Positions 1 to 64,000 of a stretch of 64,000 bases of DNA are shown here, in pieces (the first letter of the stretch is position 1; each line of letters begins with the position of its first letter). A program made the translations under genes and the position numbers. Source of the DNA: SAR202 cluster bacterium bin22 (GTDB lineage: Bacteria; Chloroflexota; Dehalococcoidia; Lucifugimonadales; UBA3495); the NCBI GenBank assembly GCA_002238505.1, contig MPMM01000004.1, positions 1 through 64,000 of the forward strand, given 5' to 3'. Below the pieces are notes generated by a model. That model saw only the letters and a program-made list of their open reading frames with translations, was not told where the DNA came from and searched no databases.

Positions 1-199
1 GCTTGCCCAGGGTCTCAGCCACGGCCTGGCGTACGGGGACGGCGCCGTTTTCCATGGCCTCCATGAAGAAGAAGCCCAGATCTTCCGGCCAGTCAATGCC
101 GAGCATCAGCGCGGCGTAGCGCCGGCTGGCCGGGCTCCCGCCGGCCAGGGAGGGGATCAGGTCCTCCGGGAGGATGTCTACTCTGCTTTCTTCAGTCAT
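1..199 (-). CDS. Partial hypothetical protein, HEAT-repeat-like N-terminus
   Basis: The reading frame runs off the left edge, so only the first 66 residues are visible. It starts at an ATG preceded by GGAGG at good spacing (CCGTGGAGGCCCAC-ATG on the minus strand). The visible part begins MTEESRVDILPEDL and continues with Ala/Leu/Glu-rich helical segments ending near VRQAVAETLGK, which resembles the helix pairs of HEAT or PBS-lyase repeat proteins. No catalytic motif is present in the visible part. It is the most downstream visible gene of a minus-strand group that includes the 93-residue gene and the nucleotidyltransferase to its right. The assignment to HEAT-like repeats is a weak inference. 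Confidence 0.55.
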   Translation of the reverse strand, partial: MTEESRVDILPEDLIPSLAGGSPASRRYAALMLGIDWPEDLGFFFMEAMENGAVPVRQAVAETLGK

Positions 200-677
200 T
201 GTGGGCCTCCACGGTCCTTCAACATTATTTTTCCCTGCATGAACCTTCAGCACTGCGCAGACCCTGGCGCCGACGTGTCGGGCGCAGGCTGGCCGGACAA
301 CTGCCCTGACGGTTTTTCTGTGGCCGAGATCGGGGACACGCCCGACCCCCACCGTCCATCAGTCACCGGCTGTCGCTCACCGTGTCGCTCGCTGGGCTTG
401 CAATCAAGTCCCTTTGCGTTGCTCCAGTCCTGGACCCGCCGCCTCAATGCCTGGCGTGGTGGTTCCTCCGGCGGCGCCTCTCAAATTAATCCGGTCTGTT
501 CGTATGGTCCGACGCTGTCGTCACATCCAGGGTTTGAATGGTTTTTCTCTTCTGATCTGCAGGACGAACCCAATTCGCGAGCGCAGCAGGACGACCTGTG
601 GAATCCAATGTGATTCCTGGCGTTTCCCTCATGGTTCTCCTGCCCCTTGCAGTTGTTTCGCCTGCCTGGCCCTGGGG
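200..677. other. Intergenic stretch, no supported gene
   Basis: About 480 bases separate two minus-strand genes. Open frames exist on both strands, but they overlap one another, lack ribosome binding sites and resemble no family I know. I see no terminator with a T-run and no repeat. Confidence 0.4.
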
Positions 678-959
678 TCATATTTCGTCGCCGTCTTCCA
701 GTCCCTCCAGGTACTCGTGCAGCTGCCACTGGGCCATTCCCCGGCGGGCCTCCGGGTTGATCCGCAGGGCTTCCTCCTTTCGCTGGACCTCGATCAGACT
801 GAAGCTCAGACATCTCAGGGCGGACTGAATGGTGGCGGTGGCCGTCAGGCTGCTCCCGACCCAGCCCACCTGGTCCCTGTATTCCACCTTCACCACCGAC
901 GGGGAAAGGGGTTCCAGGATGAACTCCTCCCCCCTGATTATTACCTGCTTCCTTGTCAT
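678..959 (-). CDS. Hypothetical 93-residue protein
   Basis: A small protein with no family I recognise. It begins MTRKQVIIRGEEF, has an N-terminal stretch compatible with beta strands (the segment VVKVEYRDQVGWVG), and then an amphipathic helical second half rich in Glu, Arg and Leu that ends in an acidic tail (EGLEDGDEI). There is no signal peptide or membrane segment. It lies 51 bases downstream of the nucleotidyltransferase gene on the same strand, so the two could be co-transcribed; a GC-rich hairpin without a T-run lies between them. The strand-then-helix layout fits a small DNA- or protein-binding accessory protein, but that is speculation. Confidence 0.55.
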   Translation of the reverse strand: MTRKQVIIRGEEFILEPLSPSVVKVEYRDQVGWVGSSLTATATIQSALRCLSFSLIEVQRKEEALRINPEARRGMAQWQLHEYLEGLEDGDEI

Positions 960-1010
960 TACCCTGCTCCCCTATGATCAGTATCTTGAACACGCCCGCC
1001 CCCACGGGCG

Positions 1011-1805
1011 TTACCAGTACAGGTCGTCCCGTCTTATCCGGACCAGCAGGTCATTGAGCCGGTCGCCGCACCCGGGCTGCGCCGGCAGGGGAGACCTGTC
1101 GGCGGCATCCCTCAGCATCAGCATCAGCCGGTCGAACTCTTCCTCCAGGAAGCCGACCTCTCCTTCCTTCACCTGCCGCTCCTCGGGTCCCACGGCCCGG
1201 CGACGCAGCAGGTCGTCAGCGTGGGACAGACGGGCCCGCGCGTTCAGGGCCGGCAGGCTGCACTCCAGTTCCCCCGTCTCCATCAGGTGGATGCCGGTCA
1301 GGAGGGCCCGGTACAGGTGCAAAGCGTGCTTGACATCCGCCTTGTCAGGCTTTTTCAGGACGCTCAGGGCCTTGCTGGCCATCCCCATGTAGTGCCCGGC
1401 GTGTCTCCTGGTGATGCACTCCCCGGCAATCTCCCTCAGCTCGGCGTGGAAGTCACCCGTCACCAGGACCAGGGGCGACAGCGCCTCCTCCAGCACGTTG
1501 CCGTTGCCCTTGAGCAGCAGCCTGAGGACCTTCTTCACCTCGTGGGTGACCAGTTCAACGCCGGCGCCGGACGATGCCCCCTTCCTGGTGACAGTCTCCC
1601 GCCCGTCCTGCAGGCCCAGGACCTGCCGCGTGGGCAGGACGTGGCAGCCCCGCAGGTCCCGGTCGGAGCCAGGGGTATCAAAGCCGTAGAGCCTGGAGCC
1701 GTGCACCGTGGCGTACAGCAGGGGATGGGGCTGGTCTTCCAGGAACCGGCTGAACTTGTCTCCCTCCAGGTCCTGGTTCAGGAATGTGTCGGTCATGGTT
1801 GTCAT
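1011..1805 (-). CDS. Nucleotidyltransferase-superfamily protein (YcgL-like)
   Basis: A 264-residue protein of the DNA-polymerase-beta nucleotidyltransferase superfamily. Residues about 33-53 carry the family signature: HGSRLYGF followed by TPGSDRDLRG, which gives the G-S pair and the D-x-D metal-binding carboxylates. The rest is helical, with a conserved-looking segment HALHLYRALLTG near residue 165. This arrangement matches the large predicted nucleotidyltransferases (YcgL type) often found with phages and mobile elements, whose substrate is generally unknown. The start ATG is at 1805, with a second ATG three codons in. A rho-independent terminator for incoming minus-strand transcription lies just upstream, so the gene probably has its own promoter. 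The superfamily is secure; the substrate is not known. Confidence 0.8.
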   Translation of the reverse strand: MTTMTDTFLNQDLEGDKFSRFLEDQPHPLLYATVHGSRLYGFDTPGSDRDLRGCHVLPTRQVLGLQDGRETVTRKGASSGAGVELVTHEVKKVLRLLLKGNGNVLEEALSPLVLVTGDFHAELREIAGECITRRHAGHYMGMASKALSVLKKPDKADVKHALHLYRALLTGIHLMETGELECSLPALNARARLSHADDLLRRRAVGPEERQVKEGEVGFLEEEFDRLMLMLRDAADRSPLPAQPGCGDRLNDLLVRIRRDDLYW

Positions 1806-1828
1806 TGGAATCTCCGGTCGCGCGGATG

Positions 1829-1860
1829 AAAAAAGCCCCGACGCCTGTACGCGCCGGGGC
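1829..1860 (-). terminator. Rho-independent terminator on the minus strand
   Basis: Read on the minus strand this is a GC-rich stem, GCCCCGGCGC pairing with GCGTCGGGGC, followed by six T residues. It would stop minus-strand transcripts arriving from the right, for example from the region of the leucine-rich-repeat fragment. Confidence 0.75.
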
Positions 1861-2355
1861 TGCTGGTTCCCTCATCGTATGTATCGGCGGCGTATCTCGT
1901 CAGTCGTCCGTACCTGACTCCCCATGTCTATAAATGGGCGCAGGCACAGTACCTGAAACCGGGCACGGGTAACTGGCTGCGGCCGCTATGGTGGCGGCGA
2001 CCATATGCAGCGCAACGCCGGTGCGCTTTCCAGAGCCGGCTCCCGCCGGCCTTGTAACAGAGTTCATTCTCGTCATGGCCCACTGATTGTAACCCTCCAG
2101 GGAATCGGATGCAAAGGGTATTCGCTCCTGCCCGCCAGGCCAAAACTCTCAGTCCCGGACAAGGGAGGTTGGGTGACCGATTGGACTGGGGAAGACCGGG
2201 CGCTTCTGCCGAAGACCTCCCGACTCCACGGCAGCGGTGGCACAGAATCTTCTGCCTTGGCCCGCCCGCTGGCCGCAGCCCATGATGGGTGGATTTTGAC
2301 TACGCCTCATGGTATCTGGAACCCTGCTATTCACGACAGTTGAACGGGCCGACTC
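1861..2355. other. Intergenic stretch, no supported gene
   Basis: About 490 bases. The open frames here are short, have no ribosome binding sites and resemble nothing recognised. The minus-strand terminator at its left edge suggests a gene once ended here. Confidence 0.35.
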
Positions 2356-2565
2356 TTAGTCGCATTCCTTCAGGCTCAGCAGTCCATCATCCCGAATCCA
2401 ATACTGGGCATTGCGCGGAATGCAACCGGTCAGTTGGTTGTCATTCAATGTCAGGAAACCGAGCCTCGGCAGGTCCGCCAGCTGGCTGGGAATCTGACCT
2501 GTCAGCTGATTGTTGCTGAGGTCCAGATCCGCCAGGTAGTTGAGCTGGCCCAACTGAAAGGAGGT
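2356..2565 (-). pseudogene. Leucine-rich-repeat protein fragment
   Basis: This is the C-terminal end of a leucine-rich-repeat protein. Two consecutive repeats of the type N-x-L-x-G-x-IP ([11 protein letters not shown], then [11 protein letters not shown] about 24 residues later) are followed by a short tail ending GLLSLKECD. Real proteins of this class are hundreds of residues long and start with a signal peptide. Here the homologous frame is lost just upstream of 2553 and no earlier repeats follow in another frame, so it is a 5'-truncated remnant. The plant-type repeat is common in secreted proteins of environmental bacteria. No function can be assigned to the scrap. Confidence 0.65.
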
Positions 2566-2733
2566 GGGTCAATTCTAGGTTGGCGAAAACGCTCAATCTT
2601 GAGTTGGCGTTGACACTCCTGGCGGTATCCAGGTGACTTCGCCGGCGGGTGTTGTCACCTTCGAGGGTGACCTGCGGCAACCGTGAGCGGCATTAGTCCG
2701 TTGCCTTCCTGTATTTGCAAGAGTGTTCCTTAC

Positions 2734-3105
2734 CTAAAGTTTCGGATTTATGTCGTGGCGATTTGGCCCATTGGCGCCGGGCCATAGACCCAGCACTAAG
2801 CCGATGATCGCTCCGACGAGGGGTATAAAACATAGGAACGTCCAGGCGCCGGAGCGGTCCAGGTCGTGCCAGCGTTTAATGAGGATTACCACACCGCAGT
2901 AGTAAAGCAGCGCAAAAGCCCCCAGGACCACTAGGACTGTGACAAGTCTTGACCACTGACCTGCCGAGCTAGTTACGGCACTGGCCAGCAGTGCAAGACC
3001 AGAACTGACAGCTAGCAAGGGCAACCAACCCAGGAGCCAGTATTCCCTCCGGTTGATTCGGCCTCTAGGTGAGAAGAGTACAAAGGGTAGACTACGCATT
3101 TTCAA
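2734..3105 (-). CDS. DUF805 family inner-membrane protein
   Basis: A 123-residue protein with the hallmarks of DUF805. Near the N-terminus is the signature SPRGRINRREYW (residues 12-23), followed by three to four hydrophobic segments: LLGWLPLLAVSSGLALLA, LVTVLVVLGAFALLYYCGVV, and FIPLVGAIIGLVLGLW. After the second lies the second signature KRWHDLDRSGAW (about residues 77-88), and at the end PGANGPNRH. The family sits in the cytoplasmic membrane and its function is unknown. The start ATG at 3105 is two codons before another Met. It stands alone between remnants; no operon partner is evident. Confidence 0.85.
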   Translation of the reverse strand: MKMRSLPFVLFSPRGRINRREYWLLGWLPLLAVSSGLALLASAVTSSAGQWSRLVTVLVVLGAFALLYYCGVVILIKRWHDLDRSGAWTFLCFIPLVGAIIGLVLGLWPGANGPNRHDINPKL

Positions 3106-3175
3106 ACCTCGGCGGCGGCCAGGGCTTTCCCTTGGGGAGGAGTATGGTGAGGTAGCGCCGCAGCTTGATTGGAAT

Positions 3176-3383
3176 TTAATCCTGGCTCAGCTGGTTAAAG
3201 GCTCGGGCGGCCTCCAGGACGTCTTTGTAGCGCAGCTCTGACGCTTCCTGCACGGTTCCTCGGGGCGCCGTCACCGTTGGCATAGCGGACCGGCTGGTAC
3301 TACTCCTCGAAGTCGGCGTCCTCTCCCAGGATGTTCAGGTGGGTAAGGTATCTTGTGAGGAGTGCCTCTTCGTAGGGGGTCAT
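3176..3383 (-). other. Possible small gene(s) downstream of hicA
   Basis: Two short minus-strand frames abut. The first (3383 to 3300) encodes 27 residues beginning MTPYEEALLTRYL behind an AGGTGG sequence. The second, in another frame (3283 to 3176), encodes 35 residues ending with a helical Glu/Ala-rich stretch (VLEAARAFNQLSQD). Both are helix-forming and acidic, and together they could be one small protein broken by a frameshift. They follow directly after the broken hicA gene on the same strand. No family is recognised and neither may be translated. Confidence 0.3.
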
Positions 3384-3418
3384 GGCACCACCTGTTGTTC
3401 AGCTTAACTATGCTCGGT

Positions 3419-3632
3419 TTACGCTTGGTCGAACTCAGGCCTGGAGAATCCCAGGCCTCTGCGAATTCTATGGAGTGTGCCAGCCAGTTCAGAGGTCCAG
3501 GTTGGAGTGTCTTGGAATGCTGGTTTGTGCCTGGCTTTCTGGGTTGATCCAGATTTCGTGAGAGCCGCCGGCCTGGCGGTCAAACCTGCAGCCCAGGTTC
3601 TCCAGTTTTCTTCGTAGCTCTCGGTAGGTCAT
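3419..3632 (-). pseudogene. hicA: HicA toxin, frameshifted
   Basis: HicA is the mRNA-interferase toxin of type II HicAB systems, with a small dsRBD-like fold. The ATG overlaps the hicB stop (ATGA). The first 47 residues match the family well: MTYRELRRKLENLGCRF, then the catalytic-histidine region AGGSHEIW, then SIPRHSNLDL, where the frame ends in TGA at 3489. The expected C-terminal part continues in the next frame without a gap, as SELAGTLHRIRRGLGF and then a stop at 3419, which is the usual family ending (GTL-x-x-I-x-R-x-LG). One indel at about 3490-3495 therefore separates the two halves. The toxin is probably inactive unless the indel is a sequence error. Confidence 0.8.
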
Positions 3633-3874
3633 GCCGTGATGGTCAGGCTGCCTTCCCGCATATCCCTGGGAGCAACCTCCGATGGCAACGGAAGTCCCCT
3701 TTCCTTGAGGGACTGGATGATGGCCCTGGCCACCGCCCATAACTCCTCCAGCGTTTCGCTGGGGGTATCTCCCCAGGCGTTGCATCCCTGGAGGGCCGGG
3801 ACCTCGGCCCAGTACATCCAGCCGTGCTCCTCGGTGGGTTCGTGGAGAACATAGTCCAGCCGGTAGACGTCCAC
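3629..3874 (-). CDS. hicB: HicB-family antitoxin
   Basis: An 81-residue HicB-type antitoxin, which normally binds and neutralises the HicA ribonuclease. It shows the partially degraded RNase-H-like fold of the family: VYRLDYVLHEPTEE, then WMYWAEVPALQGCNAWGDT (the typical 'AEVPALPGC-x-x-G-DT' stretch at residues 19-37), then a helix SETLEELWAVARAIIQ. It is short and has no C-terminal DNA-binding helix-turn-helix or ribbon-helix-helix, so it may rely on another protein for autoregulation. The start is GTG at 3874 behind GGAG. It precedes hicA with a 4-base overlap, the usual translational coupling, although antitoxin-first order is the less common one for hic loci. Confidence 0.85.
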   Translation of the reverse strand: MDVYRLDYVLHEPTEEHGWMYWAEVPALQGCNAWGDTPSETLEELWAVARAIIQSLKERGLPLPSEVAPRDMREGSLTITA

Positions 3875-3965
3875 GTCTTTCTCCTGTCCCTGTTAACCGG
3901 TCTATTACCGACATTTGCCTCTTCTGGAATGGCCTGGTCAAAGGTTAAAATGGGGAGGTCTCACG

Positions 3966-3984
3966 TGTCCCTTAATGTCCCTTA
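3966..3984. repeat. Direct repeat TGTCCCTTA x2, operator candidate
   Basis: TGTCCCTTA occurs at 3966-3974 and again at 3976-3984, exactly ten bases apart (one helical turn), with an inverted GGACA just after. It lies in the divergent gap between hicB and the 79-residue gene at 4020, where an autoregulatory operator would be expected. Confidence 0.35.
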
Positions 3985-4019
3985 TAGGACATGTTGCATT
4001 TCCAGAAAAGAGGTGAAAA

Positions 4020-4259
4020 ATGCCCGAAGATACCTTGGGAAACGTCCTCTCTCAGCTCCAGCAGATGCTCCACGAACTGTACTACACCGGTCGCACTACG
4101 CTCACCCATAAGGAGGTCCGCATCCTGACGAAGCAGGTCGAGGGGATCCAATCGGACGAGGGTCGCAGGATCAATCACCGCCACAAACCGCCCAGGGTGG
4201 TCAAGTGGGACGACGACTACTTCGACGATATAGTCAATGAGGAAAGGGCCCCGGAATGA
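4020..4259 (+). CDS. Hypothetical 79-residue protein coupled to the recombinase
   Basis: The frame begins at an ATG behind AGAGGTGAAAA and overlaps the start of the recombinase by four bases (ATGA at 4256-4259), so the two are almost certainly co-translated. The protein is charged and largely helical: a leading amphipathic helix with LSQLQQMLHELYY, a basic middle (RRINHRHKPPRVV), and an acidic end with WDDDYFDDIV. No family is recognised. A small accessory gene preceding a tyrosine recombinase could be an excisionase or directionality factor, but there is no helix-turn-helix that I can point to. Confidence 0.6.
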   Translation: MPEDTLGNVLSQLQQMLHELYYTGRTTLTHKEVRILTKQVEGIQSDEGRRINHRHKPPRVVKWDDDYFDDIVNEERAPE

Positions 4260-5338
4260 ACATGCTCAGCGTTTCCCCAGCGGCCGTGCCCACCGCCCAG
4301 GGACTGACCCGGGAGGACTTCAGGAGGGTCCAGGACTTCCTGGACCAAAGCGTCTCCGCCAACACCCGGGCCATGTACCGCTCCGCCTGGAAGACCTTCG
4401 AGGACTGGACCTCAACCCGGGCCGTCCTGGGCCTGCCGGCATCGCCGGCCCTGGTGGCGGCATACCTCTCCCACCTGGCTGAGGAGCGCCAGCTCTCGGT
4501 GGCCACCGTGCGGGTCCACAAGGCTGCCCTGGCGGCGATCCACCGGGCCACGGGCCACGAGGACCCCACCGACAATGAGGGGGTCAGGCGCGTCCTGCAG
4601 GGGATCTCGGGGGCCCACGGCAGGGCCCAGAGGCAGGCCAGGCCCCTGACCGCCGAGGCCCTGGCCGCGGTGAGGGCCACCGCCAGCGGCCGTCGCTCCC
4701 TGGGGCGCGAGGGCCGGCGCCAGGAGTCGGCCGAGAGGGCCTCCTGGCGGGGGAGGGTGGACGTCGCCCTGCTCTCAGTGCTGAGGGACGGGCTGCTCCG
4801 GCGCTCGGAGGCCGCGGCGCTGACCTGGGGCGACGTGGAGTTGAGGTACAACGGCACCGGCCTGCTGCAACTCCACCGGTCAAAGACCGACCAGGAGAGC
4901 GAGGGAGTTGTCCTCTACATCGGGAGGGAGGCGGCTGCGGCCCTCAGGGCCATCCGACCAGCTGACCAACTGGTCGATCCGAAGACTTCGGTCTTCGGGC
5001 TATCGGCACGGCAGATCGGTAGGAGGGTGCAGTCGGCAGCCAGGGCCGCGGGCCTGGGCGAGGGGTATACGGGGCACGGCGGCCGCGTGGGCATGGTCCA
5101 GGACCTGGTGAGGAGCGGGGTGCAGCTGCCGGCGCTGATGACCGCCGGACGGTGGAAGAGTTCCAGGATGCCGGCCCGGTACACCAAGCGCCAGGCGGCC
5201 GACCGGGGCGCGGGGGCCAGGTATTACCAGCGAAGAGGGTGGGTTATTTCAGCTATCTCCCTCCCATCACGACAAGAAAGAATTATCCAGACGCGCGGCA
5301 AAAACTCCAGCTTACCTGAATCGGTATTCCTTGAATAA
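4256..5338 (+). CDS. Tyrosine recombinase / integrase with altered C-terminus
   Basis: A 360-residue phage-integrase-family site-specific recombinase. Residues about 20-110 form the SAM-like core-binding domain (SANTRAMYRSAWKTFEDW). The catalytic domain shows Arg in GLLRRSEAAALTW, Lys in HRSKTD, the His-x-x-Arg box in YTGHGGRVG, a Trp in place of the second His in GRWKSS, and the nucleophile Tyr in MPARYTK. All catalytic positions are present. Related tails at 22.3 and 51.0 kb continue ARYYQE- and stop soon after, whereas this protein runs on for about 38 unrelated residues, so its natural end seems to have been replaced by downstream DNA. It is coupled to the 79-residue gene upstream. It may still be active, since the catalytic domain is complete. 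Confidence 0.85.
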   Translation: MNMLSVSPAAVPTAQGLTREDFRRVQDFLDQSVSANTRAMYRSAWKTFEDWTSTRAVLGLPASPALVAAYLSHLAEERQLSVATVRVHKAALAAIHRATGHEDPTDNEGVRRVLQGISGAHGRAQRQARPLTAEALAAVRATASGRRSLGREGRRQESAERASWRGRVDVALLSVLRDGLLRRSEAAALTWGDVELRYNGTGLLQLHRSKTDQESEGVVLYIGREAAAALRAIRPADQLVDPKTSVFGLSARQIGRRVQSAARAAGLGEGYTGHGGRVGMVQDLVRSGVQLPALMTAGRWKSSRMPARYTKRQAADRGAGARYYQRRGWVISAISLPSRQERIIQTRGKNSSLPESVFLE

Positions 5339-5496
5339 TTGATCTACGTCCTACACTAAGACGCCCTAGCGTCGCAGCAAGGATAGAAATGACGGTCCTG
5401 CATTTCCCTGTTGGCTCCTACCTCACAGCGGCAGACGTAGGGAAGTCGATCGTTATTCCGTTTATGAAATCGTCATCATGGGAGGCTGCTTCTCCG

Positions 5497-6267
5497 TTAC
5501 TGCTGACCACACCCTTTGATTGCTTCCAACAATTCCTCCTCCAACTCTCTGCACTGTTCGAACAACCGGAGATTTCGTTTCATGTCTGCAGCCATATCAG
5601 GGAACACTTCGCAACAAACGTCCTCGATCCAAAAATGGTAGGTCAAAGCTTTCAATAAGGCATTTGATACCACATACTGTAGCATGGGTTGATCGCTAAC
5701 TAAGGCTGCCATCTCTAGCCCAATTGTGCGGGCTCCTCCGTGAGCCATTTCGGAAGATCCTCTGTAGATCGTTTCATATTGGCCCAGCCAACCCAACTCG
5801 GCACACATATTTTTTAAAGGCATCCATGACCTTCCTCGGATCAACAATTTTGAAATTTCAGCGTGGTTTTCTTGTTCCCTCAACGATTGAAGTTTTGCGT
5901 CGGTCTCATGGAGCGACTCCGAACTCGCCCGAACCCGATAATGTTCCAAATAATCGGGAACCCTATTCACGGGATCAATGCTCAAATACCGAATATTGAC
6001 TGCCAGTTCAAACAGATGCCTGCATAGAGTTTCCGCCGGACTGAAGAACTGCTCAGCCGCCAAGAACTTGATCCCGGCCAGGGTTTGTCGGGATCTCATG
6101 AGGTGCAAAAGCGCGACCTGATGCCAATCGTTCCCAAAGTCCTTAAAGTCTACATCTAGGTTGGTATCAAGAACCTCTCCAGCAATATTGATCGCTTTTT
6201 GCAGCACCATATCCCTTCGTCGGTTGTCGTCTTTCGGGGACTCTATACAACCGTTGTTCGCGGTCAT
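5497..6267 (-). CDS. DUF5677-like helical protein
   Basis: A 256-residue, almost entirely helical cytoplasmic protein. The segment ETLCRHLFELAVNIRYL (residues about 78-95) is the typical core of the DUF5677 family: an Arg-x3-Glu helix followed by an N-x-x-YL. A later segment SSEMAHGG (about residue 170) supplies the conserved Ser/His end of this HEPN-like fold. The family is found in mobile and defence regions and its function is not established; HEPN relatives are often ribonucleases or their regulators. It follows convergently after the recombinase. Two possible starts exist, the ATG at 6267 and one 19 codons later (MVLQKAIN); no strong ribosome binding site decides between them. Confidence 0.65.
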   Translation of the reverse strand: MTANNGCIESPKDDNRRRDMVLQKAINIAGEVLDTNLDVDFKDFGNDWHQVALLHLMRSRQTLAGIKFLAAEQFFSPAETLCRHLFELAVNIRYLSIDPVNRVPDYLEHYRVRASSESLHETDAKLQSLREQENHAEISKLLIRGRSWMPLKNMCAELGWLGQYETIYRGSSEMAHGGARTIGLEMAALVSDQPMLQYVVSNALLKALTYHFWIEDVCCEVFPDMAADMKRNLRLFEQCRELEEELLEAIKGCGQQ

Positions 6268-6399
6268 TACCTACCATCGGGGGCACGATTAAGGCTTGTG
6301 TCGGGCGGCACTGAGACAGAATCCTGCACGCCAAAACCCGGTTCGACGCAGCCTTCTCAGCCAGTCCCCTCAACCTGGCCCAGGGGCCCTGCTTAAATT

Positions 6400-6514
6400 C
6401 GTCACCCAATTCCGCACCTGCGGGGACCAATCCCTCCACCTGCAGGTCAAGGTTCTTGTCCTCTGGCTCCCTCACCGAGACCCGAGCGTATCCGTAGAGT
6501 GTCATCCTGTTCAA
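6400..6514 (-). pseudogene. Serine resolvase N-terminal fragment
   Basis: The frame starts MTLYGYARVSVREPEDKN, then LDLQVEGLVPAGAE. This is the N-terminus of a resolvase/invertase-type serine recombinase, including the catalytic serine in YARVS. After about 35 residues the similarity stops: the expected region with the DR and RLDRLGR motifs is missing and the frame reads into unrelated sequence. It ends close to the left end of the IS21 element and overlaps the start region of the DUF5677 gene, so it is a decayed remnant of an older mobile element. Confidence 0.65.
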
Positions 6515-6750
6515 CTACCCCTGGCTGGAATACTTGAAGCATAATTTCCTGCCAGGGTTAATACAACCGGGTTTTCCAGCCATCCACTCAGCTTCAGAGG
6601 GTGAGAATGTCCAGCCACCTCGTGGTCTACCACCGGTTACTTGAAAAATAGGGTGTCGTTATCCAGGGTCATTAGGACAGTGGTATCCAAGATCATTAGG
6701 ACACCCTGAGCGCGAGTGAGTTAGACTTTTATCAGGTTAAGGCCGCTGGG

Positions 6751-7518
6751 TCAACCACCTCCTTTGTCGCCCAGGATTTTCCGGTGGGGCGACAGTTTTT
6801 CTCGGTAGCTGGCCCCCTCGATGACGACCTGGAAGCTGGCGTTGGCCAGCCGATCCAGGGCGCTGTTTCCGAGGATGGGATCGTCGAAGAGGCTGAGCCA
6901 CTCCTCGACGCTGCGGTTGCTGGTGATCACGAAGCTGGATACCCGATGCCTGCCGATGATCAGCTCGTAGAGGTCGGCGGACTGCTGTGCCGTCAGCCGG
7001 TGTAGGCCCAGATCGTCCAGGATCAGCAGGTCCGGGGAGAGAAAGGACCTGAAGGTGCGGTCGACGGAGTTGTCGACCCGGGCCTGGGTCATTCCCCTGA
7101 AGAAGTCGTCGGCGTGGCAGAAGCGGACGGTGTGACCGCCCCGGACGGCGGCGTAGCCCAGGGCCTGGGCGAGGAAGGTCTTGCCGACACCGGCGGGCCC
7201 CACCAGCAGGACGTGTTCGTGCCTGGAGAGGAACTCCAGGGAGAAGACGGCGTCCAGGAGCCGGCGATCCAGGGTGATGGCGGCGGACCAGTCGAAGTCC
7301 TCCAGGCGGCAGGTCTCCTCGAATCCGGCGTTGCGCAGCCTCAGTTCCAGGCGGCGGTCGGCGCGGCGGTTGACCTCGTCGGAGAGGATGATTTCCAGGA
7401 ATGAGGCGTAGTCCAGCTGGTCGCGGCGGGCCAGGGCGATGCGCTCGGGCAGGGTGGCGGCCATGGGGCCCAGCTGGAGCCGCTTGAGCAGGGGCGTGAG
7501 TTCGGTGACGCGGGTCAT
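6751..7518 (-). CDS. istB: IS21-family helper ATPase IstB
   Basis: IstB is the DnaC-like AAA+ protein that assists the IstA transposase in target selection. This copy has 255 residues, the usual length. It shows Walker A in LLVGPAGVGKT (residues about 100-110), Walker B in LLILDDLG, sensor-1 Asn in FVITSNR, and the ALDRLANASF box near the C-terminus. The ATG at 7518 overlaps the istA stop by four bases (ATGA) and has an AGGAGG eight bases upstream inside istA, so the two proteins are translationally coupled. An earlier in-frame start at 7575 lies within istA and is unlikely. No defect is visible. Confidence 0.95.
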   Translation of the reverse strand: MTRVTELTPLLKRLQLGPMAATLPERIALARRDQLDYASFLEIILSDEVNRRADRRLELRLRNAGFEETCRLEDFDWSAAITLDRRLLDAVFSLEFLSRHEHVLLVGPAGVGKTFLAQALGYAAVRGGHTVRFCHADDFFRGMTQARVDNSVDRTFRSFLSPDLLILDDLGLHRLTAQQSADLYELIIGRHRVSSFVITSNRSVEEWLSLFDDPILGNSALDRLANASFQVVIEGASYREKLSPHRKILGDKGGG

Positions 7519-9128
7519 GACTGACCTCCTGTTTTCAGTTCGGTAGACTCGGTGGATTGGGTTGGCTGATGGCACTGGCCTTTGGCATGGGCGAAGACGC
7601 TTCCCGGGCGGGCGAAGCGGCCCCCTGGCAACGGTTCAGGATGTTCCGGGATTTCCTGCTGTTCCAGGGCCTGCACAAGGATGCGCTCCACCCGGCCCAC
7701 GTCGATGAGGTCCACCTCCAGGGCTTTGCGGCAGGCGGCGTCCAGACGCTGGGGAGTGTAGCGTTGTCCCAGGCGAATGAGCTTGTGGCCCTGCCGGATT
7801 CGTGACCAGGGCAGGGGGCCGTCGAAGAGGCGGTGGGCGAACTCGCCCACCGCGGGGCCCTGCTCCTGTGCGCTGTGCTTGATACCGTCGGGCGCCCGTA
7901 GGGTGTAGGCGCTCAACTCGGCGGGGTAGTCGGCAGTGTCGGTGGACCGGCCGCCCCGGGGCTGGCGGGGATGGACCTTGACCAACTGACCCCGGTGGAA
8001 GATGCGCACCAGCTTCACGCCCAGGCCGACTTCCACCTGCTGCCCGGGCGGGCACAGGGTGGAGGGAACGGAGTAAAGTGCGTACTGGCAGGCCACGTGG
8101 TGATCGGGGTGGACCTTGGCGCAGCGCCAGTGGGTGACTTCGTAGGGCTCGCCGTCCCAGGGGAGCATGGCTGGCCGCTCCTCGTCCAGGAAGACCTGCA
8201 GGGGCTGGCGGCGGGTGGTCCCGTGGATGCGCATTCCGGCAACGTCGCGGCACCAGCGGGCCGCCTCAGAGCGGAGGTGGTTCAGGTCCTTGAACTCGCC
8301 GCCCTTGAAGAAGCGTTCCCGGGCGTACTGGACGCCCCGCTCCACTATGGGCTTGTCCCTGGGGTGGCGCACCCGGGCCGGATCGGTGATGAAGCCCCGG
8401 TGCTGGGAGTATTCCAGGAAGCCCCGGGTGAGACGCGGGTGCAGGGCGTCGGCTTCGGCCACCGCGGCGGGGAAGTTGTCGATGACCAGGTATTTGGGGA
8501 TGCCACCGAAGAAGGCCCAGGCGGCCTCCAGTCCTGCGATCACATCCTCCAGCTTCTGGCCGTAGGCGGGCCACAGGAAGCTGTGCCGGGAGTAGGTCAG
8601 CACCACCAGCAGCGCCCATACCGCCTGCCTTTTGCCGGTCTCCTGGTCAAGGATGTAGCCCAGGCGACCGAAGTCCAGTTCGGCTACTTCCCCAGGGGCG
8701 CTCTCTCCCATGCGCACCGTGTTGGTTCGGCGTCGCCGCCACTGGCGGCGGTCCACAAAGCGATGCAGCGAGGTATACGGCACCCGGCAATCCCGCTCCG
8801 CCAGCAACTCCTGGATGCGGGTCAGTTGCAAGCGGTCAACGGTAATCCACTGGTAAATCTGGTCCGCCCACGGGGCCAGCTTCTCCACCGTGGGCGCTTC
8901 CCCCTGCCGTGGACCGGAGCGGCCGATGGCAGCCAGGCTGCTGAGTTGCTCCTCATCCGGCCCAGGGCCGTCTCGGGCGATGCCCATCGTCTCGGCCGCC
9001 GAGATGTACCTGCCCACCGTATCTTTCGACAGTCCCGTGCCCGAGGCTATGTGGCGCCGGCTCTCCCCAGCCTGCCAGCGCCGGATCACTTCAGATATTT
9101 CCACTCTGAATACCTCCTTGTAAGCCAT
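7515..9128 (-). CDS. istA: IS21-family transposase IstA
   Basis: A 537-residue DDE transposase. The N-terminus has a helix-turn-helix (RRHIASGTGLSKDTVGRYI, residues about 24-42) that would bind the terminal repeats. The rve-type catalytic core contains Asp in AELDFGRLG, Asp in LVIDNFPAAV and Glu in KPIVERGVQYA. The C-terminal beta-barrel region has DHHVACQYALYSVP, a typical IstA stretch. Length and motifs are complete, so it is probably functional. It is transcribed leftwards from just inside the right terminal repeats, as the first gene of the istAB operon. A decayed relative of this gene lies at about 46.0-46.4 kb. Confidence 0.95.
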   Translation of the reverse strand: MAYKEVFRVEISEVIRRWQAGESRRHIASGTGLSKDTVGRYISAAETMGIARDGPGPDEEQLSSLAAIGRSGPRQGEAPTVEKLAPWADQIYQWITVDRLQLTRIQELLAERDCRVPYTSLHRFVDRRQWRRRRTNTVRMGESAPGEVAELDFGRLGYILDQETGKRQAVWALLVVLTYSRHSFLWPAYGQKLEDVIAGLEAAWAFFGGIPKYLVIDNFPAAVAEADALHPRLTRGFLEYSQHRGFITDPARVRHPRDKPIVERGVQYARERFFKGGEFKDLNHLRSEAARWCRDVAGMRIHGTTRRQPLQVFLDEERPAMLPWDGEPYEVTHWRCAKVHPDHHVACQYALYSVPSTLCPPGQQVEVGLGVKLVRIFHRGQLVKVHPRQPRGGRSTDTADYPAELSAYTLRAPDGIKHSAQEQGPAVGEFAHRLFDGPLPWSRIRQGHKLIRLGQRYTPQRLDAACRKALEVDLIDVGRVERILVQALEQQEIPEHPEPLPGGRFARPGSVFAHAKGQCHQPTQSTESTELKTGGQS

Positions 9129-9493
9129 CGCCGCACCTCGATTTCAGGTGCAGAAATGGTCTCCCATCAGGCGCTCAGAGTGTCCTAATGACCCTGGTTT
9201 TCTGTCCTAATGATTGTGGTTATTTCGGGGATTTCTGTCCTAATGTTCCTGGTTATTCACAAATAGGGCGCAGTGGCCAAGCCCCAGTAGATAGTTCCTG
9301 ACTGTGTAGAGATGTTGGTGCCGGACAAGTATGGTACATGGAGATTTACAGATAGACAGTACTATTCTTGAGTTGCGGTTGTGGACCCCTTGACGATTAC
9401 AGCCAAACCCCTAAAGTTAGTCCGATTCAATTGGCCCGGACCCCACTAGTCCAATTGCCCTATCAGAACATGATCCAACAGCTTAATCGGCCT

Positions 9494-9499
9494 TATAAT
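9494..9499 (+). promoter_or_regulatory. -10 box TATAAT upstream of the SMC-like gene
   Basis: A perfect TATAAT lies 27 bases before the start codon at 9526. No good -35 box is seen 16-18 bases upstream (the best is TGATCC), so the promoter is either of the extended or activated type, or the match is chance. The spacing to the gene is right for a short leader. Confidence 0.4.
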
Positions 9500-9525
9500 G
9501 CTCCAAGGCTAGTGAGGTAACCCGA

Positions 9526-12330
9526 ATGAACGATACGCATCAGCATCGGGCAGGCGATGAAGCACTAAGTCGCCTGTCAATGAACCTAGGCGCGGGGGGA
9601 GACCTAGTCCGTGCTTTCCCAGGAAGCGCAGGTGCCGAACACCCCAATTGGTTCGAGACGTGGTTTCAGGCAAGGATAGAACAGCATCTTTCTGGAACTT
9701 TGTCAGAATCTGACACCGTTCTACCCTTTGATCTTCCCTCAGACTTAGGTGAGGCTGCCCTGCCGATTCCGTCCGTCAAGTTGAAGTCGTTGCAGGCCCA
9801 TTACTTCCGGGGCTTCCGTGAATGCGTCGGACCAGTCAATTTGGGAGACGATTTTATAGTCATCGAAGGTCGAAATAGCTCAGGAAAAACCAGCTTGGCT
9901 GAAGCCCTCGAATGGCTGTTTACAGGTTCGCTTTCGCGTCGGGAAAGCAGCGACACTGGCAACGCTCGCGAGCTAGAAGGCTGCGTAGCCAATCAGTTTC
10001 GCCCAGCTGGAGTTGACACGTGGGTGAGCGCGTCATTTGCCCTTTCTTCCGGAGGGGAGGATGACCAAGAATTCGTCCTGCGGCGCGAGCTGACCGAGGA
10101 TTACGGTACGACTTCGACCGCAGTATGCAAGTCTATCTTGTTTCTCGACGCTGACAAACTGACTCTCGATGCTGAGCGAAAGGTCTTGGACAGGTTTTTT
10201 GCAGGGGTCCCGCCACTCCTAATGCAGCACACACTACGAGATTTTGTTCAAGGCGCACCTAGAAAAAGACGTGAGTATTTTGAACGGTTGTTGCGACTTG
10301 ATGGACTTACTGACCTCATTCGCCAGGCTGTGGTAACCGATGACAGGGCAGCGGACTTCCCTAGTCCCAAGGGCGACACGTTTCTTCGCGCGTGGCGCGA
10401 GTTACGATCTATGCTGGGGAACGGGGAGTCTATCAAGGCTCACGGACAGGCGTTTTCCGACGGAAGTGGCGACGCCCAGCAGAGAATCTCGGACGCTTTA
10501 TACTCAGTGGCACAAAATGAGTTTCCAGCCCTCCTAAATGGACTGAGTGAAGAAGAGCAGATCGTATCGGCTCTCAAAGATGAGCAAGTGAGAGTTCGAC
10601 AGGCGTCGTTTCCGATTTTAGCTCGACTTCGGCCTCGCAGGCAGTTGTCTGAAGATGCAGAGGGGCTGGTTTCTCTTGATAATGTGGACCAACTCGCCCA
10701 AGGAATACGGGACGCCTGGGCAGAATACGGGCCGGTTCACTTGGCTGCGCGAGCAATAGGTGAAAAGAACCTAGCAGTTTCTAGAGCGTTCAAACTTCTT
10801 TTGGACGCGGGAACAATCGAGCATGGAAAAGACTCTCAACCTTGTCCACTGTGTGCCTATGAGCACATCGAGACACTTTCCACCTGCAGGGTTGAGACCA
10901 TCGAAGGTTGGAACCCCATCCGAGAAGCTGAACAGAAGGCCAGCGAATCGTTAAAAAAAGCAATGAATTCCCTTCTGGCTTTAATAGGCGAGGCAATCGA
11001 AAACTATGACGCCCTTCTGCCACCACCTCCGTCTGACCAAGATTGGGAAGAGGCCCTCGAGGATGTGGGTAACGATTTGAAGGGTATAGCAACGGTGCTT
11101 AAGGATGTGATAGGAACACAGACTGAGCTGCATTTAAACATGTCTAGGGCCAAGACAATGGTCGTCACCGGGATTTCCCATCCTGCTAGCTCGGAACAGT
11201 GCGAATCTTTCATAACCCAATGCTTTGATACGATTAATGGTTTTGACAGTATGCTAACGTCGGCGAGAAGCTACAGAGACGCCTTCGTGGCTGTCGAACA
11301 AGCAGTTGGCAAGGAAGCCAGTACGGACGATAGCTATCGCCTCAGAGAACACCTAATAGCATGCATCGACGAAGCAGGGTCAATTTGCGAAGACCTCCTT
11401 TGGGAGCACGCGAAGGAGTTAGCGAAGAAAGAACTGGGGCAAATTAGAACATCTCTGATAACCTACAGACAGCAGTTCCTAGAATCCAGGAGAATGGCGT
11501 TTAATGACGGCATTGAGGAAGTCTGGTCTGCCCTTCGAAAGGATCGATACTCCTCCTTTAGCCAACTCCACATACCTGCACCAAGGGGCAGAGGATTTCC
11601 AATTGAGATAGAGCTGAAGGCCCTACTAGACGACAGAAGTGATCAAAAGGAAGTAGACGCGCTCCGAGTATTCAGTGAATCTCAGGTGAATGCTTTAGGG
11701 GTAGCAGCTTTCGTAACTAGAGCCCAGTTGCTGGGCCATAAAATCCTTGTACTGGACGATCCCGTACAGTCGATGGACGAAGAACATTTTAAGACATTCG
11801 CAAGGGACCTTATCCCAAATGTGCTGAATCAAGGCATTCAGGTGATTCTCTTAACTCACAACGAGACCTTCGCGCGAGATGTAAGCCACTTCCACTACGA
11901 CCGCCCTGATTACGTCACAATGTCGATTAGGCATTCCAGGAGTGAGGGCTCAGTCGTCGAGGAAGGTAACCGAAGAGTAGCCGAACGGTTGAAGTTAGCA
12001 GAGCATAAATTAGAGCAAGGGCTCTTTGATGAATCATGGAAGTACATTCGATTCGCCATAGAAAGACTTTACATCATCAGTTATGCAAAGTATGGACCAT
12101 CTAGCTTTAATCCAGAGAGTTGGCAACATCAAACTGCCGAATCCATGTGGAACAGTGGTGCAAAGGAGGTCATACTTTCGAGGCTAACGGACTCGGAAAG
12201 TCGCCTAAAAGACATTCTCGACATGACGGTCGGTGGTGCCCACGACATTCAATCCAAGGGAGAGACTGACATAAGAGATAGCCTGATCTTTCTTCGCCAA
12301 TCCCTGAACGACTTGCAAATCGGCGGATAG
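9526..12330 (+). CDS. Zinc-hook SMC/Rad50-like ATPase, possible RloC-like defence protein
   Basis: A 934-residue ATPase. Walker A is at residues 115-122 (GRNSSGKT), a CPLC zinc-hook motif lies at about 440 between helical coiled-coil-like arms, and Walker B is at about 742 (LVLDDPVQSMDE) followed by the His loop (VILLTHNE). It is thus a Rad50/SMC-type protein carrying both ATPase halves. After the ATPase there is a roughly 115-residue helical domain with an Arg-x3-Glu pair (RFAIE, about 840) and a later His in GGAHD. This layout (zinc hook plus C-terminal R-E-H helical domain) is that of RloC, a phage-defence anticodon nuclease; the equivalence is my inference. An N-terminal extension of about 85 residues precedes the ATPase. 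It stands alone, between the IS21 element and the convergent nuclease-helicase. The start ATG is behind GAGGTAACCCG. Confidence 0.75.
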   Translation: MNDTHQHRAGDEALSRLSMNLGAGGDLVRAFPGSAGAEHPNWFETWFQARIEQHLSGTLSESDTVLPFDLPSDLGEAALPIPSVKLKSLQAHYFRGFRECVGPVNLGDDFIVIEGRNSSGKTSLAEALEWLFTGSLSRRESSDTGNARELEGCVANQFRPAGVDTWVSASFALSSGGEDDQEFVLRRELTEDYGTTSTAVCKSILFLDADKLTLDAERKVLDRFFAGVPPLLMQHTLRDFVQGAPRKRREYFERLLRLDGLTDLIRQAVVTDDRAADFPSPKGDTFLRAWRELRSMLGNGESIKAHGQAFSDGSGDAQQRISDALYSVAQNEFPALLNGLSEEEQIVSALKDEQVRVRQASFPILARLRPRRQLSEDAEGLVSLDNVDQLAQGIRDAWAEYGPVHLAARAIGEKNLAVSRAFKLLLDAGTIEHGKDSQPCPLCAYEHIETLSTCRVETIEGWNPIREAEQKASESLKKAMNSLLALIGEAIENYDALLPPPPSDQDWEEALEDVGNDLKGIATVLKDVIGTQTELHLNMSRAKTMVVTGISHPASSEQCESFITQCFDTINGFDSMLTSARSYRDAFVAVEQAVGKEASTDDSYRLREHLIACIDEAGSICEDLLWEHAKELAKKELGQIRTSLITYRQQFLESRRMAFNDGIEEVWSALRKDRYSSFSQLHIPAPRGRGFPIEIELKALLDDRSDQKEVDALRVFSESQVNALGVAAFVTRAQLLGHKILVLDDPVQSMDEEHFKTFARDLIPNVLNQGIQVILLTHNETFARDVSHFHYDRPDYVTMSIRHSRSEGSVVEEGNRRVAERLKLAEHKLEQGLFDESWKYIRFAIERLYIISYAKYGPSSFNPESWQHQTAESMWNSGAKEVILSRLTDSESRLKDILDMTVGGAHDIQSKGETDIRDSLIFLRQSLNDLQIGG

Positions 12331-12345
12331 TTGATCCATTACTCG

Positions 12346-15300
12346 TTAAAGTTTGAATGGAGCCGAGTAGGAAACTTCCTCCGCCAACTCCCTATAGCGG
12401 CAGAAGGCGTTGGCCAGTTGCATCTGCCTCGGGGTTCGGCACTCGGGTGCGAACAGTTCGGGAGAACCGACCAGCACACAGACGCAGCGCGCCCGGGACG
12501 TGGCCACGTTTAGACGATTCAGGCTGTAGAGGAACTCCATCCCATGCGGGGCATCCGCCGGAGCCGAGGTTGCCATGGAATAAATTACCACCGGCGCCTC
12601 CTGGCCCTGGAACTTGTCCACCGTGCCCACCCTCGCCCCGGGCAGCCGCTCCTGAATACTGAAAACCTGGGCGTTATAGGGCGCGATGATCAGGACGTCC
12701 TCCAAGGTCACCGGTTTCTCCCGCTCCTGCTGGTCAACCCAGGAGGAAGCGCCCTCGACCAAACTGCGCACCAGGCTGGCCACCAGGTCCGCTTCCTCAT
12801 CAGAATAGTTGTGGTTTCCCTGGTGGGACACCGGCAGGAAACGCAGGCCGGTCCCGTTCACCGGACCGGCGGAGACCACCCTCTGGATCTCCAGCCCGTG
12901 GCGGGAACCAAGTTTTCCCTCGTAGAACACCTCAGAAGTAAAGGCACAGATGTCCGGGTGCAGCCGCCAGGTCTCCTCTAGGAACAGGCCCTGTTCGGCG
13001 GATATGGTCTGGCGGCCCGCCAGCAGGTGGCCCAGGGCCGAAACCTCGGTGCCATCGGGATGAGTGCCCTGGGTGGGCTGGTCCAGCTGCTGCGGGTCGC
13101 CCAGCAGCACCAGGTTCGGGCCGGCGTGGGAGATGGCCAGCACGTTGGCCAGGGACATCTGTGCAGCCTCGTCAACGAACAATACGTCCACCGAGTCCTG
13201 GGCTTCGGGCCTGGCCCAGAGCCACGAGGTGCCCGCGGCCAACTGGCAGTTACCAGCCAGTGCACGAAATACCCTCCCGTTGTCCGCGATCAGTTCAATG
13301 CGGGGATCGTGGGCTTAATCCCCTTGGTAGGAGCTGATCTTCCGCGCCGCCCGCAGATCCAGGTCCTGTTCTGCAGCGGCTGACATGGCCGCCTCCAGCA
13401 AGTTTACGATCACCTTGTGGCTGTTGGCGGTGATCCCGACCCGCGCTCCGTTCCTCACCAGTTCGCAGATCATGCGGGCGCCAGTAAAGGTCTTGCCTGC
13501 GCCCGGGGGACCCTGTATGGGCAGAACGCCGAATCCTCCCCTGGCAGCAATGCGCAGGGCTGCGTCCAGGGCGGTTTCCCCCGGCAGTCGAACGGGCTCA
13601 CCGTCCAGTCGCGGAGCTTCGCGCAGGATCAGGGCGCGAGCCGCTCCGTATGCGCCGTCCCCGGTGACACCCCGGTCAGCCACGAACTCGCCGACGCGCA
13701 CCAGGGCCCGTTTGTGCGCGTCGGTTGGGACCAGGTCGTGGGCAAACACCGCTTCGGGATGCGTGTCGGCGAGGGCTACAGGTTTGTCAATGTCCGCCGT
13801 GCCGGCCTGCGTGTCGAGGGACACCAACTTCCCAAAGCGATCCCCGCCCGGCACCCGCAGTTCTTCGCCGCCGCGCAGGGAGGTCTCCTGGACCGGAAAT
13901 CGGTAACGGTGTATTGGCCTTCGGGCCGTGCCGCCCGCCTGGCCGATGTACTGCAGTTGGGACAGGGCGCCCCGCTCATCTATGAGCTCCTCCACCGAGC
14001 AATCGCTCAGCCGGAAGAACTCCCACCACACCGCCTTTTCCTCCCGCCGGTGCCAGTCCAGGATGTTGGCCAATACCCACCGGGCCTGCTGCTCGGGCCT
14101 GCGATCCTCGGGCGGTATGGGTACGTCCCCGGCAATGCGTTCGCCCAGGGCCTGGATCATCTGCTGCCATTCGGTCAGTTGCTCCGAGGCCTCTCCCACA
14201 CCCGGCCCCGGCCTTTCGATTACCGCGCCGCCGTCAACCAGTTCCTGGCGGATATCCTCCAGCCAGCTGCGAAGCCGGAATGTTGACTCGCAATCGTCCC
14301 GGTTGTAGCCCTCTACGGCAGCCTTGTGCTCCTCCCTGATGACTTCGGGGAAGCCCAGTTCCAGCGGAGCGCAGACGGCGTAAAGGGCCGAGTTGGCCTC
14401 GCCCAGTGGCACCTTCCTGGTGAATCCATAGAATTTCTCCAACTCCTTTATCGAGTAGCTCTCCACGCTGGCGCGCAGGCCGCCCCGCACCACCCGGTAG
14501 AGGTCGACGAAAAGGCCGGCCCGCAGCATCCGGTCAACCTCGGCCTCACGGGTTGCGTGACGCCCCATGAGCCGTTTCATCGCGCTGGGCTCGTAGGGCG
14601 CGTAGTGGTATATGTGAAGATCGGGGTGCGATTCCCATCGCTCCATCACCCAGTCCACGAAATCCTCGAAGACACGCTTCTCCTCCGCGGCCGACAGGGC
14701 CCAGAGCCCGGTGTATTCCGGTTCATCCCTCTCGGTGGCTGCCAGATATCCGAACAGGTACTCGAAGCCGCCAGGCCCCACGAAGGGGTCGCCCTCGAAG
14801 TCGAAGAAGACATCGCCCGCCGATGGCGCGGGCAACATGGCCAGGCCTACGTCCGATTCAGGTCCCAATGTCTCGTAGACAGCGTGGCCCTCCGACCGGC
14901 CCTCCACCTGGACCCGGGCCTGCTCACGGATTCTCTCGTAGCTGACCGGCGCGCCCCGGTCCGGTTTCCACGGGAAGGGAAGGGGCGTAACCGCCAGACC
15001 GGCTGTTGTTGATACGTCCCGGCCGGTCAGCTCGCCAATCTGCAGGCTCGAGATGCCCGCCACCAGGCAGAGATGATCGTCCCGACGCCGGCGGCTATCG
15101 CATTCGCGACTCCACCGGCACATCTCGCAGTGCTCCCTGGGGTCGGGATAGCTTTCCCCAATTCCGTTGGCCACGGCCGACTCCAGCCAGGCCCTCACCA
15201 GTCGATAGTAGGCGGCGTAATCGCCGGTCCGGTACATCTGGGGCTCGAATTCCGTCCACGGGGCGACCACGTACATGCGTTCAGGGAGCAGACCCTGTAC

Positions 15301-15771
15301 CCCGCCTACCAGGTCGGAATACAGGGATAACTGCAGCACGGTGCCGCTCCTGGTTTCGCGAGCCAGCTTGGTGTCGATGACCTCGTAGGACCAGGTGCCC
15401 AGGCTGCTGGGCGCCTCAACCCGCCGCAGGATGTCCATCCTTCCACCCCAGTTTCCCTGGACCAGGGCGCCCTGCACGATGATCTCTCTGCCAGCACGCA
15501 TGGCCTTCACCGTTGCCTCGACGGCGGTCGCGTACAGGCCGGTTCCTTCGACCGTCGTCACCTCGGCGCCAGCATCCGCCAGATGCTGGATGTAGGCCTG
15601 TTCGTGGGCCAGGCCTCGTTCCCACAACAGGTCCAGTGTGGGGTCCCAGTGACCGGGAGCAGCGCGCGTGCCGAGCGCCACCTCGTGGTTGAGCTCCGTC
15701 AGACGCCGGCAGGCCAGATGGTTCACCAGGTCGCTGGCGCTCAGCCGAATTGTTCCAGTCACATTATCCAT
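12346..15771 (-). pseudogene. RecB-like nuclease / SF1 helicase fusion with an in-frame stop
   Basis: One reading frame of 1142 codons interrupted only by TAA at 13315-13317. The N-terminal half is a TM0106-type RecB-like nuclease: VIDTKLA (about 133), a Cys cluster CEMCRWSRECD followed by another Cys (214-235) that could hold an Fe-S cluster, and an RNase-H-like block VFFDFEGDPF (about 320). The second half is a Dna2/UPF1-like SF1 helicase: Walker A GPPGAGKT (about 754), Walker B VLFVDEAAQM, motif III LLGDPQQL, motif V VDKFQGQEAP, motif VI LNVATSRAR. The stop lies between motifs I and II; the frame continues AHDPRIELIADNG on the other side. Full-length relatives are read as DNA repair or defence nucleases. 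It is probably inactivated by one substitution, or this is a base-call error. It converges on the SMC-like gene. Confidence 0.85.
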
Positions 15772-15973
15772 ATTGAAGTCCCTCCGCCCTGCAGCCAGAT
15801 TCTGTCCCCGGTTTTGAGAGAGGCGGAGTCGGGCCCCGCCATCCCTTCAAATACAACTCAAACACAACGTAAATGAGAGTGGGCTGCCCCCGCAAGCCAA
15901 TACGCTATTTTCGCCGGCGTCCAGTGAAATCGTTTCAATAGGATGATGGGAGGCACCCTTGGTCTCTCAGCAG

Positions 15974-17056
15974 CTAGGTAAAGATGTGGCGGTAGCTGGT
16001 TTCAGTCGGCCTATAGTGGTTTATGAGTTTGCTTATGGCGTCTTCGGTGTGATCCGCCAACGGACCGATGCATGCAATAACTCCCAACCTGTTGTTGTAG
16101 TCTTGAGACCCCCGTACCCTCTTCGAATTGGTATGTTCCGCCGGGTACCTGGAACTGGTCGCATGGGGCGTGGTAACCGTGGCACAGAGAAACAGCCAAC
16201 CCAGGGATGTCAACCAGTTGGCGACGTAGAGCAGCAATGTCCGCATATTGATCCTCTCAGGCCATTGTCTTACATCAGTGTGGCGAAACAGTTGCTCTAA
16301 GCTGTCGTCCAGGAACTGCTGCGCCAGACTCGCCAGTATTGAATTGGATGGAGAATCCGACTCCTGCCCCGGAAATCGTCTGGGCAATCCAGCGTGGGCT
16401 GGACTGAACGTCCAGGTGTCTGCGTTGACCTCCCGGTTCAACAGGGGCCTTGGATCAACATATTGGTTGGGGATTCCGTTGATGTACTGGCGCCACATGT
16501 CGGTAAAATATTCATGAAAGGCAATGAATGCTTCCACCATTTGGGGGGAGAAGGCCTTGGTCAAGCTTCTCCATTCTTCCACCTCCAGTGCCCTGTTACC
16601 CAGATGTCCCCTGCTTTCGGGAAGCACCTGCTTCCATGCATATTGGACGCCCTTCCTGACCCTCCTGTTTCCTGGCCCACTCAGCACCAGTCTGGTCAAT
16701 TCGTTGGCTGCATAAGTTCCGCCCGGTTTCACCAGGACCCTTGAGACATCTTCAGCCAGCTGACTGCCGGTCAACATTTGGGCGATGAGCTCGACGAAGG
16801 CGCCGATGGTGTTGTGGCTCATGGCCCTGGCTTCGGCGTACGTTATCCCGTTGGCGAGCATCAACGCTTTGGTGACCTTCTCGCACGCCTGTTGCACCTG
16901 GGTTACCGCCTCAACCAGTAATTCTGGCTCAGCCTGTCCAACTATGAGCTGAGCTGTCCTGGCATTGACGTGAGCGCGTTCCAACCATTGGCGCGCGTCC
17001 AGGATTTCCTCAGGCGTTCGTCCAAGCCAGTTTCGATCGATCAGCATAGGCTTCAT
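15974..17056 (-). CDS. HEPN-like helical protein with possible membrane segment
   Basis: A 360-residue protein. Residues about 20-80 read ARQWLERAHVNARTAQL, then an Ala/Val/Gln stretch, then QQACEKVTKALMLANG and a conserved-looking SHNTIGAF. This is the pattern of HEPN-domain proteins (W-x3-A, QA-x-EK-x-x-KAL, then H). The Arg-x4-6-His ribonuclease motif is not obvious, so it may not be a nuclease. A hydrophobic stretch LLLYVANWLTSLGWLFL lies near residue 275. The C-terminal 60 residues look low in conservation. It sits between the nuclease-helicase and the YhaO/YhaN pair, in a defence-like neighbourhood. Specific function is unknown. Confidence 0.55.
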   Translation of the reverse strand: MKPMLIDRNWLGRTPEEILDARQWLERAHVNARTAQLIVGQAEPELLVEAVTQVQQACEKVTKALMLANGITYAEARAMSHNTIGAFVELIAQMLTGSQLAEDVSRVLVKPGGTYAANELTRLVLSGPGNRRVRKGVQYAWKQVLPESRGHLGNRALEVEEWRSLTKAFSPQMVEAFIAFHEYFTDMWRQYINGIPNQYVDPRPLLNREVNADTWTFSPAHAGLPRRFPGQESDSPSNSILASLAQQFLDDSLEQLFRHTDVRQWPERINMRTLLLYVANWLTSLGWLFLCATVTTPHATSSRYPAEHTNSKRVRGSQDYNNRLGVIACIGPLADHTEDAISKLINHYRPTETSYRHIFT

Positions 17057-17704
17057 GCGCAGGTACTACTCCATCTACCCCTTGCGAACCGCGCACAGCG
17101 AATGCGCCGGTGGCTTCCTCGTATGGTTAACTTCCAGTGTAGTGAGAGACCATCCAGCGGGACAAGTATTAACTGTCAGTTCAACCTCTACTCGGCGTGG
17201 CAAGCTGAACTTTACGAGGCCCTACCACTTCATTAGCCGATACCTGAGCGAACGCGCGAGCAAACAGGGGCAGATCCGGCGACCTAGTGTCGTCCGATCC
17301 CGACCGCGCGGATAGGTTTCCTGGGCGTGGCTTTGGAGTGCGAGTTGAGGATCTTCCCTGCATCAGGTCACAGAGTTGCCGATCCACCAGGCTCCGGTTC
17401 TCCTTCCATCGGTTACTTCCTGGCAGAGCAACGGCATGCAACTGCCGGCCGTTCTTCAGGACCTCCTCTTGAGCCTCCAGGTTGTCAGTTCTGCTCTAAT
17501 TAACTTCGAGCATAACGATACTCTTTTCCTTGTCCAACACGGACTGTTAGATGCCCAGACCGAATCGGACTGTTGTCACCAGCATCGTCTCTCATTACTG
17601 ACATGAGACGGGTGTCAAACGAGCCAAGAGTTGCTAGAATCCCATAGCCCTGACGGTACCGAAACCCGCGAGTGTCCCACTATCCCAGTAAGGACCGAAC
17701 AACC
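17057..17704. other. Intergenic stretch, divergent promoter region
   Basis: About 650 bases between two divergent genes (HEPN-like to the left, YhaO-like to the right). Short open frames occur on both strands but none has a ribosome binding site or recognisable similarity. I see no hairpin with a T-run and no repeat. Confidence 0.35.
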
Positions 17705-18988
17705 ATGTCGACAATCAGTTTTATCCACGCGGCCGACCTTCACCTGGACAGCCCCTTCCGGGGAATCAGGAGTGAGGCCCCAGCCCACGTCGCCCAGGCC
17801 CTGGGCAGCGCCACCTTCGACGCCTACCGGAACATCATCAACCTCTGCATACAAGAAGAAGTAAACGCCCTGCTGGTGGCCGGAGACATTTACGACGGGG
17901 CAGATCGGAGTCTGAGGGCACAGTTGCGTTTCATGGACGGCCTGGCCCAACTAAGCCAGGCCGGCATACGTTCCTTCATCTGCCATGGCAACCACGACCC
18001 CCTGGACGGCTGGGAGGCCCGCCTGGACCTTCCCGAGGGCTGCGTCCGCTTTGACTCGGCGGTGGAAGGCTTTCCCCTGTTCCCCGATGAGCCGGAGAGG
18101 GGAGCGGTATATGGCATCAGCTACCCCACAAGGGAGGTGAGGGACAACCTGGTTCCCCACTTTGCCGCAGCCGCCTCCCGGGACCAGGGGTATAGCATAG
18201 GGCTGCTCCATGCCAATGTGGGAGGCAACCAGGACCACGACTCCTATGCTCCCTGCTCACTGAGCGACCTGGTCGACACGGGGTTCAACTACTGGGCCCT
18301 GGGCCACGTCCACACGCGCCAGGTCCTCCGGACGGGGGACCCGACAGTCGCCTATCCTGGCAACCCGCAGGGGCGCCACTCCAACGAACCGGGGGCCCGC
18401 GGCGTCTATCTCGTTGAGGTGGACGACCATAGTGGGGTACAACTGACCTTCCACCCCGTGGACGTAGTGCGCTGGGAAACGCTGACCCTGGACATCGGCC
18501 CCTTGGAAACGGAGCAAGCCCTGCTGGACAGGATGGATGACCTGGCGAGTGTGACTCTGGACTCCGCCGAAGGCAGGTCTGTGGTTGCCAGGCTGGAGCT
18601 GACCGGGCGGGGACATCTCCACCGGTGGCTGAGCAGCCCGGGCACGGCTGAAGAGGTGAGGGAAAGGCTCAACGAGAACCATGCAAACCAGGACACCTGG
18701 CTCTGGTGCGAGGGAATCAGGCTGGCCACCGCCTCCCCGGTGGACCGGGAGGCGGCCCTGAGTCGCGAGGATTTCGTCGGAGACCTGCTGAGGTTGAGTT
18801 CGGAGCTTCGCGCCGGGGAAGACACACCATCCGAGTTGAGGGAACTGCTTCAGCCCCTGTACGGACGGAGGGAGGTCCGGGACCTCCTGCGGGACCACGC
18901 GCCCACCGATGAAGGCCTGCGGGAACTGCTGGCCCTGGCCGAGGAGGAGTGCCTGGCGGCGCTGGCCGAGGAGGACGAAACCCCATGA
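17705..18988 (+). CDS. yhaO: YhaO/SbcD-like metallophosphoesterase nuclease
   Basis: A 427-residue calcineurin-like phosphoesterase of the SbcD/Mre11/YhaO group, a DNA repair exonuclease subunit. The metal-binding motifs are in order: FIHAADLHLDSPF (D-x-H, residues about 5-17), LLVAGDIYDG (about 58-66), HGNHDPLDGW (about 93-102), LLHANVGG and GHVHTRQ (about 200). The C-terminal 200 residues form the capping and helical domains. The ATG at 17705 is chosen because the family begins with a strand leading straight into the first motif; an upstream in-frame ATG would add 11 unrelated residues. Its stop overlaps the next gene (ATGA), so nuclease and ATPase are made together, as in Bacillus yhaON. 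Confidence 0.9.
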   Translation: MSTISFIHAADLHLDSPFRGIRSEAPAHVAQALGSATFDAYRNIINLCIQEEVNALLVAGDIYDGADRSLRAQLRFMDGLAQLSQAGIRSFICHGNHDPLDGWEARLDLPEGCVRFDSAVEGFPLFPDEPERGAVYGISYPTREVRDNLVPHFAAAASRDQGYSIGLLHANVGGNQDHDSYAPCSLSDLVDTGFNYWALGHVHTRQVLRTGDPTVAYPGNPQGRHSNEPGARGVYLVEVDDHSGVQLTFHPVDVVRWETLTLDIGPLETEQALLDRMDDLASVTLDSAEGRSVVARLELTGRGHLHRWLSSPGTAEEVRERLNENHANQDTWLWCEGIRLATASPVDREAALSREDFVGDLLRLSSELRAGEDTPSELRELLQPLYGRREVRDLLRDHAPTDEGLRELLALAEEECLAALAEEDETP

Positions 18989-21900
18989 AGCTTGAGGAGC
19001 TTTACCTGGACGGCTTCGGCCACTTCTTCCAGCGCACCTTCACCCTGGGCGGCGGCGGGGTCACCGTGTTCCACGGGCCCAACGAGGCGGGGAAGAGCAC
19101 CCTGCTGGCCTTCATCCGCACCGTTCTGTTCGGGTTTCCCAGCAGGAACAGGGACGACCACTTTGCTCCCCTGGCCGGGGGTCGCCACGGTGGGCGCATC
19201 CAGCTGACCACCGACGGCGGGGAGCGCCACGCTCTCGAGCGTTACGCCGGCCCCAGGGGTGGGCCGATAACCCTGGTGGACGACGCCGGCATGCCCCTGG
19301 ACGCCGGCCTGATGCTGCCCCGCATAACCGGTCAGTCCACCCCGGCCGTGTTCAGCAATGTCTTCGCGTTCAGCATCGATGAACTGCAGCAGATGGGGCT
19401 CCTGGAAGACGCCTCGATCAGCGATGCCATCTACAGCGCCGGCCAGGGGGTCCCCGGCCTCGCCGGCTTCAGCCGGAGCCTGGCCGCCCGTCAGGACAGG
19501 ATTTTCCTGGCCACGGGACGGGCCCAGGAGGTCCCCAACCTAGCCAGGGCCATTCGGGAGGTGGACGAACAGCTGAAGACCGTGGCCGGCAATGCAGGCC
19601 GCTATGGAAGCCTGACCGCCCGCCGGTCCGAAATAGACGCCGGACTGGCGGCCCTGGACATGGACCGGTCACGACTTAACGTCAAGTCGACCGAACTCCG
19701 GAACCTGCTGGAGGCCTGGGATGACTGGGTGGAGTTACATGACTGCAGTGCCCGGCTGGAGTCCCTTCCCCGGTACGCGCAGTTCCCCGTGGACGCCATC
19801 CCCAGGCTGGAGGCATTCCAGGATGGAGTGAAACGTACCACCGACGACGTGGACGAGGCCGGTGAACAGCTCCGGTTGGCCACCGAGGCTGCCAGCATCC
19901 CCATACCCGACGAAGCCCTTCTGGAAGCTGCGGCCCAGGTCGAGGAGATTCGCAGGTTCCGGGCCGGTTTCGACGGTTCAGTCCACGACCTGCCCGAGCG
20001 ACAGGGTGAACTGCGGGAGCTGGAAGCCGGCTTCTCGTCGCGGATGTCGGACCTGGGGCGTCCCTGGGGTGAGGCCGAACTGGATGCCTTCGATAGCTCC
20101 CTGGCGGTCCGCGACCAGGTGGGCACCTGGCGGGAACAACTGGACGGGACGGAAGAAACCCTCCGGCAGGCCGGTCTCCGCCTGGAGCAGGAGAGCCAGG
20201 CGTTGCTGGAGCGCCAGCTGGAAACACGGGAGGCCCGGGAGCAGCTGCCACCGGAGCCACCGAGTATGGATGCGGCGGCTCTCGCCGAGAGGCAGGACGC
20301 GCTGCGCGCCGCCAGGGGCTGCCTGGCGGATTACGAGCGGCAGCGGCAGAACCACCAGAATCTACAGGGTCAGCTGAACGCCCTAGCCACGGCCTCCGGT
20401 GCAGCCGCCGGCCCCGCACCGGCCCCGCTGTTCCTGCTGGGCATACTCCTTGTGGCCGCCGTCGCACTGAGCGCGGCCGGCGCGGTTCTTGGCGGTCCCG
20501 GCCTGCCTGTGGGAATTGCCGGCGGCATCCTCCTCGTGGCCGTAGCTGTATTCCTCTGGGCCAGGGGCAGGTCCGGCGGCGGACGGGACGCAGTGCCGGT
20601 GGCTTCGCCTCTCCGCCAGCAGGCCGCCGATGCGGAGACTGCCATGAAGCAGGCGCGACAGGCATTGGTGGCGGCGGGAACCCTTCTGGACCTGCAGGAC
20701 CAACCCGACGGGGCAGCCCTGGATTCCACGGAGGTCCGGCTGGTTGCCATCCGCGCTGACATAGACGCCCGGAATACCGCCAGCGACCGGGTGGAAGGAC
20801 TATTGAGGAGGGAGCATTCCCAGGAGCTGCGGGCGGCCCGCGCCGCCGAGGCCCGCGCCGCAGCAGCCACCGCCCACCAGGAGCTCCAGGACCGGTGGCG
20901 CCAGTGGCTGCGGGAACGAAATCTGGATGAGACCCTCACCCCGGAGGGCATGGCCATCTTCCTGAGCGGTATTGAAACGTCCCGGGGGCTCCTGGCGGAA
21001 ACCCGCCGGATGCGGGGGCGGATGGCCGCCATCGAGAAGGATATCAAGGAATTCCGGGAGAAGGTGGAGCCGCTGGCCACGGCCCATTCCATTCCCCTGG
21101 AAACCGGCAATCATGGCCAGCTGGCGGCGGCGGCCGACGCCCTGATCAGCCGTCTCGAGGCGGCCAGAGTAGCCCAGTCCCAGCAGCAGGGAGCCCTGGA
21201 GCGGCAGGACACGGCCAGCAGGCTGCTGGCAGACCGCCAGCAGCGTCAGGCCGCGGCCCGGCAGGAACTGGCTGACTTCATGGGCCTGGGTGAGACCGAT
21301 GACCACGAGGAGTTCCGCAGGAGGGCTGGTGACAACGATTCCCGCCAGGAGTCGGAGCGCAGGCAGCAACAATTGCGGAGCGCCCTGGAGCGGCGCAGCG
21401 GACCAGGGGAGCAGTTTGACTCCTTCCTGGAACGCCTGGCATCCACCGATCAGGTCCTGCTAAACGAGGAGTCCAGCCAGCTGGCGGACAAACTCCAGGC
21501 GACCGACGAGAAACGCAACGCCCTGCTGGAGGAGCGCGGGCGCGTAGAAAGCGAACTGGACGGCCTCACCGGAGAGGAGGAGTCGTCCCAACTGAGGGTC
21601 CGGCGGGAGACCCTGGTGGAACAGCTGAGGGAATTCGCCAGGGAATGGTCCCGGCTGACCCTCGCTCGGGAACTGTTGGAGCGCACCCGCCAGAAGTTCG
21701 AGGCGGAGCGGCAGCCCAGGGTGGTCCAGCACGCCCGGGACTTCTTCGCCCACATCACCGACCAGCGGTACGACCGGCTATTCGTGCCCATGGGGGAGCG
21801 CACGGTTACCGTCGAGGAACACACCGGGGCTCGGAAGCTGCCCAGCCAGCTGAGCCGGGGCACCCGGGAGCAGCTCTACCTGGCCCTCCGCTTCGGCCTG

Positions 21901-22116
21901 GTGCGGGAGTTCGGAGAGCACGCGGAGCGCCTGCCCGTGGTGGTGGACGAGGTACTGGTCAATTTCGATCCCGAGAGGGCCCGGCTGGCCGCCGAGTGCT
22001 TTGCCCAGCTTTCTGAAACCAATCAGGTGCTGGTATTCACCTGCCATCCGGACATGGTGGACCTCTTCGCTAATTTGCCTGGAACCCAGGTCGTCGACGT
22101 GGACGTAGCCGGCTAG
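18985..22116 (+). CDS. yhaN: YhaN/SbcC-like SMC-type ATPase
   Basis: A 1043-residue partner of the upstream nuclease. The N-terminus MKLEELYLDGFGHF leads into Walker A, HGPNEAGKST (residues 30-39). Long coiled coils follow. In the middle (about 475-530) two hydrophobic segments, LFLLGILLVAAVALSAAGAV and GIAGGILLVAVAVFLW, replace the zinc hook; this is characteristic of the YhaN subfamily and suggests membrane association. The C-terminus has the signature SRGTREQLYLALRFGLV (about 955) and Walker B LPVVVDEVLVNFD (about 985), then the His-loop region VFTCHPDM. The gene is complete. Together with YhaO it should form a Mre11/Rad50-like DNA end-processing complex. The coding is strongly GC-biased like the urea cluster, unlike the AT-richer islands nearby. 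Confidence 0.9.
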   Translation: MKLEELYLDGFGHFFQRTFTLGGGGVTVFHGPNEAGKSTLLAFIRTVLFGFPSRNRDDHFAPLAGGRHGGRIQLTTDGGERHALERYAGPRGGPITLVDDAGMPLDAGLMLPRITGQSTPAVFSNVFAFSIDELQQMGLLEDASISDAIYSAGQGVPGLAGFSRSLAARQDRIFLATGRAQEVPNLARAIREVDEQLKTVAGNAGRYGSLTARRSEIDAGLAALDMDRSRLNVKSTELRNLLEAWDDWVELHDCSARLESLPRYAQFPVDAIPRLEAFQDGVKRTTDDVDEAGEQLRLATEAASIPIPDEALLEAAAQVEEIRRFRAGFDGSVHDLPERQGELRELEAGFSSRMSDLGRPWGEAELDAFDSSLAVRDQVGTWREQLDGTEETLRQAGLRLEQESQALLERQLETREAREQLPPEPPSMDAAALAERQDALRAARGCLADYERQRQNHQNLQGQLNALATASGAAAGPAPAPLFLLGILLVAAVALSAAGAVLGGPGLPVGIAGGILLVAVAVFLWARGRSGGGRDAVPVASPLRQQAADAETAMKQARQALVAAGTLLDLQDQPDGAALDSTEVRLVAIRADIDARNTASDRVEGLLRREHSQELRAARAAEARAAAATAHQELQDRWRQWLRERNLDETLTPEGMAIFLSGIETSRGLLAETRRMRGRMAAIEKDIKEFREKVEPLATAHSIPLETGNHGQLAAAADALISRLEAARVAQSQQQGALERQDTASRLLADRQQRQAAARQELADFMGLGETDDHEEFRRRAGDNDSRQESERRQQQLRSALERRSGPGEQFDSFLERLASTDQVLLNEESSQLADKLQATDEKRNALLEERGRVESELDGLTGEEESSQLRVRRETLVEQLREFAREWSRLTLARELLERTRQKFEAERQPRVVQHARDFFAHITDQRYDRLFVPMGERTVTVEEHTGARKLPSQLSRGTREQLYLALRFGLVREFGEHAERLPVVVDEVLVNFDPERARLAAECFAQLSETNQVLVFTCHPDMVDLFANLPGTQVVDVDVAG

Positions 22117-22194
22117 GCCACCACAGAAATCCGAGGCTGGAGAGTTTATTGACCGGTAATTCGGTAAATGGGCCACAAGCCGAAGATCCAAAGC

Positions 22195-22400
22195 CATCGT
22201 CGCGGGCATGGGCGACGGCTTCACCCGCCACAGCGGCCGCGTGGGCGTGGTCCAGGACCCAGTCAAGATTGGCGCCGGGCTGTCTGCCCCCCATGACCGC
22301 AGGGAGGTGGAAGAGTTCAACAATGCCGGCACGATATACTGAACGCCAGGCCGCAGACCGGGGAGCGGTAGCGAGGTACTACCAAGAGAACGACACTTAA
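22195..22400 (+). pseudogene. Tyrosine recombinase C-terminal remnant (second copy)
   Basis: About 200 bases match the end of the recombinase at 4256-5338, across more than one frame. First comes a piece equivalent to RHSGRVGVVQDPV (the His-x-x-Arg box). Then, in another frame, MTAGRWKSSTMPARYTERQA leads to RGAVARYYQE and a stop. The nucleophile Tyr is kept but the Arg and Lys motifs are gone. It is a decayed 3' end only, lying just after yhaN and before the HEPN gene. Confidence 0.8.
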
Positions 22401-22422
22401 ACCCAGCCGAGGAAGGACCAAT

Positions 22423-22926
22423 ATGGAGACACGAAACTCTGCATTGGGCTTTGTCTATCGCACGCGAAAGAACTTGGAGTTTCTGAGGAAAGCCCGGACA
22501 ATGGATGAGGATGTTCATTTGGTAGCTCATCTAATAAACTCTCTGCTGGGCCTGGTCGTCCTCCCTATGGAGAGACATCCCAAAGATCCGATGTGGACAG
22601 TAAGCTTAGAAGAACTCCAGGAATGGAACTGGCCCAATTGGATCATAATCCAGGACGAAAAAGGCGAGGCCAGCAACACTACATGGACTCCAACAAAGTC
22701 GCTCGGACGGCTTATCACCCACCTCAGAAATGCTGCAGCCCACGGTAAGTTCGTCTTCGCGGATAACCCCGAATCTAGGAATCTAAGCGATATACGAGTC
22801 ATCGTCGAAGACGCTCCATTCAACAAACCGACCAACTGGAGAGCAGAGATAGGGGGCGAAGAACTCTATCAATTCTGCCTTTTGCTTACAGACTACATCC
22901 AGCATCACCTAAAACCTAACCCTTAA
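22423..22926 (+). CDS. HEPN-domain predicted ribonuclease
   Basis: A 167-residue HEPN-family protein. The key motif is Arg-x4-His in LRNAAAHGKF (about residues 100-109), the catalytic pattern of HEPN ribonucleases, with a preceding helix LGRLITHL. N-terminal helices FVYRTRKNLEFLRKA and LVAHLINSLLGLVVLPMERH fit the family's compact helical fold. Such proteins are usually toxins or abortive-infection effectors and act on RNA in the cytoplasm. It starts 22 bases after the recombinase remnant ends and is followed after 44 bases by another plus-strand gene, so the two form a likely pair. The ATG at 22423 lies behind AGGAAGGACCAAT. Confidence 0.75.
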   Translation: METRNSALGFVYRTRKNLEFLRKARTMDEDVHLVAHLINSLLGLVVLPMERHPKDPMWTVSLEELQEWNWPNWIIIQDEKGEASNTTWTPTKSLGRLITHLRNAAAHGKFVFADNPESRNLSDIRVIVEDAPFNKPTNWRAEIGGEELYQFCLLLTDYIQHHLKPNP

Positions 22927-22970
22927 GCCGCTGGCACTCCGAAAGTTGCTGAGGCATTGGAGGGAAAAAC

Positions 22971-23732
22971 TTGCAACCCGGCACAAACCAGAATACGTTT
23001 CGTTTCGCTGTAAAAGGCAAGAACGACATCACTTCCAACTCATGGATAGTGTGGGTAGAAAAAGATGGCAGCGCATATGTCAGTTGTAGAAAGTTCATGG
23101 GGCAAATAAAGGCCAGCCTCCACGCGTCAGGGCAACAACAGGTAGCGTTTACCTCAGAGTCTAAACTCCTGACCGACTACGGCGACCGTTTTCTTCAAAA
23201 AACTACAGAACCACAGACGTACACAGGACCAACAATTACTCCTTCCTATAGCTTGTTCTTCCCTTCTTGGGCATTGAGTATAACGTCTCAAATGAGACAG
23301 GCTGAGCCAGGGCATTGGGCCAAACACGTCACATTTATACAGGCCGCAGAAGAACCATTATCCACAACGCTCTCTTTCTGCATCATTGACTCTGGCATCA
23401 ACCTAGATCATGAAGCTTTGAAAGAATGCCCGATTTCCCCGATCAAATCACTTGCTCTACGCCCCGGAAAGAGACTCTGGGTGGTCAAACGAGACGAAAA
23501 AGACGACGACTTGAAGAAGCAAGCTATAAGCCTCGTCGAAGAGTTAAATGGAGACGCTACGCTCCTAGCCGGCATTACAGGCGGAGATGGCAACGAAGCG
23601 CCAATCACGCTACGTTGTGATGGGAAGAACAACAGCGGAATCCCTTATACCATGTCCTTCCCTGTATCGCTCAAAAGAGACACTCCAACTCAATCTGCCC
23701 AGCTAGTTCTTCCATTCACCGAACATACATGA
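22971..23732 (+). CDS. Hypothetical protein paired with the HEPN gene
   Basis: A 253-residue protein that I do not recognise. The start is TTG at 22971, directly behind a strong GGAGGG. It opens with a strand-rich segment (NTFRFAVKGKNDI, WIVWVEKDGSAYVSCRKF), which resembles a small beta-barrel or sensor domain, and a middle region PSYSLFFPSWAL. The second half contains alternating strands and a Lys-rich helix (DEKDDDLKKQAISLVEEL). There is no signal peptide and no membrane helix. Being 44 bases downstream of a predicted HEPN toxin on the same strand, it could be the cognate antitoxin or a sensor for it; this rests on position only. Confidence 0.5.
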   Translation: MQPGTNQNTFRFAVKGKNDITSNSWIVWVEKDGSAYVSCRKFMGQIKASLHASGQQQVAFTSESKLLTDYGDRFLQKTTEPQTYTGPTITPSYSLFFPSWALSITSQMRQAEPGHWAKHVTFIQAAEEPLSTTLSFCIIDSGINLDHEALKECPISPIKSLALRPGKRLWVVKRDEKDDDLKKQAISLVEELNGDATLLAGITGGDGNEAPITLRCDGKNNSGIPYTMSFPVSLKRDTPTQSAQLVLPFTEHT

Positions 23733-24015
23733 CCAGTCTGGACACCAAATGTTCATCCAGAGGAAGCAGCCCGCAATGCCGAAGCCTAGCACAGGGCCCC
23801 AAGCAAGGGACAGCTACTACCATCAGGATGAGAAATAAAGCCAAGCAATTTCCCAAAGGTGCATCTTGGCCAATTACTCATAGCCACATTTGCACAGCAC
23901 CCCACAAGCACAAAAGTGTATCAACTGACCAGTCTCTCCACCGACAGCCGCGGAGCCCAGACGTTTATCATCACCTGCAAGACCCGCGGATACCAAACCC
24001 TCAACTCTTTTCACA

Positions 24016-24267
24016 TCACTTAACCCGTTTGTAGCCGGGAATACACGATATTCCGCCGTTAGGAACACCAAGTTGTTTCCCCCGACTCAAATAGGCTGAC
24101 GCCCAGTAATCTTCCTGAGTTCGAAAAACTATATAACCATGAGCGTCCCAGAGAGCGGCTGGGAACTTCTTAGGGTGAGCGTACCAAGACCCCGTCATAC
24201 TGTAGAGACTTTGCTCAACATCAACCCCGTGCTCCTTGCTTAATCTCCTGGCTGGCCTCTCATTCAT
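24016..24267 (-). CDS. Hypothetical 83-residue protein, possibly a C-terminal fragment
   Basis: A short frame with a well-formed C-terminal half: WDAHGYIVFRTQEDYWAS, then AYLSRGKQLGVPNGGISCIP and GYKRV. The Gly- and aromatic-rich end looks like the tail of a larger protein, and I have an impression of similar endings in endonuclease-like proteins, but I cannot name the family. The first residues, MNERPARRLSKEHGVDVEQS, could be an original start or simply read-in. It is followed on the same strand by nothing and preceded by sequence without a gene. Treat as a possible truncated gene. Confidence 0.4.
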   Translation of the reverse strand: MNERPARRLSKEHGVDVEQSLYSMTGSWYAHPKKFPAALWDAHGYIVFRTQEDYWASAYLSRGKQLGVPNGGISCIPGYKRVK

Positions 24268-24326
24268 CGCAAATATCCTATTCCAAACAGCCCATGGGCC
24301 AACTTGTCAGGCAGAAATAGCCTGGC

Positions 24327-25580
24327 CTAGTTTCCATCCTCCACTTTCTCGCCGCTCGGATCGCATTTCCTCCTGGATCGTGCAATCCCAATTGCTGCCA
24401 GCAAAGCTGCATTGATCCGAGAACCGCCCCGCTTGAACCCCAGTTCCTGCCGCAACTCCCGAAGCAGGTCTTCATCAGTCCGAAGAAGGGTGTCCGACAG
24501 CACCCACTCTGCCAGGGCTACCAACTGACGCTGCGAATACTCGGTGATGGGAAAACCAGGAGTTACCAAATGCCGCGGGCCCCGGCCCGGGCTTTCCGCA
24601 ACCGGCGTCACCCCCTCATCCACGACATCTTCGTCATCCGCGCTCTCCACCACCACCGGCACGTCATGCACGTCGGCCAGGTCCACTGCCTTCCGCCACG
24701 CCTCATAGGCCAGATCCGCCTGACCCTCCGGATCCCGGAACCACTCGGTGGACCAGATCCTGTGGAACCGCCACCCCAGGCCCTCCAGAACCTGCTGACG
24801 CAGCCGGTCCCGGTCCCGCGCCGTGGGAGTCGAATGATAGGCCGCACCATCGGCTTCGATGGCCAGCACCATCCGCCCCGGCTGTTCCGGATGCCCGCAG
24901 GCGAAATCCAGCCGGTAACCCGCCACCCCGTATTGGGGCGTCACCGGCACTCCCCGCCGCTCCAGCTGGCGCATGATGTTAAGCTCAAAGGCGTTCAGAG
25001 GCTCGTCACTCAGGCTGCCGCCCATCTCGGTCCCGCCCGAGGCGGCGAACTCCAGGTACTGCCGCAGCAACTCCACTCCCTCGGAGGCGGACCGGCCCGG
25101 GTCCATGTCGTGGTGGGAGAAGCCGGCCACCAGGTGAACCCTGGACCTGGCCCGGGTTATGGCCACATTCAGCCGCCGCTCCCCGCCCTCTTGATTTAAC
25201 GGGCCAAAACGGTAGGGCAGCGTCCCGTTGCCCGCCTTGTGGTAGCCCACGCTCAGGATAATGACGTCCCGTTCGTCCCCCTGCACCCGCTCGATGTTCT
25301 TGACGAAGAAGGGCTCGCCTCTAGCCACCGCGAAGAACTCGTCCAGGGTGTGGCCATTTTCAGCGGACAGGCGCCGCCGCAGTCCCTCCTCGATGTCATC
25401 GGCGTGATGGGACCCGAAGGCTATCACCCCCAGGGACTGCCCCGGGTCCCGCCTGGCGTGGTCCAGAATAAGGTCCACCACCTTCTCAACCTCGTCAGGA
25501 TGGGACCTGGTCGACTGTCCCAGGGTGGGCGCCAGGTCCTGCTGGTGGCGGTAATCCTCGCCCCTTCCAGTCGGCCCCAG
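24327..25580 (-). pseudogene. Large SF1 helicase, C-terminal remnant with DUF559-like nuclease domain
   Basis: This is the last third of a DUF4011/DUF3320-type helicase, proteins normally well over 1000 residues. The kept part begins around HPDEVEKVVDLILDHARRD, includes motif V-like IERVQGDERDVIILSVGY and motif VI LNVAITRARSRV, then a Vsr/DUF559-like nuclease: PQYGVAGYRLDFACGHP, LAIEADGAAYHS, and WRFHRIWSTEWFRDPE, where D, E and R/W residues form the nuclease core. The frame is closed by a stop near 25580; Walker A, Walker B and the N-terminal domains are absent. It is a 5'-deleted remnant. The listed ATG at 25481 is internal. Full-length relatives are common in defence islands. Confidence 0.75.
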
Positions 25581-25650
25581 CAGTCAAGCTGGTAACCAAA
25601 CCGGAGCTGCCCGTACCCTCCCGTGACGGCCCGGCCGGTGGCCGTCCGCC

Positions 25651-25670
25651 CACGACATAACACGACATAA
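25651..25670. repeat. Perfect 10-bp tandem repeat CACGACATAA x2
   Basis: CACGACATAA occurs twice in a row immediately before the GGAGG ribosome binding site of the small gene at 25683. Its position suggests an operator or a leader element. Confidence 0.45.
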
Positions 25671-25682
25671 GGAGGAGATGGT

Positions 25683-25814
25683 ATGGGTTGCTACGTTCAC
25701 TACCCTTTTGGGCACATGCCCTGCCCTGCCTGCTGGGACGCAGTGATGGGGCAGTGTGAGACGGTGACCCTGTGGCAGCAGGCTACAGCTCAACTGCCCT
25801 GGAACTTATGGTGA
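25683..25814 (+). CDS. Small Cys-rich protein, 43 residues
   Basis: The ATG at 25683 follows AAGGAGGAGATGGT, the strongest ribosome binding site in this part of the window. The product begins MGCYVHYPFGHMPCPACWDA and has four Cys (positions 3, 14, 17 and 25) and two His, with a C-P-A-C knuckle that could bind zinc. It ends LPWNLW. No family is recognised. It stands between the truncated helicase (divergent, minus strand) and the lipoprotein. Given the ribosome binding site and the Cys pattern I consider it a real small gene. Confidence 0.5.
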   Translation: MGCYVHYPFGHMPCPACWDAVMGQCETVTLWQQATAQLPWNLW

Positions 25815-26012
25815 AGTCCAGCTCCAGGAGGCCGGCGTGCTAAACCGAACGCCTGGCAGTAGGGCGAGGCGCCGGTGCCTCGTCCTACCAGGAAGGAGAT
25901 TGACTTCCCCTCAACAGAGTGTCCTGGCCCCCCTTCTCCGAAAAGACCCGAGAAGGCTCCACAGGCGCTGCAGTCCGCGCGGGTCAGGAGAGAATTAAAT
26001 AACAAAGCTCTG

Positions 26013-26041
26013 TTGACAGCTCTGTCGGTACAGGCAAGAAT
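26013..26041 (+). promoter_or_regulatory. Sigma-70-like promoter of the lipoprotein gene
   Basis: A consensus -35 box TTGACA (26013-26018), 17-base spacer and AAGAAT as -10 (26036-26041, four of six matches). It lies 32 bases upstream of the start at 26074, leaving room for the AGGAGG ribosome binding site. Confidence 0.55.
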
Positions 26042-26073
26042 CCTTCCTAATCCCTGTGAGGAGGTTCGGAGTG

Positions 26074-27624
26074 ATGTCACTGGACAGAACTGTGGGTGAA
26101 CTTCCCAAAGTAGCTACCGCGGCACTGGTGGCAACGCTTGTATTCACTTTCCTGATCTCCCTGGCAGCCTGCAGTGGAGAGCAGGCCCCCCAGACTGCGG
26201 GTGGCGCCGCTACCACCGAAACCACAGCCGTGACGCAAGGCGCCACCGAGCCGGCCACTCCTGCTCCGGTTACGACAGCCCCACCAGTGGCAACCCAAGC
26301 CCATACTACTGCCGCGGCAAGGACAACAACTTCCACCCAGGCAGCACCGGCACCGGCACCTGAACCAATAGCTGAGCCCACCGCAACACCCATTCCTACA
26401 CTTGCCCCCACTCCAGCACCGACCCCCACGCCTGCACCAGTTCCAACGGCGCTACCGACCCCAATCCCCAGCCCGACAGCGACGCAACCGCCCGGATCCA
26501 CCCCCACAACCGCTCCGCTGCCTCCCACAGCCACACCAACCCCCGCAACCGCGACTGTTTCAATGGACAACTACTCGCCGCTGCTGGCCCAGGCCATGTC
26601 AAGCCTGCCACCGGACTACGACTTTGTGAGTGACGGGCTCTCGGCCGACGAGACAATGCTGCTGGACTGGGCGGACAGCAGGCTCTTCAGCAACCCGAAC
26701 TTCCTGCAAAGCAAATGGGGGCCTGACAACTGGCCTTCAGAGGTGACAACCGCCTCAGCCCAGGCCCTGGTCCTGATGATGCGGGAGATCAATATCCAGA
26801 AGAGGGCCGACGGCGAGCACGTCGTCAGCTGGGAAAAGGATGGTCTGGACATCATCCTGGACCATCTTGAGGTCTACCCCGGCCTCTGCGTTTACTGCTA
26901 CGGCAAGACAGGTTACGACGACATAGACGACGGTATAGATGACAACTATGTTCCCGTCATACGTTCAGACCACCACGTCCACCGTGAGATGCTCAAGACC
27001 TTTGCCTACTTTGCCAGGGCCGACGGTGGAGCCATCCTCGTCAGGAGCTTCATGGACAATGACCCCGACGACTTCGAGCTGCTGTATAAGAGAAGACTGG
27101 ACAAATACCCCTCCACCATAGGTGTCGGTTCCTTTGCCTACGAGAACGTCTCCTTCATGTCGCAGAGACAGCTGCCCGACGGGACGCTGGAGAGCTACCC
27201 CACCATGGTCTTCAGGATGACAGGCGACGCCCGGACCGAGCGGGAGGCAGCGGAAGGAATCTTCAATTACACACGGCAGAACCTGACTCACTTTACAGGT
27301 GATCATGACGACTTTGCAGCCCTTTTCAGGCCCTACACAGTCACGCCCTACTCCCCCCAAATGGGATGGATACTCTACGTGGGAGAGGCAGGCAGCCCCT
27401 CCTCAAGCGCACTCCTTACTGGAGCGTTTCGGGTGGTAGGATTGAAGGCGGAGCAATTTCAGACTCCAAGAAAAATACGACACGCCGGCTCCATCGAAGT
27501 GGACGGGGAGACGTACTACTACGACGGGAACGCTGTACTGGGACAAGAATCGGCAACCGCACCGCTGTGCAATTTCTTTCAGACTCTGGAAGAGGTTGAG
27601 GAAAGTATTTATTGCCGGGGCTGA
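26074..27624 (+). CDS. Secreted lipoprotein with Pro/Thr linker and transglutaminase-like end
   Basis: A 516-residue lipoprotein. After a charged N-terminus there is a hydrophobic signal ending in the lipobox LISLAAC, so Cys is lipidated. About 120 residues of Thr/Pro/Ala follow (repeats of TPAP, PTPT), a cell-wall-spanning linker. The folded domain starts near YSPLLAQAMSSLPPDYDF. Towards the end SPSSSALLTGAFRVVGLKAE, then RHAGSIEVDGETYYYDGN, follow the layout of the transglutaminase fold (helix with the nucleophile, then His, then Asp), but the nucleophile position is Ser rather than Cys. The function is unknown. The ATG at 26074 is chosen because AGGAGG lies nine bases upstream; an in-frame GTG at 26056 overlaps that site. 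Confidence 0.7.
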   Translation: MSLDRTVGELPKVATAALVATLVFTFLISLAACSGEQAPQTAGGAATTETTAVTQGATEPATPAPVTTAPPVATQAHTTAAARTTTSTQAAPAPAPEPIAEPTATPIPTLAPTPAPTPTPAPVPTALPTPIPSPTATQPPGSTPTTAPLPPTATPTPATATVSMDNYSPLLAQAMSSLPPDYDFVSDGLSADETMLLDWADSRLFSNPNFLQSKWGPDNWPSEVTTASAQALVLMMREINIQKRADGEHVVSWEKDGLDIILDHLEVYPGLCVYCYGKTGYDDIDDGIDDNYVPVIRSDHHVHREMLKTFAYFARADGGAILVRSFMDNDPDDFELLYKRRLDKYPSTIGVGSFAYENVSFMSQRQLPDGTLESYPTMVFRMTGDARTEREAAEGIFNYTRQNLTHFTGDHDDFAALFRPYTVTPYSPQMGWILYVGEAGSPSSSALLTGAFRVVGLKAEQFQTPRKIRHAGSIEVDGETYYYDGNAVLGQESATAPLCNFFQTLEEVEESIYCRG

Positions 27625-27715
27625 CATTCGCAACCTACGAATGCTAACAGTTAAGAACGCAACCACGCCTCTACGCAGCAATGCGTCACCGCATTCCTAC
27701 ACCCACACGTACCCG

Positions 27716-27747
27716 CACCAACGCACCAACACACCAACGCACCAACG
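27716..27747. repeat. Four tandem 8-bp repeats CACCAACG, partition-site candidate
   Basis: CACCAACG, CACCAACA, CACCAACG and CACCAACG follow each other without gaps, 23 bases beyond the stop codon of the ribbon-helix-helix gene. Further partial copies of ACGCACC and CACCGCA lie within 40 bases on the left. Short tandem repeats next to a ParA/RHH pair are typical centromere-like sites. Confidence 0.6.
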
Positions 27748-27770
27748 CATGCCCCCCCTCTACGCGTTGA

Positions 27771-28106
27771 TTACCCGGCGCGCCGACGCCGGCGAGACGC
27801 TCCCGTCCCAGGCGCAGCAACGGCAATCCCCTGACCCTCCAGGTATTCCCTGATAGCAGCCTCACCGATCTCAGAGAGGTTCATCCCCAACTCCCACTCG
27901 GCAGTGTGGAGCGCAAACCTGGTCTCGTCCCAAAGATGGAAAGTTGTCGGAGTCTTCCCCTTAGCAACCCGAGACCGAGTCCCCGGGGACCCTGCCGACT
28001 CCCCCGAGGCCTCAGCAGCCGAAGCAACGGAGTCAGCGTCTTTCTGCTCCGCAGCATGACGCTCCTCCCTCGACGGGTAACGCGAATTTCTTCTTCCAGT
28101 AGTCAT
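27771..28106 (-). CDS. Ribbon-helix-helix partition protein (ParB/ParG-like)
   Basis: A 111-residue protein with a disordered, charged N-terminus (RRNSRYPSREERHAAEQKD) and a C-terminal ribbon-helix-helix-like half: TTFHLWDETRFALHTAE, then LGMNLSEIGEAAIREYLEG. The beta strand TTFHLW would contact DNA in a dimer. A flexible tail leading to an RHH fold is the architecture of small centromere-binding proteins such as ParG/Omega, which pair with ParA ATPases. Its start overlaps the parA stop by four bases. The 8-bp tandem repeats just beyond its stop codon are the obvious candidate binding site. Arg-rich C-terminus RRRRRAG. Confidence 0.65.
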   Translation of the reverse strand: MTTGRRNSRYPSREERHAAEQKDADSVASAAEASGESAGSPGTRSRVAKGKTPTTFHLWDETRFALHTAEWELGMNLSEIGEAAIREYLEGQGIAVAAPGTGASRRRRRAG

Positions 28107-28765
28107 ACAGCCACCGCCTCCTGCATATCCTCAAGCACAATACCCACCTCCGCCGCAATCCAGCGCCACAGAGCCTCCAGCTCGGCCGAGGCCGCAGTTG
28201 CCGGCGCCCACTCTGCGGCGCTCTGGCCATGGCTCATGGCGTCGATATGGGCCACACGGCTCTGCACCATCTCCGGGCAAACCGGCAACTCCATCACCTC
28301 CAGGTCCGCCACCAGTTCTTCCCGGCGCCGGCGCCCAGGGGGCAGGTTGTTGCCCACAAACACTACCGGCAAGGCCATCCGCCGCGCAATCCAGGCGAAG
28401 TTGCTGGCCACCAGCATGTCCGGGGCCCCCATGCCCACCGGACAGAGAATCAACGTCATGCTGGCCAGCACACGCTGCAGCGTCGCCCCCTCGCTGCCAG
28501 GCAGATCACAGACCACCAGGTCGTAATCGCCCGAGTCGGCAATCGCCGTCAGCTCCTCAGCACCGGCCACGCTGACCTGGCACCGGCGGACCTCCCACCC
28601 GGGTATTTCCCGCAGGTAGGCCATCCCCAGGGCCGTTTCCTGGGGGTCAAAGTCCAGCATCAGGGTCCGCAGGCCTACGCTGTATCCCCGCTCCGCCATG
28701 GCGTAGGACAGGGTAGTTTTGCCGGTCCCGCCCTTGAAGGACGAGAAGCCTAAAATCTTCTTCAC
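28103..28765 (-). CDS. parA: ParA-family partition ATPase
   Basis: A 220-residue MinD/ParA-type ATPase. It begins VKKILGFSSFKGGTGKTTLS, where KGGTGKTT (residues about 11-18) is the deviant Walker A with signature Lys. LMLDFDPQETA and DLVVCDLPG provide the Walker A' and B regions. It lacks an N-terminal DNA-binding domain, as in type Ib partition ATPases. The GTG at 28765 is preferred over the upstream ATG because AAAGGAGGGAG lies just before it. It is followed with a 4-base overlap by a ribbon-helix-helix protein, together forming a partition-like operon. On a chromosome this suggests a plasmid-derived or integrative element; such pairs can also stabilise integrated islands. Confidence 0.8.
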   Translation of the reverse strand: MKKILGFSSFKGGTGKTTLSYAMAERGYSVGLRTLMLDFDPQETALGMAYLREIPGWEVRRCQVSVAGAEELTAIADSGDYDLVVCDLPGSEGATLQRVLASMTLILCPVGMGAPDMLVASNFAWIARRMALPVVFVGNNLPPGRRRREELVADLEVMELPVCPEMVQSRVAHIDAMSHGQSAAEWAPATAASAELEALWRWIAAEVGIVLEDMQEAVAV

Positions 28766-28786
28766 ACCACTCCCTCCTTTCAGCAC

Positions 28787-29214
28787 TCCTCACAAAACTG
28801 CCTGGAGCGTAACACCAAACGACATCAACGCGTCAATGCGGGCCGGCGCCAATTTGTGGACGTTGCCATGTACCAAGGCGTTAAAGCGTATATGAGTTGA
28901 CGCACCGTTGCGCCCACGCGTCCTTGCGTACCCGCGTTGCGACGTGGACACGGCGCCGGTGACCCCAGCCCCGAGCAAACATCCCTGCCCGAGTAGAAAA
29001 AACTCCCCCACCGGTTTTGCAAATTGCCACAGGCGGCCACCGCCCGGTACAAGGCTGTGGCGTCGCCACGTCGTGCCAGGCGAAGTGTCCACCCCAAGTC
29101 CACTGACTATCGCCTCTTGGCAGCTCCGATAACCCATCCCTAAAGTGAAGAGTTAAGGCCCAGGACAGAAGCTCCTGGGGCCTGACAACAGGGTTATCCG
29201 GTGGGAGGTGAGAG
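28787..29214. other. Non-coding region upstream of parA
   Basis: About 430 bases between divergent parA and the Cas4-like gene copy. It contains many short ACGC/GCGT words (for example GTTGACGCACC, GTTGCGCCC, ACGCGTCC, GCGTTGCGACG between about 28897 and 28945) and could hold operator or centromere sites for the ParA/RHH pair. No gene with a ribosome binding site is seen. Confidence 0.35.
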
Positions 29215-29740
29215 ATGCCGGCACTCCGGGACAACGGGCCCTATATCCACCCCTCGTGGCTGCCCAGGCTGCTCATAGGCATGGACACGTGCGAGTTCAA
29301 GATCTGGTTCCAGGCCCACCACGACGGCCGGACCTGGATAAAAGTCGCCAGCGACTTCGACAGCGTCACCTACAACCTCCGGCACACCGACCTGATGAAT
29401 CGCTGCGCCCGGGAGTACGAACAGCGGGGCTACTCCGTAACCCTGGAGAACCAGAACGAGTTCCGGGTCTCCCTGGCCGGCGCCACCGTATCCGGCCGCA
29501 TGGACCTGGTGGCCACCCGGGACCAGGATCTCGTCATCATCGACGCCAAAGCCGCCAAACCCAGCGAGGCTCACGCCGTCCGGTAATGCTCTACATGCTG
29601 TTCCTGCAGCTGCAGGGCTCCCGCGCCCAGGGAATGACCGTGACCGGCGAAGTCTACTACGGCGAGGACCACAGGGTGCCCATCGCCGCCGGCGCCGCGG
29701 GAGAGGAGTTCAGGGAGTTAGTGGAAGGGGTAATCGGGAA
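29215..29740 (+). pseudogene. Cas4-like nuclease, frameshifted and truncated copy
   Basis: A paralogue of the intact gene at 34055-34681, about 85 percent alike by eye. The first 123 residues run MPALRDNGPYIHPSWLPRLL to EAHAVR and include the N-terminal Cys of a Cas4-type Fe-S cluster (MDTCEFKIW), GRMDLVATRD and VIIDAKAAKP. A one-base deletion near 29585 creates a TAA. The frame then resumes as MLYMLFLQLQGSRAQG and reaches EFRELVEGVIGNY, where similarity stops at about 29740. The last 35 residues with the three C-terminal Cys are missing, replaced by a hairpin-containing direct repeat. The gene is dead as a Cas4-like enzyme. Confidence 0.85.
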
Positions 29741-29784
29741 TTATAGGACACGTTACCCGGGGCCCTTCAAGGGCCTTTTGTCAG
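29739..29784. repeat. Direct repeat, left copy (flanks CBS gene)
   Basis: About 46 bases beginning AATTATAGGACACGTTACCC and containing a GGGCCCTT/AAGGGCC hairpin. A near-identical copy lies at 30309-30353 (AATTAAAGGACACGTTACCC), on the other side of the CBS-domain gene, in the same orientation. Confidence 0.8.
29759..29779 (+). terminator. Rho-independent terminator
   Basis: GGCCCTTCAAGGGCC forms a short strong stem followed by TTTT. It would end transcription of the truncated Cas4-like copy. A second small hairpin, AGCCCG-TTTT-CGGGCT, follows at 29791-29806. Confidence 0.6.
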
Positions 29785-29857
29785 TCAGTCAGCCCGTTTT
29801 CGGGCTGGCTAGGTATATAATTGCCTGCGGAATTGGGTTCCAGCAAGGAGGGAGTTC

Positions 29858-30256
29858 TTGGACTACCTAAAGAAGCCTATCGGAGAATTGTGGTCAAGCT
29901 GGCAAGGGCTGGTAACGGCAGATGAGTCTGACAGCATGGTCGAAATAGCTACACTCATGGAAAACAAGTTCCCTAGTCTACATATGTCCCAGATTCCATT
30001 GAAGGACAGCACCGGCAATATTCGGCTTATTGTCACAGGGAACGGACTGGCGCGGTGGGGCAAGAGTGGACTCCCGGATGCTATTGCGCACGAATACAGC
30101 GAGGAGGCGCTTCGGTTTGGGAAGGAAACTTCTCTGGGGGACATCATGGAAAGTGTGGAAGAGTTCGGATACATCCTAGTCGCAGACGAAGAAGATTGCG
30201 TAATTGGTATAGTGACTTACAGTGACGTCTTAGCAGGGCTTAGGAACAGGCAATAG
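29858..30256 (+). CDS. Small CBS-domain-like protein
   Basis: A 132-residue cytoplasmic protein. The C-terminal half matches the second half of a CBS (Bateman) domain: SLGDIMESVEEFGYILVADE, then CVIGIVTYSDVLAGL (residues about 90-130). The N-terminal half (LTADESDSMVEIA..., SQIPLKDSTGNIRLIVTG) could be the paired first CBS motif. Such domains bind adenosine nucleotides and usually regulate a partner. It starts at TTG behind AAGGAGGGAG, a strong ribosome binding site. It is bracketed by two 46-bp direct repeats, so it looks like a one-gene cassette. No enzyme domain is attached. Confidence 0.6.
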   Translation: MDYLKKPIGELWSSWQGLVTADESDSMVEIATLMENKFPSLHMSQIPLKDSTGNIRLIVTGNGLARWGKSGLPDAIAHEYSEEALRFGKETSLGDIMESVEEFGYILVADEEDCVIGIVTYSDVLAGLRNRQ

Positions 30257-30308
30257 CCAAATTCTGGGAGGGGGCCAAACGACGGAACGCTTCTGTCAAA
30301 GTAATACC

Positions 30309-30353
30309 AATTAAAGGACACGTTACCCGGGCCTTCCAAGGGCCTGGTGTCAG
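30309..30353. repeat. Direct repeat, right copy (flanks CBS gene)
   Basis: Second copy of the repeat at 29739-29784, with a few substitutions and one deleted base in the hairpin stem (GGGCCTTCCAAGGGCC). It lies 52 bases after the CBS gene stop. Confidence 0.8.
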
Positions 30354-30510
30354 GTCATTTTCCTGTGCTGGTGCGGAGCTAGAAGCTCGTGGATAACAGT
30401 ATGGCCGCTGCGCCGGTGACGGCCGCCACAATGTTCTTGAGGGGCCTGGTCTTGAGCCTGCGGACCTGGCGGGAGGTTATGGGTAATCAGCTGGGGTTGT
30501 TTTAGGTGCT

Positions 30511-30541
30511 GTTGTCAGGACCCAATTTGACAACAATTTTT
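30511..30541 (+). terminator. Rho-independent terminator
   Basis: GTTGTCA pairs with TGACAAC around a ten-base loop and is followed by AATTTTT. It lies in the roughly 500-base non-coding gap between the CBS gene and the convergent AAA/TOPRIM gene and would end plus-strand transcription. The rest of the gap (to 30772) has weaker GC hairpins and no gene. Confidence 0.6.
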
Positions 30542-30772
30542 GCCGACTTGAGTCGCGGTTGGCCGTTTGAGGCCTGGTTGAGGGGCCTTTTGCCGCTCAA
30601 AATTGGAACTTTGGGGGGTGTAGGCCTTTTTTAGGTCCCTCGTGCCTGGATGCTTCAGACCTGCGCCGGCGCGCGGGAACAAACGGGTAGAAATGGTCTA
30701 GCCACCAGTCACGCTCGCCTTTCCAGTTTCTGTTCAAGAGCATACTCCTTATTGAATTATGCCTTGTATGCT

Positions 30773-32377
30773 TCAAGTACTGTTGATTCCAAATATATCT
30801 CGCTTTAGGTCTTTGTAGACCTGCATCTCAGGGTTAATCATGGGAGCGAGGGTATCACGCATAAATGTCTTTACGTTGTCTCCCGGTTGAGTTAGTCCTA
30901 AGACATCCTTGCAAGCTAGGTAAATCCGCCCACTAGCGGGCTTTAAATCGTCCGGACGGTCGTCGGGTCTCGACTCTCGGATGGCTCTCTTTTTATCAAG
31001 GAGTTCCTCGACCTTATCACTCTTGCCCAAGGAGTTGCCAAGGTGGCGTAGCACTTCATCATCAAAGAGAAATGACTCTAAATTACGTTTCGACAAGACT
31101 CTAACCCCGCGATCATTCATATCAGAAACCTCTTCGGGAGACTGGTCATCGCGGTCGATGAGTCTCAATACTTCGGCGCCCTTGATTAGTAGCCCAATTG
31201 CATACCCAATACCTCGTTTGTCATCGGCTACCTCAGAAGCGTTTCCTCCCGGAACAAATTGCGCTTCCGGAAATTCATGCTGGAACATGCGCTCGTAGCA
31301 ACGAGCATCATGTGAGTAGTTTTGTCCAGTGTTCTTATTTCTCGGTTCTCCCTCACAGATAACCACCCTTTCTGGGGCAACTAATTCCGCAAGGTCGGCA
31401 AGGGCTACTTCGTAAGCGAAACTCCAAAACGCCCTATCAGGCACTGTTGGCTCAATCACCTGAGGCTGGTCGAAGTTACGTTCACCGAAATCTAGAAAGA
31501 TAACGCTGCCGGGGCTCGTGGCCTCAATATCCCGCGCCCGACGCATCATTCCAATTGAATGTGTCGCCAGTATCAACTGGCAACTTTCGGGGATCAATTC
31601 ATACAAAACAGACAATAATTCTGCTTGTAGGCGCGCGTTCATGTGGGCTTCCGGTTCGTCAATGCAGAACAAAGTGTTGTCGTAGGCACGTTTGGCAATT
31701 ACGAAGTCCAGAACCAGATCAAACACGGCTTTTTCTCCGCCGGAAAGATTCTTAAAATGAAATCCTTCACTCGCTCTTTTTGTGAAACGGAAAGTGCCAT
31801 CTTCCATCGGGTTTGAGAGGCTGTTGAGCACCAAATCTGGGAACAGTCGCTTCACAGGATCGCGAATCGGACTTATCAGTGAATTCGTGAATTCATCAGT
31901 CATCATTGGCTCTACGCGAAAGATGTTGAAAACTTGCCCGACCAACCGTTGGTAATTCCTGCTAATCGCAATATCATTGTCGATCATTCGGTTAACACGG
32001 GTTTCATCAAGGGGATCCGGGCCTCGTTGAACCTGATTGGATTGAAAGTCAGGGTCGTTTCTAAAGGCTGACCTTGTGTAGACTAGCTTCTTCTTTCCCT
32101 GCTCGTCACTTGGAACAGGATCGTGAAACTCAATTGAGATTTGTTCTTCGCTCCATGGACGAATCTCCCGTGAATAGACTTTCATATGATAGTCGTCGTT
32201 CCAAGTATTCCGCCGCGCATACATTTTGTGCCAACTGCTCAGCGCATCAAAAAAGGAGGACTTCCCGCTACCGTTTGGCCCTGCCAGCATGATCAGGCGG
32301 GCCGTGTCTGGTATTCCTTGGACCGTTAAGTCCGTGAAACGCTTGTAGTCCTTAATGGCTGCGCTTTTGAACCTCAA
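30773..32377 (-). CDS. AAA ATPase / TOPRIM (DUF4435-like) fusion, PARIS/OLD-like defence protein
   Basis: A 534-residue single-chain protein. The N-terminal ABC-type ATPase has Walker A at 33-40 (GPNGSGKS), signature NLSGGEKAVFDLV (about 210), Walker B LFCIDEPEAH (about 238) and His loop LATHS. From about 330 a TOPRIM-like/DUF4435-like nuclease follows: VVICEGE (catalytic Glu), then LRLIDRDD (D-x-D, about 405), then VLSKRNLESFLFDDEVL, a typical follow-up. PARIS defence uses an AAA ATPase (AriA) and a DUF4435 TOPRIM nuclease (AriB), and fused versions are known; OLD nucleases have the same order. Here the ATPase lacks the long insertion of OLD proteins. Start TTG behind AAAGGAGG. It is the last gene of a four-gene minus-strand run. 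Family assignment to PARIS rather than another AAA-TOPRIM class is an inference. Confidence 0.8.
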   Translation of the reverse strand: MRFKSAAIKDYKRFTDLTVQGIPDTARLIMLAGPNGSGKSSFFDALSSWHKMYARRNTWNDDYHMKVYSREIRPWSEEQISIEFHDPVPSDEQGKKKLVYTRSAFRNDPDFQSNQVQRGPDPLDETRVNRMIDNDIAISRNYQRLVGQVFNIFRVEPMMTDEFTNSLISPIRDPVKRLFPDLVLNSLSNPMEDGTFRFTKRASEGFHFKNLSGGEKAVFDLVLDFVIAKRAYDNTLFCIDEPEAHMNARLQAELLSVLYELIPESCQLILATHSIGMMRRARDIEATSPGSVIFLDFGERNFDQPQVIEPTVPDRAFWSFAYEVALADLAELVAPERVVICEGEPRNKNTGQNYSHDARCYERMFQHEFPEAQFVPGGNASEVADDKRGIGYAIGLLIKGAEVLRLIDRDDQSPEEVSDMNDRGVRVLSKRNLESFLFDDEVLRHLGNSLGKSDKVEELLDKKRAIRESRPDDRPDDLKPASGRIYLACKDVLGLTQPGDNVKTFMRDTLAPMINPEMQVYKDLKRDIFGINST

Positions 32378-32440
32378 TATAGTCCTCCTTTCGACTCCGG
32401 TACTCTCTCACCAGCGGGGATAATTGACATAGTCGATCGG

Positions 32441-32782
32441 TTACCCCAGTTTCTGATTTCCTAGGCTTCCGTCGAGCCAGGATGTGAAATGATAGGCTAC
32501 CAGCCGCCCCTCTTGGTCATCGCCGATGGCCGTGTGTTCCAGCATCCTGACCAGCACCTTGCCGAAAGCGGTGCAACTCTCGCAGCTGCAGCCCTTGGCG
32601 TGCTGGGTCCAGTCGAAGTTCTTCATTTCGAAGAAGGCTTTGTCCTTTCCTTGTTCGTAACCCTCGGCATACCAAGCACGGGGTTCCGGGCAGTCGCATA
32701 CTCGCTTGCGCACGATAGACCTTCCTTCGTCAGACCTTTGGTATGGGTCGTGCTCGGGCTGAATGTCACTCCGGTTATTCAC
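32441..32782 (-). CDS. Hypothetical Cys-rich protein
   Basis: A 113-residue cytoplasmic protein with Cys pairs at C-D-C (about 29-31) and in AKGCSCESCTAFG (about 63-75), so a metal site is likely. The rest is charged: KAFFEMKNFDWTQH, VRMLEHTAIGDDQEGRLVAYHF. I do not recognise the family. The GTG start overlaps the last codons of the upstream lipoprotein gene (GTGTGTGAATAA), so it is translationally coupled to it. The AAA/TOPRIM gene begins 64 bases downstream on the same strand. Whether it belongs functionally to the lipoprotein or to the ATPase cannot be told from sequence. Confidence 0.55.
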   Translation of the reverse strand: MNNRSDIQPEHDPYQRSDEGRSIVRKRVCDCPEPRAWYAEGYEQGKDKAFFEMKNFDWTQHAKGCSCESCTAFGKVLVRMLEHTAIGDDQEGRLVAYHFTSWLDGSLGNQKLG

Positions 32783-33893
32783 ACACGACGCCGTCGGCGT
32801 CAGCGTCCCTCATGTATTGGTAGGCGGGGTGGCCCCGGTGTACCGGCGCTATGCCGTGGGCCCGGGCCTCGCTGCAGGTGATCCTGCCGTTGCCGTTGTC
32901 ATCATACAGGGCCAGGGCGTCCCCATCACTGGCCGGAGGCGGGGTCGGGCTGACGGCGACTGCCCCTCCTGGGGCCACTATCACCAGCTCGCTTGAAGTA
33001 CATCGTGCGAACACCTGGTCTATAGCCTGGGCCTCGGCGGGGTCTATGGTGAGGCCGTACTGCTGGCGCACCTGGACAATGCGGTCCACGTACCAGCACT
33101 GGTTCAGGGCTGGCAGCCACTCGGCGGCGTCATGGTCAGACTTCTGGTGCCGGTTGACACTGGGAGATGCCAGGGTGAGGTTCAGCAGGTCGGAGGCGAA
33201 CTGGGAGCGGACGGCCGCGGTGGCGGCGCAGAGACCGCTGTCGTGTGCCTCGGAGCGGGCCACGATGTGCTCGATGTCCGTCTCTCTGATGGTTTCGAAC
33301 CAGGTGCCGGTGTAGGGTCCGTAGATGCCGCCTATCTGGGCCACTATTCGGGGTTCCACCGAGGGCGAGTAGGGGTAGTCTCCGGAGTCGTATGGAGAGC
33401 ACCGGTGTTCCTCGGCGAGGGTGATCCCTCGCCAGGCGTTGGTGGGGGCTTCCACCGTGGGTGCAGGGGTTGAGGTAGCCGGTGGCCTTGCCGTGGGAGG
33501 CTGCACAGGCACGGGTGTTGGAACTGCTGTGGCCGTGGGCGCCAGGGTGGGTGTTGGCGGCTCGGTCGGCGTGGGGACCGGGGTGGCCGTTGCCGTGGGA
33601 GTAGGCGTCGGCGCGAGAGTCGGAGTGGGAGTTGGGGAGAGTGTTGCGGTTGCCGTCGGTTCCGAAGTGAGTGCCGTGGCTGGCGCCCTGGTAATTGTGG
33701 GCTCCGGCTGCGCGGTGGGCGCACTCCGCGTTGGTGGAACTGCTGTGGGGGGATTTTCAGCAGAGTTGGTCGGTTCTGGTGCCACTGCCTGCGGTGCAGA
33801 GGTGAGGAGTGGAACCTCTGTTGGCGCCGGTGTTGAGCAGGCGGTAAGGACCAGAAAGGCGAATACGATGATTGGCAATTTTGAGAAGTGCAA
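32775..33893 (-). CDS. Secreted lipoprotein with HNH (DUF1524-like) nuclease and Excalibur domain
   Basis: A 372-residue lipoprotein. The signal ends at lipobox LVLTAC; then a long Pro/Thr/Ala linker (repeats of PTPT and TATP) runs to about residue 150. The folded part reads HRCSPYDSGDYPY, then RETDIEHIVARSEAHDSGLC with the D-x-EH-x-V metal-binding pattern of DUF1524 HNH nucleases, then LNLTLASPSVNRHQKSDHDA, which is the second half of that fold. The C-terminus YDDNGNGRITCSEARAHG and RDADADGVVCE is an Excalibur calcium-binding domain. The protein would cleave nucleic acid outside the cytoplasm, for nutrient use or against incoming DNA. TTG start behind GAGGA. The next gene overlaps it by eight bases. 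Confidence 0.8.
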   Translation of the reverse strand: MHFSKLPIIVFAFLVLTACSTPAPTEVPLLTSAPQAVAPEPTNSAENPPTAVPPTRSAPTAQPEPTITRAPATALTSEPTATATLSPTPTPTLAPTPTPTATATPVPTPTEPPTPTLAPTATAVPTPVPVQPPTARPPATSTPAPTVEAPTNAWRGITLAEEHRCSPYDSGDYPYSPSVEPRIVAQIGGIYGPYTGTWFETIRETDIEHIVARSEAHDSGLCAATAAVRSQFASDLLNLTLASPSVNRHQKSDHDAAEWLPALNQCWYVDRIVQVRQQYGLTIDPAEAQAIDQVFARCTSSELVIVAPGGAVAVSPTPPPASDGDALALYDDNGNGRITCSEARAHGIAPVHRGHPAYQYMRDADADGVVCE

Positions 33894-34054
33894 AAGAATT
33901 TCCTCTGGGTTTGTCAGATTCCGCGAGGGTGGAGTTTAACAGGTTTCTTAATGCCGTCTTTGGCGCGACGGACGGCAGGAACTGAGGAACGGTGAATAAA
34001 CCCCTTTTGGGCAACATTGCTCTTGTGGAGCCGTGCAACCGCACAGATGGTCTT

Positions 34055-34681
34055 CTATACCTCTACTCTCTCAGGACAGTATTCGCTGGGAATCGGGCAG
34101 AACCGGCACTCGCTGGCGCTGGGGACCTTTCTGGGAGGCGTCCTGGCGGTTAACCGGCTGATCAGCCCTTCAACCATCTCCCTGAACTCCTCGCCTGCGG
34201 CGACGGCGGCGATGGGCATTGTGTGGTCCTCGCCGTAGTAGACCTCTCCGGTCACGGTCATTCCCTGGGTGCGGGAGCCCTGGAACTGGATGAACAGCAT
34301 GTAGAGCATGACCTGCACGGCGTGGGCCTCGCTGGGTTTGGCGGCCTTGGCGTCGATGATGACGAGATCCTGGTCCCGGGTGGCCACCAGGTCCATGCGG
34401 CCGGAGACGGTGGCGCCGGCCAGGGAGATCCGGAACTCGTTCTGGCTCTCGAGGGTTACGGAGTAGCCCCGCTCCTCGTACTCCTGGGCGCAGCGTTTCA
34501 TCAGGTCGGTGTGCTGGAGGTTGTAGGTGACGCTGTTGAAGTCGCTGGCCACTCTGGTCCAGGTCCGGCCGTCGTGGTGGGCCTGGAACCAGATCTTGTG
34601 CTCGCAGTGGTCCATGCCGATCAGGAGCCTCGGCAGCCAGGAAGGGTGGATGTAGGGGCCATGTTCTCTGAGTACGGGCAT
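34055..34681 (-). CDS. Cas4-like PD-(D/E)XK nuclease, intact copy
   Basis: A 208-residue RecB-family nuclease. The core has Asp in SGRMDLVATRD (D97) and the D-x-K motif in VIIDAKAAKP (D110, K112). Four Cys are placed as in Cas4 and AddB Fe-S nucleases: one near the N-terminus (C26 in MDHCEHK) and three at the C-terminus, CRFCPIPSEYC (192, 195, 202). No CRISPR array or other cas gene is in the window, so this is a stand-alone Cas4-like protein, a type often found on mobile elements and in viruses. A frameshifted paralogue in opposite orientation lies at 29215. The gene heads a minus-strand run with the HNH lipoprotein, the Cys-rich protein and the AAA/TOPRIM protein. Confidence 0.85.
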   Translation of the reverse strand: MPVLREHGPYIHPSWLPRLLIGMDHCEHKIWFQAHHDGRTWTRVASDFNSVTYNLQHTDLMKRCAQEYEERGYSVTLESQNEFRISLAGATVSGRMDLVATRDQDLVIIDAKAAKPSEAHAVQVMLYMLFIQFQGSRTQGMTVTGEVYYGEDHTMPIAAVAAGEEFREMVEGLISRLTARTPPRKVPSASECRFCPIPSEYCPERVEV

Positions 34682-34859
34682 TGCGACACCTCTCTTCTGT
34701 GGAAGATGGAAGGGCCTCCAGGGCTGGTTCTGGAGACTTTATAAATCACTTTAGAGATGGGTCATCGGAGGTGACAAGAAGCAACTTTCAGTGGGATTGG
34801 AAATAAGAGATGACTGTGGACTTCAGGTGTGGGCGGTTTACTCCTTGGAGTCTAGCGGT

Positions 34860-36213
34860 CCTGGGTATGGACAGAGGCCAGGGATGGTGCCGTCATTCTG
34901 GCCAGCGGGAAGTAAGCCGGCTTCAACCTCAGCCACCTGAGTGAGGTGCTGGCGGAACGGGAGGGCATTCACCTGAGCCGCCAGACGGTAAGCCGTCTCC
35001 TCAACCGCCACGGCCTACCCAGCGCCAGGCGTCACCGTCCTCCCAAACACCGGATACGGCGGGAGCGGATGCCCCAGGGGGTATGCTATTGCAGATCGAC
35101 GGCAGCCACCATGCCTGGCTGGAGGAGCGGGGACCCCGGTTTGTCCTGCTGCTGGCCGTGGATGACGCCACCGGCACGGTAGCCAACGCCGTCTTCCAGC
35201 CCGGGGAGGACACCCGGGGCTATCTGGTCATGTTGGAGGGGCTTGTCCGGCAGTGGGGAATCCCCCTGGCTCTCTACAGTGACCGCCACGCGGCCTTTAA
35301 GTACAACGCTCGCCAGGGGCTGGTCCTGTACGAGTCCACCCAATTCGCCCGAGTGATGCGGGAGTTGGGCATCCAGCAGATCTTCGCCATGTCGCCACAG
35401 GCCAAGGGCCGAGTCGAGCGGATGGCGTCCACCTTCCAGGACCGGCTGGTCACCGAGCTACGCCTGGCTGGCGCCACTAATATGGAAAAGGCCAATGCCG
35501 TCCTGCAGGAATATCTGCCCCGGTTCAACCACCGCTTCTCCGTGGCGGCGGAGCAGCCGGAGACGGCCTACCGGGCGGTGCCGGAGGACCTGTCTCTCAC
35601 CGAAACAGTCAGCATACATCACACCCGCAAAGTAGCCAGGGACAACACGGTGAAGTACCAGTGGCGGGTCCTCCAGTTGCTGCCTGGGGCGGAGCGTCCC
35701 TCCTGTGCCGGGCTCCAGGTGGAGGTGCTGGAACGGGCCGATGGGGAACTGCTGATCAGATACCAGGGGAAGATCGTGGATTTCCAGGAAGGAGACAAGC
35801 GTCCCTCGGCCCTGTGGGGCGAAGGCAGTGGCAGCTTCCCAAGTCCGGTAGGCTCTGAAGTAGCCGATGACGTGGCCAACGGCCACCTGGATCGCGAACA
35901 GCGCAAGCTCCTGGCGGACCTGGAGTCCCCAGTGGAAAAGCGGGCCAAGGCCACGAAGGCTGCCGCCCAGGGGAAACTGGTACGCCACCAGCTGATCCGT
36001 ACTCCCACCTCCACCCAGCAGGCCCGATGGGAGGCGGTGCAGCAGGCCAGAAATCAGGGACTCTCCCTGCGGGCCATCGCCCGGGAACTGGGCATAGCCC
36101 GCGACACCGTCGGGAAATACCTCAAGGCAGAGAGACCTCCCACCAAACTGCTCAGCGCCAAAGAGCGGGCCAAGGCCGAGGCTCTGGCTCAATCACCGAT
36201 GGCCGCAGACTAA
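34860..36213 (+). pseudogene. DDE transposase, decayed copy 1
   Basis: A relative of the transposase at 38775-40318. It starts inside the gene: the N-terminal 70 residues and helix-turn-helix are missing, a TAA replaces a Tyr codon near 34914 (SGK-stop-AGFN), and one missing base near 35080 splits RRERMPQ from MLLQIDGSHHAWLEE. From there the frame is open for 376 residues with the catalytic Asp (LLQIDGS), Asp (ALYSDRHA) and Glu (GRVERMAST), and a C-terminal helix-turn-helix (LSLRAIARELGIARDTVGKYL). The C-terminal portion differs clearly from copy 2, so the two came from different but related elements. No terminal repeats are visible. Confidence 0.85.
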
Positions 36214-36630
36214 CCTGGGTGACATATTCGCTTTTCAAAAGAAGGGACGGAATCGCTGGACAACAACAAAACCACACTAACCTCAATAGGGAGGCCGCCG
36301 TTGGCCAACGGGAGGGGGCCAGCGGCACATCACGGATACCAGGCTTCTTGTGAAGTGATTATCCCGTTCACAGAAAGAACATCCCGCAGCCATACCGCTC
36401 AGAAGGAATCAGCGGAGAGAGTCCCCCTGAGTGCCGCGGCCGTCACAAGGGCCCACAGGTCGGCGGCATATGGCCTTATGCAGTTGGCAGTGCCAGCAAC
36501 ATACCGGCAGCTAAGCGGCTATTGGAGGGACATCTAACCCGATTCGATCGGCGCTTCGATGTACCTTCTCCAGATCCCGGGGCTATATTCCGGCCCCGCG
36601 TCCCAGGTTCGCACCTGAAGAAAATTCTGT
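36214..36630. other. Intergenic stretch, no supported gene
   Basis: About 420 bases between the decayed transposase and the VirD4-like gene, which converge here. The frames present are short and without ribosome binding sites. No terminator was found. Confidence 0.35.
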
Positions 36631-37971
36631 TCATCGGGTCATCACGGATATGGGGCGATAGACCGCGGGTACGCCAGCACAATGGACGTAGCACTGATGC
36701 TGATCGAGGCTTGTCAAGTGGTTGACTTTGACGAGGTCGCGTCCCATTTCCTCGGCCAACATTTCAGCGTCCTCCACCTCTGTTCGATAGCCGACAAAAG
36801 TTCTCAGTTGGGTTAGTAAGGCGTTGGTTAAGGGGATCCCGGCATTTCCCGATTTGTGCAGGGATGATTCTGAGAGAAACAGGGAACATCGGTGCGCGAG
36901 GGCATTAACCATAAGACTCCTCCAGTCTGCCCCCCTATACCCAAGAAAGCCATCGCAAACTATTGTGCAAAACGGGATGTGATGGTCCCGCGGGTGCTTT
37001 CGTTCGATGAGAAGGTTAACGACTTGAGCAACGATTACACTTCCCAGTATCCCTGACAATTGGTCTCCTAGTTCATTTTCGGCTGTGTTTATCATCAATA
37101 TCGAGCCCTGCTCCATCGCGTCACTTAGCGAATTATCCGCTGCATGCGATTTCAAGACTCTAGGAGCTCCCGGTCTCGACATGGCATGTCTCAACCACGC
37201 CTCGTACCGATCCCGTATGACCATGAGCTCTGATGGTTCGCAGTTGAAGAGGGCCAGCAGTCTTTCTTTGATGGCCGGCTGAGTCACTCTTGACAGGACT
37301 AGTGCCTGAAAATCGGATAGGCCTGGGTATAATCTGCCTGTTGGGACAGATGCTCTTTCCTTCAGCAGCTCTAATACATCAACAAAGCCTCGCTTCGTTT
37401 CGGGGGCTGATCTTACGCCAGAGTTCAAGTCGCAGATTGCCGACAAACATAGCCTGATGAGCTCTTCAGAAATCTCTTCGGGTTTCCCCCAAGATGGTCG
37501 GACTGACCGAGCAATCACGTCGCCCAGCTCCCATGCAATGTCATTGGAAGTCGGGTCGACCGGATTAAACCGGGACTCGCCATTGGGATTACCGAAGTCA
37601 AGAAGGTTCACTTCGTCCCTAATACTCGCTGGGACAACCCTCCAGATCTTCGTTAACAGACCTGAGCTGGGACCCAAAACTATCATGGGCCCTGCCACTG
37701 AACCCCTGACTTTACGTCGCAATAGCTCCCCAACCACGGCAACCAAGAAACCGTGCCTACCATACCCGGGGAGTCCGAGGACGAGTGATCCGTAACGAAG
37801 GGCGGACTCGGGCAATGCCACTTTACGTCCCGACAGGCATGACACTCCCAGCGGCACACTCGGACCGGCGCTCTCGTCGGGTGCATCAGTTAGCATTCGG
37901 CGGCTGTCCGCTCTGAACGGTTCGAGGCGACTAGGCAAATTGCTAACTGAGTCTTGCAGTCGATTTTCCAT
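36631..37971 (-). CDS. VirD4/TraG-like protein lacking ATPase residues
   Basis: A 446-residue protein laid out like a type IV coupling protein or HerA-type ATPase. The segment corresponding to the P-loop reads LGLPGYGRHGFLV (about residue 66), without the GKS/T. Further on are MIVLGPSSGLL and VNLLDFGNPNGESRFNPVDP, matching the strand 'DP-x-GDL ... fNPL' of the family, and ILMINTAENELG. The Walker B position reads CTIVCDGFLG, without the acidic pair. The C-terminus has the usual NALLTQLRTFVGYRT. It may be a structural pseudo-ATPase that still assembles, or a degenerate gene kept open. It is the most downstream gene of the minus-strand replication/transfer group on this side of the transposon insertion. 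Confidence 0.6.
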   Translation of the reverse strand: MENRLQDSVSNLPSRLEPFRADSRRMLTDAPDESAGPSVPLGVSCLSGRKVALPESALRYGSLVLGLPGYGRHGFLVAVVGELLRRKVRGSVAGPMIVLGPSSGLLTKIWRVVPASIRDEVNLLDFGNPNGESRFNPVDPTSNDIAWELGDVIARSVRPSWGKPEEISEELIRLCLSAICDLNSGVRSAPETKRGFVDVLELLKERASVPTGRLYPGLSDFQALVLSRVTQPAIKERLLALFNCEPSELMVIRDRYEAWLRHAMSRPGAPRVLKSHAADNSLSDAMEQGSILMINTAENELGDQLSGILGSVIVAQVVNLLIERKHPRDHHIPFCTIVCDGFLGYRGADWRSLMVNALAHRCSLFLSESSLHKSGNAGIPLTNALLTQLRTFVGYRTEVEDAEMLAEEMGRDLVKVNHLTSLDQHQCYVHCAGVPAVYRPISVMTR

Positions 37972-38461
37972 CGCGAACTCCCTGGGAAAGGTTTAATTCC
38001 ATTGTAAATGGAATTTTCATGGTTCTTTGTCCGGGAGGCAAAACGAGGTATGGCAAGTTACCTTTGGTGCCGCCAAGCGATGCCGAGGCTGGTCGAGGAA
38101 GATGTGCGGATGTTGCTGTTCAAGCTGATGGACATCATCGTGACTCAGCGGCGCCGATTGGCAGTATGGTTCCGGTCGACGTTGCGAGATATCGAGAGTT
38201 GCAACGAAAGCAGGGCCTGGAACCGAGACACCGTCCAGGACTCAGTCAAGATCTTCAGTGGCCAGTTTCGGGTCTGCCGGTGCGCCCTGCCTTTCCATAT
38301 GGCCCGGGTGGTAATACGTCACCGATATTCAGAATCTGACGAAATCCGCTACTCCAAGTTTGCGGGAGCCCAAACTGCGGAGCCAGATGTACGACGTCAA
38401 CTATTTCTGCCGGTTAGCATGGCTTCACCCAAATTGTCACCGAAAAAGGTGAGGCAACCCC
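37972..38461. other. Intergenic stretch, no supported gene
   Basis: About 490 bases. A 179-codon plus-strand frame crosses it but has irregular composition, no ribosome binding site and no recognised similarity; I do not call it. It lies between the divergent VirD4-like gene and a transposase remnant and may contain their promoters. Confidence 0.3.
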
Positions 38462-38731
38462 ATGGGCAATGGCGTCAGAAGGATGGCAAGGAAAGAGTTG
38501 GTGGGCACGATCTGGGATTCTTATCAGAATTCCACCAGGAGGGATAAGGGCCGGATCCTGGACGGATTCATCGCGGTGGCCGGTCTCCACAGCAAGCACT
38601 CCATCCGGTTATTGACCCAAAGCACCGACAAAAGGGAGCACCATTCTTTGCTGGCGGGAGGGCGTATTTATGTTGAAACCGTCCGTGAGGCGATGATCCT
38701 GGTGTGGGAAATTTCGGACCGCATTTGTGTG
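38462..38731 (+). pseudogene. Transposase N-terminal fragment cut by an insertion
   Basis: About 90 residues of an integrase-type transposase: MARKELVGTIWDSYQNSTRR, then KGRILDGFIAVAGLHSKHSI, then YVETVREAMILVWEISDRIC. This is the N-terminal helix-turn-helix portion of a family whose members continue 'SDRICGKRL' into the DDE core. Here the similarity stops exactly after SDRIC at 38731, where the inverted repeat of the next insertion element begins (38732). The catalytic part is nowhere in the window. The ATG at 38462 or the one at 38483 may be the original start. Confidence 0.75.
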
Positions 38732-40372
38732 TGTCAACGCTGTCGATGTCCAGCGAAAACGTCCGGTTAAGTGCTCAGGGAAAATGTCCATTGGTCTTGT
38801 CCTGAGTGGCTAAGTAAGCGGCCCGTCTGGCAGTCCGGTTGACGGGTGGAGCTATCAGGTCCAGGTACTTCCTGACCGTGTTTCGGGAAAAACCCAGGTC
38901 CCTGGCGATGCCTCGAAGGGATACACCCTGGAGCCTGGCGTGGTGAACGGCTTTCCTGAGGGCCTGCTTGCGCGGGGTACCCTCCCGGGCGGTGGAGCAT
39001 CGGGTCTGCGGGGTTCGGCGTCCTCCGGGCGCTGGGGGACAGCTGCTTCCAGGGCAGCCAGGCGCTGAAGCTGCAATCTGGTGAGGCCGCGCCGTGCCAG
39101 GTTCCTGACCACGTGTGCCATCTCCGGGGTGGGCGCCTGGGCGCCATTGGAAGCTCTCAAAGCGCCGGGCCTGGGCGGAGCTTCCTGGTGGGGAATCACT
39201 TCACCACCGGACCGGACCATGAGCTGGCCACCACTTTGCTCCAGGACCTCCACCCTGGCACCGGCATAGCTGGGCCGTTCCTCACCAGGAAGCAACTGCA
39301 GGGTGCGCCACTGGAACTTGATGGTGTTGTCCCGGGCCACCTGGCGGGTGTGCTTAAAGCAGAGGACGCGTTCCAGAAATACGGATGCGTCCAGGGAACG
39401 GTAGGCCACCTTAGGCTGCTGGGCCGGTACGCGGAACTGCCTGTTGAACTGGGGCAGGAATTCTTGCAACACAGCGTTGGCCTGGTCAATGGTGACGGCG
39501 CCCGCCAGCCTGAGTTCGCTGACCAGCCAGTCCTGGAAGGTGCCGGCCATACGCTCTACCCGACCCTTGGCCTGGGGTGAGCGGGCGAAGACCTGCTCAA
39601 TGCCCAGTTCCTGCACTGCCCGGCTGAAGTGGGTGGCTTCCACCGGCGGCTGGATGTGGCGGGGCTTTCCGGCAAACTTGAAGACCCCGTGGCGATCGCC
39701 ATAGAGGGCCAGGGGGAGTCCATAGCGGCGGATCACACCTTCCATCAGCAGGAAGTAGCCCCGGGTGTCCTCCCCGGTCTGGAATACGGCGTTGGCGACT
39801 GTGCCGGTGGCATCATCCACGGCCAGCAGCAGGACGAACCCAGGTCCCCGTTCCTCCAGCCAGGCATGGTGGCTCTGGTCGATCTGCAGGAGCATACCCT
39901 CCTGGGGCATCCGCTCCCGCCGTATCCGGTGTTTGGGAGGACGGTGCCGGCTGGCGCTGGACAGACCGTGGCGGTTGAGGAGACGGCTTACCGTCTGGCT
40001 GCTCAGGTGAATGCCTTCCCGTTCCGCCAGCACCTCACTCAGGTGGCTGTGGTTGAAGCCGGCGTACTTTCCGCTGGCCAGCACGACCACCGCGGAGGCC
40101 GTCTCTTCGGGAATGGTGTTGCGGGACTGGCGGCCTCGGTTGCCGTGGACCAGTGCGGCGGCCCCTTCCCTCCGGTAGGCCGCCAGGATGCGCCGGACCT
40201 GGCGTTCACTGATCCCCAGAACTTCGGCAGCCTGGGTTGTGGGCAGCTGATATTCCAACACGCTGTTGAGTACCTGGAGTCTGGCTTGCTCTCTTTGGTT
40301 CAATGTTACGTCCTTCATAGAAGGACATTTTCCTTGAGCAATTTACTCGGACACAATCATAGAGCGTTGACA
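38732..40372 (-). mobile_element. Insertion element with 10-bp plus internal inverted repeats
   Basis: The left end reads TGTCAACGCTGTCGATGTCC, and the right end, read inward on the minus strand, reads TGTCAACGCTCTATGATTGT. Further in, both carry a version of TGCTCA-(G/A)GGAAAATGTCC (left 38773-38789). The element of 1641 bases holds one transposase gene. On the left it interrupts another transposase after SDRIC; on the right its edge touches the stop codon of the gene at 40373. No target duplication is evident. I assign it to the ISNCY-like group only tentatively. Confidence 0.75.
38775..40318 (-). pseudogene. DDE transposase, copy 2 (C-terminal frameshift)
   Basis: The N-terminus is intact: MKDVTLNQREQARLQVLNSV, then a helix-turn-helix TTQAAEVLGISERQVRRIL. 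The rve-type core has Asp in LLQIDQSHH, Asp in ALYGDRHG and Glu in GRVERMAGT. In the C-terminal region the frame is lost near 39000-39010: the called frame continues with low-complexity Pro/Arg residues to 38855, while the expected second helix-turn-helix (VSLRGIARDLGFSRNTVRKY) and the end KTNGHFP are in another frame, stopping at 38775. One indel therefore separates the catalytic domain from its C-terminal domain. It may be inactive, or the indel may be a sequence error. Confidence 0.85.
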
Positions 40373-41272
40373 TCACTTTCTGGTTGGAGTTGAGCCGTTT
40401 CTTGCTCCCCGAAATACTCTTGCCAGGAAATCGTCAGGATCCAAAGGAAAAGGCTCTTCGTAATCGGAATATCCAGGGCCAGTGGCAATTCTGATGATTT
40501 CGTAAAGTTCATCCTCAAACGTTGGGAAGCGTCGACTACCATGGGAAGTCCTGGGCTTCGCCCAACCTGGGAATTTCTTATCTAGCAACTTCTTCAGGTG
40601 ACTCAAGGATGCGGTCCGTCGGTCCAGTGCTCTCTTCCTCCCAACAGGGTCCCTGTCTGCGCCAGGAGCCAGCTCTGTATCACCGTAATCATGAATGAGG
40701 CGAGCTTCCAAATGCGTAAGTATGGACCGCAACAAGAGTAGCCTGTATTCAGAGTTTGACTCGCGAAGCAACTCGAAGAACACAACTCTTCTGGCCTTTC
40801 TTAATATATCAGGCACGTCCGCGTCCTTTCGGAAACCAGGGTCTTGCGTCCTTCCTTTGGTGTTCACGACCCCTGGGCTAACCTCAGCGTCCCGAGGAGC
40901 CACTACCTCTGCCATCCAATTCTGTATCTCCGCATCCTCAATTTCATAGCTGGATGACTCCATGACGGGCTGAGTCTCAGGTTCTGAATACGGTGGCTCA
41001 GGATGGTCTTCGTCCGCAGATTCTTGCTCTACTTCAATGGGCATACCCTGTCTTCGGTACGTGTCCAGAGTTTCCTGGAGACGAGCGAATATGTCCTCAG
41101 TCCAATGCCTTTCTCCGGAAAGCAGTGCGTCTATCTCGGAGCCGTCGACGCCAAGGATTTCTGTGACCCGTGCACGCCCTCTATAGTCAATTAATAGTTT
41201 CAATTGAACGATGGCAAGGCGCGTGCGGCCGGATCCACTATTCGTGCTAATGTCTGGTGTGTCCTCTATCAA
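40373..41272 (-). CDS. Hypothetical protein of the replication/transfer group
   Basis: A 299-residue soluble protein. The first 70 residues look like a helix-turn-helix or regulator domain (IDYRGRARVTEILGVDGSEI, then HWTEDIFARLQETLDTYRR). A long acidic, Pro/Glu-rich linker follows (about 80-150). The C-terminal half is helical: RKARRVVFFELLRESNSEYR, LEARLIHDYGD, and an end FLARVFRGARNG. I do not recognise the family. It overlaps the end of the upstream replication-relaxation-like gene by 26 bases, so they are co-translated. Its stop codon lies exactly at the edge of the insertion element at 38732-40372, so the natural C-terminus may have been cut off. Confidence 0.55.
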   Translation of the reverse strand: MIEDTPDISTNSGSGRTRLAIVQLKLLIDYRGRARVTEILGVDGSEIDALLSGERHWTEDIFARLQETLDTYRRQGMPIEVEQESADEDHPEPPYSEPETQPVMESSSYEIEDAEIQNWMAEVVAPRDAEVSPGVVNTKGRTQDPGFRKDADVPDILRKARRVVFFELLRESNSEYRLLLLRSILTHLEARLIHDYGDTELAPGADRDPVGRKRALDRRTASLSHLKKLLDKKFPGWAKPRTSHGSRRFPTFEDELYEIIRIATGPGYSDYEEPFPLDPDDFLARVFRGARNGSTPTRK

Positions 41273-43052
41273 TTATCTGCACCTCCGTTGTTTCGTCTAC
41301 CGGCTCAGGTTGCTGACGAGATTGATCCTGCCAACCAGGAAGCATCACCTTTTGACCGAAGTGAGACCAGCACTCTGTGTTGCCCACCGCACCGTGCCTT
41401 TTTCGGCGCTCAATTGTCGTAGTAATCAGATTTATTTTCTTCTCTAAACCAACTGCCTGAAAGTTCTTTTCTGCGTCTTCATGTCGGCAGATGACCAGTA
41501 GTGGCCGATCGTCCCGACGATGAGGAGAGGCGTACCCGTTCAACTTCCTAGCGATTGCGCTGCGGGCGATTGCGCTCCTCTCATACTCCACATAGTACCA
41601 GCCAGGTCCCAGTGGGCCGTTCTGGAAGAACACCATGGCGTCCGGGTCAATAGCGCCCTCTTCGCCCTCCATCTCTTCCCAGTACCGCCACCCATTGGCG
41701 ACGGGAAGTCGGCTTTGTAGGAAGTCCTGCACTACATCCATCAGCCCGTATTCGTGGATCTGCTTTCCTTCCGGATCTGGCCACTTGCCCAATTGCAGAC
41801 GACTGGTCATTGTTTTCTCACTAATTCGGTCCATGTCGGCCAAGATCTTCACCCACTTCGAAGAGAGAGCATGTCGCTGCTTACCGCCGACGCGCCAGCT
41901 AACCAAAACACCCAGGTCGCCCAACCGTATGCAGATGTTCTGCGCTTTCCTGCCTTTCCGCGTCTCGCCTAGAACGAGCCGCAGCATATCGGTAGAAATC
42001 CCAGGCCACTCGGCGGCTGTTGTTATGACTATCGCTATATTCTTGGCAGCATCCGGGTTTTCCAAGGCGCCGGCTACGCGTAGGAGAATCTTCGCAGCAT
42101 CTCCCACTTGCTCAAGTTCACTCAAGTTCGCTACTTGGGCGCGGATCAGTTCTGCTGCCCGCTCGGTCTCTTCCACTGACGCTACTATGCGCGAGAGTCG
42201 CCGGACCAATCTGCCCCCAACATCTTTTCCCACCTGTGATTCTACTGAAGTTTGGACATTCCTTAGAATATTTACTGGCCTGCGGATACCTTGCCTGGTG
42301 CAGAGGGACCTGTTCACGCCTCTCTCCCAGGCTCGCCATGTGTCTCGTCTCTGGTAAATTGGCTGGTGTATCCAACCCCTGCTATTCAGTCTGGCGATCT
42401 GACCTTCCCAGCTTCCGTCTTGGACGCAGTAGATCTGGGCCCAGTCTTCAATCTCGTATAATCTGACCACGTTATTGACTAACTCGGACTCCCAAAGATC
42501 TGCGGTTACGAAGTAGAGTAGCGCGGGCCGTGGATGAGGGTCCTCCGCAGCCAATGCCACAAGGTCTCTGCCAAGGTTCGTGACCGTTTTCGCGATGTCG
42601 CTTTCCGCGGGCAAGGTCCCCACGCGGAACAGGGCTACCCACCCTGCCTCAAACCGCACAGCGGCATCGAGTGACACGCCATCCAGCCATTGGAAATCCT
42701 TTAAAGCTCCCAGTCCCTTCAGCTGGGCTGTCGCCTCGTATAGGTCTTCCACAGAACTGATTCTTTCCATCAGCCTTGTCAGGCATCCTGGCTGGTGCCA
42801 GGTGGCACCCGCCAGGCCGGTTTCATCTTGAGCTTGGGACGAAAGGTAGAATCGTTCCCGCTGTTGCCTCCTCCAGCCAACGGCTATGCTGTTGACGATG
42901 CCCCCGGCCTTTAATCTCCTGAGGCATGCGGAGACTCCGGATTCACGGCGGTCAAGAATTCCGGCGATGTCATCGGTGGAGATTAGGGGGCATGACCGGA
43001 CTATGTCTGCTATCCGTCGGTCTGGGTCAGACAAGTTGGCCCAATTCATCAC
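41247..43052 (-). CDS. Replication-relaxation-like winged-helix protein
   Basis: A 601-residue protein. The N-terminus is a winged helix-turn-helix: DRRIADIVRSCPLISTDDIA, then ESGVSACLRRLKAGGIV (residues about 10-60), with a wing ending GWRRQQRERFYLS. The middle contains a second DNA-binding-like region near RKGRKAQNICIRLGDLGVLV. Near the end GWYYVEYERSAIARS and RPLLVICRHEDAE (about 485-530) match the nuclease-like C-terminal part of plasmid 'replication-relaxation' (RepR-type, PF13814) proteins. Those proteins accompany VirD4-like proteins on mobilisable elements. The assignment rests on pattern, not on a search. It is followed with overlap by the 299-residue gene. Confidence 0.6.
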   Translation of the reverse strand: MMNWANLSDPDRRIADIVRSCPLISTDDIAGILDRRESGVSACLRRLKAGGIVNSIAVGWRRQQRERFYLSSQAQDETGLAGATWHQPGCLTRLMERISSVEDLYEATAQLKGLGALKDFQWLDGVSLDAAVRFEAGWVALFRVGTLPAESDIAKTVTNLGRDLVALAAEDPHPRPALLYFVTADLWESELVNNVVRLYEIEDWAQIYCVQDGSWEGQIARLNSRGWIHQPIYQRRDTWRAWERGVNRSLCTRQGIRRPVNILRNVQTSVESQVGKDVGGRLVRRLSRIVASVEETERAAELIRAQVANLSELEQVGDAAKILLRVAGALENPDAAKNIAIVITTAAEWPGISTDMLRLVLGETRKGRKAQNICIRLGDLGVLVSWRVGGKQRHALSSKWVKILADMDRISEKTMTSRLQLGKWPDPEGKQIHEYGLMDVVQDFLQSRLPVANGWRYWEEMEGEEGAIDPDAMVFFQNGPLGPGWYYVEYERSAIARSAIARKLNGYASPHRRDDRPLLVICRHEDAEKNFQAVGLEKKINLITTTIERRKRHGAVGNTECWSHFGQKVMLPGWQDQSRQQPEPVDETTEVQIIDRGHTRH

Positions 43053-43405
43053 TTCCGTCTCCTCAATGCTGTGTTGTCATCTGGTACATGTTTCCGTAGT
43101 TTCCCGTAGCGTTCCCCTATTAATGCCCCCAATGTCGATTGCAGAACGGCGCCGTGCAATCGATAGACACTCCGTGAGATTAGGTTGGTATTCTTTCAAA
43201 CGAGGAAAAGAACAGAAAAGCTGAATAAAGAGAACAGGTACTTGCCTAGGTAGGGAATCTCCTGATTTAAAGCGGGGTACTGCCCATCTATTGCAAGAAC
43301 TCGGGTACACAAGCCCCCGTCCCTATTCATCTAGGCGCCCAGTCGAGTCTATTTCCCATCGGGCAGGTCATAATGCGGGCACGAAATTGTTGTGCTTTCC
43401 CGGCA
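43053..43405. other. Intergenic stretch, no supported gene
   Basis: About 350 bases between two minus-strand genes, AT-richer than its surroundings. It probably holds the promoter for the genes running left from 43052. No terminator or repeat was seen. Confidence 0.35.
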
Positions 43406-45418
43406 TCAACTAGCCGGGATGTCCAACAGATGGCTGATGGGGTCAAAAAAGCTGGAGAGCCTCCGTTTCTCGCTCTTACTGTCAGCGAAAGGCGAATAGA
43501 AAACTAGACAGTCTGTGGCCCTACTCATGGCCAAGTAAAATAAGCGCTGCTCGCGTTCCTTGGTTTCTAGTCCTGACCCCGGTCTCCCAGGTATGGTATC
43601 GGCGGACACATCCAACACGAAAACGTATGGCCACTGTCTACCTTTAGCCGCCTGCAGCGTCCCAACAGAAAGGCTATTCTGGCTCAATGAAGGAGGGGTC
43701 CTTATCGCCGAATAGGTGCTATCCATAAGGTCTGTCAACTGACGGACGATGGTTTTTCCAGCCGGCTGGGGAGTCTCTCGCCAAGCATTTTGCAGTGCTG
43801 TTAACCCGGCATCTTCAGAACCTGCCTTATTTGGCGGTTGGAACTCAAGAACCAGATCCTTTGCAATCTGGAAGAGTTGCTCAGCAGTACATTCAGGGGC
43901 CCTGACCGACTCAGAAAGTATTCGCATGCAGTGGACCAGATATGACAAGCTGGCGTGATCGGGGTGGCCTTCCTGCAATTGTGCGAGGTAACTGCTGCCT
44001 GCCTCTACCAAATCCAATTCTTGCTCCCGGGATATTCTCCTCACCTGCCGAGAAGCGGGTTCGCGCAGCGCCCGTTCCTTGTTGGGATACCCAGGCGCGG
44101 CCGCCAGGCGAAAGGCTCGGTCATCCAAGGGATTTAGCAACAGGGTTAACAATTCCATGACACAATGACTGTCGCAGGGCTCTTTACTGTCGGACCGGTC
44201 CATGAGTATCTGATAGGGCACATCGCGATGGAGCAGGATAGTCCTGAGTCTGTTGATTGTCCTCGCTTGACGATAGAGGATGGCCATGTCGGACCACGGT
44301 ACTCCCCTTGATGAAAGTAGTTGGATATGACTAAGACACAGCAGGTCCATATCCCTGCGCTGGCCGGGGACCTGGAAGAGTTGTGGCTTATACTTAGATT
44401 CTCTTTCTGACCATTGATGGAAAGATTGCGGACCTTTCATTCTGTCAGCTGCTTGGAGGGTAACCAGGATTTCGGTGATGTTTTTTCTGGCCTGCTGATT
44501 AAGGGTCAGGATGTGTGTCCTGGGCCTCCCAAACCGGAGGGCCATAAAGGCGATGTGGTTAGGGGTGTATCCGACAGTCGTACGCTGGTTGTAGTCAAAG
44601 GCGATCATCAGAGACCGGGTAGAACCAAGCAACAGGGAGACCAACTCAAGCTGACGCATGGTCAGGTCTTCTCCTTGGTCAATAAGAAGGTGCCTGGTGC
44701 GCGAAGAGCTACACAAGTCGCGAAGTTTCGGGACTCTCTCCAAAGCCAGTAAGGCCAAGTCGATCAGGTCCATCAGGTCGGCTCCACTCTGGACCGCCTT
44801 GGCTTTCTCATAGCAAGCTCTTATTTCGTACCAGACACTTTCCATTGGTGGGACGGGAATGTTATCTCTTAAGAGAGTGCGGTTTCGCCAATGCCACCTG
44901 AGGGCGCTCCTGAAAGTTTTTTTCTTGAGGTCCTGCCCTCCGGATTCTTTCCAGAACGTGATTGTTTCCTCCAAAGCACGGCCTTGGTCCCAAATGGTGT
45001 AAGTCGCAGGTATATCCAGAGCTCCTGCCCCACCTGTCCTGAGAAGTTGGTTTGCAAATTGGTAAATGTCGCCCACGAAGAGATCGCCCATCACGCGATT
45101 GACAACAGGATGTTGTTCCAAACGGCTGGTTAACTCTGAAGCGGCGCCCATCACAGGGGTCAAACAGGTAATTTGGGCAGGAGGATGCTTTGCTTCCATC
45201 AGATGGGCCACACGGCCGACAATGGCCTGGGTTTTTCCCGTCCCGGCACTTCCGTAAACGAAAGACATTCCCTCGGGATCCTGGACCGCCTGACGCTGCA
45301 GGGAATCCAATGGGAATTCTGTATCAAAATCGACATGTTGATTACCTGACACCAGCCTACTCTCCCCGCAAGAGCCTTCCAGCGCAAAACAACCTGATGA
45401 CCATTTCCTCGAAACCAC
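43406..45418 (-). CDS. UvrD/Rep-like SF1A DNA helicase
   Basis: A 670-residue helicase. Motifs: Q-motif SLQRQAVQDPEG (about 37-48), Walker A VYGSAGTGKTQAI (about 53), motif Ia ITCLTPVMGAASEL, Walker B HLLIDQGEDLT (about 246), where the usual DEAQD reads DQGED, motif III MIAFDYNQRTT, motif IV-like MAILYRQARTI, motif V VGTLQAAKGRQWPYVFVLD, motif VI RLFYLAMSRATD. It is complete but diverged, notably the D-E-x-Q replaced by D-Q-G-E. It would translocate on single-stranded DNA, and in this setting may serve element replication. Alternative starts exist; the helicase core begins about residue 33. Confidence 0.8.
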   Translation of the reverse strand: MVSRKWSSGCFALEGSCGESRLVSGNQHVDFDTEFPLDSLQRQAVQDPEGMSFVYGSAGTGKTQAIVGRVAHLMEAKHPPAQITCLTPVMGAASELTSRLEQHPVVNRVMGDLFVGDIYQFANQLLRTGGAGALDIPATYTIWDQGRALEETITFWKESGGQDLKKKTFRSALRWHWRNRTLLRDNIPVPPMESVWYEIRACYEKAKAVQSGADLMDLIDLALLALERVPKLRDLCSSSRTRHLLIDQGEDLTMRQLELVSLLLGSTRSLMIAFDYNQRTTVGYTPNHIAFMALRFGRPRTHILTLNQQARKNITEILVTLQAADRMKGPQSFHQWSERESKYKPQLFQVPGQRRDMDLLCLSHIQLLSSRGVPWSDMAILYRQARTINRLRTILLHRDVPYQILMDRSDSKEPCDSHCVMELLTLLLNPLDDRAFRLAAAPGYPNKERALREPASRQVRRISREQELDLVEAGSSYLAQLQEGHPDHASLSYLVHCMRILSESVRAPECTAEQLFQIAKDLVLEFQPPNKAGSEDAGLTALQNAWRETPQPAGKTIVRQLTDLMDSTYSAIRTPPSLSQNSLSVGTLQAAKGRQWPYVFVLDVSADTIPGRPGSGLETKEREQRLFYLAMSRATDCLVFYSPFADSKSEKRRLSSFFDPISHLLDIPAS

Positions 45419-45979
45419 CGGATATAGCCTTCATATGTCTCCTGCATTGGCTTGGTTTCCCGATTGCCATTTGGCTTTAGGTGCTCTACTCCCCAAGGCC
45501 TAGCGGTACACGCATGCCTGCTTTGGATGGCTCTGGTATTCTGTGGCGCACTGCCGCTCGCCGCCGTTAGATACTCACATACATATCATATGACGTTTTG
45601 CGGGAAATACCTGATCCGTCTGGCTAGAATTGAAGGAAGCAGTAAAACAGCGGGATCCGGTCGTTGTCAGATTGAGAGCGTATCAGCAGGTCTACGCCAA
45701 GTGGTTGAAGGCCATGACGGTGGTACACCTAAGTGTTGGTCCTACTACGCCGGCTATTTGAGGTATTGCTAAGTAGCCACAAGCTGTACCCGCTAGCTGG
45801 AGAATGTTCTGCCCGTTGGCCGAGCAAACCTGATACGTCGGCTGAGGTTGGGGCCCCACAACTGCCCGAGAGTTCCTTGATCGCGTTTGATCTGCTACAC
45901 AATTGTGGAGGTCGACAAATCAAGAAACCGCCGGATTCAGGTGAACCAAAATCGAGGGCCTGTATTGGGCCACACATAT

Positions 45980-46420
45980 GTAGCGGAGTTACAACTGAAA
46001 CGTAAATCGCCAGGAAATACAGATATCGACAAGATCATTCTGCCCCGGGGTTGTCCGGAATACTGCCAGCGAAAGGGCTTCACCACCGACCCGTCCGAGG
46101 TAGAACGTAGCATCCAGTACGCCAGTGAACGCTTTTCCAGGGCGGTGATTTCAGGGGCCCGGGCCAGCTCACGTACGAAACTGCTCGTCGGTATCGCAAC
46201 GTGGCCGGATTGCGCATCCACGGGACCCCCAGCTTTAGCCCTCAGCCCCTGCAGTTCTTCCTGAACGGGGAACCCCGGGCCCTGTGTGCTTGGGACGGTC
46301 AGCCCTACGAAGTCTCCCTGTGGCGTACCGCCAAGGTACGCCCCGACCACCACGTGGCCTGTCAGTACGCCCTTTACACTCTCTTTTCACCGCCAAAGGT
46401 TCCAGGCAATGAGAGGCGAA
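45980..46420 (+). pseudogene. Decayed IS21 transposase (istA) remnant
   Basis: Two frames together match the middle and end of IstA at 7515-9128. First comes EYCQRKGFTTDPSEVERSIQ with YASERF, equivalent to the region around the third catalytic residue but with about 11 residues deleted. After a frameshift follows AGLRIHGTPSF, QFFLNGEPRALCAWDGQPYE and DHHVACQYALYT. It lacks the N-terminus, the first two catalytic Asp and the end. The host sequence after it is unrelated. It documents an older IS21 insertion distinct from the intact one. The region 45419-45980 to its left has no supported gene. Confidence 0.8.
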
Positions 46421-46632
46421 AAACCCTTGGACCCAGGCCGATAAGATTTCAGATCAACGGCGCTCAGTGTGTCCTACCTTTCGTGAAAAACTTTCGTTTC
46501 TAAGATTCTCTCTAATCACAGGGGGTGTCACTATTCTTGGCAAACAACCTTACATACCTACATTTCTCTATTTTTCTGGACAGTTTGAAGGAATTCTGTA
46601 TCTGACCTTGCCCGAATGTCTCTCCGCAAAAT

Positions 46633-46680
46633 AATGTAGGGTGATGTAGGGTTGGAGAAAACCCCACATCACCCTACATT
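46633..46680. repeat. 21-bp palindrome of ATGTAGGG motifs (iteron-like)
   Basis: The left arm AATGTAGGGTGATGTAGGGTT pairs with the inverted right arm (AATGTAGGGTGATGTGGGGTT on the other strand) with one mismatch and a short loop. The word ATGTAGGG is thus present in direct and inverted orientation. Another AATGTAGGGTTG overlaps the primase stop codon near 46762, and CCTACATT occurs near 46558. Likely a replication-initiator or regulator binding region. Confidence 0.7.
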
Positions 46681-46760
46681 TCTCCCAAGAGTGATTCCTG
46701 ACCTATGGCTAAAGTAGAAGTCAAGCCCAATCTGTCCCTAAGTCAACTCTGGCAGAGCCG

Positions 46761-49229
46761 CTAATGTAGGGTTGTAACGTCCGGGACGCCGTTTACTGGC
46801 GCGTCCACTGGAGCGATTATTCCGCCTGTCCCGAGGTTTTTCTTGCGAAAGGTCCATGTGGAACCAGCTATTACTCTCCGTTGCTCCACTTCCAAGTCCT
46901 GGTTCAGGGGCTCAAGGAGGTTGTTCAACTGGCGGCCCAAAGCCGTCGGATTTTGGGCTGAGAGTGTGGTGCCGGTTTCACTGCTGATGGTCCTCAACTC
47001 TGCGAACAAGTTCTTGGTTTGGATTGTGCGTCCGTAGTTTGAGCCTAGACTGCTACCGTCCGGGCTCCCGGAATTACAGTTGTTGCCTTCCAGCCAGGCC
47101 CACAAAAGGGTCACAAGATTATTTTCTTCAATAGCGAATTTATGCTGTGACTGACGAATACGCCATACGGCTCTGTCCGTTATCCCTTTGACCTCTGGGC
47201 CCAAGCCCATGGCAATGCGAGTAGCAACTCTAAAGAAGTCGGCTATTCGGACTTCAGGGTCGGCGACCTCAACAGACTTTAATGGAACGGCAAGGGTCTT
47301 TTGTACCATTCTGGCATATTCCGACATTAGCTCACTGCGGGAATTTTCGATTTCCTCCTGGATGTCGAACTCGGGCCGCTTGCTCTTGAGGCGACCCAGG
47401 TTAAACAATAGAGCGCGGTCTGCAACGTCATCTCTGCGTAAGGAACCTGTGGGTGTTCTCGCGGTTAAAGCTAGCATGCAAGAGACCTTAATGCGATGCA
47501 GTCGAGCGTTTGTATGGAGGTGGCGCTTGCTCCTTCGCACTCCGGTCGCCACTTGAGCCAATGCGTCAGGAAGATATGAGATGTTGCGATCGACATTGTC
47601 ATAACACACCAGAAAAGAATGAAAGGCGTTTATCCAGAAGTCTTCCTCTCCTCTCTGTTGCTGCAACAGGGAATCGACCTCAAAATTTGGTCCGATGAGC
47701 ATGTGTCCACATGACCGGAACATGGTTGTCTTTCCGCTCCCGGCCGGCCCGAGGGCCACTGCCAAAACCTTGGTGGGCATCATCGACTCAAAGGCCATGC
47801 TCAGCAGCCAGAGAAGCAGGAGAGTCTGTTGCTGTTGAGTGTCCAGGATTGAATCCGTTTGGGAGAAATTTACTGGGCCGATGATTAGTTCCTCGATACG
47901 TCCCGTGTCATCGCTGCTACTGTATGTCCAAGCTGAGTGGTCCACCATCGTCGAAAACAGTACACCGTCTTCTCCGTTGCCTCTTACTTCAATGCCGTCT
48001 ACGGAAATCTTGAGAACGTTTCCTGAACCCATGTCCAAGTAAACGAGGTTCTGGTTGTGGTCATAGTAGGAAAACTGCCTGAGAATGGCTGGCTTCCCCC
48101 TGGCTTGAGCCTCCACCAACATTTGCTGGAATAAGTAAGCGAATAACGGGTCTCTCTTGTTGAGTCCGTATTTGTCCGAAAGAAGGACAAGAAGGCCTAG
48201 ATCATTTTCGTCTAGAGGCATCAATGTGTGTTCGTCGCGGTCAAAAAAGAACAACCCTTCGCCACCACCGTTCACGAAGAAACCATGAGATTTAAACTCT
48301 GCAATCATCTTCTTGCAAAATTCTCCATATTTTCCTATCTGTCGGCTGGAGGCATTAAGCTCGGAACTGTTGACCTCATCTTGAATAACTGGTTCATACT
48401 CTGGTGATGAATCGAAGAGTTCGACCAGGTTGACAAGTTTATTGCCCTGGTCCAGCCAATCGCTCACGTCGCCCTTTTCCTTCAGGTCCGGTAGATACAG
48501 CATCCTGACCTGTGCTGCTTTTCCCATCAGGCTGGTAGCGACTTGGTTGGCGTGGGAAAGACCTGCTTCGTCATTGTCGGGAATTACCGCCACCCGGCGG
48601 CCTAGGAAGAAGTTCGAGTAATTCTTTCTCCATTTGCCAGCGCCTCCAGGATTGGTAGTTGCTACTACCCCTTCCGCCGCCAAACGGTCGGCGTCTTTCT
48701 CGCCCTCAACAATACAAACCAATTCATTGGGGTCTGACTTCGAGAGTTCCGGCAAGCGGTACGGCATTCTGGCCAGCCCTCTTGTGTCCCATATCCATTG
48801 GCCAGGGTTGGCAGGGTCGGGCCTGCGTTGCCGGAAACCCTTCTTCCCGCCTGGGCCGGGTTGCAGCCTAACCACCTGGAAAATTAGTTTTCCCTCGGAG
48901 TCTCGATAGTTGTACACGGCCTCGGGTTCAACTGAACGGCCTGCAGGTGACCGTTCAGGGAGGAGGATTCCCCATTCCTTGGCCAGATTCTCGACTCCAT
49001 TGAATCCGCACCTAAAGCATTTCACAAGACTCTTCTTAATGCTTATTCTTAGATTGGGGTTGCCACCTTCCCTGTCGGGGTGGCCGGGGCAATACGCCAC
49101 CGCGTCTGCCCCCGATTCTCCGGGTTGTTTTACGACGTCAGGGTGGCGGAGTATTTCTTTGAGGAGGCGCTGTCGCCTATCTTGGTTTTCTCGGGCAACC
49201 GGGTTAAAATTGTTTATCATCGTTAGCAC
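46761..49229 (-). CDS. Bifunctional primase-helicase of phage/plasmid type
   Basis: An 822-residue replication protein. Residues about 45-77 form a CHC2 zinc-binding domain: YCPGHPDREGG, then LVKCFRCGFNG. A TOPRIM primase core follows: LVCIVEGEKDADRLAAEG (Glu, about 168-185) and VAVIPDNDEAG (D-x-D, about 213). After a linker comes an AAA+ helicase-like domain: LAVALGPAGSGKTTMF (Walker A, about 492), LVCYDNVDRN (Walker B region), then SCMLALTARTP and DRALLFNLG (arginine-finger region). This order is that of phage and plasmid primase-helicases rather than chromosomal DnaG. The gene runs leftwards from a divergent control region shared with the repressor. Its stop codon overlaps an iteron-like repeat. 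Confidence 0.85.
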   Translation of the reverse strand: MLTMINNFNPVARENQDRRQRLLKEILRHPDVVKQPGESGADAVAYCPGHPDREGGNPNLRISIKKSLVKCFRCGFNGVENLAKEWGILLPERSPAGRSVEPEAVYNYRDSEGKLIFQVVRLQPGPGGKKGFRQRRPDPANPGQWIWDTRGLARMPYRLPELSKSDPNELVCIVEGEKDADRLAAEGVVATTNPGGAGKWRKNYSNFFLGRRVAVIPDNDEAGLSHANQVATSLMGKAAQVRMLYLPDLKEKGDVSDWLDQGNKLVNLVELFDSSPEYEPVIQDEVNSSELNASSRQIGKYGEFCKKMIAEFKSHGFFVNGGGEGLFFFDRDEHTLMPLDENDLGLLVLLSDKYGLNKRDPLFAYLFQQMLVEAQARGKPAILRQFSYYDHNQNLVYLDMGSGNVLKISVDGIEVRGNGEDGVLFSTMVDHSAWTYSSSDDTGRIEELIIGPVNFSQTDSILDTQQQQTLLLLWLLSMAFESMMPTKVLAVALGPAGSGKTTMFRSCGHMLIGPNFEVDSLLQQQRGEEDFWINAFHSFLVCYDNVDRNISYLPDALAQVATGVRRSKRHLHTNARLHRIKVSCMLALTARTPTGSLRRDDVADRALLFNLGRLKSKRPEFDIQEEIENSRSELMSEYARMVQKTLAVPLKSVEVADPEVRIADFFRVATRIAMGLGPEVKGITDRAVWRIRQSQHKFAIEENNLVTLLWAWLEGNNCNSGSPDGSSLGSNYGRTIQTKNLFAELRTISSETGTTLSAQNPTALGRQLNNLLEPLNQDLEVEQRRVIAGSTWTFRKKNLGTGGIIAPVDAPVNGVPDVTTLH

Positions 49230-49780
49230 CCCCTAACGGTGAGGTGCAGCCTTCAAGGTGGAAGTTGAGGCTGCTAAATGAAGGCCCGCGTTGTTTTGAA
49301 TTGCGGGCCTTCAAGAATCACAAGATCTTTCTTGACATTGGGATATGGGAGAGGTTCGTCACCTGCTATCAGAGCATTTGTAGATTCAGGTCGGCTGTCC
49401 GGCCAGAGTCAGTTGGCTCCACCGGCAGTGGAAGATGGACGGTATCAGAGACAGAGCGGGGTTGGAGCGCATGAGCTCCCGAGTGCCACCTCCGGTAATG
49501 GCTTCATGCGCCCCAATCCTGCTCCATCTCTGAAATGTCGTGGATTGTTAGGGCCCTGGGACGTCCGCCCTTTTTGCCTCTTTCCGACATAGACAACTGA
49601 CCGGGAAGCAGGCTCTTAAGATAAGAGGCGTTTCCTCCCTTTATTGCCCTGGCTTGCGCAGATTGTTGTTGGACACGACCTGTCCCGCGGCAAGTCTGTC
49701 AAAGGTCTACAGTCTTTCGTTGGCGCCGCCGGTCAGTTGGCTGATGCTGTAAGGTAGAAATGACTTAGCCCCTGAAAGCA
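49230..49780. other. Divergent control region between primase and repressor
   Basis: About 550 bases without a supported gene. It holds a perfect hairpin (49280-49312) and two copies of GTCAGTTGGCT (near 49403 and 49728). As the only gap between the leftward replication genes and the rightward repressor, it is where operators and a possible origin should lie. Confidence 0.4.
49280..49312. promoter_or_regulatory. Perfect 10-bp stem-loop upstream of the primase gene
   Basis: GAAGGCCCGC (49280-49289) and GCGGGCCTTC (49303-49312) pair perfectly around a 13-base AT-rich loop. There is no T-run on either side, so it is not a standard terminator. It sits 50 bases upstream of the primase start. Confidence 0.55.
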
Positions 49781-49809
49781 TTGAATATTGCTTACAGTAA
49801 TACCATACT
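49781..49809 (+). promoter_or_regulatory. Possible promoter of the repressor gene
   Basis: TTGAAT, a 17-base spacer and CATACT (four of six matches each). The spacer contains TTACAGTAA, a near-palindrome that could be a repressor operator, so the gene may be autoregulated. Confidence 0.4.
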
Positions 49810-49833
49810 AGCTTAACAACATTGCGTCAAGTA

Positions 49834-50523
49834 ATGCTTCTAGACTCTGTACAGGAATTTTTTGTGGTGTTAGGCGAAAGGTTGGCCACAGTTAGAAAGG
49901 AACTGGGCATTTCCCAAGTGAGCCTTGCGGCCGCAATGGGTAAGAACTATACCCAAAGCATGATTTCGAATGTTGAGAGCGGCAGAAGAGGTCTATTGGC
50001 GGAGGGGTTGGCCCAGGCGTCCCGCGTGTTGGGGGTTTCAGTTGACTATTTACTTGGGCTGACCGACAACCCAAGTCAGTTACCAGTTGTGAAAATAGAA
50101 GAAGCTGACGATGCTTACAAGGTGGTGGATATCCCGGAGCTCTCGGGAATCATTTCACCCAGCGCCATATTGGACGCTAACGTAAGCCGAAAGGTTGCGT
50201 TCCCCAGGAAGTGGCTCGTTGAAATGGAGGTAGACCCTGCAGACTGTTTCCTAGTAAGGTTCCAGGATGACTCCATGCTTCCAACCCTTCCCGTGGATTG
50301 CAGACTCTTGGTGGACCGGGGCAGCCAACTGCCAGCCGACAAGAAACTGTGCTTGCTTGACTCTGTGGAGGGTGTGGTTGTCAAGCGTGTGCACCGACAC
50401 GAAGACCTGGGCTGGGTGCTAAGGAGCGATAATCGGGTTTACGGTGCGGTTCCCCTGGATGAGACCCTCCGAATCGTCGGTGAAATCAAGTGGTATGACG
50501 CCGCCTCCTGGTGGCGATTCTGA
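49834..50523 (+). CDS. CI/LexA-like repressor (XRE helix-turn-helix plus S24 domain)
   Basis: A 229-residue repressor of the lambda-CI type. Residues about 10-70 are an XRE helix-turn-helix: LATVRKELGISQVSLAAAMG, then SMISNVESGRRG. The C-terminal S24 (LexA-like) domain has the nucleophile Ser in FQDDSMLPTL and the general-base Lys in GVVVKRV, so the self-cleavage dyad is there. A clear Ala-Gly cleavage site is not seen; the linker has ELSG. Such repressors keep prophages or integrative elements silent and are inactivated during the SOS response. It is divergent from the primase. Start uncertain: ATG at 49834 has no ribosome binding site, while a GTG about ten codons later follows AGGA. Confidence 0.85.
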   Translation: MLLDSVQEFFVVLGERLATVRKELGISQVSLAAAMGKNYTQSMISNVESGRRGLLAEGLAQASRVLGVSVDYLLGLTDNPSQLPVVKIEEADDAYKVVDIPELSGIISPSAILDANVSRKVAFPRKWLVEMEVDPADCFLVRFQDDSMLPTLPVDCRLLVDRGSQLPADKKLCLLDSVEGVVVKRVHRHEDLGWVLRSDNRVYGAVPLDETLRIVGEIKWYDAASWWRF

Positions 50524-50534
50524 CCTCGGTCTTA
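50522..50534. repeat. 13-bp inverted copy of tRNA segment
   Basis: GACCTCGGTCTTA, overlapping the repressor stop codon, is the exact reverse complement of TAAGACCGAGGTC at 50615-50627 inside the tRNA-Ile fragment. The short word CCATTTTGTA is also repeated, directly, at 50561-50570 and 50653-50662. Confidence 0.6.
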
Positions 50535-50607
50535 ACTCAAAAAAGGAGGAAAAGCACCCCCCATTTTGTATCCGAAAACCGGCGATTTAGCTTGGTTTTT
50601 TTGGGGC

Positions 50608-50655
50608 GTCCTGATAAGACCGAGGTCGTTGGTTCGAGTCCATCCAGGCCCACCA
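50608..50655 (+). tRNA. 3' half of tRNA-Ile(GAT): attachment-site remnant
   Basis: The sequence begins with the anticodon stem-loop (GTC-CTGATAA-GAC, anticodon GAT), continues with a variable region GAGGTCG, the T arm GTTGGTTCGAGTCCATC and the acceptor end AGGCCCA with encoded CCA. The 5' half (acceptor strand, D arm) is absent; the sequence before 50608 is unrelated. A bare tRNA 3' half is what integration of a mobile element into a tRNA gene leaves at the distal end. Confidence 0.8.
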
Positions 50656-50946
50656 TTTTGTACTAAAGACTGAACAGTCTCTGGCTTCTGGCGCGGCACG
50701 TCGCGCCATCCGATGCCTTCATGCGCCCCCTTCCTTGTCCGCTGCCCCTGCCTCGTCTGTCTAGAGTGGCAGGCGTACCCGGGTGACCGCCTGGGCCCAA
50801 CTCCTGCCAACACGGCTCATATTTCTGTGCCGGACCCTTCCCTACATAACGTCGTCGAAATCACAGGATGATGTTAGTTTTCTGGGTAGCATATGCTAGC
50901 GAAGACTGGGGAAGCGACAGCGCATCGCTGCCACGATATTTCGGCT

Positions 50947-51063
50947 CAGTACCCGGGCAGACAGGCCGCCGACCGGAGCGCCGTGGCCAGGTATTACCAG
51001 GAGAGCCAGAGGTCAAAACCCGACTGTCCCCATCACCCTGCCTACCCGCCCCGGCGCCTGTAA
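50947..51063 (+). pseudogene. Tyrosine recombinase C-terminal remnant (third copy)
   Basis: The frame reads YPGRQAADRSAVARYYQESQ and then a short tail to a stop at 51061. It matches the last 20 residues of the recombinase tails at 5.2 and 22.3 kb (RQAADRGAGARYYQ, RQAADRGAVARYYQE). All catalytic motifs upstream are lost. It lies 290 bases to the right of the tRNA-Ile fragment, and its 3' end overlaps the convergent netrin-like gene. Confidence 0.75.
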
Positions 51064-51689
51064 ATCAGCAGCCCTCCCCCAGCCGCCGCCGCTGCAACCA
51101 GGGCAACAACAGTGAGCAGCCACACATTCCTTCCGTTCAAAAGCTCCCTATCCTGCCCACGAAATACGGTTCCCTTCCCCGGAGGACTCCCTTCCCCCAG
51201 GGCATCCAGGTCTTCTGCGGCATTGTTCACCAGGTTGGTCCGGCTGCAAATGCTGGTGGAATATCCGCCATCCCCGTACGAACTATCGTAGGCGTATACC
51301 ACGTACTCTTCCCCTTCCGCGAAAGCCACGCCACAGCTTCCCCCGGTGGGCGGCGTGGTAATCTTCAGGTTCCGATCAACGTCGCCCTTCCACACGGTGT
51401 TGACAGCGAACTCCACCGTGGTCCTGTCCTCGGCATTCAGTGCTGCGCTTCCCGGCTCAAAGGAGTGGTCCACCGAGACCACCTGCCCGGCAAATACTGC
51501 CGCATGACCCTCGAGTTCTTCTGCCGGCTTACCCGGCGGGACGCACGAACAGGCGTGGGCCGTCCCCACCCCGGACAGCGGCCAAAGCAGTACCACCGCT
51601 GCGGTCAGGATAAGGAATACGGCGAAAATGTCGGCGGTGCCTGAATGGGGCCTGCCGGATTCATTTGCTATTGTTCTGGCTGAAATCAT
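51042..51689 (-). CDS. Netrin/TIMP-like secreted protein with C-terminal membrane anchor
   Basis: A protein of about 215 residues. A hydrophobic signal (IFAVFLILTAAVVLLWPL) ends before AHACSCVPPGKPAEELEGHA, the typical opening of bacterial netrin/TIMP-like domains, with CSC directly after the signal. Then VFAGQVVSVD, FAVNTVWKGDVDRNLKI, TGGSCGVAFAEGEEYVVYAY and STSICSRTNLV show the paired Cys and beta strands of the OB-fold. A single C-terminal membrane helix VWLLTVVALVAAAAAGGGLL is followed by RRRGG, giving an extracellular domain anchored at its end. The domain's bacterial role is unknown. The ATG at 51689 is chosen for signal length; a GTG at 51770 is possible. Confidence 0.75.
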   Translation of the reverse strand: MISARTIANESGRPHSGTADIFAVFLILTAAVVLLWPLSGVGTAHACSCVPPGKPAEELEGHAAVFAGQVVSVDHSFEPGSAALNAEDRTTVEFAVNTVWKGDVDRNLKITTPPTGGSCGVAFAEGEEYVVYAYDSSYGDGGYSTSICSRTNLVNNAAEDLDALGEGSPPGKGTVFRGQDRELLNGRNVWLLTVVALVAAAAAGGGLLIYRRRGG

Positions 51690-51791
51690 GGCCGTCTTTA
51701 TTGAGACTTGCAGCGTACCAGGGCAAATCACAAAGAAACGATATATGCAATTGATGACTTGGCCCTTCACACAAGAATTAATGTATGGTGA

Positions 51792-52079
51792 AGTGTAACA
51801 TCAGGGTGTTCCGACATAGGAGAGTCTCAAGAGAACGAATCTCACGACCACGGAACCGATGCCGGCCACAACCACGATGCCCACGCCGGGCACGTGCTCA
51901 CCGACGCCGCGGCCATAGCCATGGTCTTGGTGGCCATCTGGATTGCCGAGAAGGCTGCCTCCGCCGTGCCTACCTTCGGCTGCTATCGCACCTGGGTACT
52001 GGCCGCCCTGGCCAACCTCTTCTCCTTATGGCTGATCGCCGGGGCCTCTCCCGGAAAAGGGCGGGAGTGGCTGCGCTAG
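51792..52079 (+). pseudogene. Cation diffusion facilitator (CzcD-like) N-terminal fragment
   Basis: The frame contains a His-rich start, SHDHGTDAGHNHDAHAGH, followed by VLTDAAAIAMVLVAIWIAE and PTFGCYRTWVLAALANLFSL. This matches the N-terminal region of zinc/cadmium efflux transporters of the CDF family: His-rich cytoplasmic leader, then H-x-x-x-D in the second transmembrane segment and 'fGy-x-R-x-EvLaAL-x-N' before the third. Family members have about 300 residues and six membrane segments; here a stop follows after the third segment. No start codon is available in frame after the stop at 51789. It is a remnant. Confidence 0.75.
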
Positions 52080-52253
52080 AAACGGTGGCGGCTGGGGAAC
52101 CTGAAGGCCAGGCTGGAATGCCTGGAAGGTAAAGCCAGCGTTTTACTTAATGGGACTATACGTTATTCACCGTCGAGGCAAAGGTGGGTGATAGGGGCGC
52201 AGATTGTGCTATACCAACGCAACGTCACCAACTAGAAAATAAGGGGATAAAGA

Positions 52254-52517
52254 ATGACTGAAAACACTTACGGAACTAGCACTTACAGATTCCAGAGACC
52301 AGACCTGCCCCACATGGAAATAGCCGGAGAATTGAAGTCTGATGAACCCATTTCCCACATCGACGCTGCGATTGGTTTTCTTTCTGGTGCGGACCAAGCC
52401 TTAAGATTAGAGCATCAATGCTGCGCTCCTCGCGGTGAACGAGCGGAAAAAGTAGCGGAACTGCTGGTGAAGGCACGAGAAATTCGACACATCCTTGAGA
52501 GCTTTCCGGTGGAATAG
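52254..52517 (+). CDS. Hypothetical 87-residue protein
   Basis: A small soluble protein starting MTENTYGTSTYRFQRPDL behind AAGGGGATAAAGA. The middle is acidic, with ELKSDEPISHIDAAIGFLSG. The second half is helical, with EHQCCAPRGERAEKVAELLV and a Lys/Glu-rich end. The Cys pair could bind metal or simply be structural. No family is recognised and there are no partners on the same strand. Codon use looks normal and the ribosome binding site is good, so the gene is probably real. Confidence 0.5.
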   Translation: MTENTYGTSTYRFQRPDLPHMEIAGELKSDEPISHIDAAIGFLSGADQALRLEHQCCAPRGERAEKVAELLVKAREIRHILESFPVE

Positions 52518-52999
52518 ACCTACGCGTATCGCACCGCCAAAACCGCAGGGGCTTAGCTGTACCGCTGGGGGACTCTTACGTGGGAGACATGACCGAGTTA
52601 CGACCATTTCAAAAACGATGGCGGTCATCATCAGAGTCGAAAACGAATACATTCCGTCACCCCCGATTACGCCAGAATTCCCAAGCCCACCCAGGTGCTG
52701 GACTGACCCCGCCCGGACCATACCCTACAACCTGAACCTAGCTGTGGGAAAGCCAGCCCGAGCTTCGCGGCAATCGCGTCCTCGTTCAATGTCATTCTGA
52801 GCGGAGTCGAAGAATCTGAACTCTGTCCCACAAGCCGAGTTTCGTATTGCGAAGCGAGCCTGGGGGAATGTTTTCAGGGCCTTTGGCAAGCTCAGGGCGA
52901 CATTCTTACTTGCTGTGGGCTCCTGCGTATCTTGCTATAGCGGCCTGCGCAATTCACGGCCAAGTTCAAACGCGATGGCCCTCCCACGTCAACATAAAA
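52518..52999. other. Intergenic stretch with a REP-like repeat
   Basis: About 480 bases without a gene. It includes CATTCTGAGCGGAGTCGAAG (from about 52792) and CTTTGGCAAGCTCAGGGCGA (from about 52881). I recall both as fragments of short repeats scattered widely in environmental bacterial genomes. Their role is unknown. Confidence 0.45.
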
Positions 53000-53028
53000 T
53001 TGACCCTGTTCGTAACCATTACTATAAT
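53000..53028 (+). promoter_or_regulatory. Consensus sigma-70 promoter of comD-comE
   Basis: TTGACC (53000-53005), a 17-base spacer, and a perfect TATAAT (53023-53028). The expected start is about 53035, leaving a leader of about 80 bases before comD. It is the best promoter match I found in the window. Confidence 0.75.
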
Positions 53029-53113
53029 GCCCGCAATACTGGGCTGAAACGTAAGTTAACGCTGGCGCCGTAAACCCGACATTCAGGTCAGGACACAGGC
53101 AAGGAGGATTCTC

Positions 53114-53632
53114 ATGGTTGAGCAGCAGGCAGCAGTACTGAGCCCCGAGGCCCTGGTGGAAGAATTCAAGAAGAATGGCGTCACCCACGTGGTGACCATC
53201 CCCGACAGCGAGACCAACTACCTGTACGAGTTGATGCAGGAGCAGCCCTGGCTGGACGTGGTTCCGGCCTCCCGGGAGGGCGAGACCTTCGCCATTGCCC
53301 TGGGTTTGATTATCGGCGGCCAGACCCCGGTGTGCCTGATACAGAATACGGGCATGATGGAGTCCGGCGACTCCATTCGCGGCATGGCCCTGGATTCCGG
53401 ATTCCCCCTCGTAATGGTGATTGGGTACCGGGGCTGGAACCGGCACGGCGTTATCACCGACTCAGTCGCCCGCTATACCGAGCCCTTCCTCAACGCATTC
53501 CGAATTAATTATTACCTGGTTGAACAGGACGCCGACAGCCACAGAATCTCGGTCGCCTTCGAAGAGGCCAAGAACACCAAGCGGCCGGTGGCCATCCTGG
53601 TAGGCGACGAATACCACGGCTTCAATCGCTAA
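53114..53632 (+). CDS. comD: Sulfopyruvate/phosphonopyruvate-decarboxylase-type alpha subunit
   Basis: A 172-residue subunit of a split thiamine-diphosphate decarboxylase (ComD-like). It is the Pyr domain: GVTHVVTIPDSETNYLYEL (residues about 22-40), then PASREGETFAIALGLIIGG, where Glu in REGE is the residue that activates the cofactor, then CLIQNTGMMESGDSIRGM and FPLVMVIGYRGWNRHG, a typical substrate-pocket loop. Sulfopyruvate decarboxylase turns sulfopyruvate into sulfoacetaldehyde, in coenzyme M synthesis or sulfonate breakdown; related enzymes act on phosphonopyruvate. Without coenzyme M genes nearby I favour sulfonate or phosphonate metabolism. The ATG at 53114 lies behind AAGGAGG. The beta subunit follows after 113 bases. 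Confidence 0.8.
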   Translation: MVEQQAAVLSPEALVEEFKKNGVTHVVTIPDSETNYLYELMQEQPWLDVVPASREGETFAIALGLIIGGQTPVCLIQNTGMMESGDSIRGMALDSGFPLVMVIGYRGWNRHGVITDSVARYTEPFLNAFRINYYLVEQDADSHRISVAFEEAKNTKRPVAILVGDEYHGFNR

Positions 53633-53644
53633 ATACCATTACAA

Positions 53645-53699
53645 CTCCGGAGAGCCTGGTTCGCCGGCGGGACGCCGGGGCGCGGGGCGTCGTCCGGAG
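53645..53699. promoter_or_regulatory. GC-rich hairpin between comD and comE
   Basis: CTCCGGA and TCCGGAG form the base of a GC-rich structure with further internal pairing (GCCGGCGG, CGCCGGGG). There is no T-run, so it probably stabilises the mRNA or separates translation of the two subunits. Confidence 0.45.
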
Positions 53700-53745
53700 C
53701 CAAAACGATTCACATGAACAAGGATTTGCAAAACGGAGGCGATGA

Positions 53746-54336
53746 ATGATTCAGTCATCGGACATATTCCGAGTATTCAAGGACCACCGGGGTGACGCCA
53801 TCGTAATCCCCACCGGCACCTCGGGTCGCCACTGGCGGGAATTTACCCAGAACGAGACCCGGGATCTGAACCTGGGCGGCGCCATGGGTCACACTACTTC
53901 GGCTGCCCTGGGGCTAGCCCTGGGACTGCCCAACGAGAAGGTTGTGCTCTTCGACTCTGAAGGCGCGCTGCTGATGAACCTGGGCATCCTGGCTACCATC
54001 GCCGGCAAGCAGCCGAGCAATTTCTGCCACATTCTGCTGGACAACGAGTGCTACGCCACCACCGGCGGGCAGCCCGTGCCCAACGCCCAGGAGATCAACT
54101 ACGCCGGAGTAGCCAAGGAAGCCGGCTATTCCGCCGCCTACAGCTTCGACGACCTTGAGGAATTCGCTACCAACATCGAGCAGATTATGAACGAGTCCGG
54201 TCCGGTGTTTGTTGCCATAAAGGTGGTCCCCGAAGTGGAAAACGAGCCCATCGGCATGCGCCAGCGTGCGCCCTCCCGCAGCCGGGCCGAGACCATCCGC
54301 GACCTGCAGGGAGAGCTGGGCATCAGCGCCGGCTAA
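53746..54336 (+). CDS. comE: Sulfopyruvate/phosphonopyruvate-decarboxylase-type beta subunit
   Basis: A 196-residue subunit (ComE-like), the cofactor-binding PP domain. DLNLGGAMGHTTSAALGLAL (residues about 45-64) is the usual loop before the diphosphate site; VVLFDSEGALLMNLGILATI (about 67-86) is the motif that normally reads D-G-D-G-S; the Gly-Asp-Gly core is here Ser-Glu-Gly. ILLDNECYATTGGQP supplies the Asn of the Mg-binding site and the typical STGGQ-like end. With ComD it forms a hetero-oligomer that decarboxylates a 2-oxo acid with a sulfonate or phosphonate group. A strong terminator lies 40 bases after the stop, so comDE are a two-gene operon. Confidence 0.8.
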   Translation: MIQSSDIFRVFKDHRGDAIVIPTGTSGRHWREFTQNETRDLNLGGAMGHTTSAALGLALGLPNEKVVLFDSEGALLMNLGILATIAGKQPSNFCHILLDNECYATTGGQPVPNAQEINYAGVAKEAGYSAAYSFDDLEEFATNIEQIMNESGPVFVAIKVVPEVENEPIGMRQRAPSRSRAETIRDLQGELGISAG

Positions 54337-54375
54337 GGCCATCACCCAAACCATTAACCCGCACCAGGAATTGTG

Positions 54376-54416
54376 AGCCGGACGGTTGGCGGAAACCCAA
54401 CAGTCCGGCTTGTTTT
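54376..54416 (+). terminator. Rho-independent terminator after comE
   Basis: AGCCGGAC (54376-54383) and GTCCGGCT (54403-54410) pair, with a second inner GTTGG/CCAAC stem, followed by TGTTTT. It separates comDE from the urea transporter operon. Confidence 0.85.
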
Positions 54417-54732
54417 GGTTCCAGCCAGTCAGCCAGCCAACACCCGCGTCAGCGCTCAGGCTACGGCCCTCGCTGCAAGCTCGCTTCTCCTGACTCCTGC
54501 CGAGGCGCCGGTGGACGGGGGCTTGCCAGACCCTTACCCCCAACAGCGCCTGGAGGGTCCCTGCCAATCCGACGAGCTTTCAGTCCCCTGAAACATTTCG
54601 GACACATTGTTTTAACTTCTGTGTTACACCCTCGAAACCGCTGGGTAACAAACGGTGACTATCGTGTTCCTGTCGGCCCGGGACCGGTTTCCCAGACGGA
54701 CCGACGAACCAAATGTCAGGAGGAGTACCCCA

Positions 54733-56040
54733 ATGTCTGTCTCATATTTACCAAAGTCCCTTGGTACCTTCGCGTCTAACACCCTGAAACTGCTGGCTGG
54801 CCTGGGTCTCATCCTGGCCGTTGCCTGCGGCTCGGAAGCGCCCCCTGCGCCTGCCCCGACCTCCGCCGCCCCGGCCGCTGCCGCAGTAGAGCCCGCCCCC
54901 GCTGCTGAAGACTCCGGCACAATCAAGGTTGGCATACTCCACTCTCTCTCCGGCACCATGTCCATCAGCGAAACCGCTGTCCACGATGCCGAACTGCTGG
55001 CTATTGAGGAAATCAATGCCGCCGGCGGCGTTATGGGCAAGCAGCTTGAAGTAGTAATCGAAGACGGCGCCTCCGACTGGCCCACCTTTGCCGAGAAGGC
55101 CCGTAAGCTCTTGCAGGAAGACGAGGTGGCCGTAGTATTTGGCGGATGGACCAGCGCCAGCCGCAAGGCCATGCTGCCCGTGTTCGAAGCCAACAATGGG
55201 CTCCTCTTCTACCCGGTGCAGTATGAAGGGCTGGAAACCTCGCCCAACATCTTCTACACCGGCGCTACCACCAACCAGCAGATCGTACCTGCGGTGGAAT
55301 ACCTGATCGAAGAAGGCAAGACCAAGTTCTACCTGCTGGGTTCCGACTACGTCTTCCCCCGCACGTCCAATCTGATCATTAACAAGCAGCTTGAGGCCGC
55401 TGGCCTGGAAGCCGTGGGCGAAGAGTACACGCCTCTTGGTCACACCGAGTACAGCACCGTCATTTCCAAGATCCGGGCCGCCGAACCCGACATCGTCTTC
55501 AATACCCTTAACGGCGACTCGAACGTAGCCTTCTTCAAGCAGCTTCGCGACGCGGGCATATCCGCCGAGGACCTGCCCACCATCTCCGTCAGCGTGGCTG
55601 AAGAGGAAATCACCGGTATCGGCGCAGACAACATCACCGACCACCTGGTGGCGTGGAACTACTTCCAGACCACCGACACCCCGGAGAACGCCAAGTTCGT
55701 CCAGGCTTTCCAGGCCAAGTACGGCGAAAACCGCGTCACCGACGACCCCATCGAGGCTGGCTACTTCGGCGTGTACCTCTGGAAGGCCGCCGTAGAGAAG
55801 GCGGTCAGCACCGACGTCGCCGCCGTCAAGGAAGCGGCCAAGGGGATCACCTTCGCGGCCCCGGGCGGCACGGTGACCATCCACAACGAGAACCAGCACG
55901 TGTCCAAGACCGTTCGCATCGGCAAGGTCCGCAGCGACGGCCAGATAGACGAGATCTGGAACTCCGGCTCGCCTGTTTCGCCTGACCCCTACCTGGACAG
56001 CTACGAGTGGGCTTCCGGCCTCCGCGAACTGGCCCAGTAA
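54733..56040 (+). CDS. urtA: Urea ABC transporter substrate-binding lipoprotein
   Basis: A 435-residue periplasmic-type binding protein attached as a lipoprotein: hydrophobic signal [13 protein letters not shown], then an Ala/Pro-rich linker. The mature domain begins [20 protein letters not shown], then [32 protein letters not shown] and [20 protein letters not shown], the signature of UrtA within the branched-chain amino-acid binding-protein family. It would deliver urea to UrtB/UrtC. The ATG at 54733 follows AGGAGG; the longer frame upstream has no lipoprotein signal start. A 10-bp perfect stem-loop lies between it and urtB and may raise urtA transcript levels relative to the rest. Confidence 0.93.
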
Positions 56041-56074
56041 GCGGTACAATCCCTTAACTTAAAGCCACATTGCA

Positions 56075-56122
56075 GGACTGCGGCAGAAGTGAGCCTTCAA
56101 TTCGGAAGGGCAGCCGCAGTCC
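56075..56122. promoter_or_regulatory. Stem-loop between urtA and urtB
   Basis: GGACTGCGGC (56075-56084) and GCCGCAGTCC (56113-56122) pair perfectly, with an inner CCTTC/GAAGG. No T-run follows. Such hairpins after binding-protein genes often block 3' decay or partly terminate transcription. Confidence 0.6.
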
Positions 56123-56150
56123 CCGCTTATCGGACACTTAAGCGAAAATT

Positions 56151-57047
56151 ATGGAAGTCTGGGCATCACAACTCTTCAATGGCCTAAGTCTTAGTTCGAT
56201 CCTGCTGCTCACCGCGCTGGGTCTGGCCCTTTCCTTCGGCCTGATGAACGTCATAAACCTGGCCCACGGCGAGTTCATCATGATCGGGGCCTACACCACC
56301 TACGCCCTGCAGCAGGTGGCGGCCCACTACACCGGTGATCCCCAGTCCGGAATTACCTTCCTGATTGCCATCCCCGCCTCTTTTATCATGTCCGCCGCCG
56401 CCGGTTACCTGGTCGAAGTCACGGTAATTCGCTTCCTTTACCGCCGCCCGCTGGACACCTTGCTGGCGACCTGGGGCGTGGGGCTGTTCCTGCAGCAGTT
56501 GGCCCGTTCCATTTTTGGCGCCCCCAACGTGCAGGTGGTGGCTCCTGCCTGGCTCAGTTCCACCGTTTCCATCACCTCCAACCTGCTGTTGCCCATGAAG
56601 CGCATCTTCATCATCGGACTGGTACTCGCCTGCCTGGGCGCCCTTTACCTGTACATGTACCGCTCTAACGAGGGTCGCCGCATGCGGGGCGTGATGCAGA
56701 ATCGGGAGATGGCTTCCAGCCTCGGAGTGTCCACTCGCCGGGTGGACAGCTTTACGTTCGCCCTGGGCTCCGGCCTGGCGGGTGTCGCCGGATGCGCCCT
56801 GACCCTGATCGGCCCCATCGGTCCGTCCCTGGGCACCTTCTACATCGTGGACGCCTTTATCGTCGTCATCCTGGGTGGACTGGGACAAATACCGGGCACC
56901 ATCATGGCGGCGCTGATCATCGGCATACTTAATACGCTCTTCGAGTTTGGCACCACCGCCGTTGTGGGCAAGGTGCTGGTCTTCGCCATGGTGATTCTCT
57001 TCCTGCAGTGGAAGCCGGCCGGCCTGATGCGGGCGCGGGGCAGGTAA
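56151..57047 (+). CDS. urtB: Urea ABC transporter permease UrtB
   Basis: A 298-residue LivH-type permease. It has about eight hydrophobic segments, starting [20 protein letters not shown], followed by the conserved [20 protein letters not shown] (residues about 35-54). [20 protein letters not shown] is typical of UrtB. The coupling loop is [20 protein letters not shown], and the end has [18 protein letters not shown]. It sits in the cytoplasmic membrane and with UrtC forms the urea channel. It belongs to the urtABCDE operon on the plus strand. Start ATG at 56151 has only a weak ribosome binding site. Length is normal for the family. Confidence 0.93.
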
Positions 57048-57055
57048 GGAAGCCA

Positions 57056-58198
57056 ATGGCCTCAAGAATATCCATACCCAACGCAATCAAGGGACTTCCC
57101 CTGCCCTCGTGGCTTGGCGACCTGGCTTCGGTATGGCTGGCGCCGGTCCTGGTGCTGGCGGCCCTGCTGGTCGCGCCCCTGTTGCTGTCCGATTTTCGCG
57201 TGGCCCTGCTGGGCAAGTTCCTCACCTTTGCCATCCTGGCCATGTCCCTGAACCTCATCTGGGGCTACGCCGGTATGTTGAGCCTGGGGCACGGCGTATT
57301 CTTCGGCCTGGGCGGGTACGCCATGGCCATGTTCCTTAAGCTGGAGTCGGCCAACGGCAAACTCCCCGATTTCATGTTCTGGAGCGGCCTGACTGAATTG
57401 CCCTTCTTCTGGGCCCCCTTTGAATATGCCTGGTTTGCCATTCCCATGACCTTTATCGTTCCGGCGGCCATTGCCGGCGGATTGGGGTACCTGGTGTTTC
57501 GCAGCCGCATTACCGGCGTATATTTCGCCCTGATAACCCAGGCCCTCGCGTTGATTGTCAGCATCCTGTTCATTGGCCAGCAGCCTTACACCGGCGGCAC
57601 CAACGGAATCACCAACTACACCACCATCTTTGGTTTTGCCATCAATTCGCCAGCAACCCAGGTTGTCCTGTACTATGCCACTCTGGCGACGCTGGCGCTG
57701 ACTTATCTCTTGTGCGCCTGGCTCATCGCCTCCCGCTTTGGTCGGCTGCTTGTGGCCATGCGGGACGACGAGAACCGGGTCCGGTTCTCCGGCTACAATC
57801 CTGCCGCCCTGAAGACCATCGTATTCGCCCTTTCGGCCGGAATAGCCGGAATAGCCGGCGCCCTGTTTACGCCCCAGGTCGGCATCATTTCGCCCACCAT
57901 GATGGGAATCGTGCCGTCCATTGAAGTTGCCATCTGGGTTGCGGTCGGCGGACGGGGCGTTCTGCTGGGGGCCATCGTGGGCGCCATCCTCGTAAACGGG
58001 GCCAAGAGCGGGCTGAGCGAGTCCTTCCCCGCCATCTGGCAGTATTTCCTCGGCCTGCTGTTCATCGGCGCGGTGCTGGTATTTCCTTCGGGGATTATGG
58101 GCCTGCTGCGGGGCGAGGGCTGGCGGCGGCCGGAGTGGTTTTCCACCAGTCATTTGCCAGGGTTCGCGGCCCGGGTGCTGCCAGGAGTGAAGAAATGA
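57056..58198 (+). CDS. urtC: Urea ABC transporter permease UrtC
   Basis: A 380-residue LivM-type permease, partner of UrtB. Hydrophobic segments alternate with [20 protein letters not shown] (residues about 63-82), the hallmark G-x-x-SLGHG motif. Later come [18 protein letters not shown], the cytoplasmic coupling segment [19 protein letters not shown] and [20 protein letters not shown]. The larger size and the [13 protein letters not shown] segment near the end agree with UrtC. The ATG at 57056 is chosen because AAGGAAG lies just before it; the longer frame starts inside urtB. Its stop overlaps urtD by four bases (ATGA). Confidence 0.93.
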
Positions 58199-59076
58199 TC
58201 GGACGCAGGGCCAGGCAGTTGTTCCAGACGGCCTCTTCCCACGCCTCCAACGGGTCGGGTGCTGGAACCCCCGCCGAGAAGACAATTCTATCCGTCGAAA
58301 AACTGACCATCAGTTTTGACGGCTTTACCGTCCTGAACGAACTGGACTTCAGCATGAATTACGGGGAAATGCGGTTTTTGATTGGCCCCAACGGCGCAGG
58401 CAAGACCACCCTGATTGACTCCATAACCGGCAAGTCCAAACCCGACCGGGGGAGGATAGTCTTTGATGGCGGGACCGACCTGACGCGCCAGCAGGAACAC
58501 CGCCTCGTCCGGTTGGGCATTGGCCGCAAGTTCCAGACGCCCTCCATCTTTGGCAGCCTGACCGTGTTCCAGAATCTGGAAGTTGCCCTGGGGTTCCGCA
58601 ACCGCATCACCAGCCTGTTTGGCGGCGTTCGCCGCCAGGACTCGGACCGCATCATGGCGACGCTGGAGGAAGTGGCCCTGGTTGACCGCGCCTCCGAGGT
58701 TGCCGGGTCCCTGTCCCACGGCGAGAAGCAATGGCTGGAAATTGGCATGCTGCTGGTCCAGGAACCCAAGCTGCTGTTGATGGACGAACCGGTCGCCGGA
58801 ATGACGCGACGTGAACGGGAAAAAACGGGCGAACTGCTCCAGTCCATCGGCAGTTCCCGCTCCGTCCTGGTGGTGGAGCATGATATGGAATTTGTCAGGC
58901 GCTTTGCCGAGACCGTAACCGTGCTGCACCTGGGCAAGGTGCTGAGCGAAGGCGACATGGAAACGGTCCAGCGTGACCCGGAGGTAATTCGCGCCTACCT
59001 GGGCCACGGCGCCTCGGGAAACCGTACCGTAGCGGAATCAACCCGGCCCAGGCAGGGAGCGGCCGCCGGCGTCTGA
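58195..59076 (+). CDS. urtD: Urea ABC transporter ATP-binding protein UrtD
   Basis: A 293-residue ABC ATPase. After a roughly 30-residue N-terminal extension it shows [14 protein letters not shown], Walker [12 protein letters not shown] (about 65-75), signature [14 protein letters not shown] (about 175), Walker [12 protein letters not shown], and the switch His in VVEHDMEFV. The [13 protein letters not shown] form of the signature is characteristic of UrtD. It supplies energy for urea import together with UrtE, on the inner face of the membrane. The start overlaps the urtC stop, so it is translationally coupled. The C-terminal tail [12 protein letters not shown] is extra compared with most relatives. 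Confidence 0.93.
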
Positions 59077-59095
59077 TGCGCCGGGGTAAAGGCAT

Positions 59096-59815
59096 ATGAG
59101 ATACCAGGAACCACTACTGACAATTCGCGACCTGACGGTGGGCTACGGCCAGAGCATGGTGTTAAACGACGTTGCCCTGGACGTTTCACAGGGTCAGGTG
59201 GTCTGTCTCCTGGGTCGTAACGGCGTGGGCAAAACCACGCTGATGAAGGCAGTAATGGGCCAGCTAAGTCCCCGCGCCGGCCAGTTAGTGTTCGCCCAGT
59301 CGGACATGACCAGGTGGCCGCCCCACCGGCGGGCGAAGGCGGGCTTTGGCTACGTGCCCCAGGGCCGCCACGTTTTTCCTTACCTGTCGGTCCACGACAA
59401 CCTGCTGATGGGGCTGGAGGCGGCGGACGGGACCGAGGCCCGGAGCGTTGCCCTGGACCGGATGTACGACCTGTTCCCCGCCCTCAAGACCTTCCAGCGA
59501 AAGGTGGCCGGGACCCTCAGCGGCGGCCAGCAACAGCAGCTTGCCCTGGCCAGGGCCCTCGTGCGCCGGCCATCCCTGCTCCTGCTGGACGAACCCACCG
59601 AGGGTATCCAGCCCTCCATCGTCCAGGAAATCCAGGAACTCCTGCATAGGCTCCGTGACCAGCAGGATACGACCATCCTGTTGGTGGAACAGTTCCTGGA
59701 CTTTGCCCTGGGCCTGGCGGACTACTGTTACGTAATGGAGAAAGGGTCCATCGTCCTCGAAGGAACTGCCCGGGACCTGGACCAGAACCTGGTTCGGGAG
59801 TATGTATCGGTCTAG
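59096..59815 (+). CDS. urtE: Urea ABC transporter ATP-binding protein UrtE
   Basis: A 239-residue ABC ATPase of the LivF type. LTIRDLTVGYGQSMVLNDVA opens the domain; Walker A is LLGRNGVGKTTLMKAVMG (residues about 40-57), the Q-loop region reads GFGYVPQGRHVFPYLSVHDN, the signature is LSGGQQQQLALARALV and Walker B is LLLDEPTEGIQPSI. The switch His position is Glu-Gln in LVEQFLDFA, normal for this subfamily. It pairs with UrtD. The ATG lies 19 bases after the urtD stop. The last gene of the transporter, it is followed by glutamine synthetase after 100 bases. Confidence 0.93.
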   Translation: MRYQEPLLTIRDLTVGYGQSMVLNDVALDVSQGQVVCLLGRNGVGKTTLMKAVMGQLSPRAGQLVFAQSDMTRWPPHRRAKAGFGYVPQGRHVFPYLSVHDNLLMGLEAADGTEARSVALDRMYDLFPALKTFQRKVAGTLSGGQQQQLALARALVRRPSLLLLDEPTEGIQPSIVQEIQELLHRLRDQQDTTILLVEQFLDFALGLADYCYVMEKGSIVLEGTARDLDQNLVREYVSV

Positions 59816-59915
59816 GGAATGGCGTGGGCCAGAAATAAAACAACTATTGGATTATCCACCAGTGGGGTATCCGGGTAATCAAGCGGCAACTAGAGAAAAA
59901 ATTAGGGGATTTGCA

Positions 59916-61253
59916 ATGACCACCGAATCAACAACTCAACGGGATGAGGTTCTGCGGTTGGCCCACGAGGCCGACGTCAAGTTTATTCGCCTGTGGTTCA
60001 CCGATATTCTGGGCCACCTCAAGGGCTTCGCCATAACCGTTAACGACCTGGAAGAGGCCCTGGACCGGGGCGTGGGGTTTGACGGGTCCGCCATTGACGG
60101 CTTTGCCCGCCACCACGAAAGCGATATGCGGGCCTACCCCGACCCCTCCACTTTCACCCTGCTCCCCTGGCGTCCCCGCCAGAATGCCGTGGCCCGAATG
60201 TTCTGCGACATCCGGCACCAGCGGGGCCAGACTTTCCTCGGCGACCCACGCTACGTTCTCAAGCGCAACCTGGAAAAGGCCGAGGCGCTGGGGTACACCT
60301 ACAACGTCGGCGCCGAGCTGGAGTTCTTCTACCTCCAGAACTCCCACACTCCCGAACTGCTGGACTCCAACGGTTACTTCGACCAGCTTTCCAGCTATCC
60401 AGCCACGGAACTGCGCCGCGATACGGTGCTGCATCTGGGCGAAATGGGCATACCCGTCAAGTACTCCCACCACGAAGGCGCCCCCAGCCAGCACGAGATT
60501 GACCTGGAGTACACCAACGCGCTGACCATGGCGGACAACATTCTCACGGCCAAGCTGGTGGTGAAGGAACTGGCCCTGCTGCAGAACGTCTATGCCACCT
60601 TCATGCCCAAGCCCGTTTCCGGCATTAACGGTTCCGGCCTGCACCTGCACCAGTCTCTGTTCCGCGACGAGACCAACGGCTTCTTCGACCCCGACGACGA
60701 ACAGTATCTGTCCCAGTTGGGCAAGAAGTTCATCGCCGGCCTGATTGCCCACGCCCCGGAAATAACCCTGGTCACCAACCAGTGGGTAAATTCCTACAAG
60801 CGGCTGATTCCCGGCTTTGAAGCCCCCATTTATGTGTCGTGGACCCACGTCAACCGCTCCGATCTGATACGGGTTCCCACCTACGAACCGGGTACGGAAA
60901 CCTCCCTGCGAATCGAATACCGGTCCCCCGACCCCGCCTGCAATCCCTACCTGGCATTCAGCGTGATGCTGGCTGCGGGGCTGAAGGGAATCGAGGATGA
61001 CTACCAGATCCCGCCTCCGGTGGTTGGCAACGTGCTGGAAATGTCCCCCCAGCGCCGCCAGTCCCTGGGCCTGAAGACCCTGCCCACCAGCCTGGGAGAG
61101 GCCATTAGCCTGGCTGAGAGCAGCGAGTTGATGTACGAGTCCCTGGGTGATCACGTCTTCAACAGCCTGATAGCAAACAAGCAGATGGAGTGGGAAGACT
61201 ACCGCTCCCAGGTAACCGATTACGAAGTGTCGCGCTACCTCTCCACCCTTTAG
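59916..61253 (+). CDS. glnA: Glutamine synthetase, type I
   Basis: A 445-residue GSI enzyme that joins ammonia to glutamate using [21 protein letters not shown] (residues about 22-39) and [12 protein letters not shown] (about 50-61) are the N-terminal beta-grasp signatures. GAELEFFYL holds metal-binding Glu residues, [13 protein letters not shown] the next ones; [11 protein letters not shown] has the metal-binding His, and [13 protein letters not shown] and [17 protein letters not shown] the glutamate and ATP sites. The C-terminal adenylylation Tyr motif (NLYDLPPE) is absent, so it belongs to the non-adenylylated (alpha-like) group. The ATG at 59916 matches the family N-terminus. Its position between urea transport and urease means ammonia released from urea can be captured directly. 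Confidence 0.92.
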
Positions 61254-61270
61254 GCGCGCTCCTGTGGGAT

Positions 61271-61295
61271 TCCTTCCCCCTGGATGGGGGAAGGA
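61271..61295. promoter_or_regulatory. Perfect 10-bp stem-loop between glnA and ureA
   Basis: TCCTTCCCCC, loop TGGAT, then GGGGGAAGGA. There is no T-run on either strand. It may be an mRNA-stabilising hairpin or a copy of a dispersed palindromic repeat; the neighbouring GGACAGGATGGGGG extends the resemblance to such repeats. Confidence 0.6.
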
Positions 61296-61374
61296 CAGGA
61301 TGGGGGTGAAATCTTGCTTGAAGCCCCCTTATGCCAGCGCCGGAAACAACCGCGGCCAATTCGGGAGTTGCCTT

Positions 61375-61677
61375 ATGATGCTCACCCCCCGGGAATCGGA
61401 AAAACTGATGGTGTACGTGGCGGCGGACTTGGCCCGGAGACGCCAGGGCCGGGGTCTCAAGCTCAACGTGCCCGAGTCGGTGGCCCTCATTACTGAAGCC
61501 ATTCTCGAATCGGCCAGGGACGGCCGCACCGTGGCCGAGGCCATGGAACTGGGCCGCCAGGTACTCACCCGCGATGATGTGATGGAGGGCGTCCCCGAAA
61601 TGGTGGACCTGGTCCAGGTCGAGGCCACCTTTCCCGATGGCACCAAGCTGGTGTCCGTTCACGACCCCATAGTCTGA
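61375..61677 (+). CDS. ureA: Urease gamma subunit
   Basis: A 100-residue Ure[21 protein letters not shown], then [20 protein letters not shown] (residues about 26-45), [20 protein letters not shown] and [20 protein letters not shown] reproduce the family over its whole length, ending VSVHDPIV. It is the small structural subunit of the UreABC trimer-of-trimers; it carries no active-site residues. The ATG at 61375 (or the one next to it) gives the standard N-terminus; the longer upstream frame is not part of the protein. ureB follows after 22 bases. Confidence 0.95.
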
Positions 61678-61699
61678 AGGCCAGGAGTCTCGCTTCACC

Positions 61700-62107
61700 A
61701 TGAGCAATCCATCCGGTTTCTATATCCCAGCCGCCGACCCCATAGAAATAAACCCCGGCCGGCCCACCCTCTCCTTGCTCGTCTGGAACACCGGGGACCG
61801 GGCGATTCAGGTGGGCTCCCACTTCCATTTCTTTGAAGTCAACCGGGCCCTGAGCTTCCATCGGGAAGCAGCCTACGGCATGCGCCTGGACATCCCCGCC
61901 GGCACAGCGGTCAGATTCGAGCCCGGGGACCGCAAGGAAGTAACCCTGGTGGCAGTGGGTGGAACCCGGCGCATCCTGGGGCTCAACGGCCTGACCTCCG
62001 GCAGCCTGGATTCGCCCGACGTCCGCAACCGGGCGCTGGCAGAAATGCAGAGCAGGGCCTTTGCCCACATTCCTTCCGAAGAAACCGGCAGCCAGGGAGA
62101 CAGCTAG
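61700..62107 (+). CDS. ureB: Urease beta subunit
   Basis: A 135-residue UreB. The conserved parts are [20 protein letters not shown] (residues about 18-37), [20 protein letters not shown] (about 38-57), [20 protein letters not shown] and [20 protein letters not shown]. It is slightly longer than the usual 100-110 residues because of a polar C-terminal tail after GLTSG. It forms part of the urease core and holds no catalytic residue. It lies between ureA and ureC, one base before the ureC start codon, so the three subunits are made from one message as separate proteins. Confidence 0.95.
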
Positions 62108-62108
62108 T

Positions 62109-63827
62109 ATGGCGCGAATCAGTCGTCAGCAATACGTCGAACTCTACGGGCCCACAACGGGCGACCGATTCCGCCTGGCCGATACCAGCCTGGTATGCCA
62201 GGTGGAACAGGACCTGCTCACCTACGGCGACGAACTGGTTTTCGGCGGGGGCAAGACCGCTCGCGACGGCATGGGCCAGGACCCGGAAATTACCAGCCAG
62301 GGCGGCGCGCCCGACCTGGTTATCACCAACGCCATCATCATGGATCCCGTCCTTGGCATATTGAAGGGTGACATCGGAATCAAGAATGGCCACATCGTCG
62401 CCATCGGCAAGGCGGGCAACCCTGGGGTAATGGACGGCGTTCACCCCGACCTGGTGGTTGGTCCCGGCACCGAGGTAATTGCCGGAGAACATCTGATAGC
62501 TACACCGGGCGGCATAGACGCCCACATCCACATGATTTCACCCCAGCAGGTTTGGCATGCCCTGTCCAACGGCATCACCACCATGCTGGGCGGCGGCACC
62601 GGCCCGGCCGACGGCACCAACGCCACCACCTGCACCCCCGGTCCATGGAACATAGCCCGGATGCTGGAGGCTGCCGAGGGTTTGCCGGTCAACTGGGGTC
62701 TGCTGGGCAAGGGCAATGCCAGCGTTGCCGCGCCCCTGGAGGAACAACTGCTGGCCGGCGCCAGCGGCCTGAAACTGCACGAGGACTGGGGCACCACTCC
62801 CGCCGCCATTGACCGCTGCCTGGAGGTGGCCGACCGGTTCGACGTTCCCGTAGCCATTCACACCGACACCCTCAACGAGGCCGGGTTTGTCGAGGACACC
62901 ATCGCCGCCATTGCCGGAAGGGCCATCCATACCTACCACACCGAGGGCGCCGGGGGTGGTCACGCTCCCGACATCATCAAGATTGCGGCCCACCTGAACG
63001 TCCTTCCCTCATCTACCAACCCGACCCGTCCCTACACCGTCAACACCCTGGCCGAACACATGGACATGTTGATGGTCTGCCACCACCTCAGCCCCCGCGT
63101 CCCGGAAGATGTGGCCTTCGCCGAAAGCCGCATACGGCCCGAGACCATGGCTGCCGAGGATGTTCTGCACGACATGGGAGTCATCAGCATGTACTCCTCG
63201 GACTCCCAGGCCATGGGACGGGTGGGCGAGAACTTTACCCGCCTGTTCCAGACTGCCGACAAGATGAGCCAGTTCAAGGGCAAGCTCCCCGAGGACTCTC
63301 CCGACCATGACAATTTCCGGGTCCTCCGCTACCTGGCCAAGTTGACTATCAATCCCGCCGTTACCCACGGTATCTCCCACCTGGTTGGGTCGCTGGAACC
63401 GGGCAAGCTGGCAGACATCGTCCTTTGGCCGGTGGCAAGTTTTGGGGCCAAGCCCAAGCTGATAATCAAGGGCGGCATGATTGCCTGGTCGGTGATGGGC
63501 GACCCCAACGGTTCCATCCCTACTGCCGAGCCCTCTTTCTACCGTCCCATGTTCGGGGCCCTTGGCAAAGCGGTAAATGGCCGGTGCCTCACCTTCGTTT
63601 CCCGGGCCGCCTACGATGCTGGCATCCACCGGGAATTGGGGCTGGACAAGTGGGTGGAACCCGTCCTTGGCTGCCGTCATATCACCAAGCGCCAGATGGT
63701 ACGCAATGACGCCATGCCCAACATCGAGGTTGACCCCGATTCTTACGAGGTAAGGGTTGACGGGGAGATTGCCACCGTCCCCCCGGCCGAAAGGCTGAGC
63801 CTCGCCCAACTGCATTTCCTGGTTTAG
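62109..63827 (+). CDS. ureC: Urease alpha (catalytic) subunit
   Basis: A 572-residue nickel enzyme subunit that hydrolyses urea to ammonia and carbamate. All active-site residues are visible: [10 protein letters not shown] (two His), GLKLHEDWG (the Lys that is carbamylated and a His), [10 protein letters not shown] (His), [15 protein letters not shown] (His), [11 protein letters not shown] (Asp) and the flap [13 protein letters not shown] with the mobile Cys and His. The N-terminus is [20 protein letters not shown]. The ATG at 62109 is one base after the ureB stop. Nickel insertion needs accessory proteins; ureF begins 17 bases downstream. The enzyme is predicted active. Confidence 0.97.
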
Positions 63828-63843
63828 GGGGCTGAATCCGCCC

Positions 63844-64000
63844 ATGTTTGACGACTCGCCACAGGGCTTTCTAGCCCTCTTGCAACTGGCCGATTCCTTT
63901 TTCCCCACCGGGGCCTACGCCCAGTCCCAGGGCTTGGAAGGGATGGTAGCCCAGGGCTGGGTCTCCGGCGCCGATGAGGTTCTCGAGTACCTGTCTAACC
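63844..64000 (+). CDS. ureF: Urease accessory protein UreF, partial
   Basis: The first 52 residues of UreF, cut by the window edge. FLALLQLADSFFPTGAYAQS followed by QGLEGMVAQGWV is the conserved N-terminal region of the family (LLQLaDS-x-FP-x-Gaf-x-x-S-x-GLE). UreF works with UreD/H and UreG to load nickel into apo-urease. It follows ureC directly, with no ureE between them, so the metallochaperone UreE is either elsewhere or missing. The ATG at 63844 lies seven bases after GGGGGCT, a weak ribosome binding site. Confidence 0.9.
   Translation, partial: MFDDSPQGFLALLQLADSFFPTGAYAQSQGLEGMVAQGWVSGADEVLEYLSN

Follow-up and report, generated by a model that had tools for sequence, protein, structure and literature searches.

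Genomic islands that integrate into tRNA genes (tDNAs) are well catalogued, with 3919 tDNA-integrated islands in the Islander collection, and attachment sites centred on the anticodon form one of the common classes (PMC4383910). Islands of this kind carry an intact tDNA, an integrase gene adjacent to it, and a terminal, not internal, fragment of the tRNA gene (PMC4383910), and all three are shared by the element described here from an uncultured SAR202-group Chloroflexota, in which the fragment is the 3' end through the CCA. Our analysis concerns the first 64 kb of contig C40 (hereafter the window) from a genome assembly of 4.39 Mb in 58 contigs (97% complete), all of which was searched. The evidence points with high confidence to positions 50608-50655 being attR, the distal end of an integrative island that entered the sole tRNA-Ile(GAT) gene of this genome.

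The attR core (50608-50655, plus strand; GTCCTGATAAGACCGAGGTCGTTGGTTCGAGTCCATCCAGGCCCACCA) covers the 3' portion of a tRNA-Ile(GAT) gene: it starts 3 bp ahead of the anticodon loop, ends with the encoded CCA and comprises the anticodon loop CTGATAA (GAT), the 3' anticodon stem, the T arm, the 3' acceptor strand and CCA. The 5' half is absent, and the 29 bases that precede the core in the intact tRNA-Ile are not present upstream of it. The initial annotation had described an orphan 3' half at this position, and the parts that can be read in the sequence, together with the failure of ARAGORN to detect a tRNA gene anywhere within the 64-kb window, confirm this; a permissive Rfam scan of positions 1-60000 likewise gave no further tRNA remnant. 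Across the whole genome the 48-bp core has exactly one other copy, located at C57:51903-51950 (48/48 identical, E = 2.8e-18), the next matches being tRNA-Met, Val, Ala and Arg genes with no more than 83% identity. Within the window, two other 13-bp matches to the core both fall in one duplicated coding segment. A repeat search also returned a 13-bp sequence (TAAGACCGAGGTC; 50522-50534, minus strand) that matches a portion of the core perfectly in inverted orientation; this copy lies 80 bases before the core and overlaps the stop codon of a repressor gene; it is possibly there by chance.

Since C40 begins at window base 1, the left side of the island was sought on another contig. The initial annotation had predicted an integrase beside an intact tRNA-Ile whose 3' end matches the fragment, and both were found on contig C57. 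The intact gene (C57:51874-51950), whose 3' part is the second copy of the core, is the single tRNA-Ile(GAT) gene of the genome, and it is followed after 57 bp by the start of a gene for a tyrosine recombinase of 353 amino acids (C57:52008-53069; Pfam Phage_integrase PF00589, 3.2e-21) in which the catalytic residues R, K, HxxR, W and Y, judged by eye, appear to be complete. The tRNA on C57 and the fragment in the window are both on the plus strand, an orientation compatible with an island between them, and the island side of C57 reaches the right end of that contig just as the island side of C40 reaches the left end of its own. The identical core, the adjacent integrase, the orientation and the positions at the contig ends thus support the view that an island ends at the orphan fragment.

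The integrase belongs to a group that is closely associated with tRNA genes. When it was considered together with its relatives at E<=1e-20, nine of the ten loci examined (this one included) adjoined a tRNA gene (tRNA-Ile, Glu, Gly, Val, Pro or Arg), and none of the ten weaker Xer-like matches did so. The near relatives of the source genome are SAR202-cluster and Chloroflexota/Dehalococcoidia MAGs, and the search of relatives' genomes gave integrase relatives that were 46-50% identical. A pattern search of GTDB contigs yielded no relatives of the integrase, and viral contigs contained none of the integrase, of the primase-like protein or of the HEAT-repeat protein discussed below. At three loci (L020, L023 and L024) integrase relatives occur at a tRNA-Val in the opposite orientation, with the 5' end of the tRNA facing the integrase, unlike the six other tRNA-adjacent integrase loci (Ile, Glu, Gly, Pro and Arg).

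A short motif that is independent of the tRNA core is common to both ends. The sequence ATTTTGTATCCGAAAACCG at window positions 50563-50581 (minus strand) corresponds to CGGTTTTCAGATACAAAAT at C57:51956-51974, the two copies being inverted relative to one another and complementary at 18 of 19 positions. Both copies are on the inner side of the cores, that on C57 sitting 5 bp inside its end, and the 64-kb window has a single occurrence of the motif, against 0.03 expected by shuffling. In the related genome G019 the motif recurs after the core, next to the closest relative of the integrase (approximately 50% identical), and a degenerate form is present beside a 46%-identical integrase at a tRNA-Glu. 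The two inverted 19-bp motifs are probably arm-type sites of the integrase at both ends of one element, and their presence on C57 and C40, independent of the tRNA core, argues that these two contigs carry the ends of the same element.

The arrangement is what would be expected if the 353-amino-acid recombinase had recombined an attP site that contained the last 48 bp of the tRNA gene with an identical attB. The crossover most likely occurred within the anticodon loop, since the block of identity starts at the stem of this loop and the stem-loop itself is symmetric (GGTC-CTGATAA-GACC). Integration would have restored an intact tRNA beside the integrase as attL on C57, leaving the original 3' half at the distal end as attR in the window. 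Present activity, like the position of the crossover, is inferred.

That the orphan fragment is a tRNA pseudogene or a chance similarity unrelated to integration can be set aside almost entirely. Apart from the lack of a physical connection between the contigs, nothing speaks for it, whereas the match is perfect over 48 bases (E = 2.8e-18), begins at the anticodon-stem boundary as is typical of att sites, and leads to an intact gene with an integrase beside it. A second alternative, namely that the fragment is an element end moved by rearrangement, or left by another integrase, and is no longer (or never was) in cis with the tRNA on C57, appears very improbable, but it seems to have a precedent in one relative. 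In G019 (CATOSP01) the one intact tRNA-Ile(GAT) is on contig C3 and three 3' halves are located on other contigs (C1:166009-166055, C2:1118760-1118806 and C2:1263898-1263944; loci L057-L060). In this family, then, an orphan half by itself is no proof of an intact tRNA nearby. In G002 and G003, moreover, the metabolic genes that here lie to the right of attR are found away from tRNA-Ile. One of the G019 halves forms a junction in which the core lies between a P4-type integrase and a homologue of the C57 integrase, and another also follows a P4-type integrase, so that at least two of the halves belong to P4-type integrase elements. The 19-bp motif, in contrast, belongs to the C57 type of integrase and is absent upstream of the displaced halves of G019. 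Here the core is perfectly identical, the orientation is right and the genome holds one tRNA and one orphan; this single pair and the shared end motif make ordinary integration, with attL on C57 and attR in the window, much the most likely reading in this genome.

Integration into tRNA-Ile recurs in this family: at least two types of tyrosine integrase, and probably a serine recombinase as well, use the gene as a hotspot. In G003, a genome of the same genus, a gene for a large serine recombinase (G003:C49:17832-19577, minus strand; positions 7833-9578 of locus L056) directly abuts the 3' end of tRNA-Ile, and its reading frame extends 58 bases into the tRNA. Related serine-recombinase copies occur at 66-70 kb of the same G003 contig and at 207-209 kb of contig C39 in the source genome. 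When the Islander islands were described in 2014, tyrosine recombinases were the only recombinases known to target tRNA genes (PMC4383910).

The two sides of the junction differ in content. Mobile, defence and broken genes to the left of the orphan and metabolic genes to the right were features of the initial annotation, and this description fits, with conserved metabolic genes beginning at about 53 kb. Between attR and the conserved chromosome lies a 2.3-kb stretch (50656-52985) which, in genome comparisons, is not shared with relatives except for short repeats. The metabolic chromosome that follows (52986-63857) encodes a TPP enzyme, a urea-type ABC transporter, GlnA and urease (Pfam), and from 52,986 rightward it is syntenic with genomes of the same genus at about 86-87% identity. 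An Rfam match to the 5' ureB sRNA (62260-62559, minus strand, 75.7 bits) is antisense to the urease alpha gene and probably reflects coding conservation and not an RNA.

A comparison with a close relative lacking the island had also been proposed. No empty attB came to light, either in a search of 39 relatives with the joined flanks or on inspection of the G003 locus. In G003, the closest genome with the same left flank of tRNA-Ile, this position is occupied by other mobile DNA: downstream of the tRNA, 83 kb of mostly unshared sequence, with several copies of a serine-recombinase element in it, extends to the end of the contig. An empty site is not among the Islander criteria, and the failure to find one does not count against an island.

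The part of the island within the window (1-50607) is made up of defence-type, mobile and broken genes, as identified with Pfam, PADLOC, NCBIfam and PHROGs. The last gene before attR (49822-50523, plus strand) encodes a CI/LexA-like repressor with an HTH domain and an S24 peptidase domain (Pfam PF00717 and PF01381; PHROG 4 transcriptional repressor, 8e-30), and to its left is a gene for a primase/helicase-like protein (46761-49229, minus strand; PHROG 239 DNA primase/helicase, 1.3e-22; NCBIfam NF005477, 5.9e-28, which is below that model's cut-off). Insertion sequences are represented by two ISNCY-family transposase genes, one at 38855-40318 (minus strand; NCBIfam NF033594, 2e-114) and a copy at 35083-36213 (plus strand; 2.2e-76) whose match starts at position 128 of the 368 in the same model, and by an IS21-type pair of IstB and transposase (6751-9128, minus strand; Pfam IstB_IS21, 1.8e-57; Mu-transpos_C_2, 6.7e-14; rve, 5.5e-07). 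A 640-bp inverted repeat with 85% identity (29094-29735 and 34160-34800, approximately 4.4 kb apart) also lies inside the island.

Defence functions form much of the remainder. The gene at 24327-25481 (minus strand) encodes a truncated defence helicase-nuclease, also termed a PDC-S37/Hhe protein, which matches solely the C-terminal quarter of PDC-S37 (PADLOC, 3.4e-112; profile positions 1081-1451 of 1550). The island further encodes a UvrD helicase, AAA/SMC-like ATPases related to the Lamassu, Ari and Septu models, HEPN proteins, a Cas4-like nuclease, a GmrSD C-terminal domain and a ParA-like protein. Similarity to a Mokosh (MkoA)-like helicase is split over two adjacent open reading frames (12346-13242 and 13315-15771), apparently an interrupted gene. 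A second tyrosine recombinase is encoded inside the island at 4256-5338 (plus strand; Pfam Phage_integrase, 3.2e-10; PHROG 1 integrase, 3.6e-18); it is unrelated to the integrase at attL, with no meaningful match between the two, and a search beside it for a second att site gave neither a tRNA remnant nor direct repeats of at least 18 bp. Pfam searches of the window and of the island part of C57 recognised no relaxase, type IV secretion, coupling protein, VirB4 or phage structural genes, and no capsid-redirecting or packaging genes were detected when the island proteins were compared with Pfam and part of them with PHROGs.

The length of the island depends on how the contigs are paired. C57 continues for 5.7 kb past the tRNA and breaks inside a minus-strand HEAT-repeat gene whose C-terminal part ends the contig, and the reading frame resumes in frame at window base 1, where the N-terminal end of such a gene (1-199, minus strand) is cut by the start of C40. 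Read across the two contigs, the gene lacks roughly 0.7 kb compared to an intact homologue in G002. The assembly has no physical join of C57 to C40; their direct connection appears to be the simplest pairing and would give an island of at least about 57 kb, including the approximately 0.7 kb missing from the HEAT gene.

The in-frame continuation was considered as decisive proof that C57 and C40 are adjacent, and was demoted when a paralogue of the HEAT gene, split between C7 and C21, proved to break at identical residues. At the break the end of C57 matches that of C7 exactly, as that of C40 matches that of C21, and within each pair the HEAT gene is 86-88% identical; breaks at the same residues are the signature of a collapsed repeat. 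The in-frame join of C57 to C40 is therefore ambiguous and compatible with adjacency, and G+C content does not separate the two possible pairings. Both HEAT copies (C57:57028-57642 with window 1-199, and C7:41844-42452 with C21:2-199) lie in defence-gene regions, and they may be points of recombination between defence modules.

If C57 were instead joined to C21 and C7 to C40 through the two HEAT copies, the island would reach at least 127 kb and would perhaps be a composite of several elements. We regard this larger island as possible but doubtful. In its favour are the matching contig ends, the presence of a second tyrosine recombinase inside the window, and the content of C21 (27.6 kb) and C7 (42.5 kb), which are full of defence genes and transposases and are rich in Shedu, GmrSD, AbiEii, AIPR and E2/ThiF/JAB genes. 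Against it, the end of C21 does not run naturally into the start of C7, which is a repeat shared with C16, and further unseen joins would be needed, so that the direct connection of C57 with C40 is simpler. An in-frame join of C21 to C7 was tried and rejected, as other copies of the gene at the end of C21 continue differently. The stronger proposal that one composite defence super-island, at least 127 kb long, occupies the tRNA-Ile site and spans C57, C21, C7 and C40, with the HEAT copies as recombination points between its modules, seems to us unlikely. The claim that an island of more than 50 kb ends at the orphan tRNA fragment thus stands as regards the end, which is supported by the core, the integrase and the end motif, and its length would be 57 kb if C57 joins C40 directly, or at least 127 kb with C21 and C7 between them.

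These data locate the two ends of a large mobile element, rich in defence genes, in the genome of a SAR202-group Chloroflexota, and name its integrase and the probable arm sites of that integrase. With both ends fixed, the defence systems of the window can be treated as mobile cargo and not as resident genes. The tRNA core has an identical copy in the single intact tRNA-Ile(GAT) gene, the integrase is adjacent to that gene, the orientation is correct and an end motif is shared.

Compared with the known classes of mobile element, the island resembles integrative and conjugative elements (ICEs) in its tRNA site, tyrosine recombinase, large cargo and ParA-like protein, but differs from them in that the proteins examined by Pfam include no relaxase, coupling protein or VirB4. 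With PICI- and P4-like satellites it shares an integrase, a CI-like repressor and a primase-like gene near the att site, and in a circular form its attP would have the integrase on one side and the CI-like repressor followed by the primase-like gene on the other. It differs from such satellites in that no packaging or capsid-redirecting gene was recognised and the cargo consists mostly of defence genes and insertion sequences; it is also far larger than typical phage satellites. Without a recognised relaxase, type IV secretion system or phage structural gene, the element is best called a tRNA-integrated genomic island with an attachment site in the anticodon loop and a satellite-like order of integrase, att, repressor and primase, and is assigned neither to the ICEs nor to the satellites. 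In the Islander islands (PMC4383910) the fragment lies downstream of the tRNA in the same orientation; here both are on the plus strand with compatible contig ends, on two contigs that the assembly leaves unjoined. The Islander length range of 2-200 kb compares with a minimum of about 57 kb here, or at least 127 kb with C21 and C7 included. Unlike the Islander islands, this one is interrupted by an assembly break, so that its end-to-end distance is a derived value, and its host is an uncultured member of the SAR202 group. The phenomenon is known and its mechanism is that of the textbooks; what is new is this member, its integrase, the probable arm motif and the possible larger composite.
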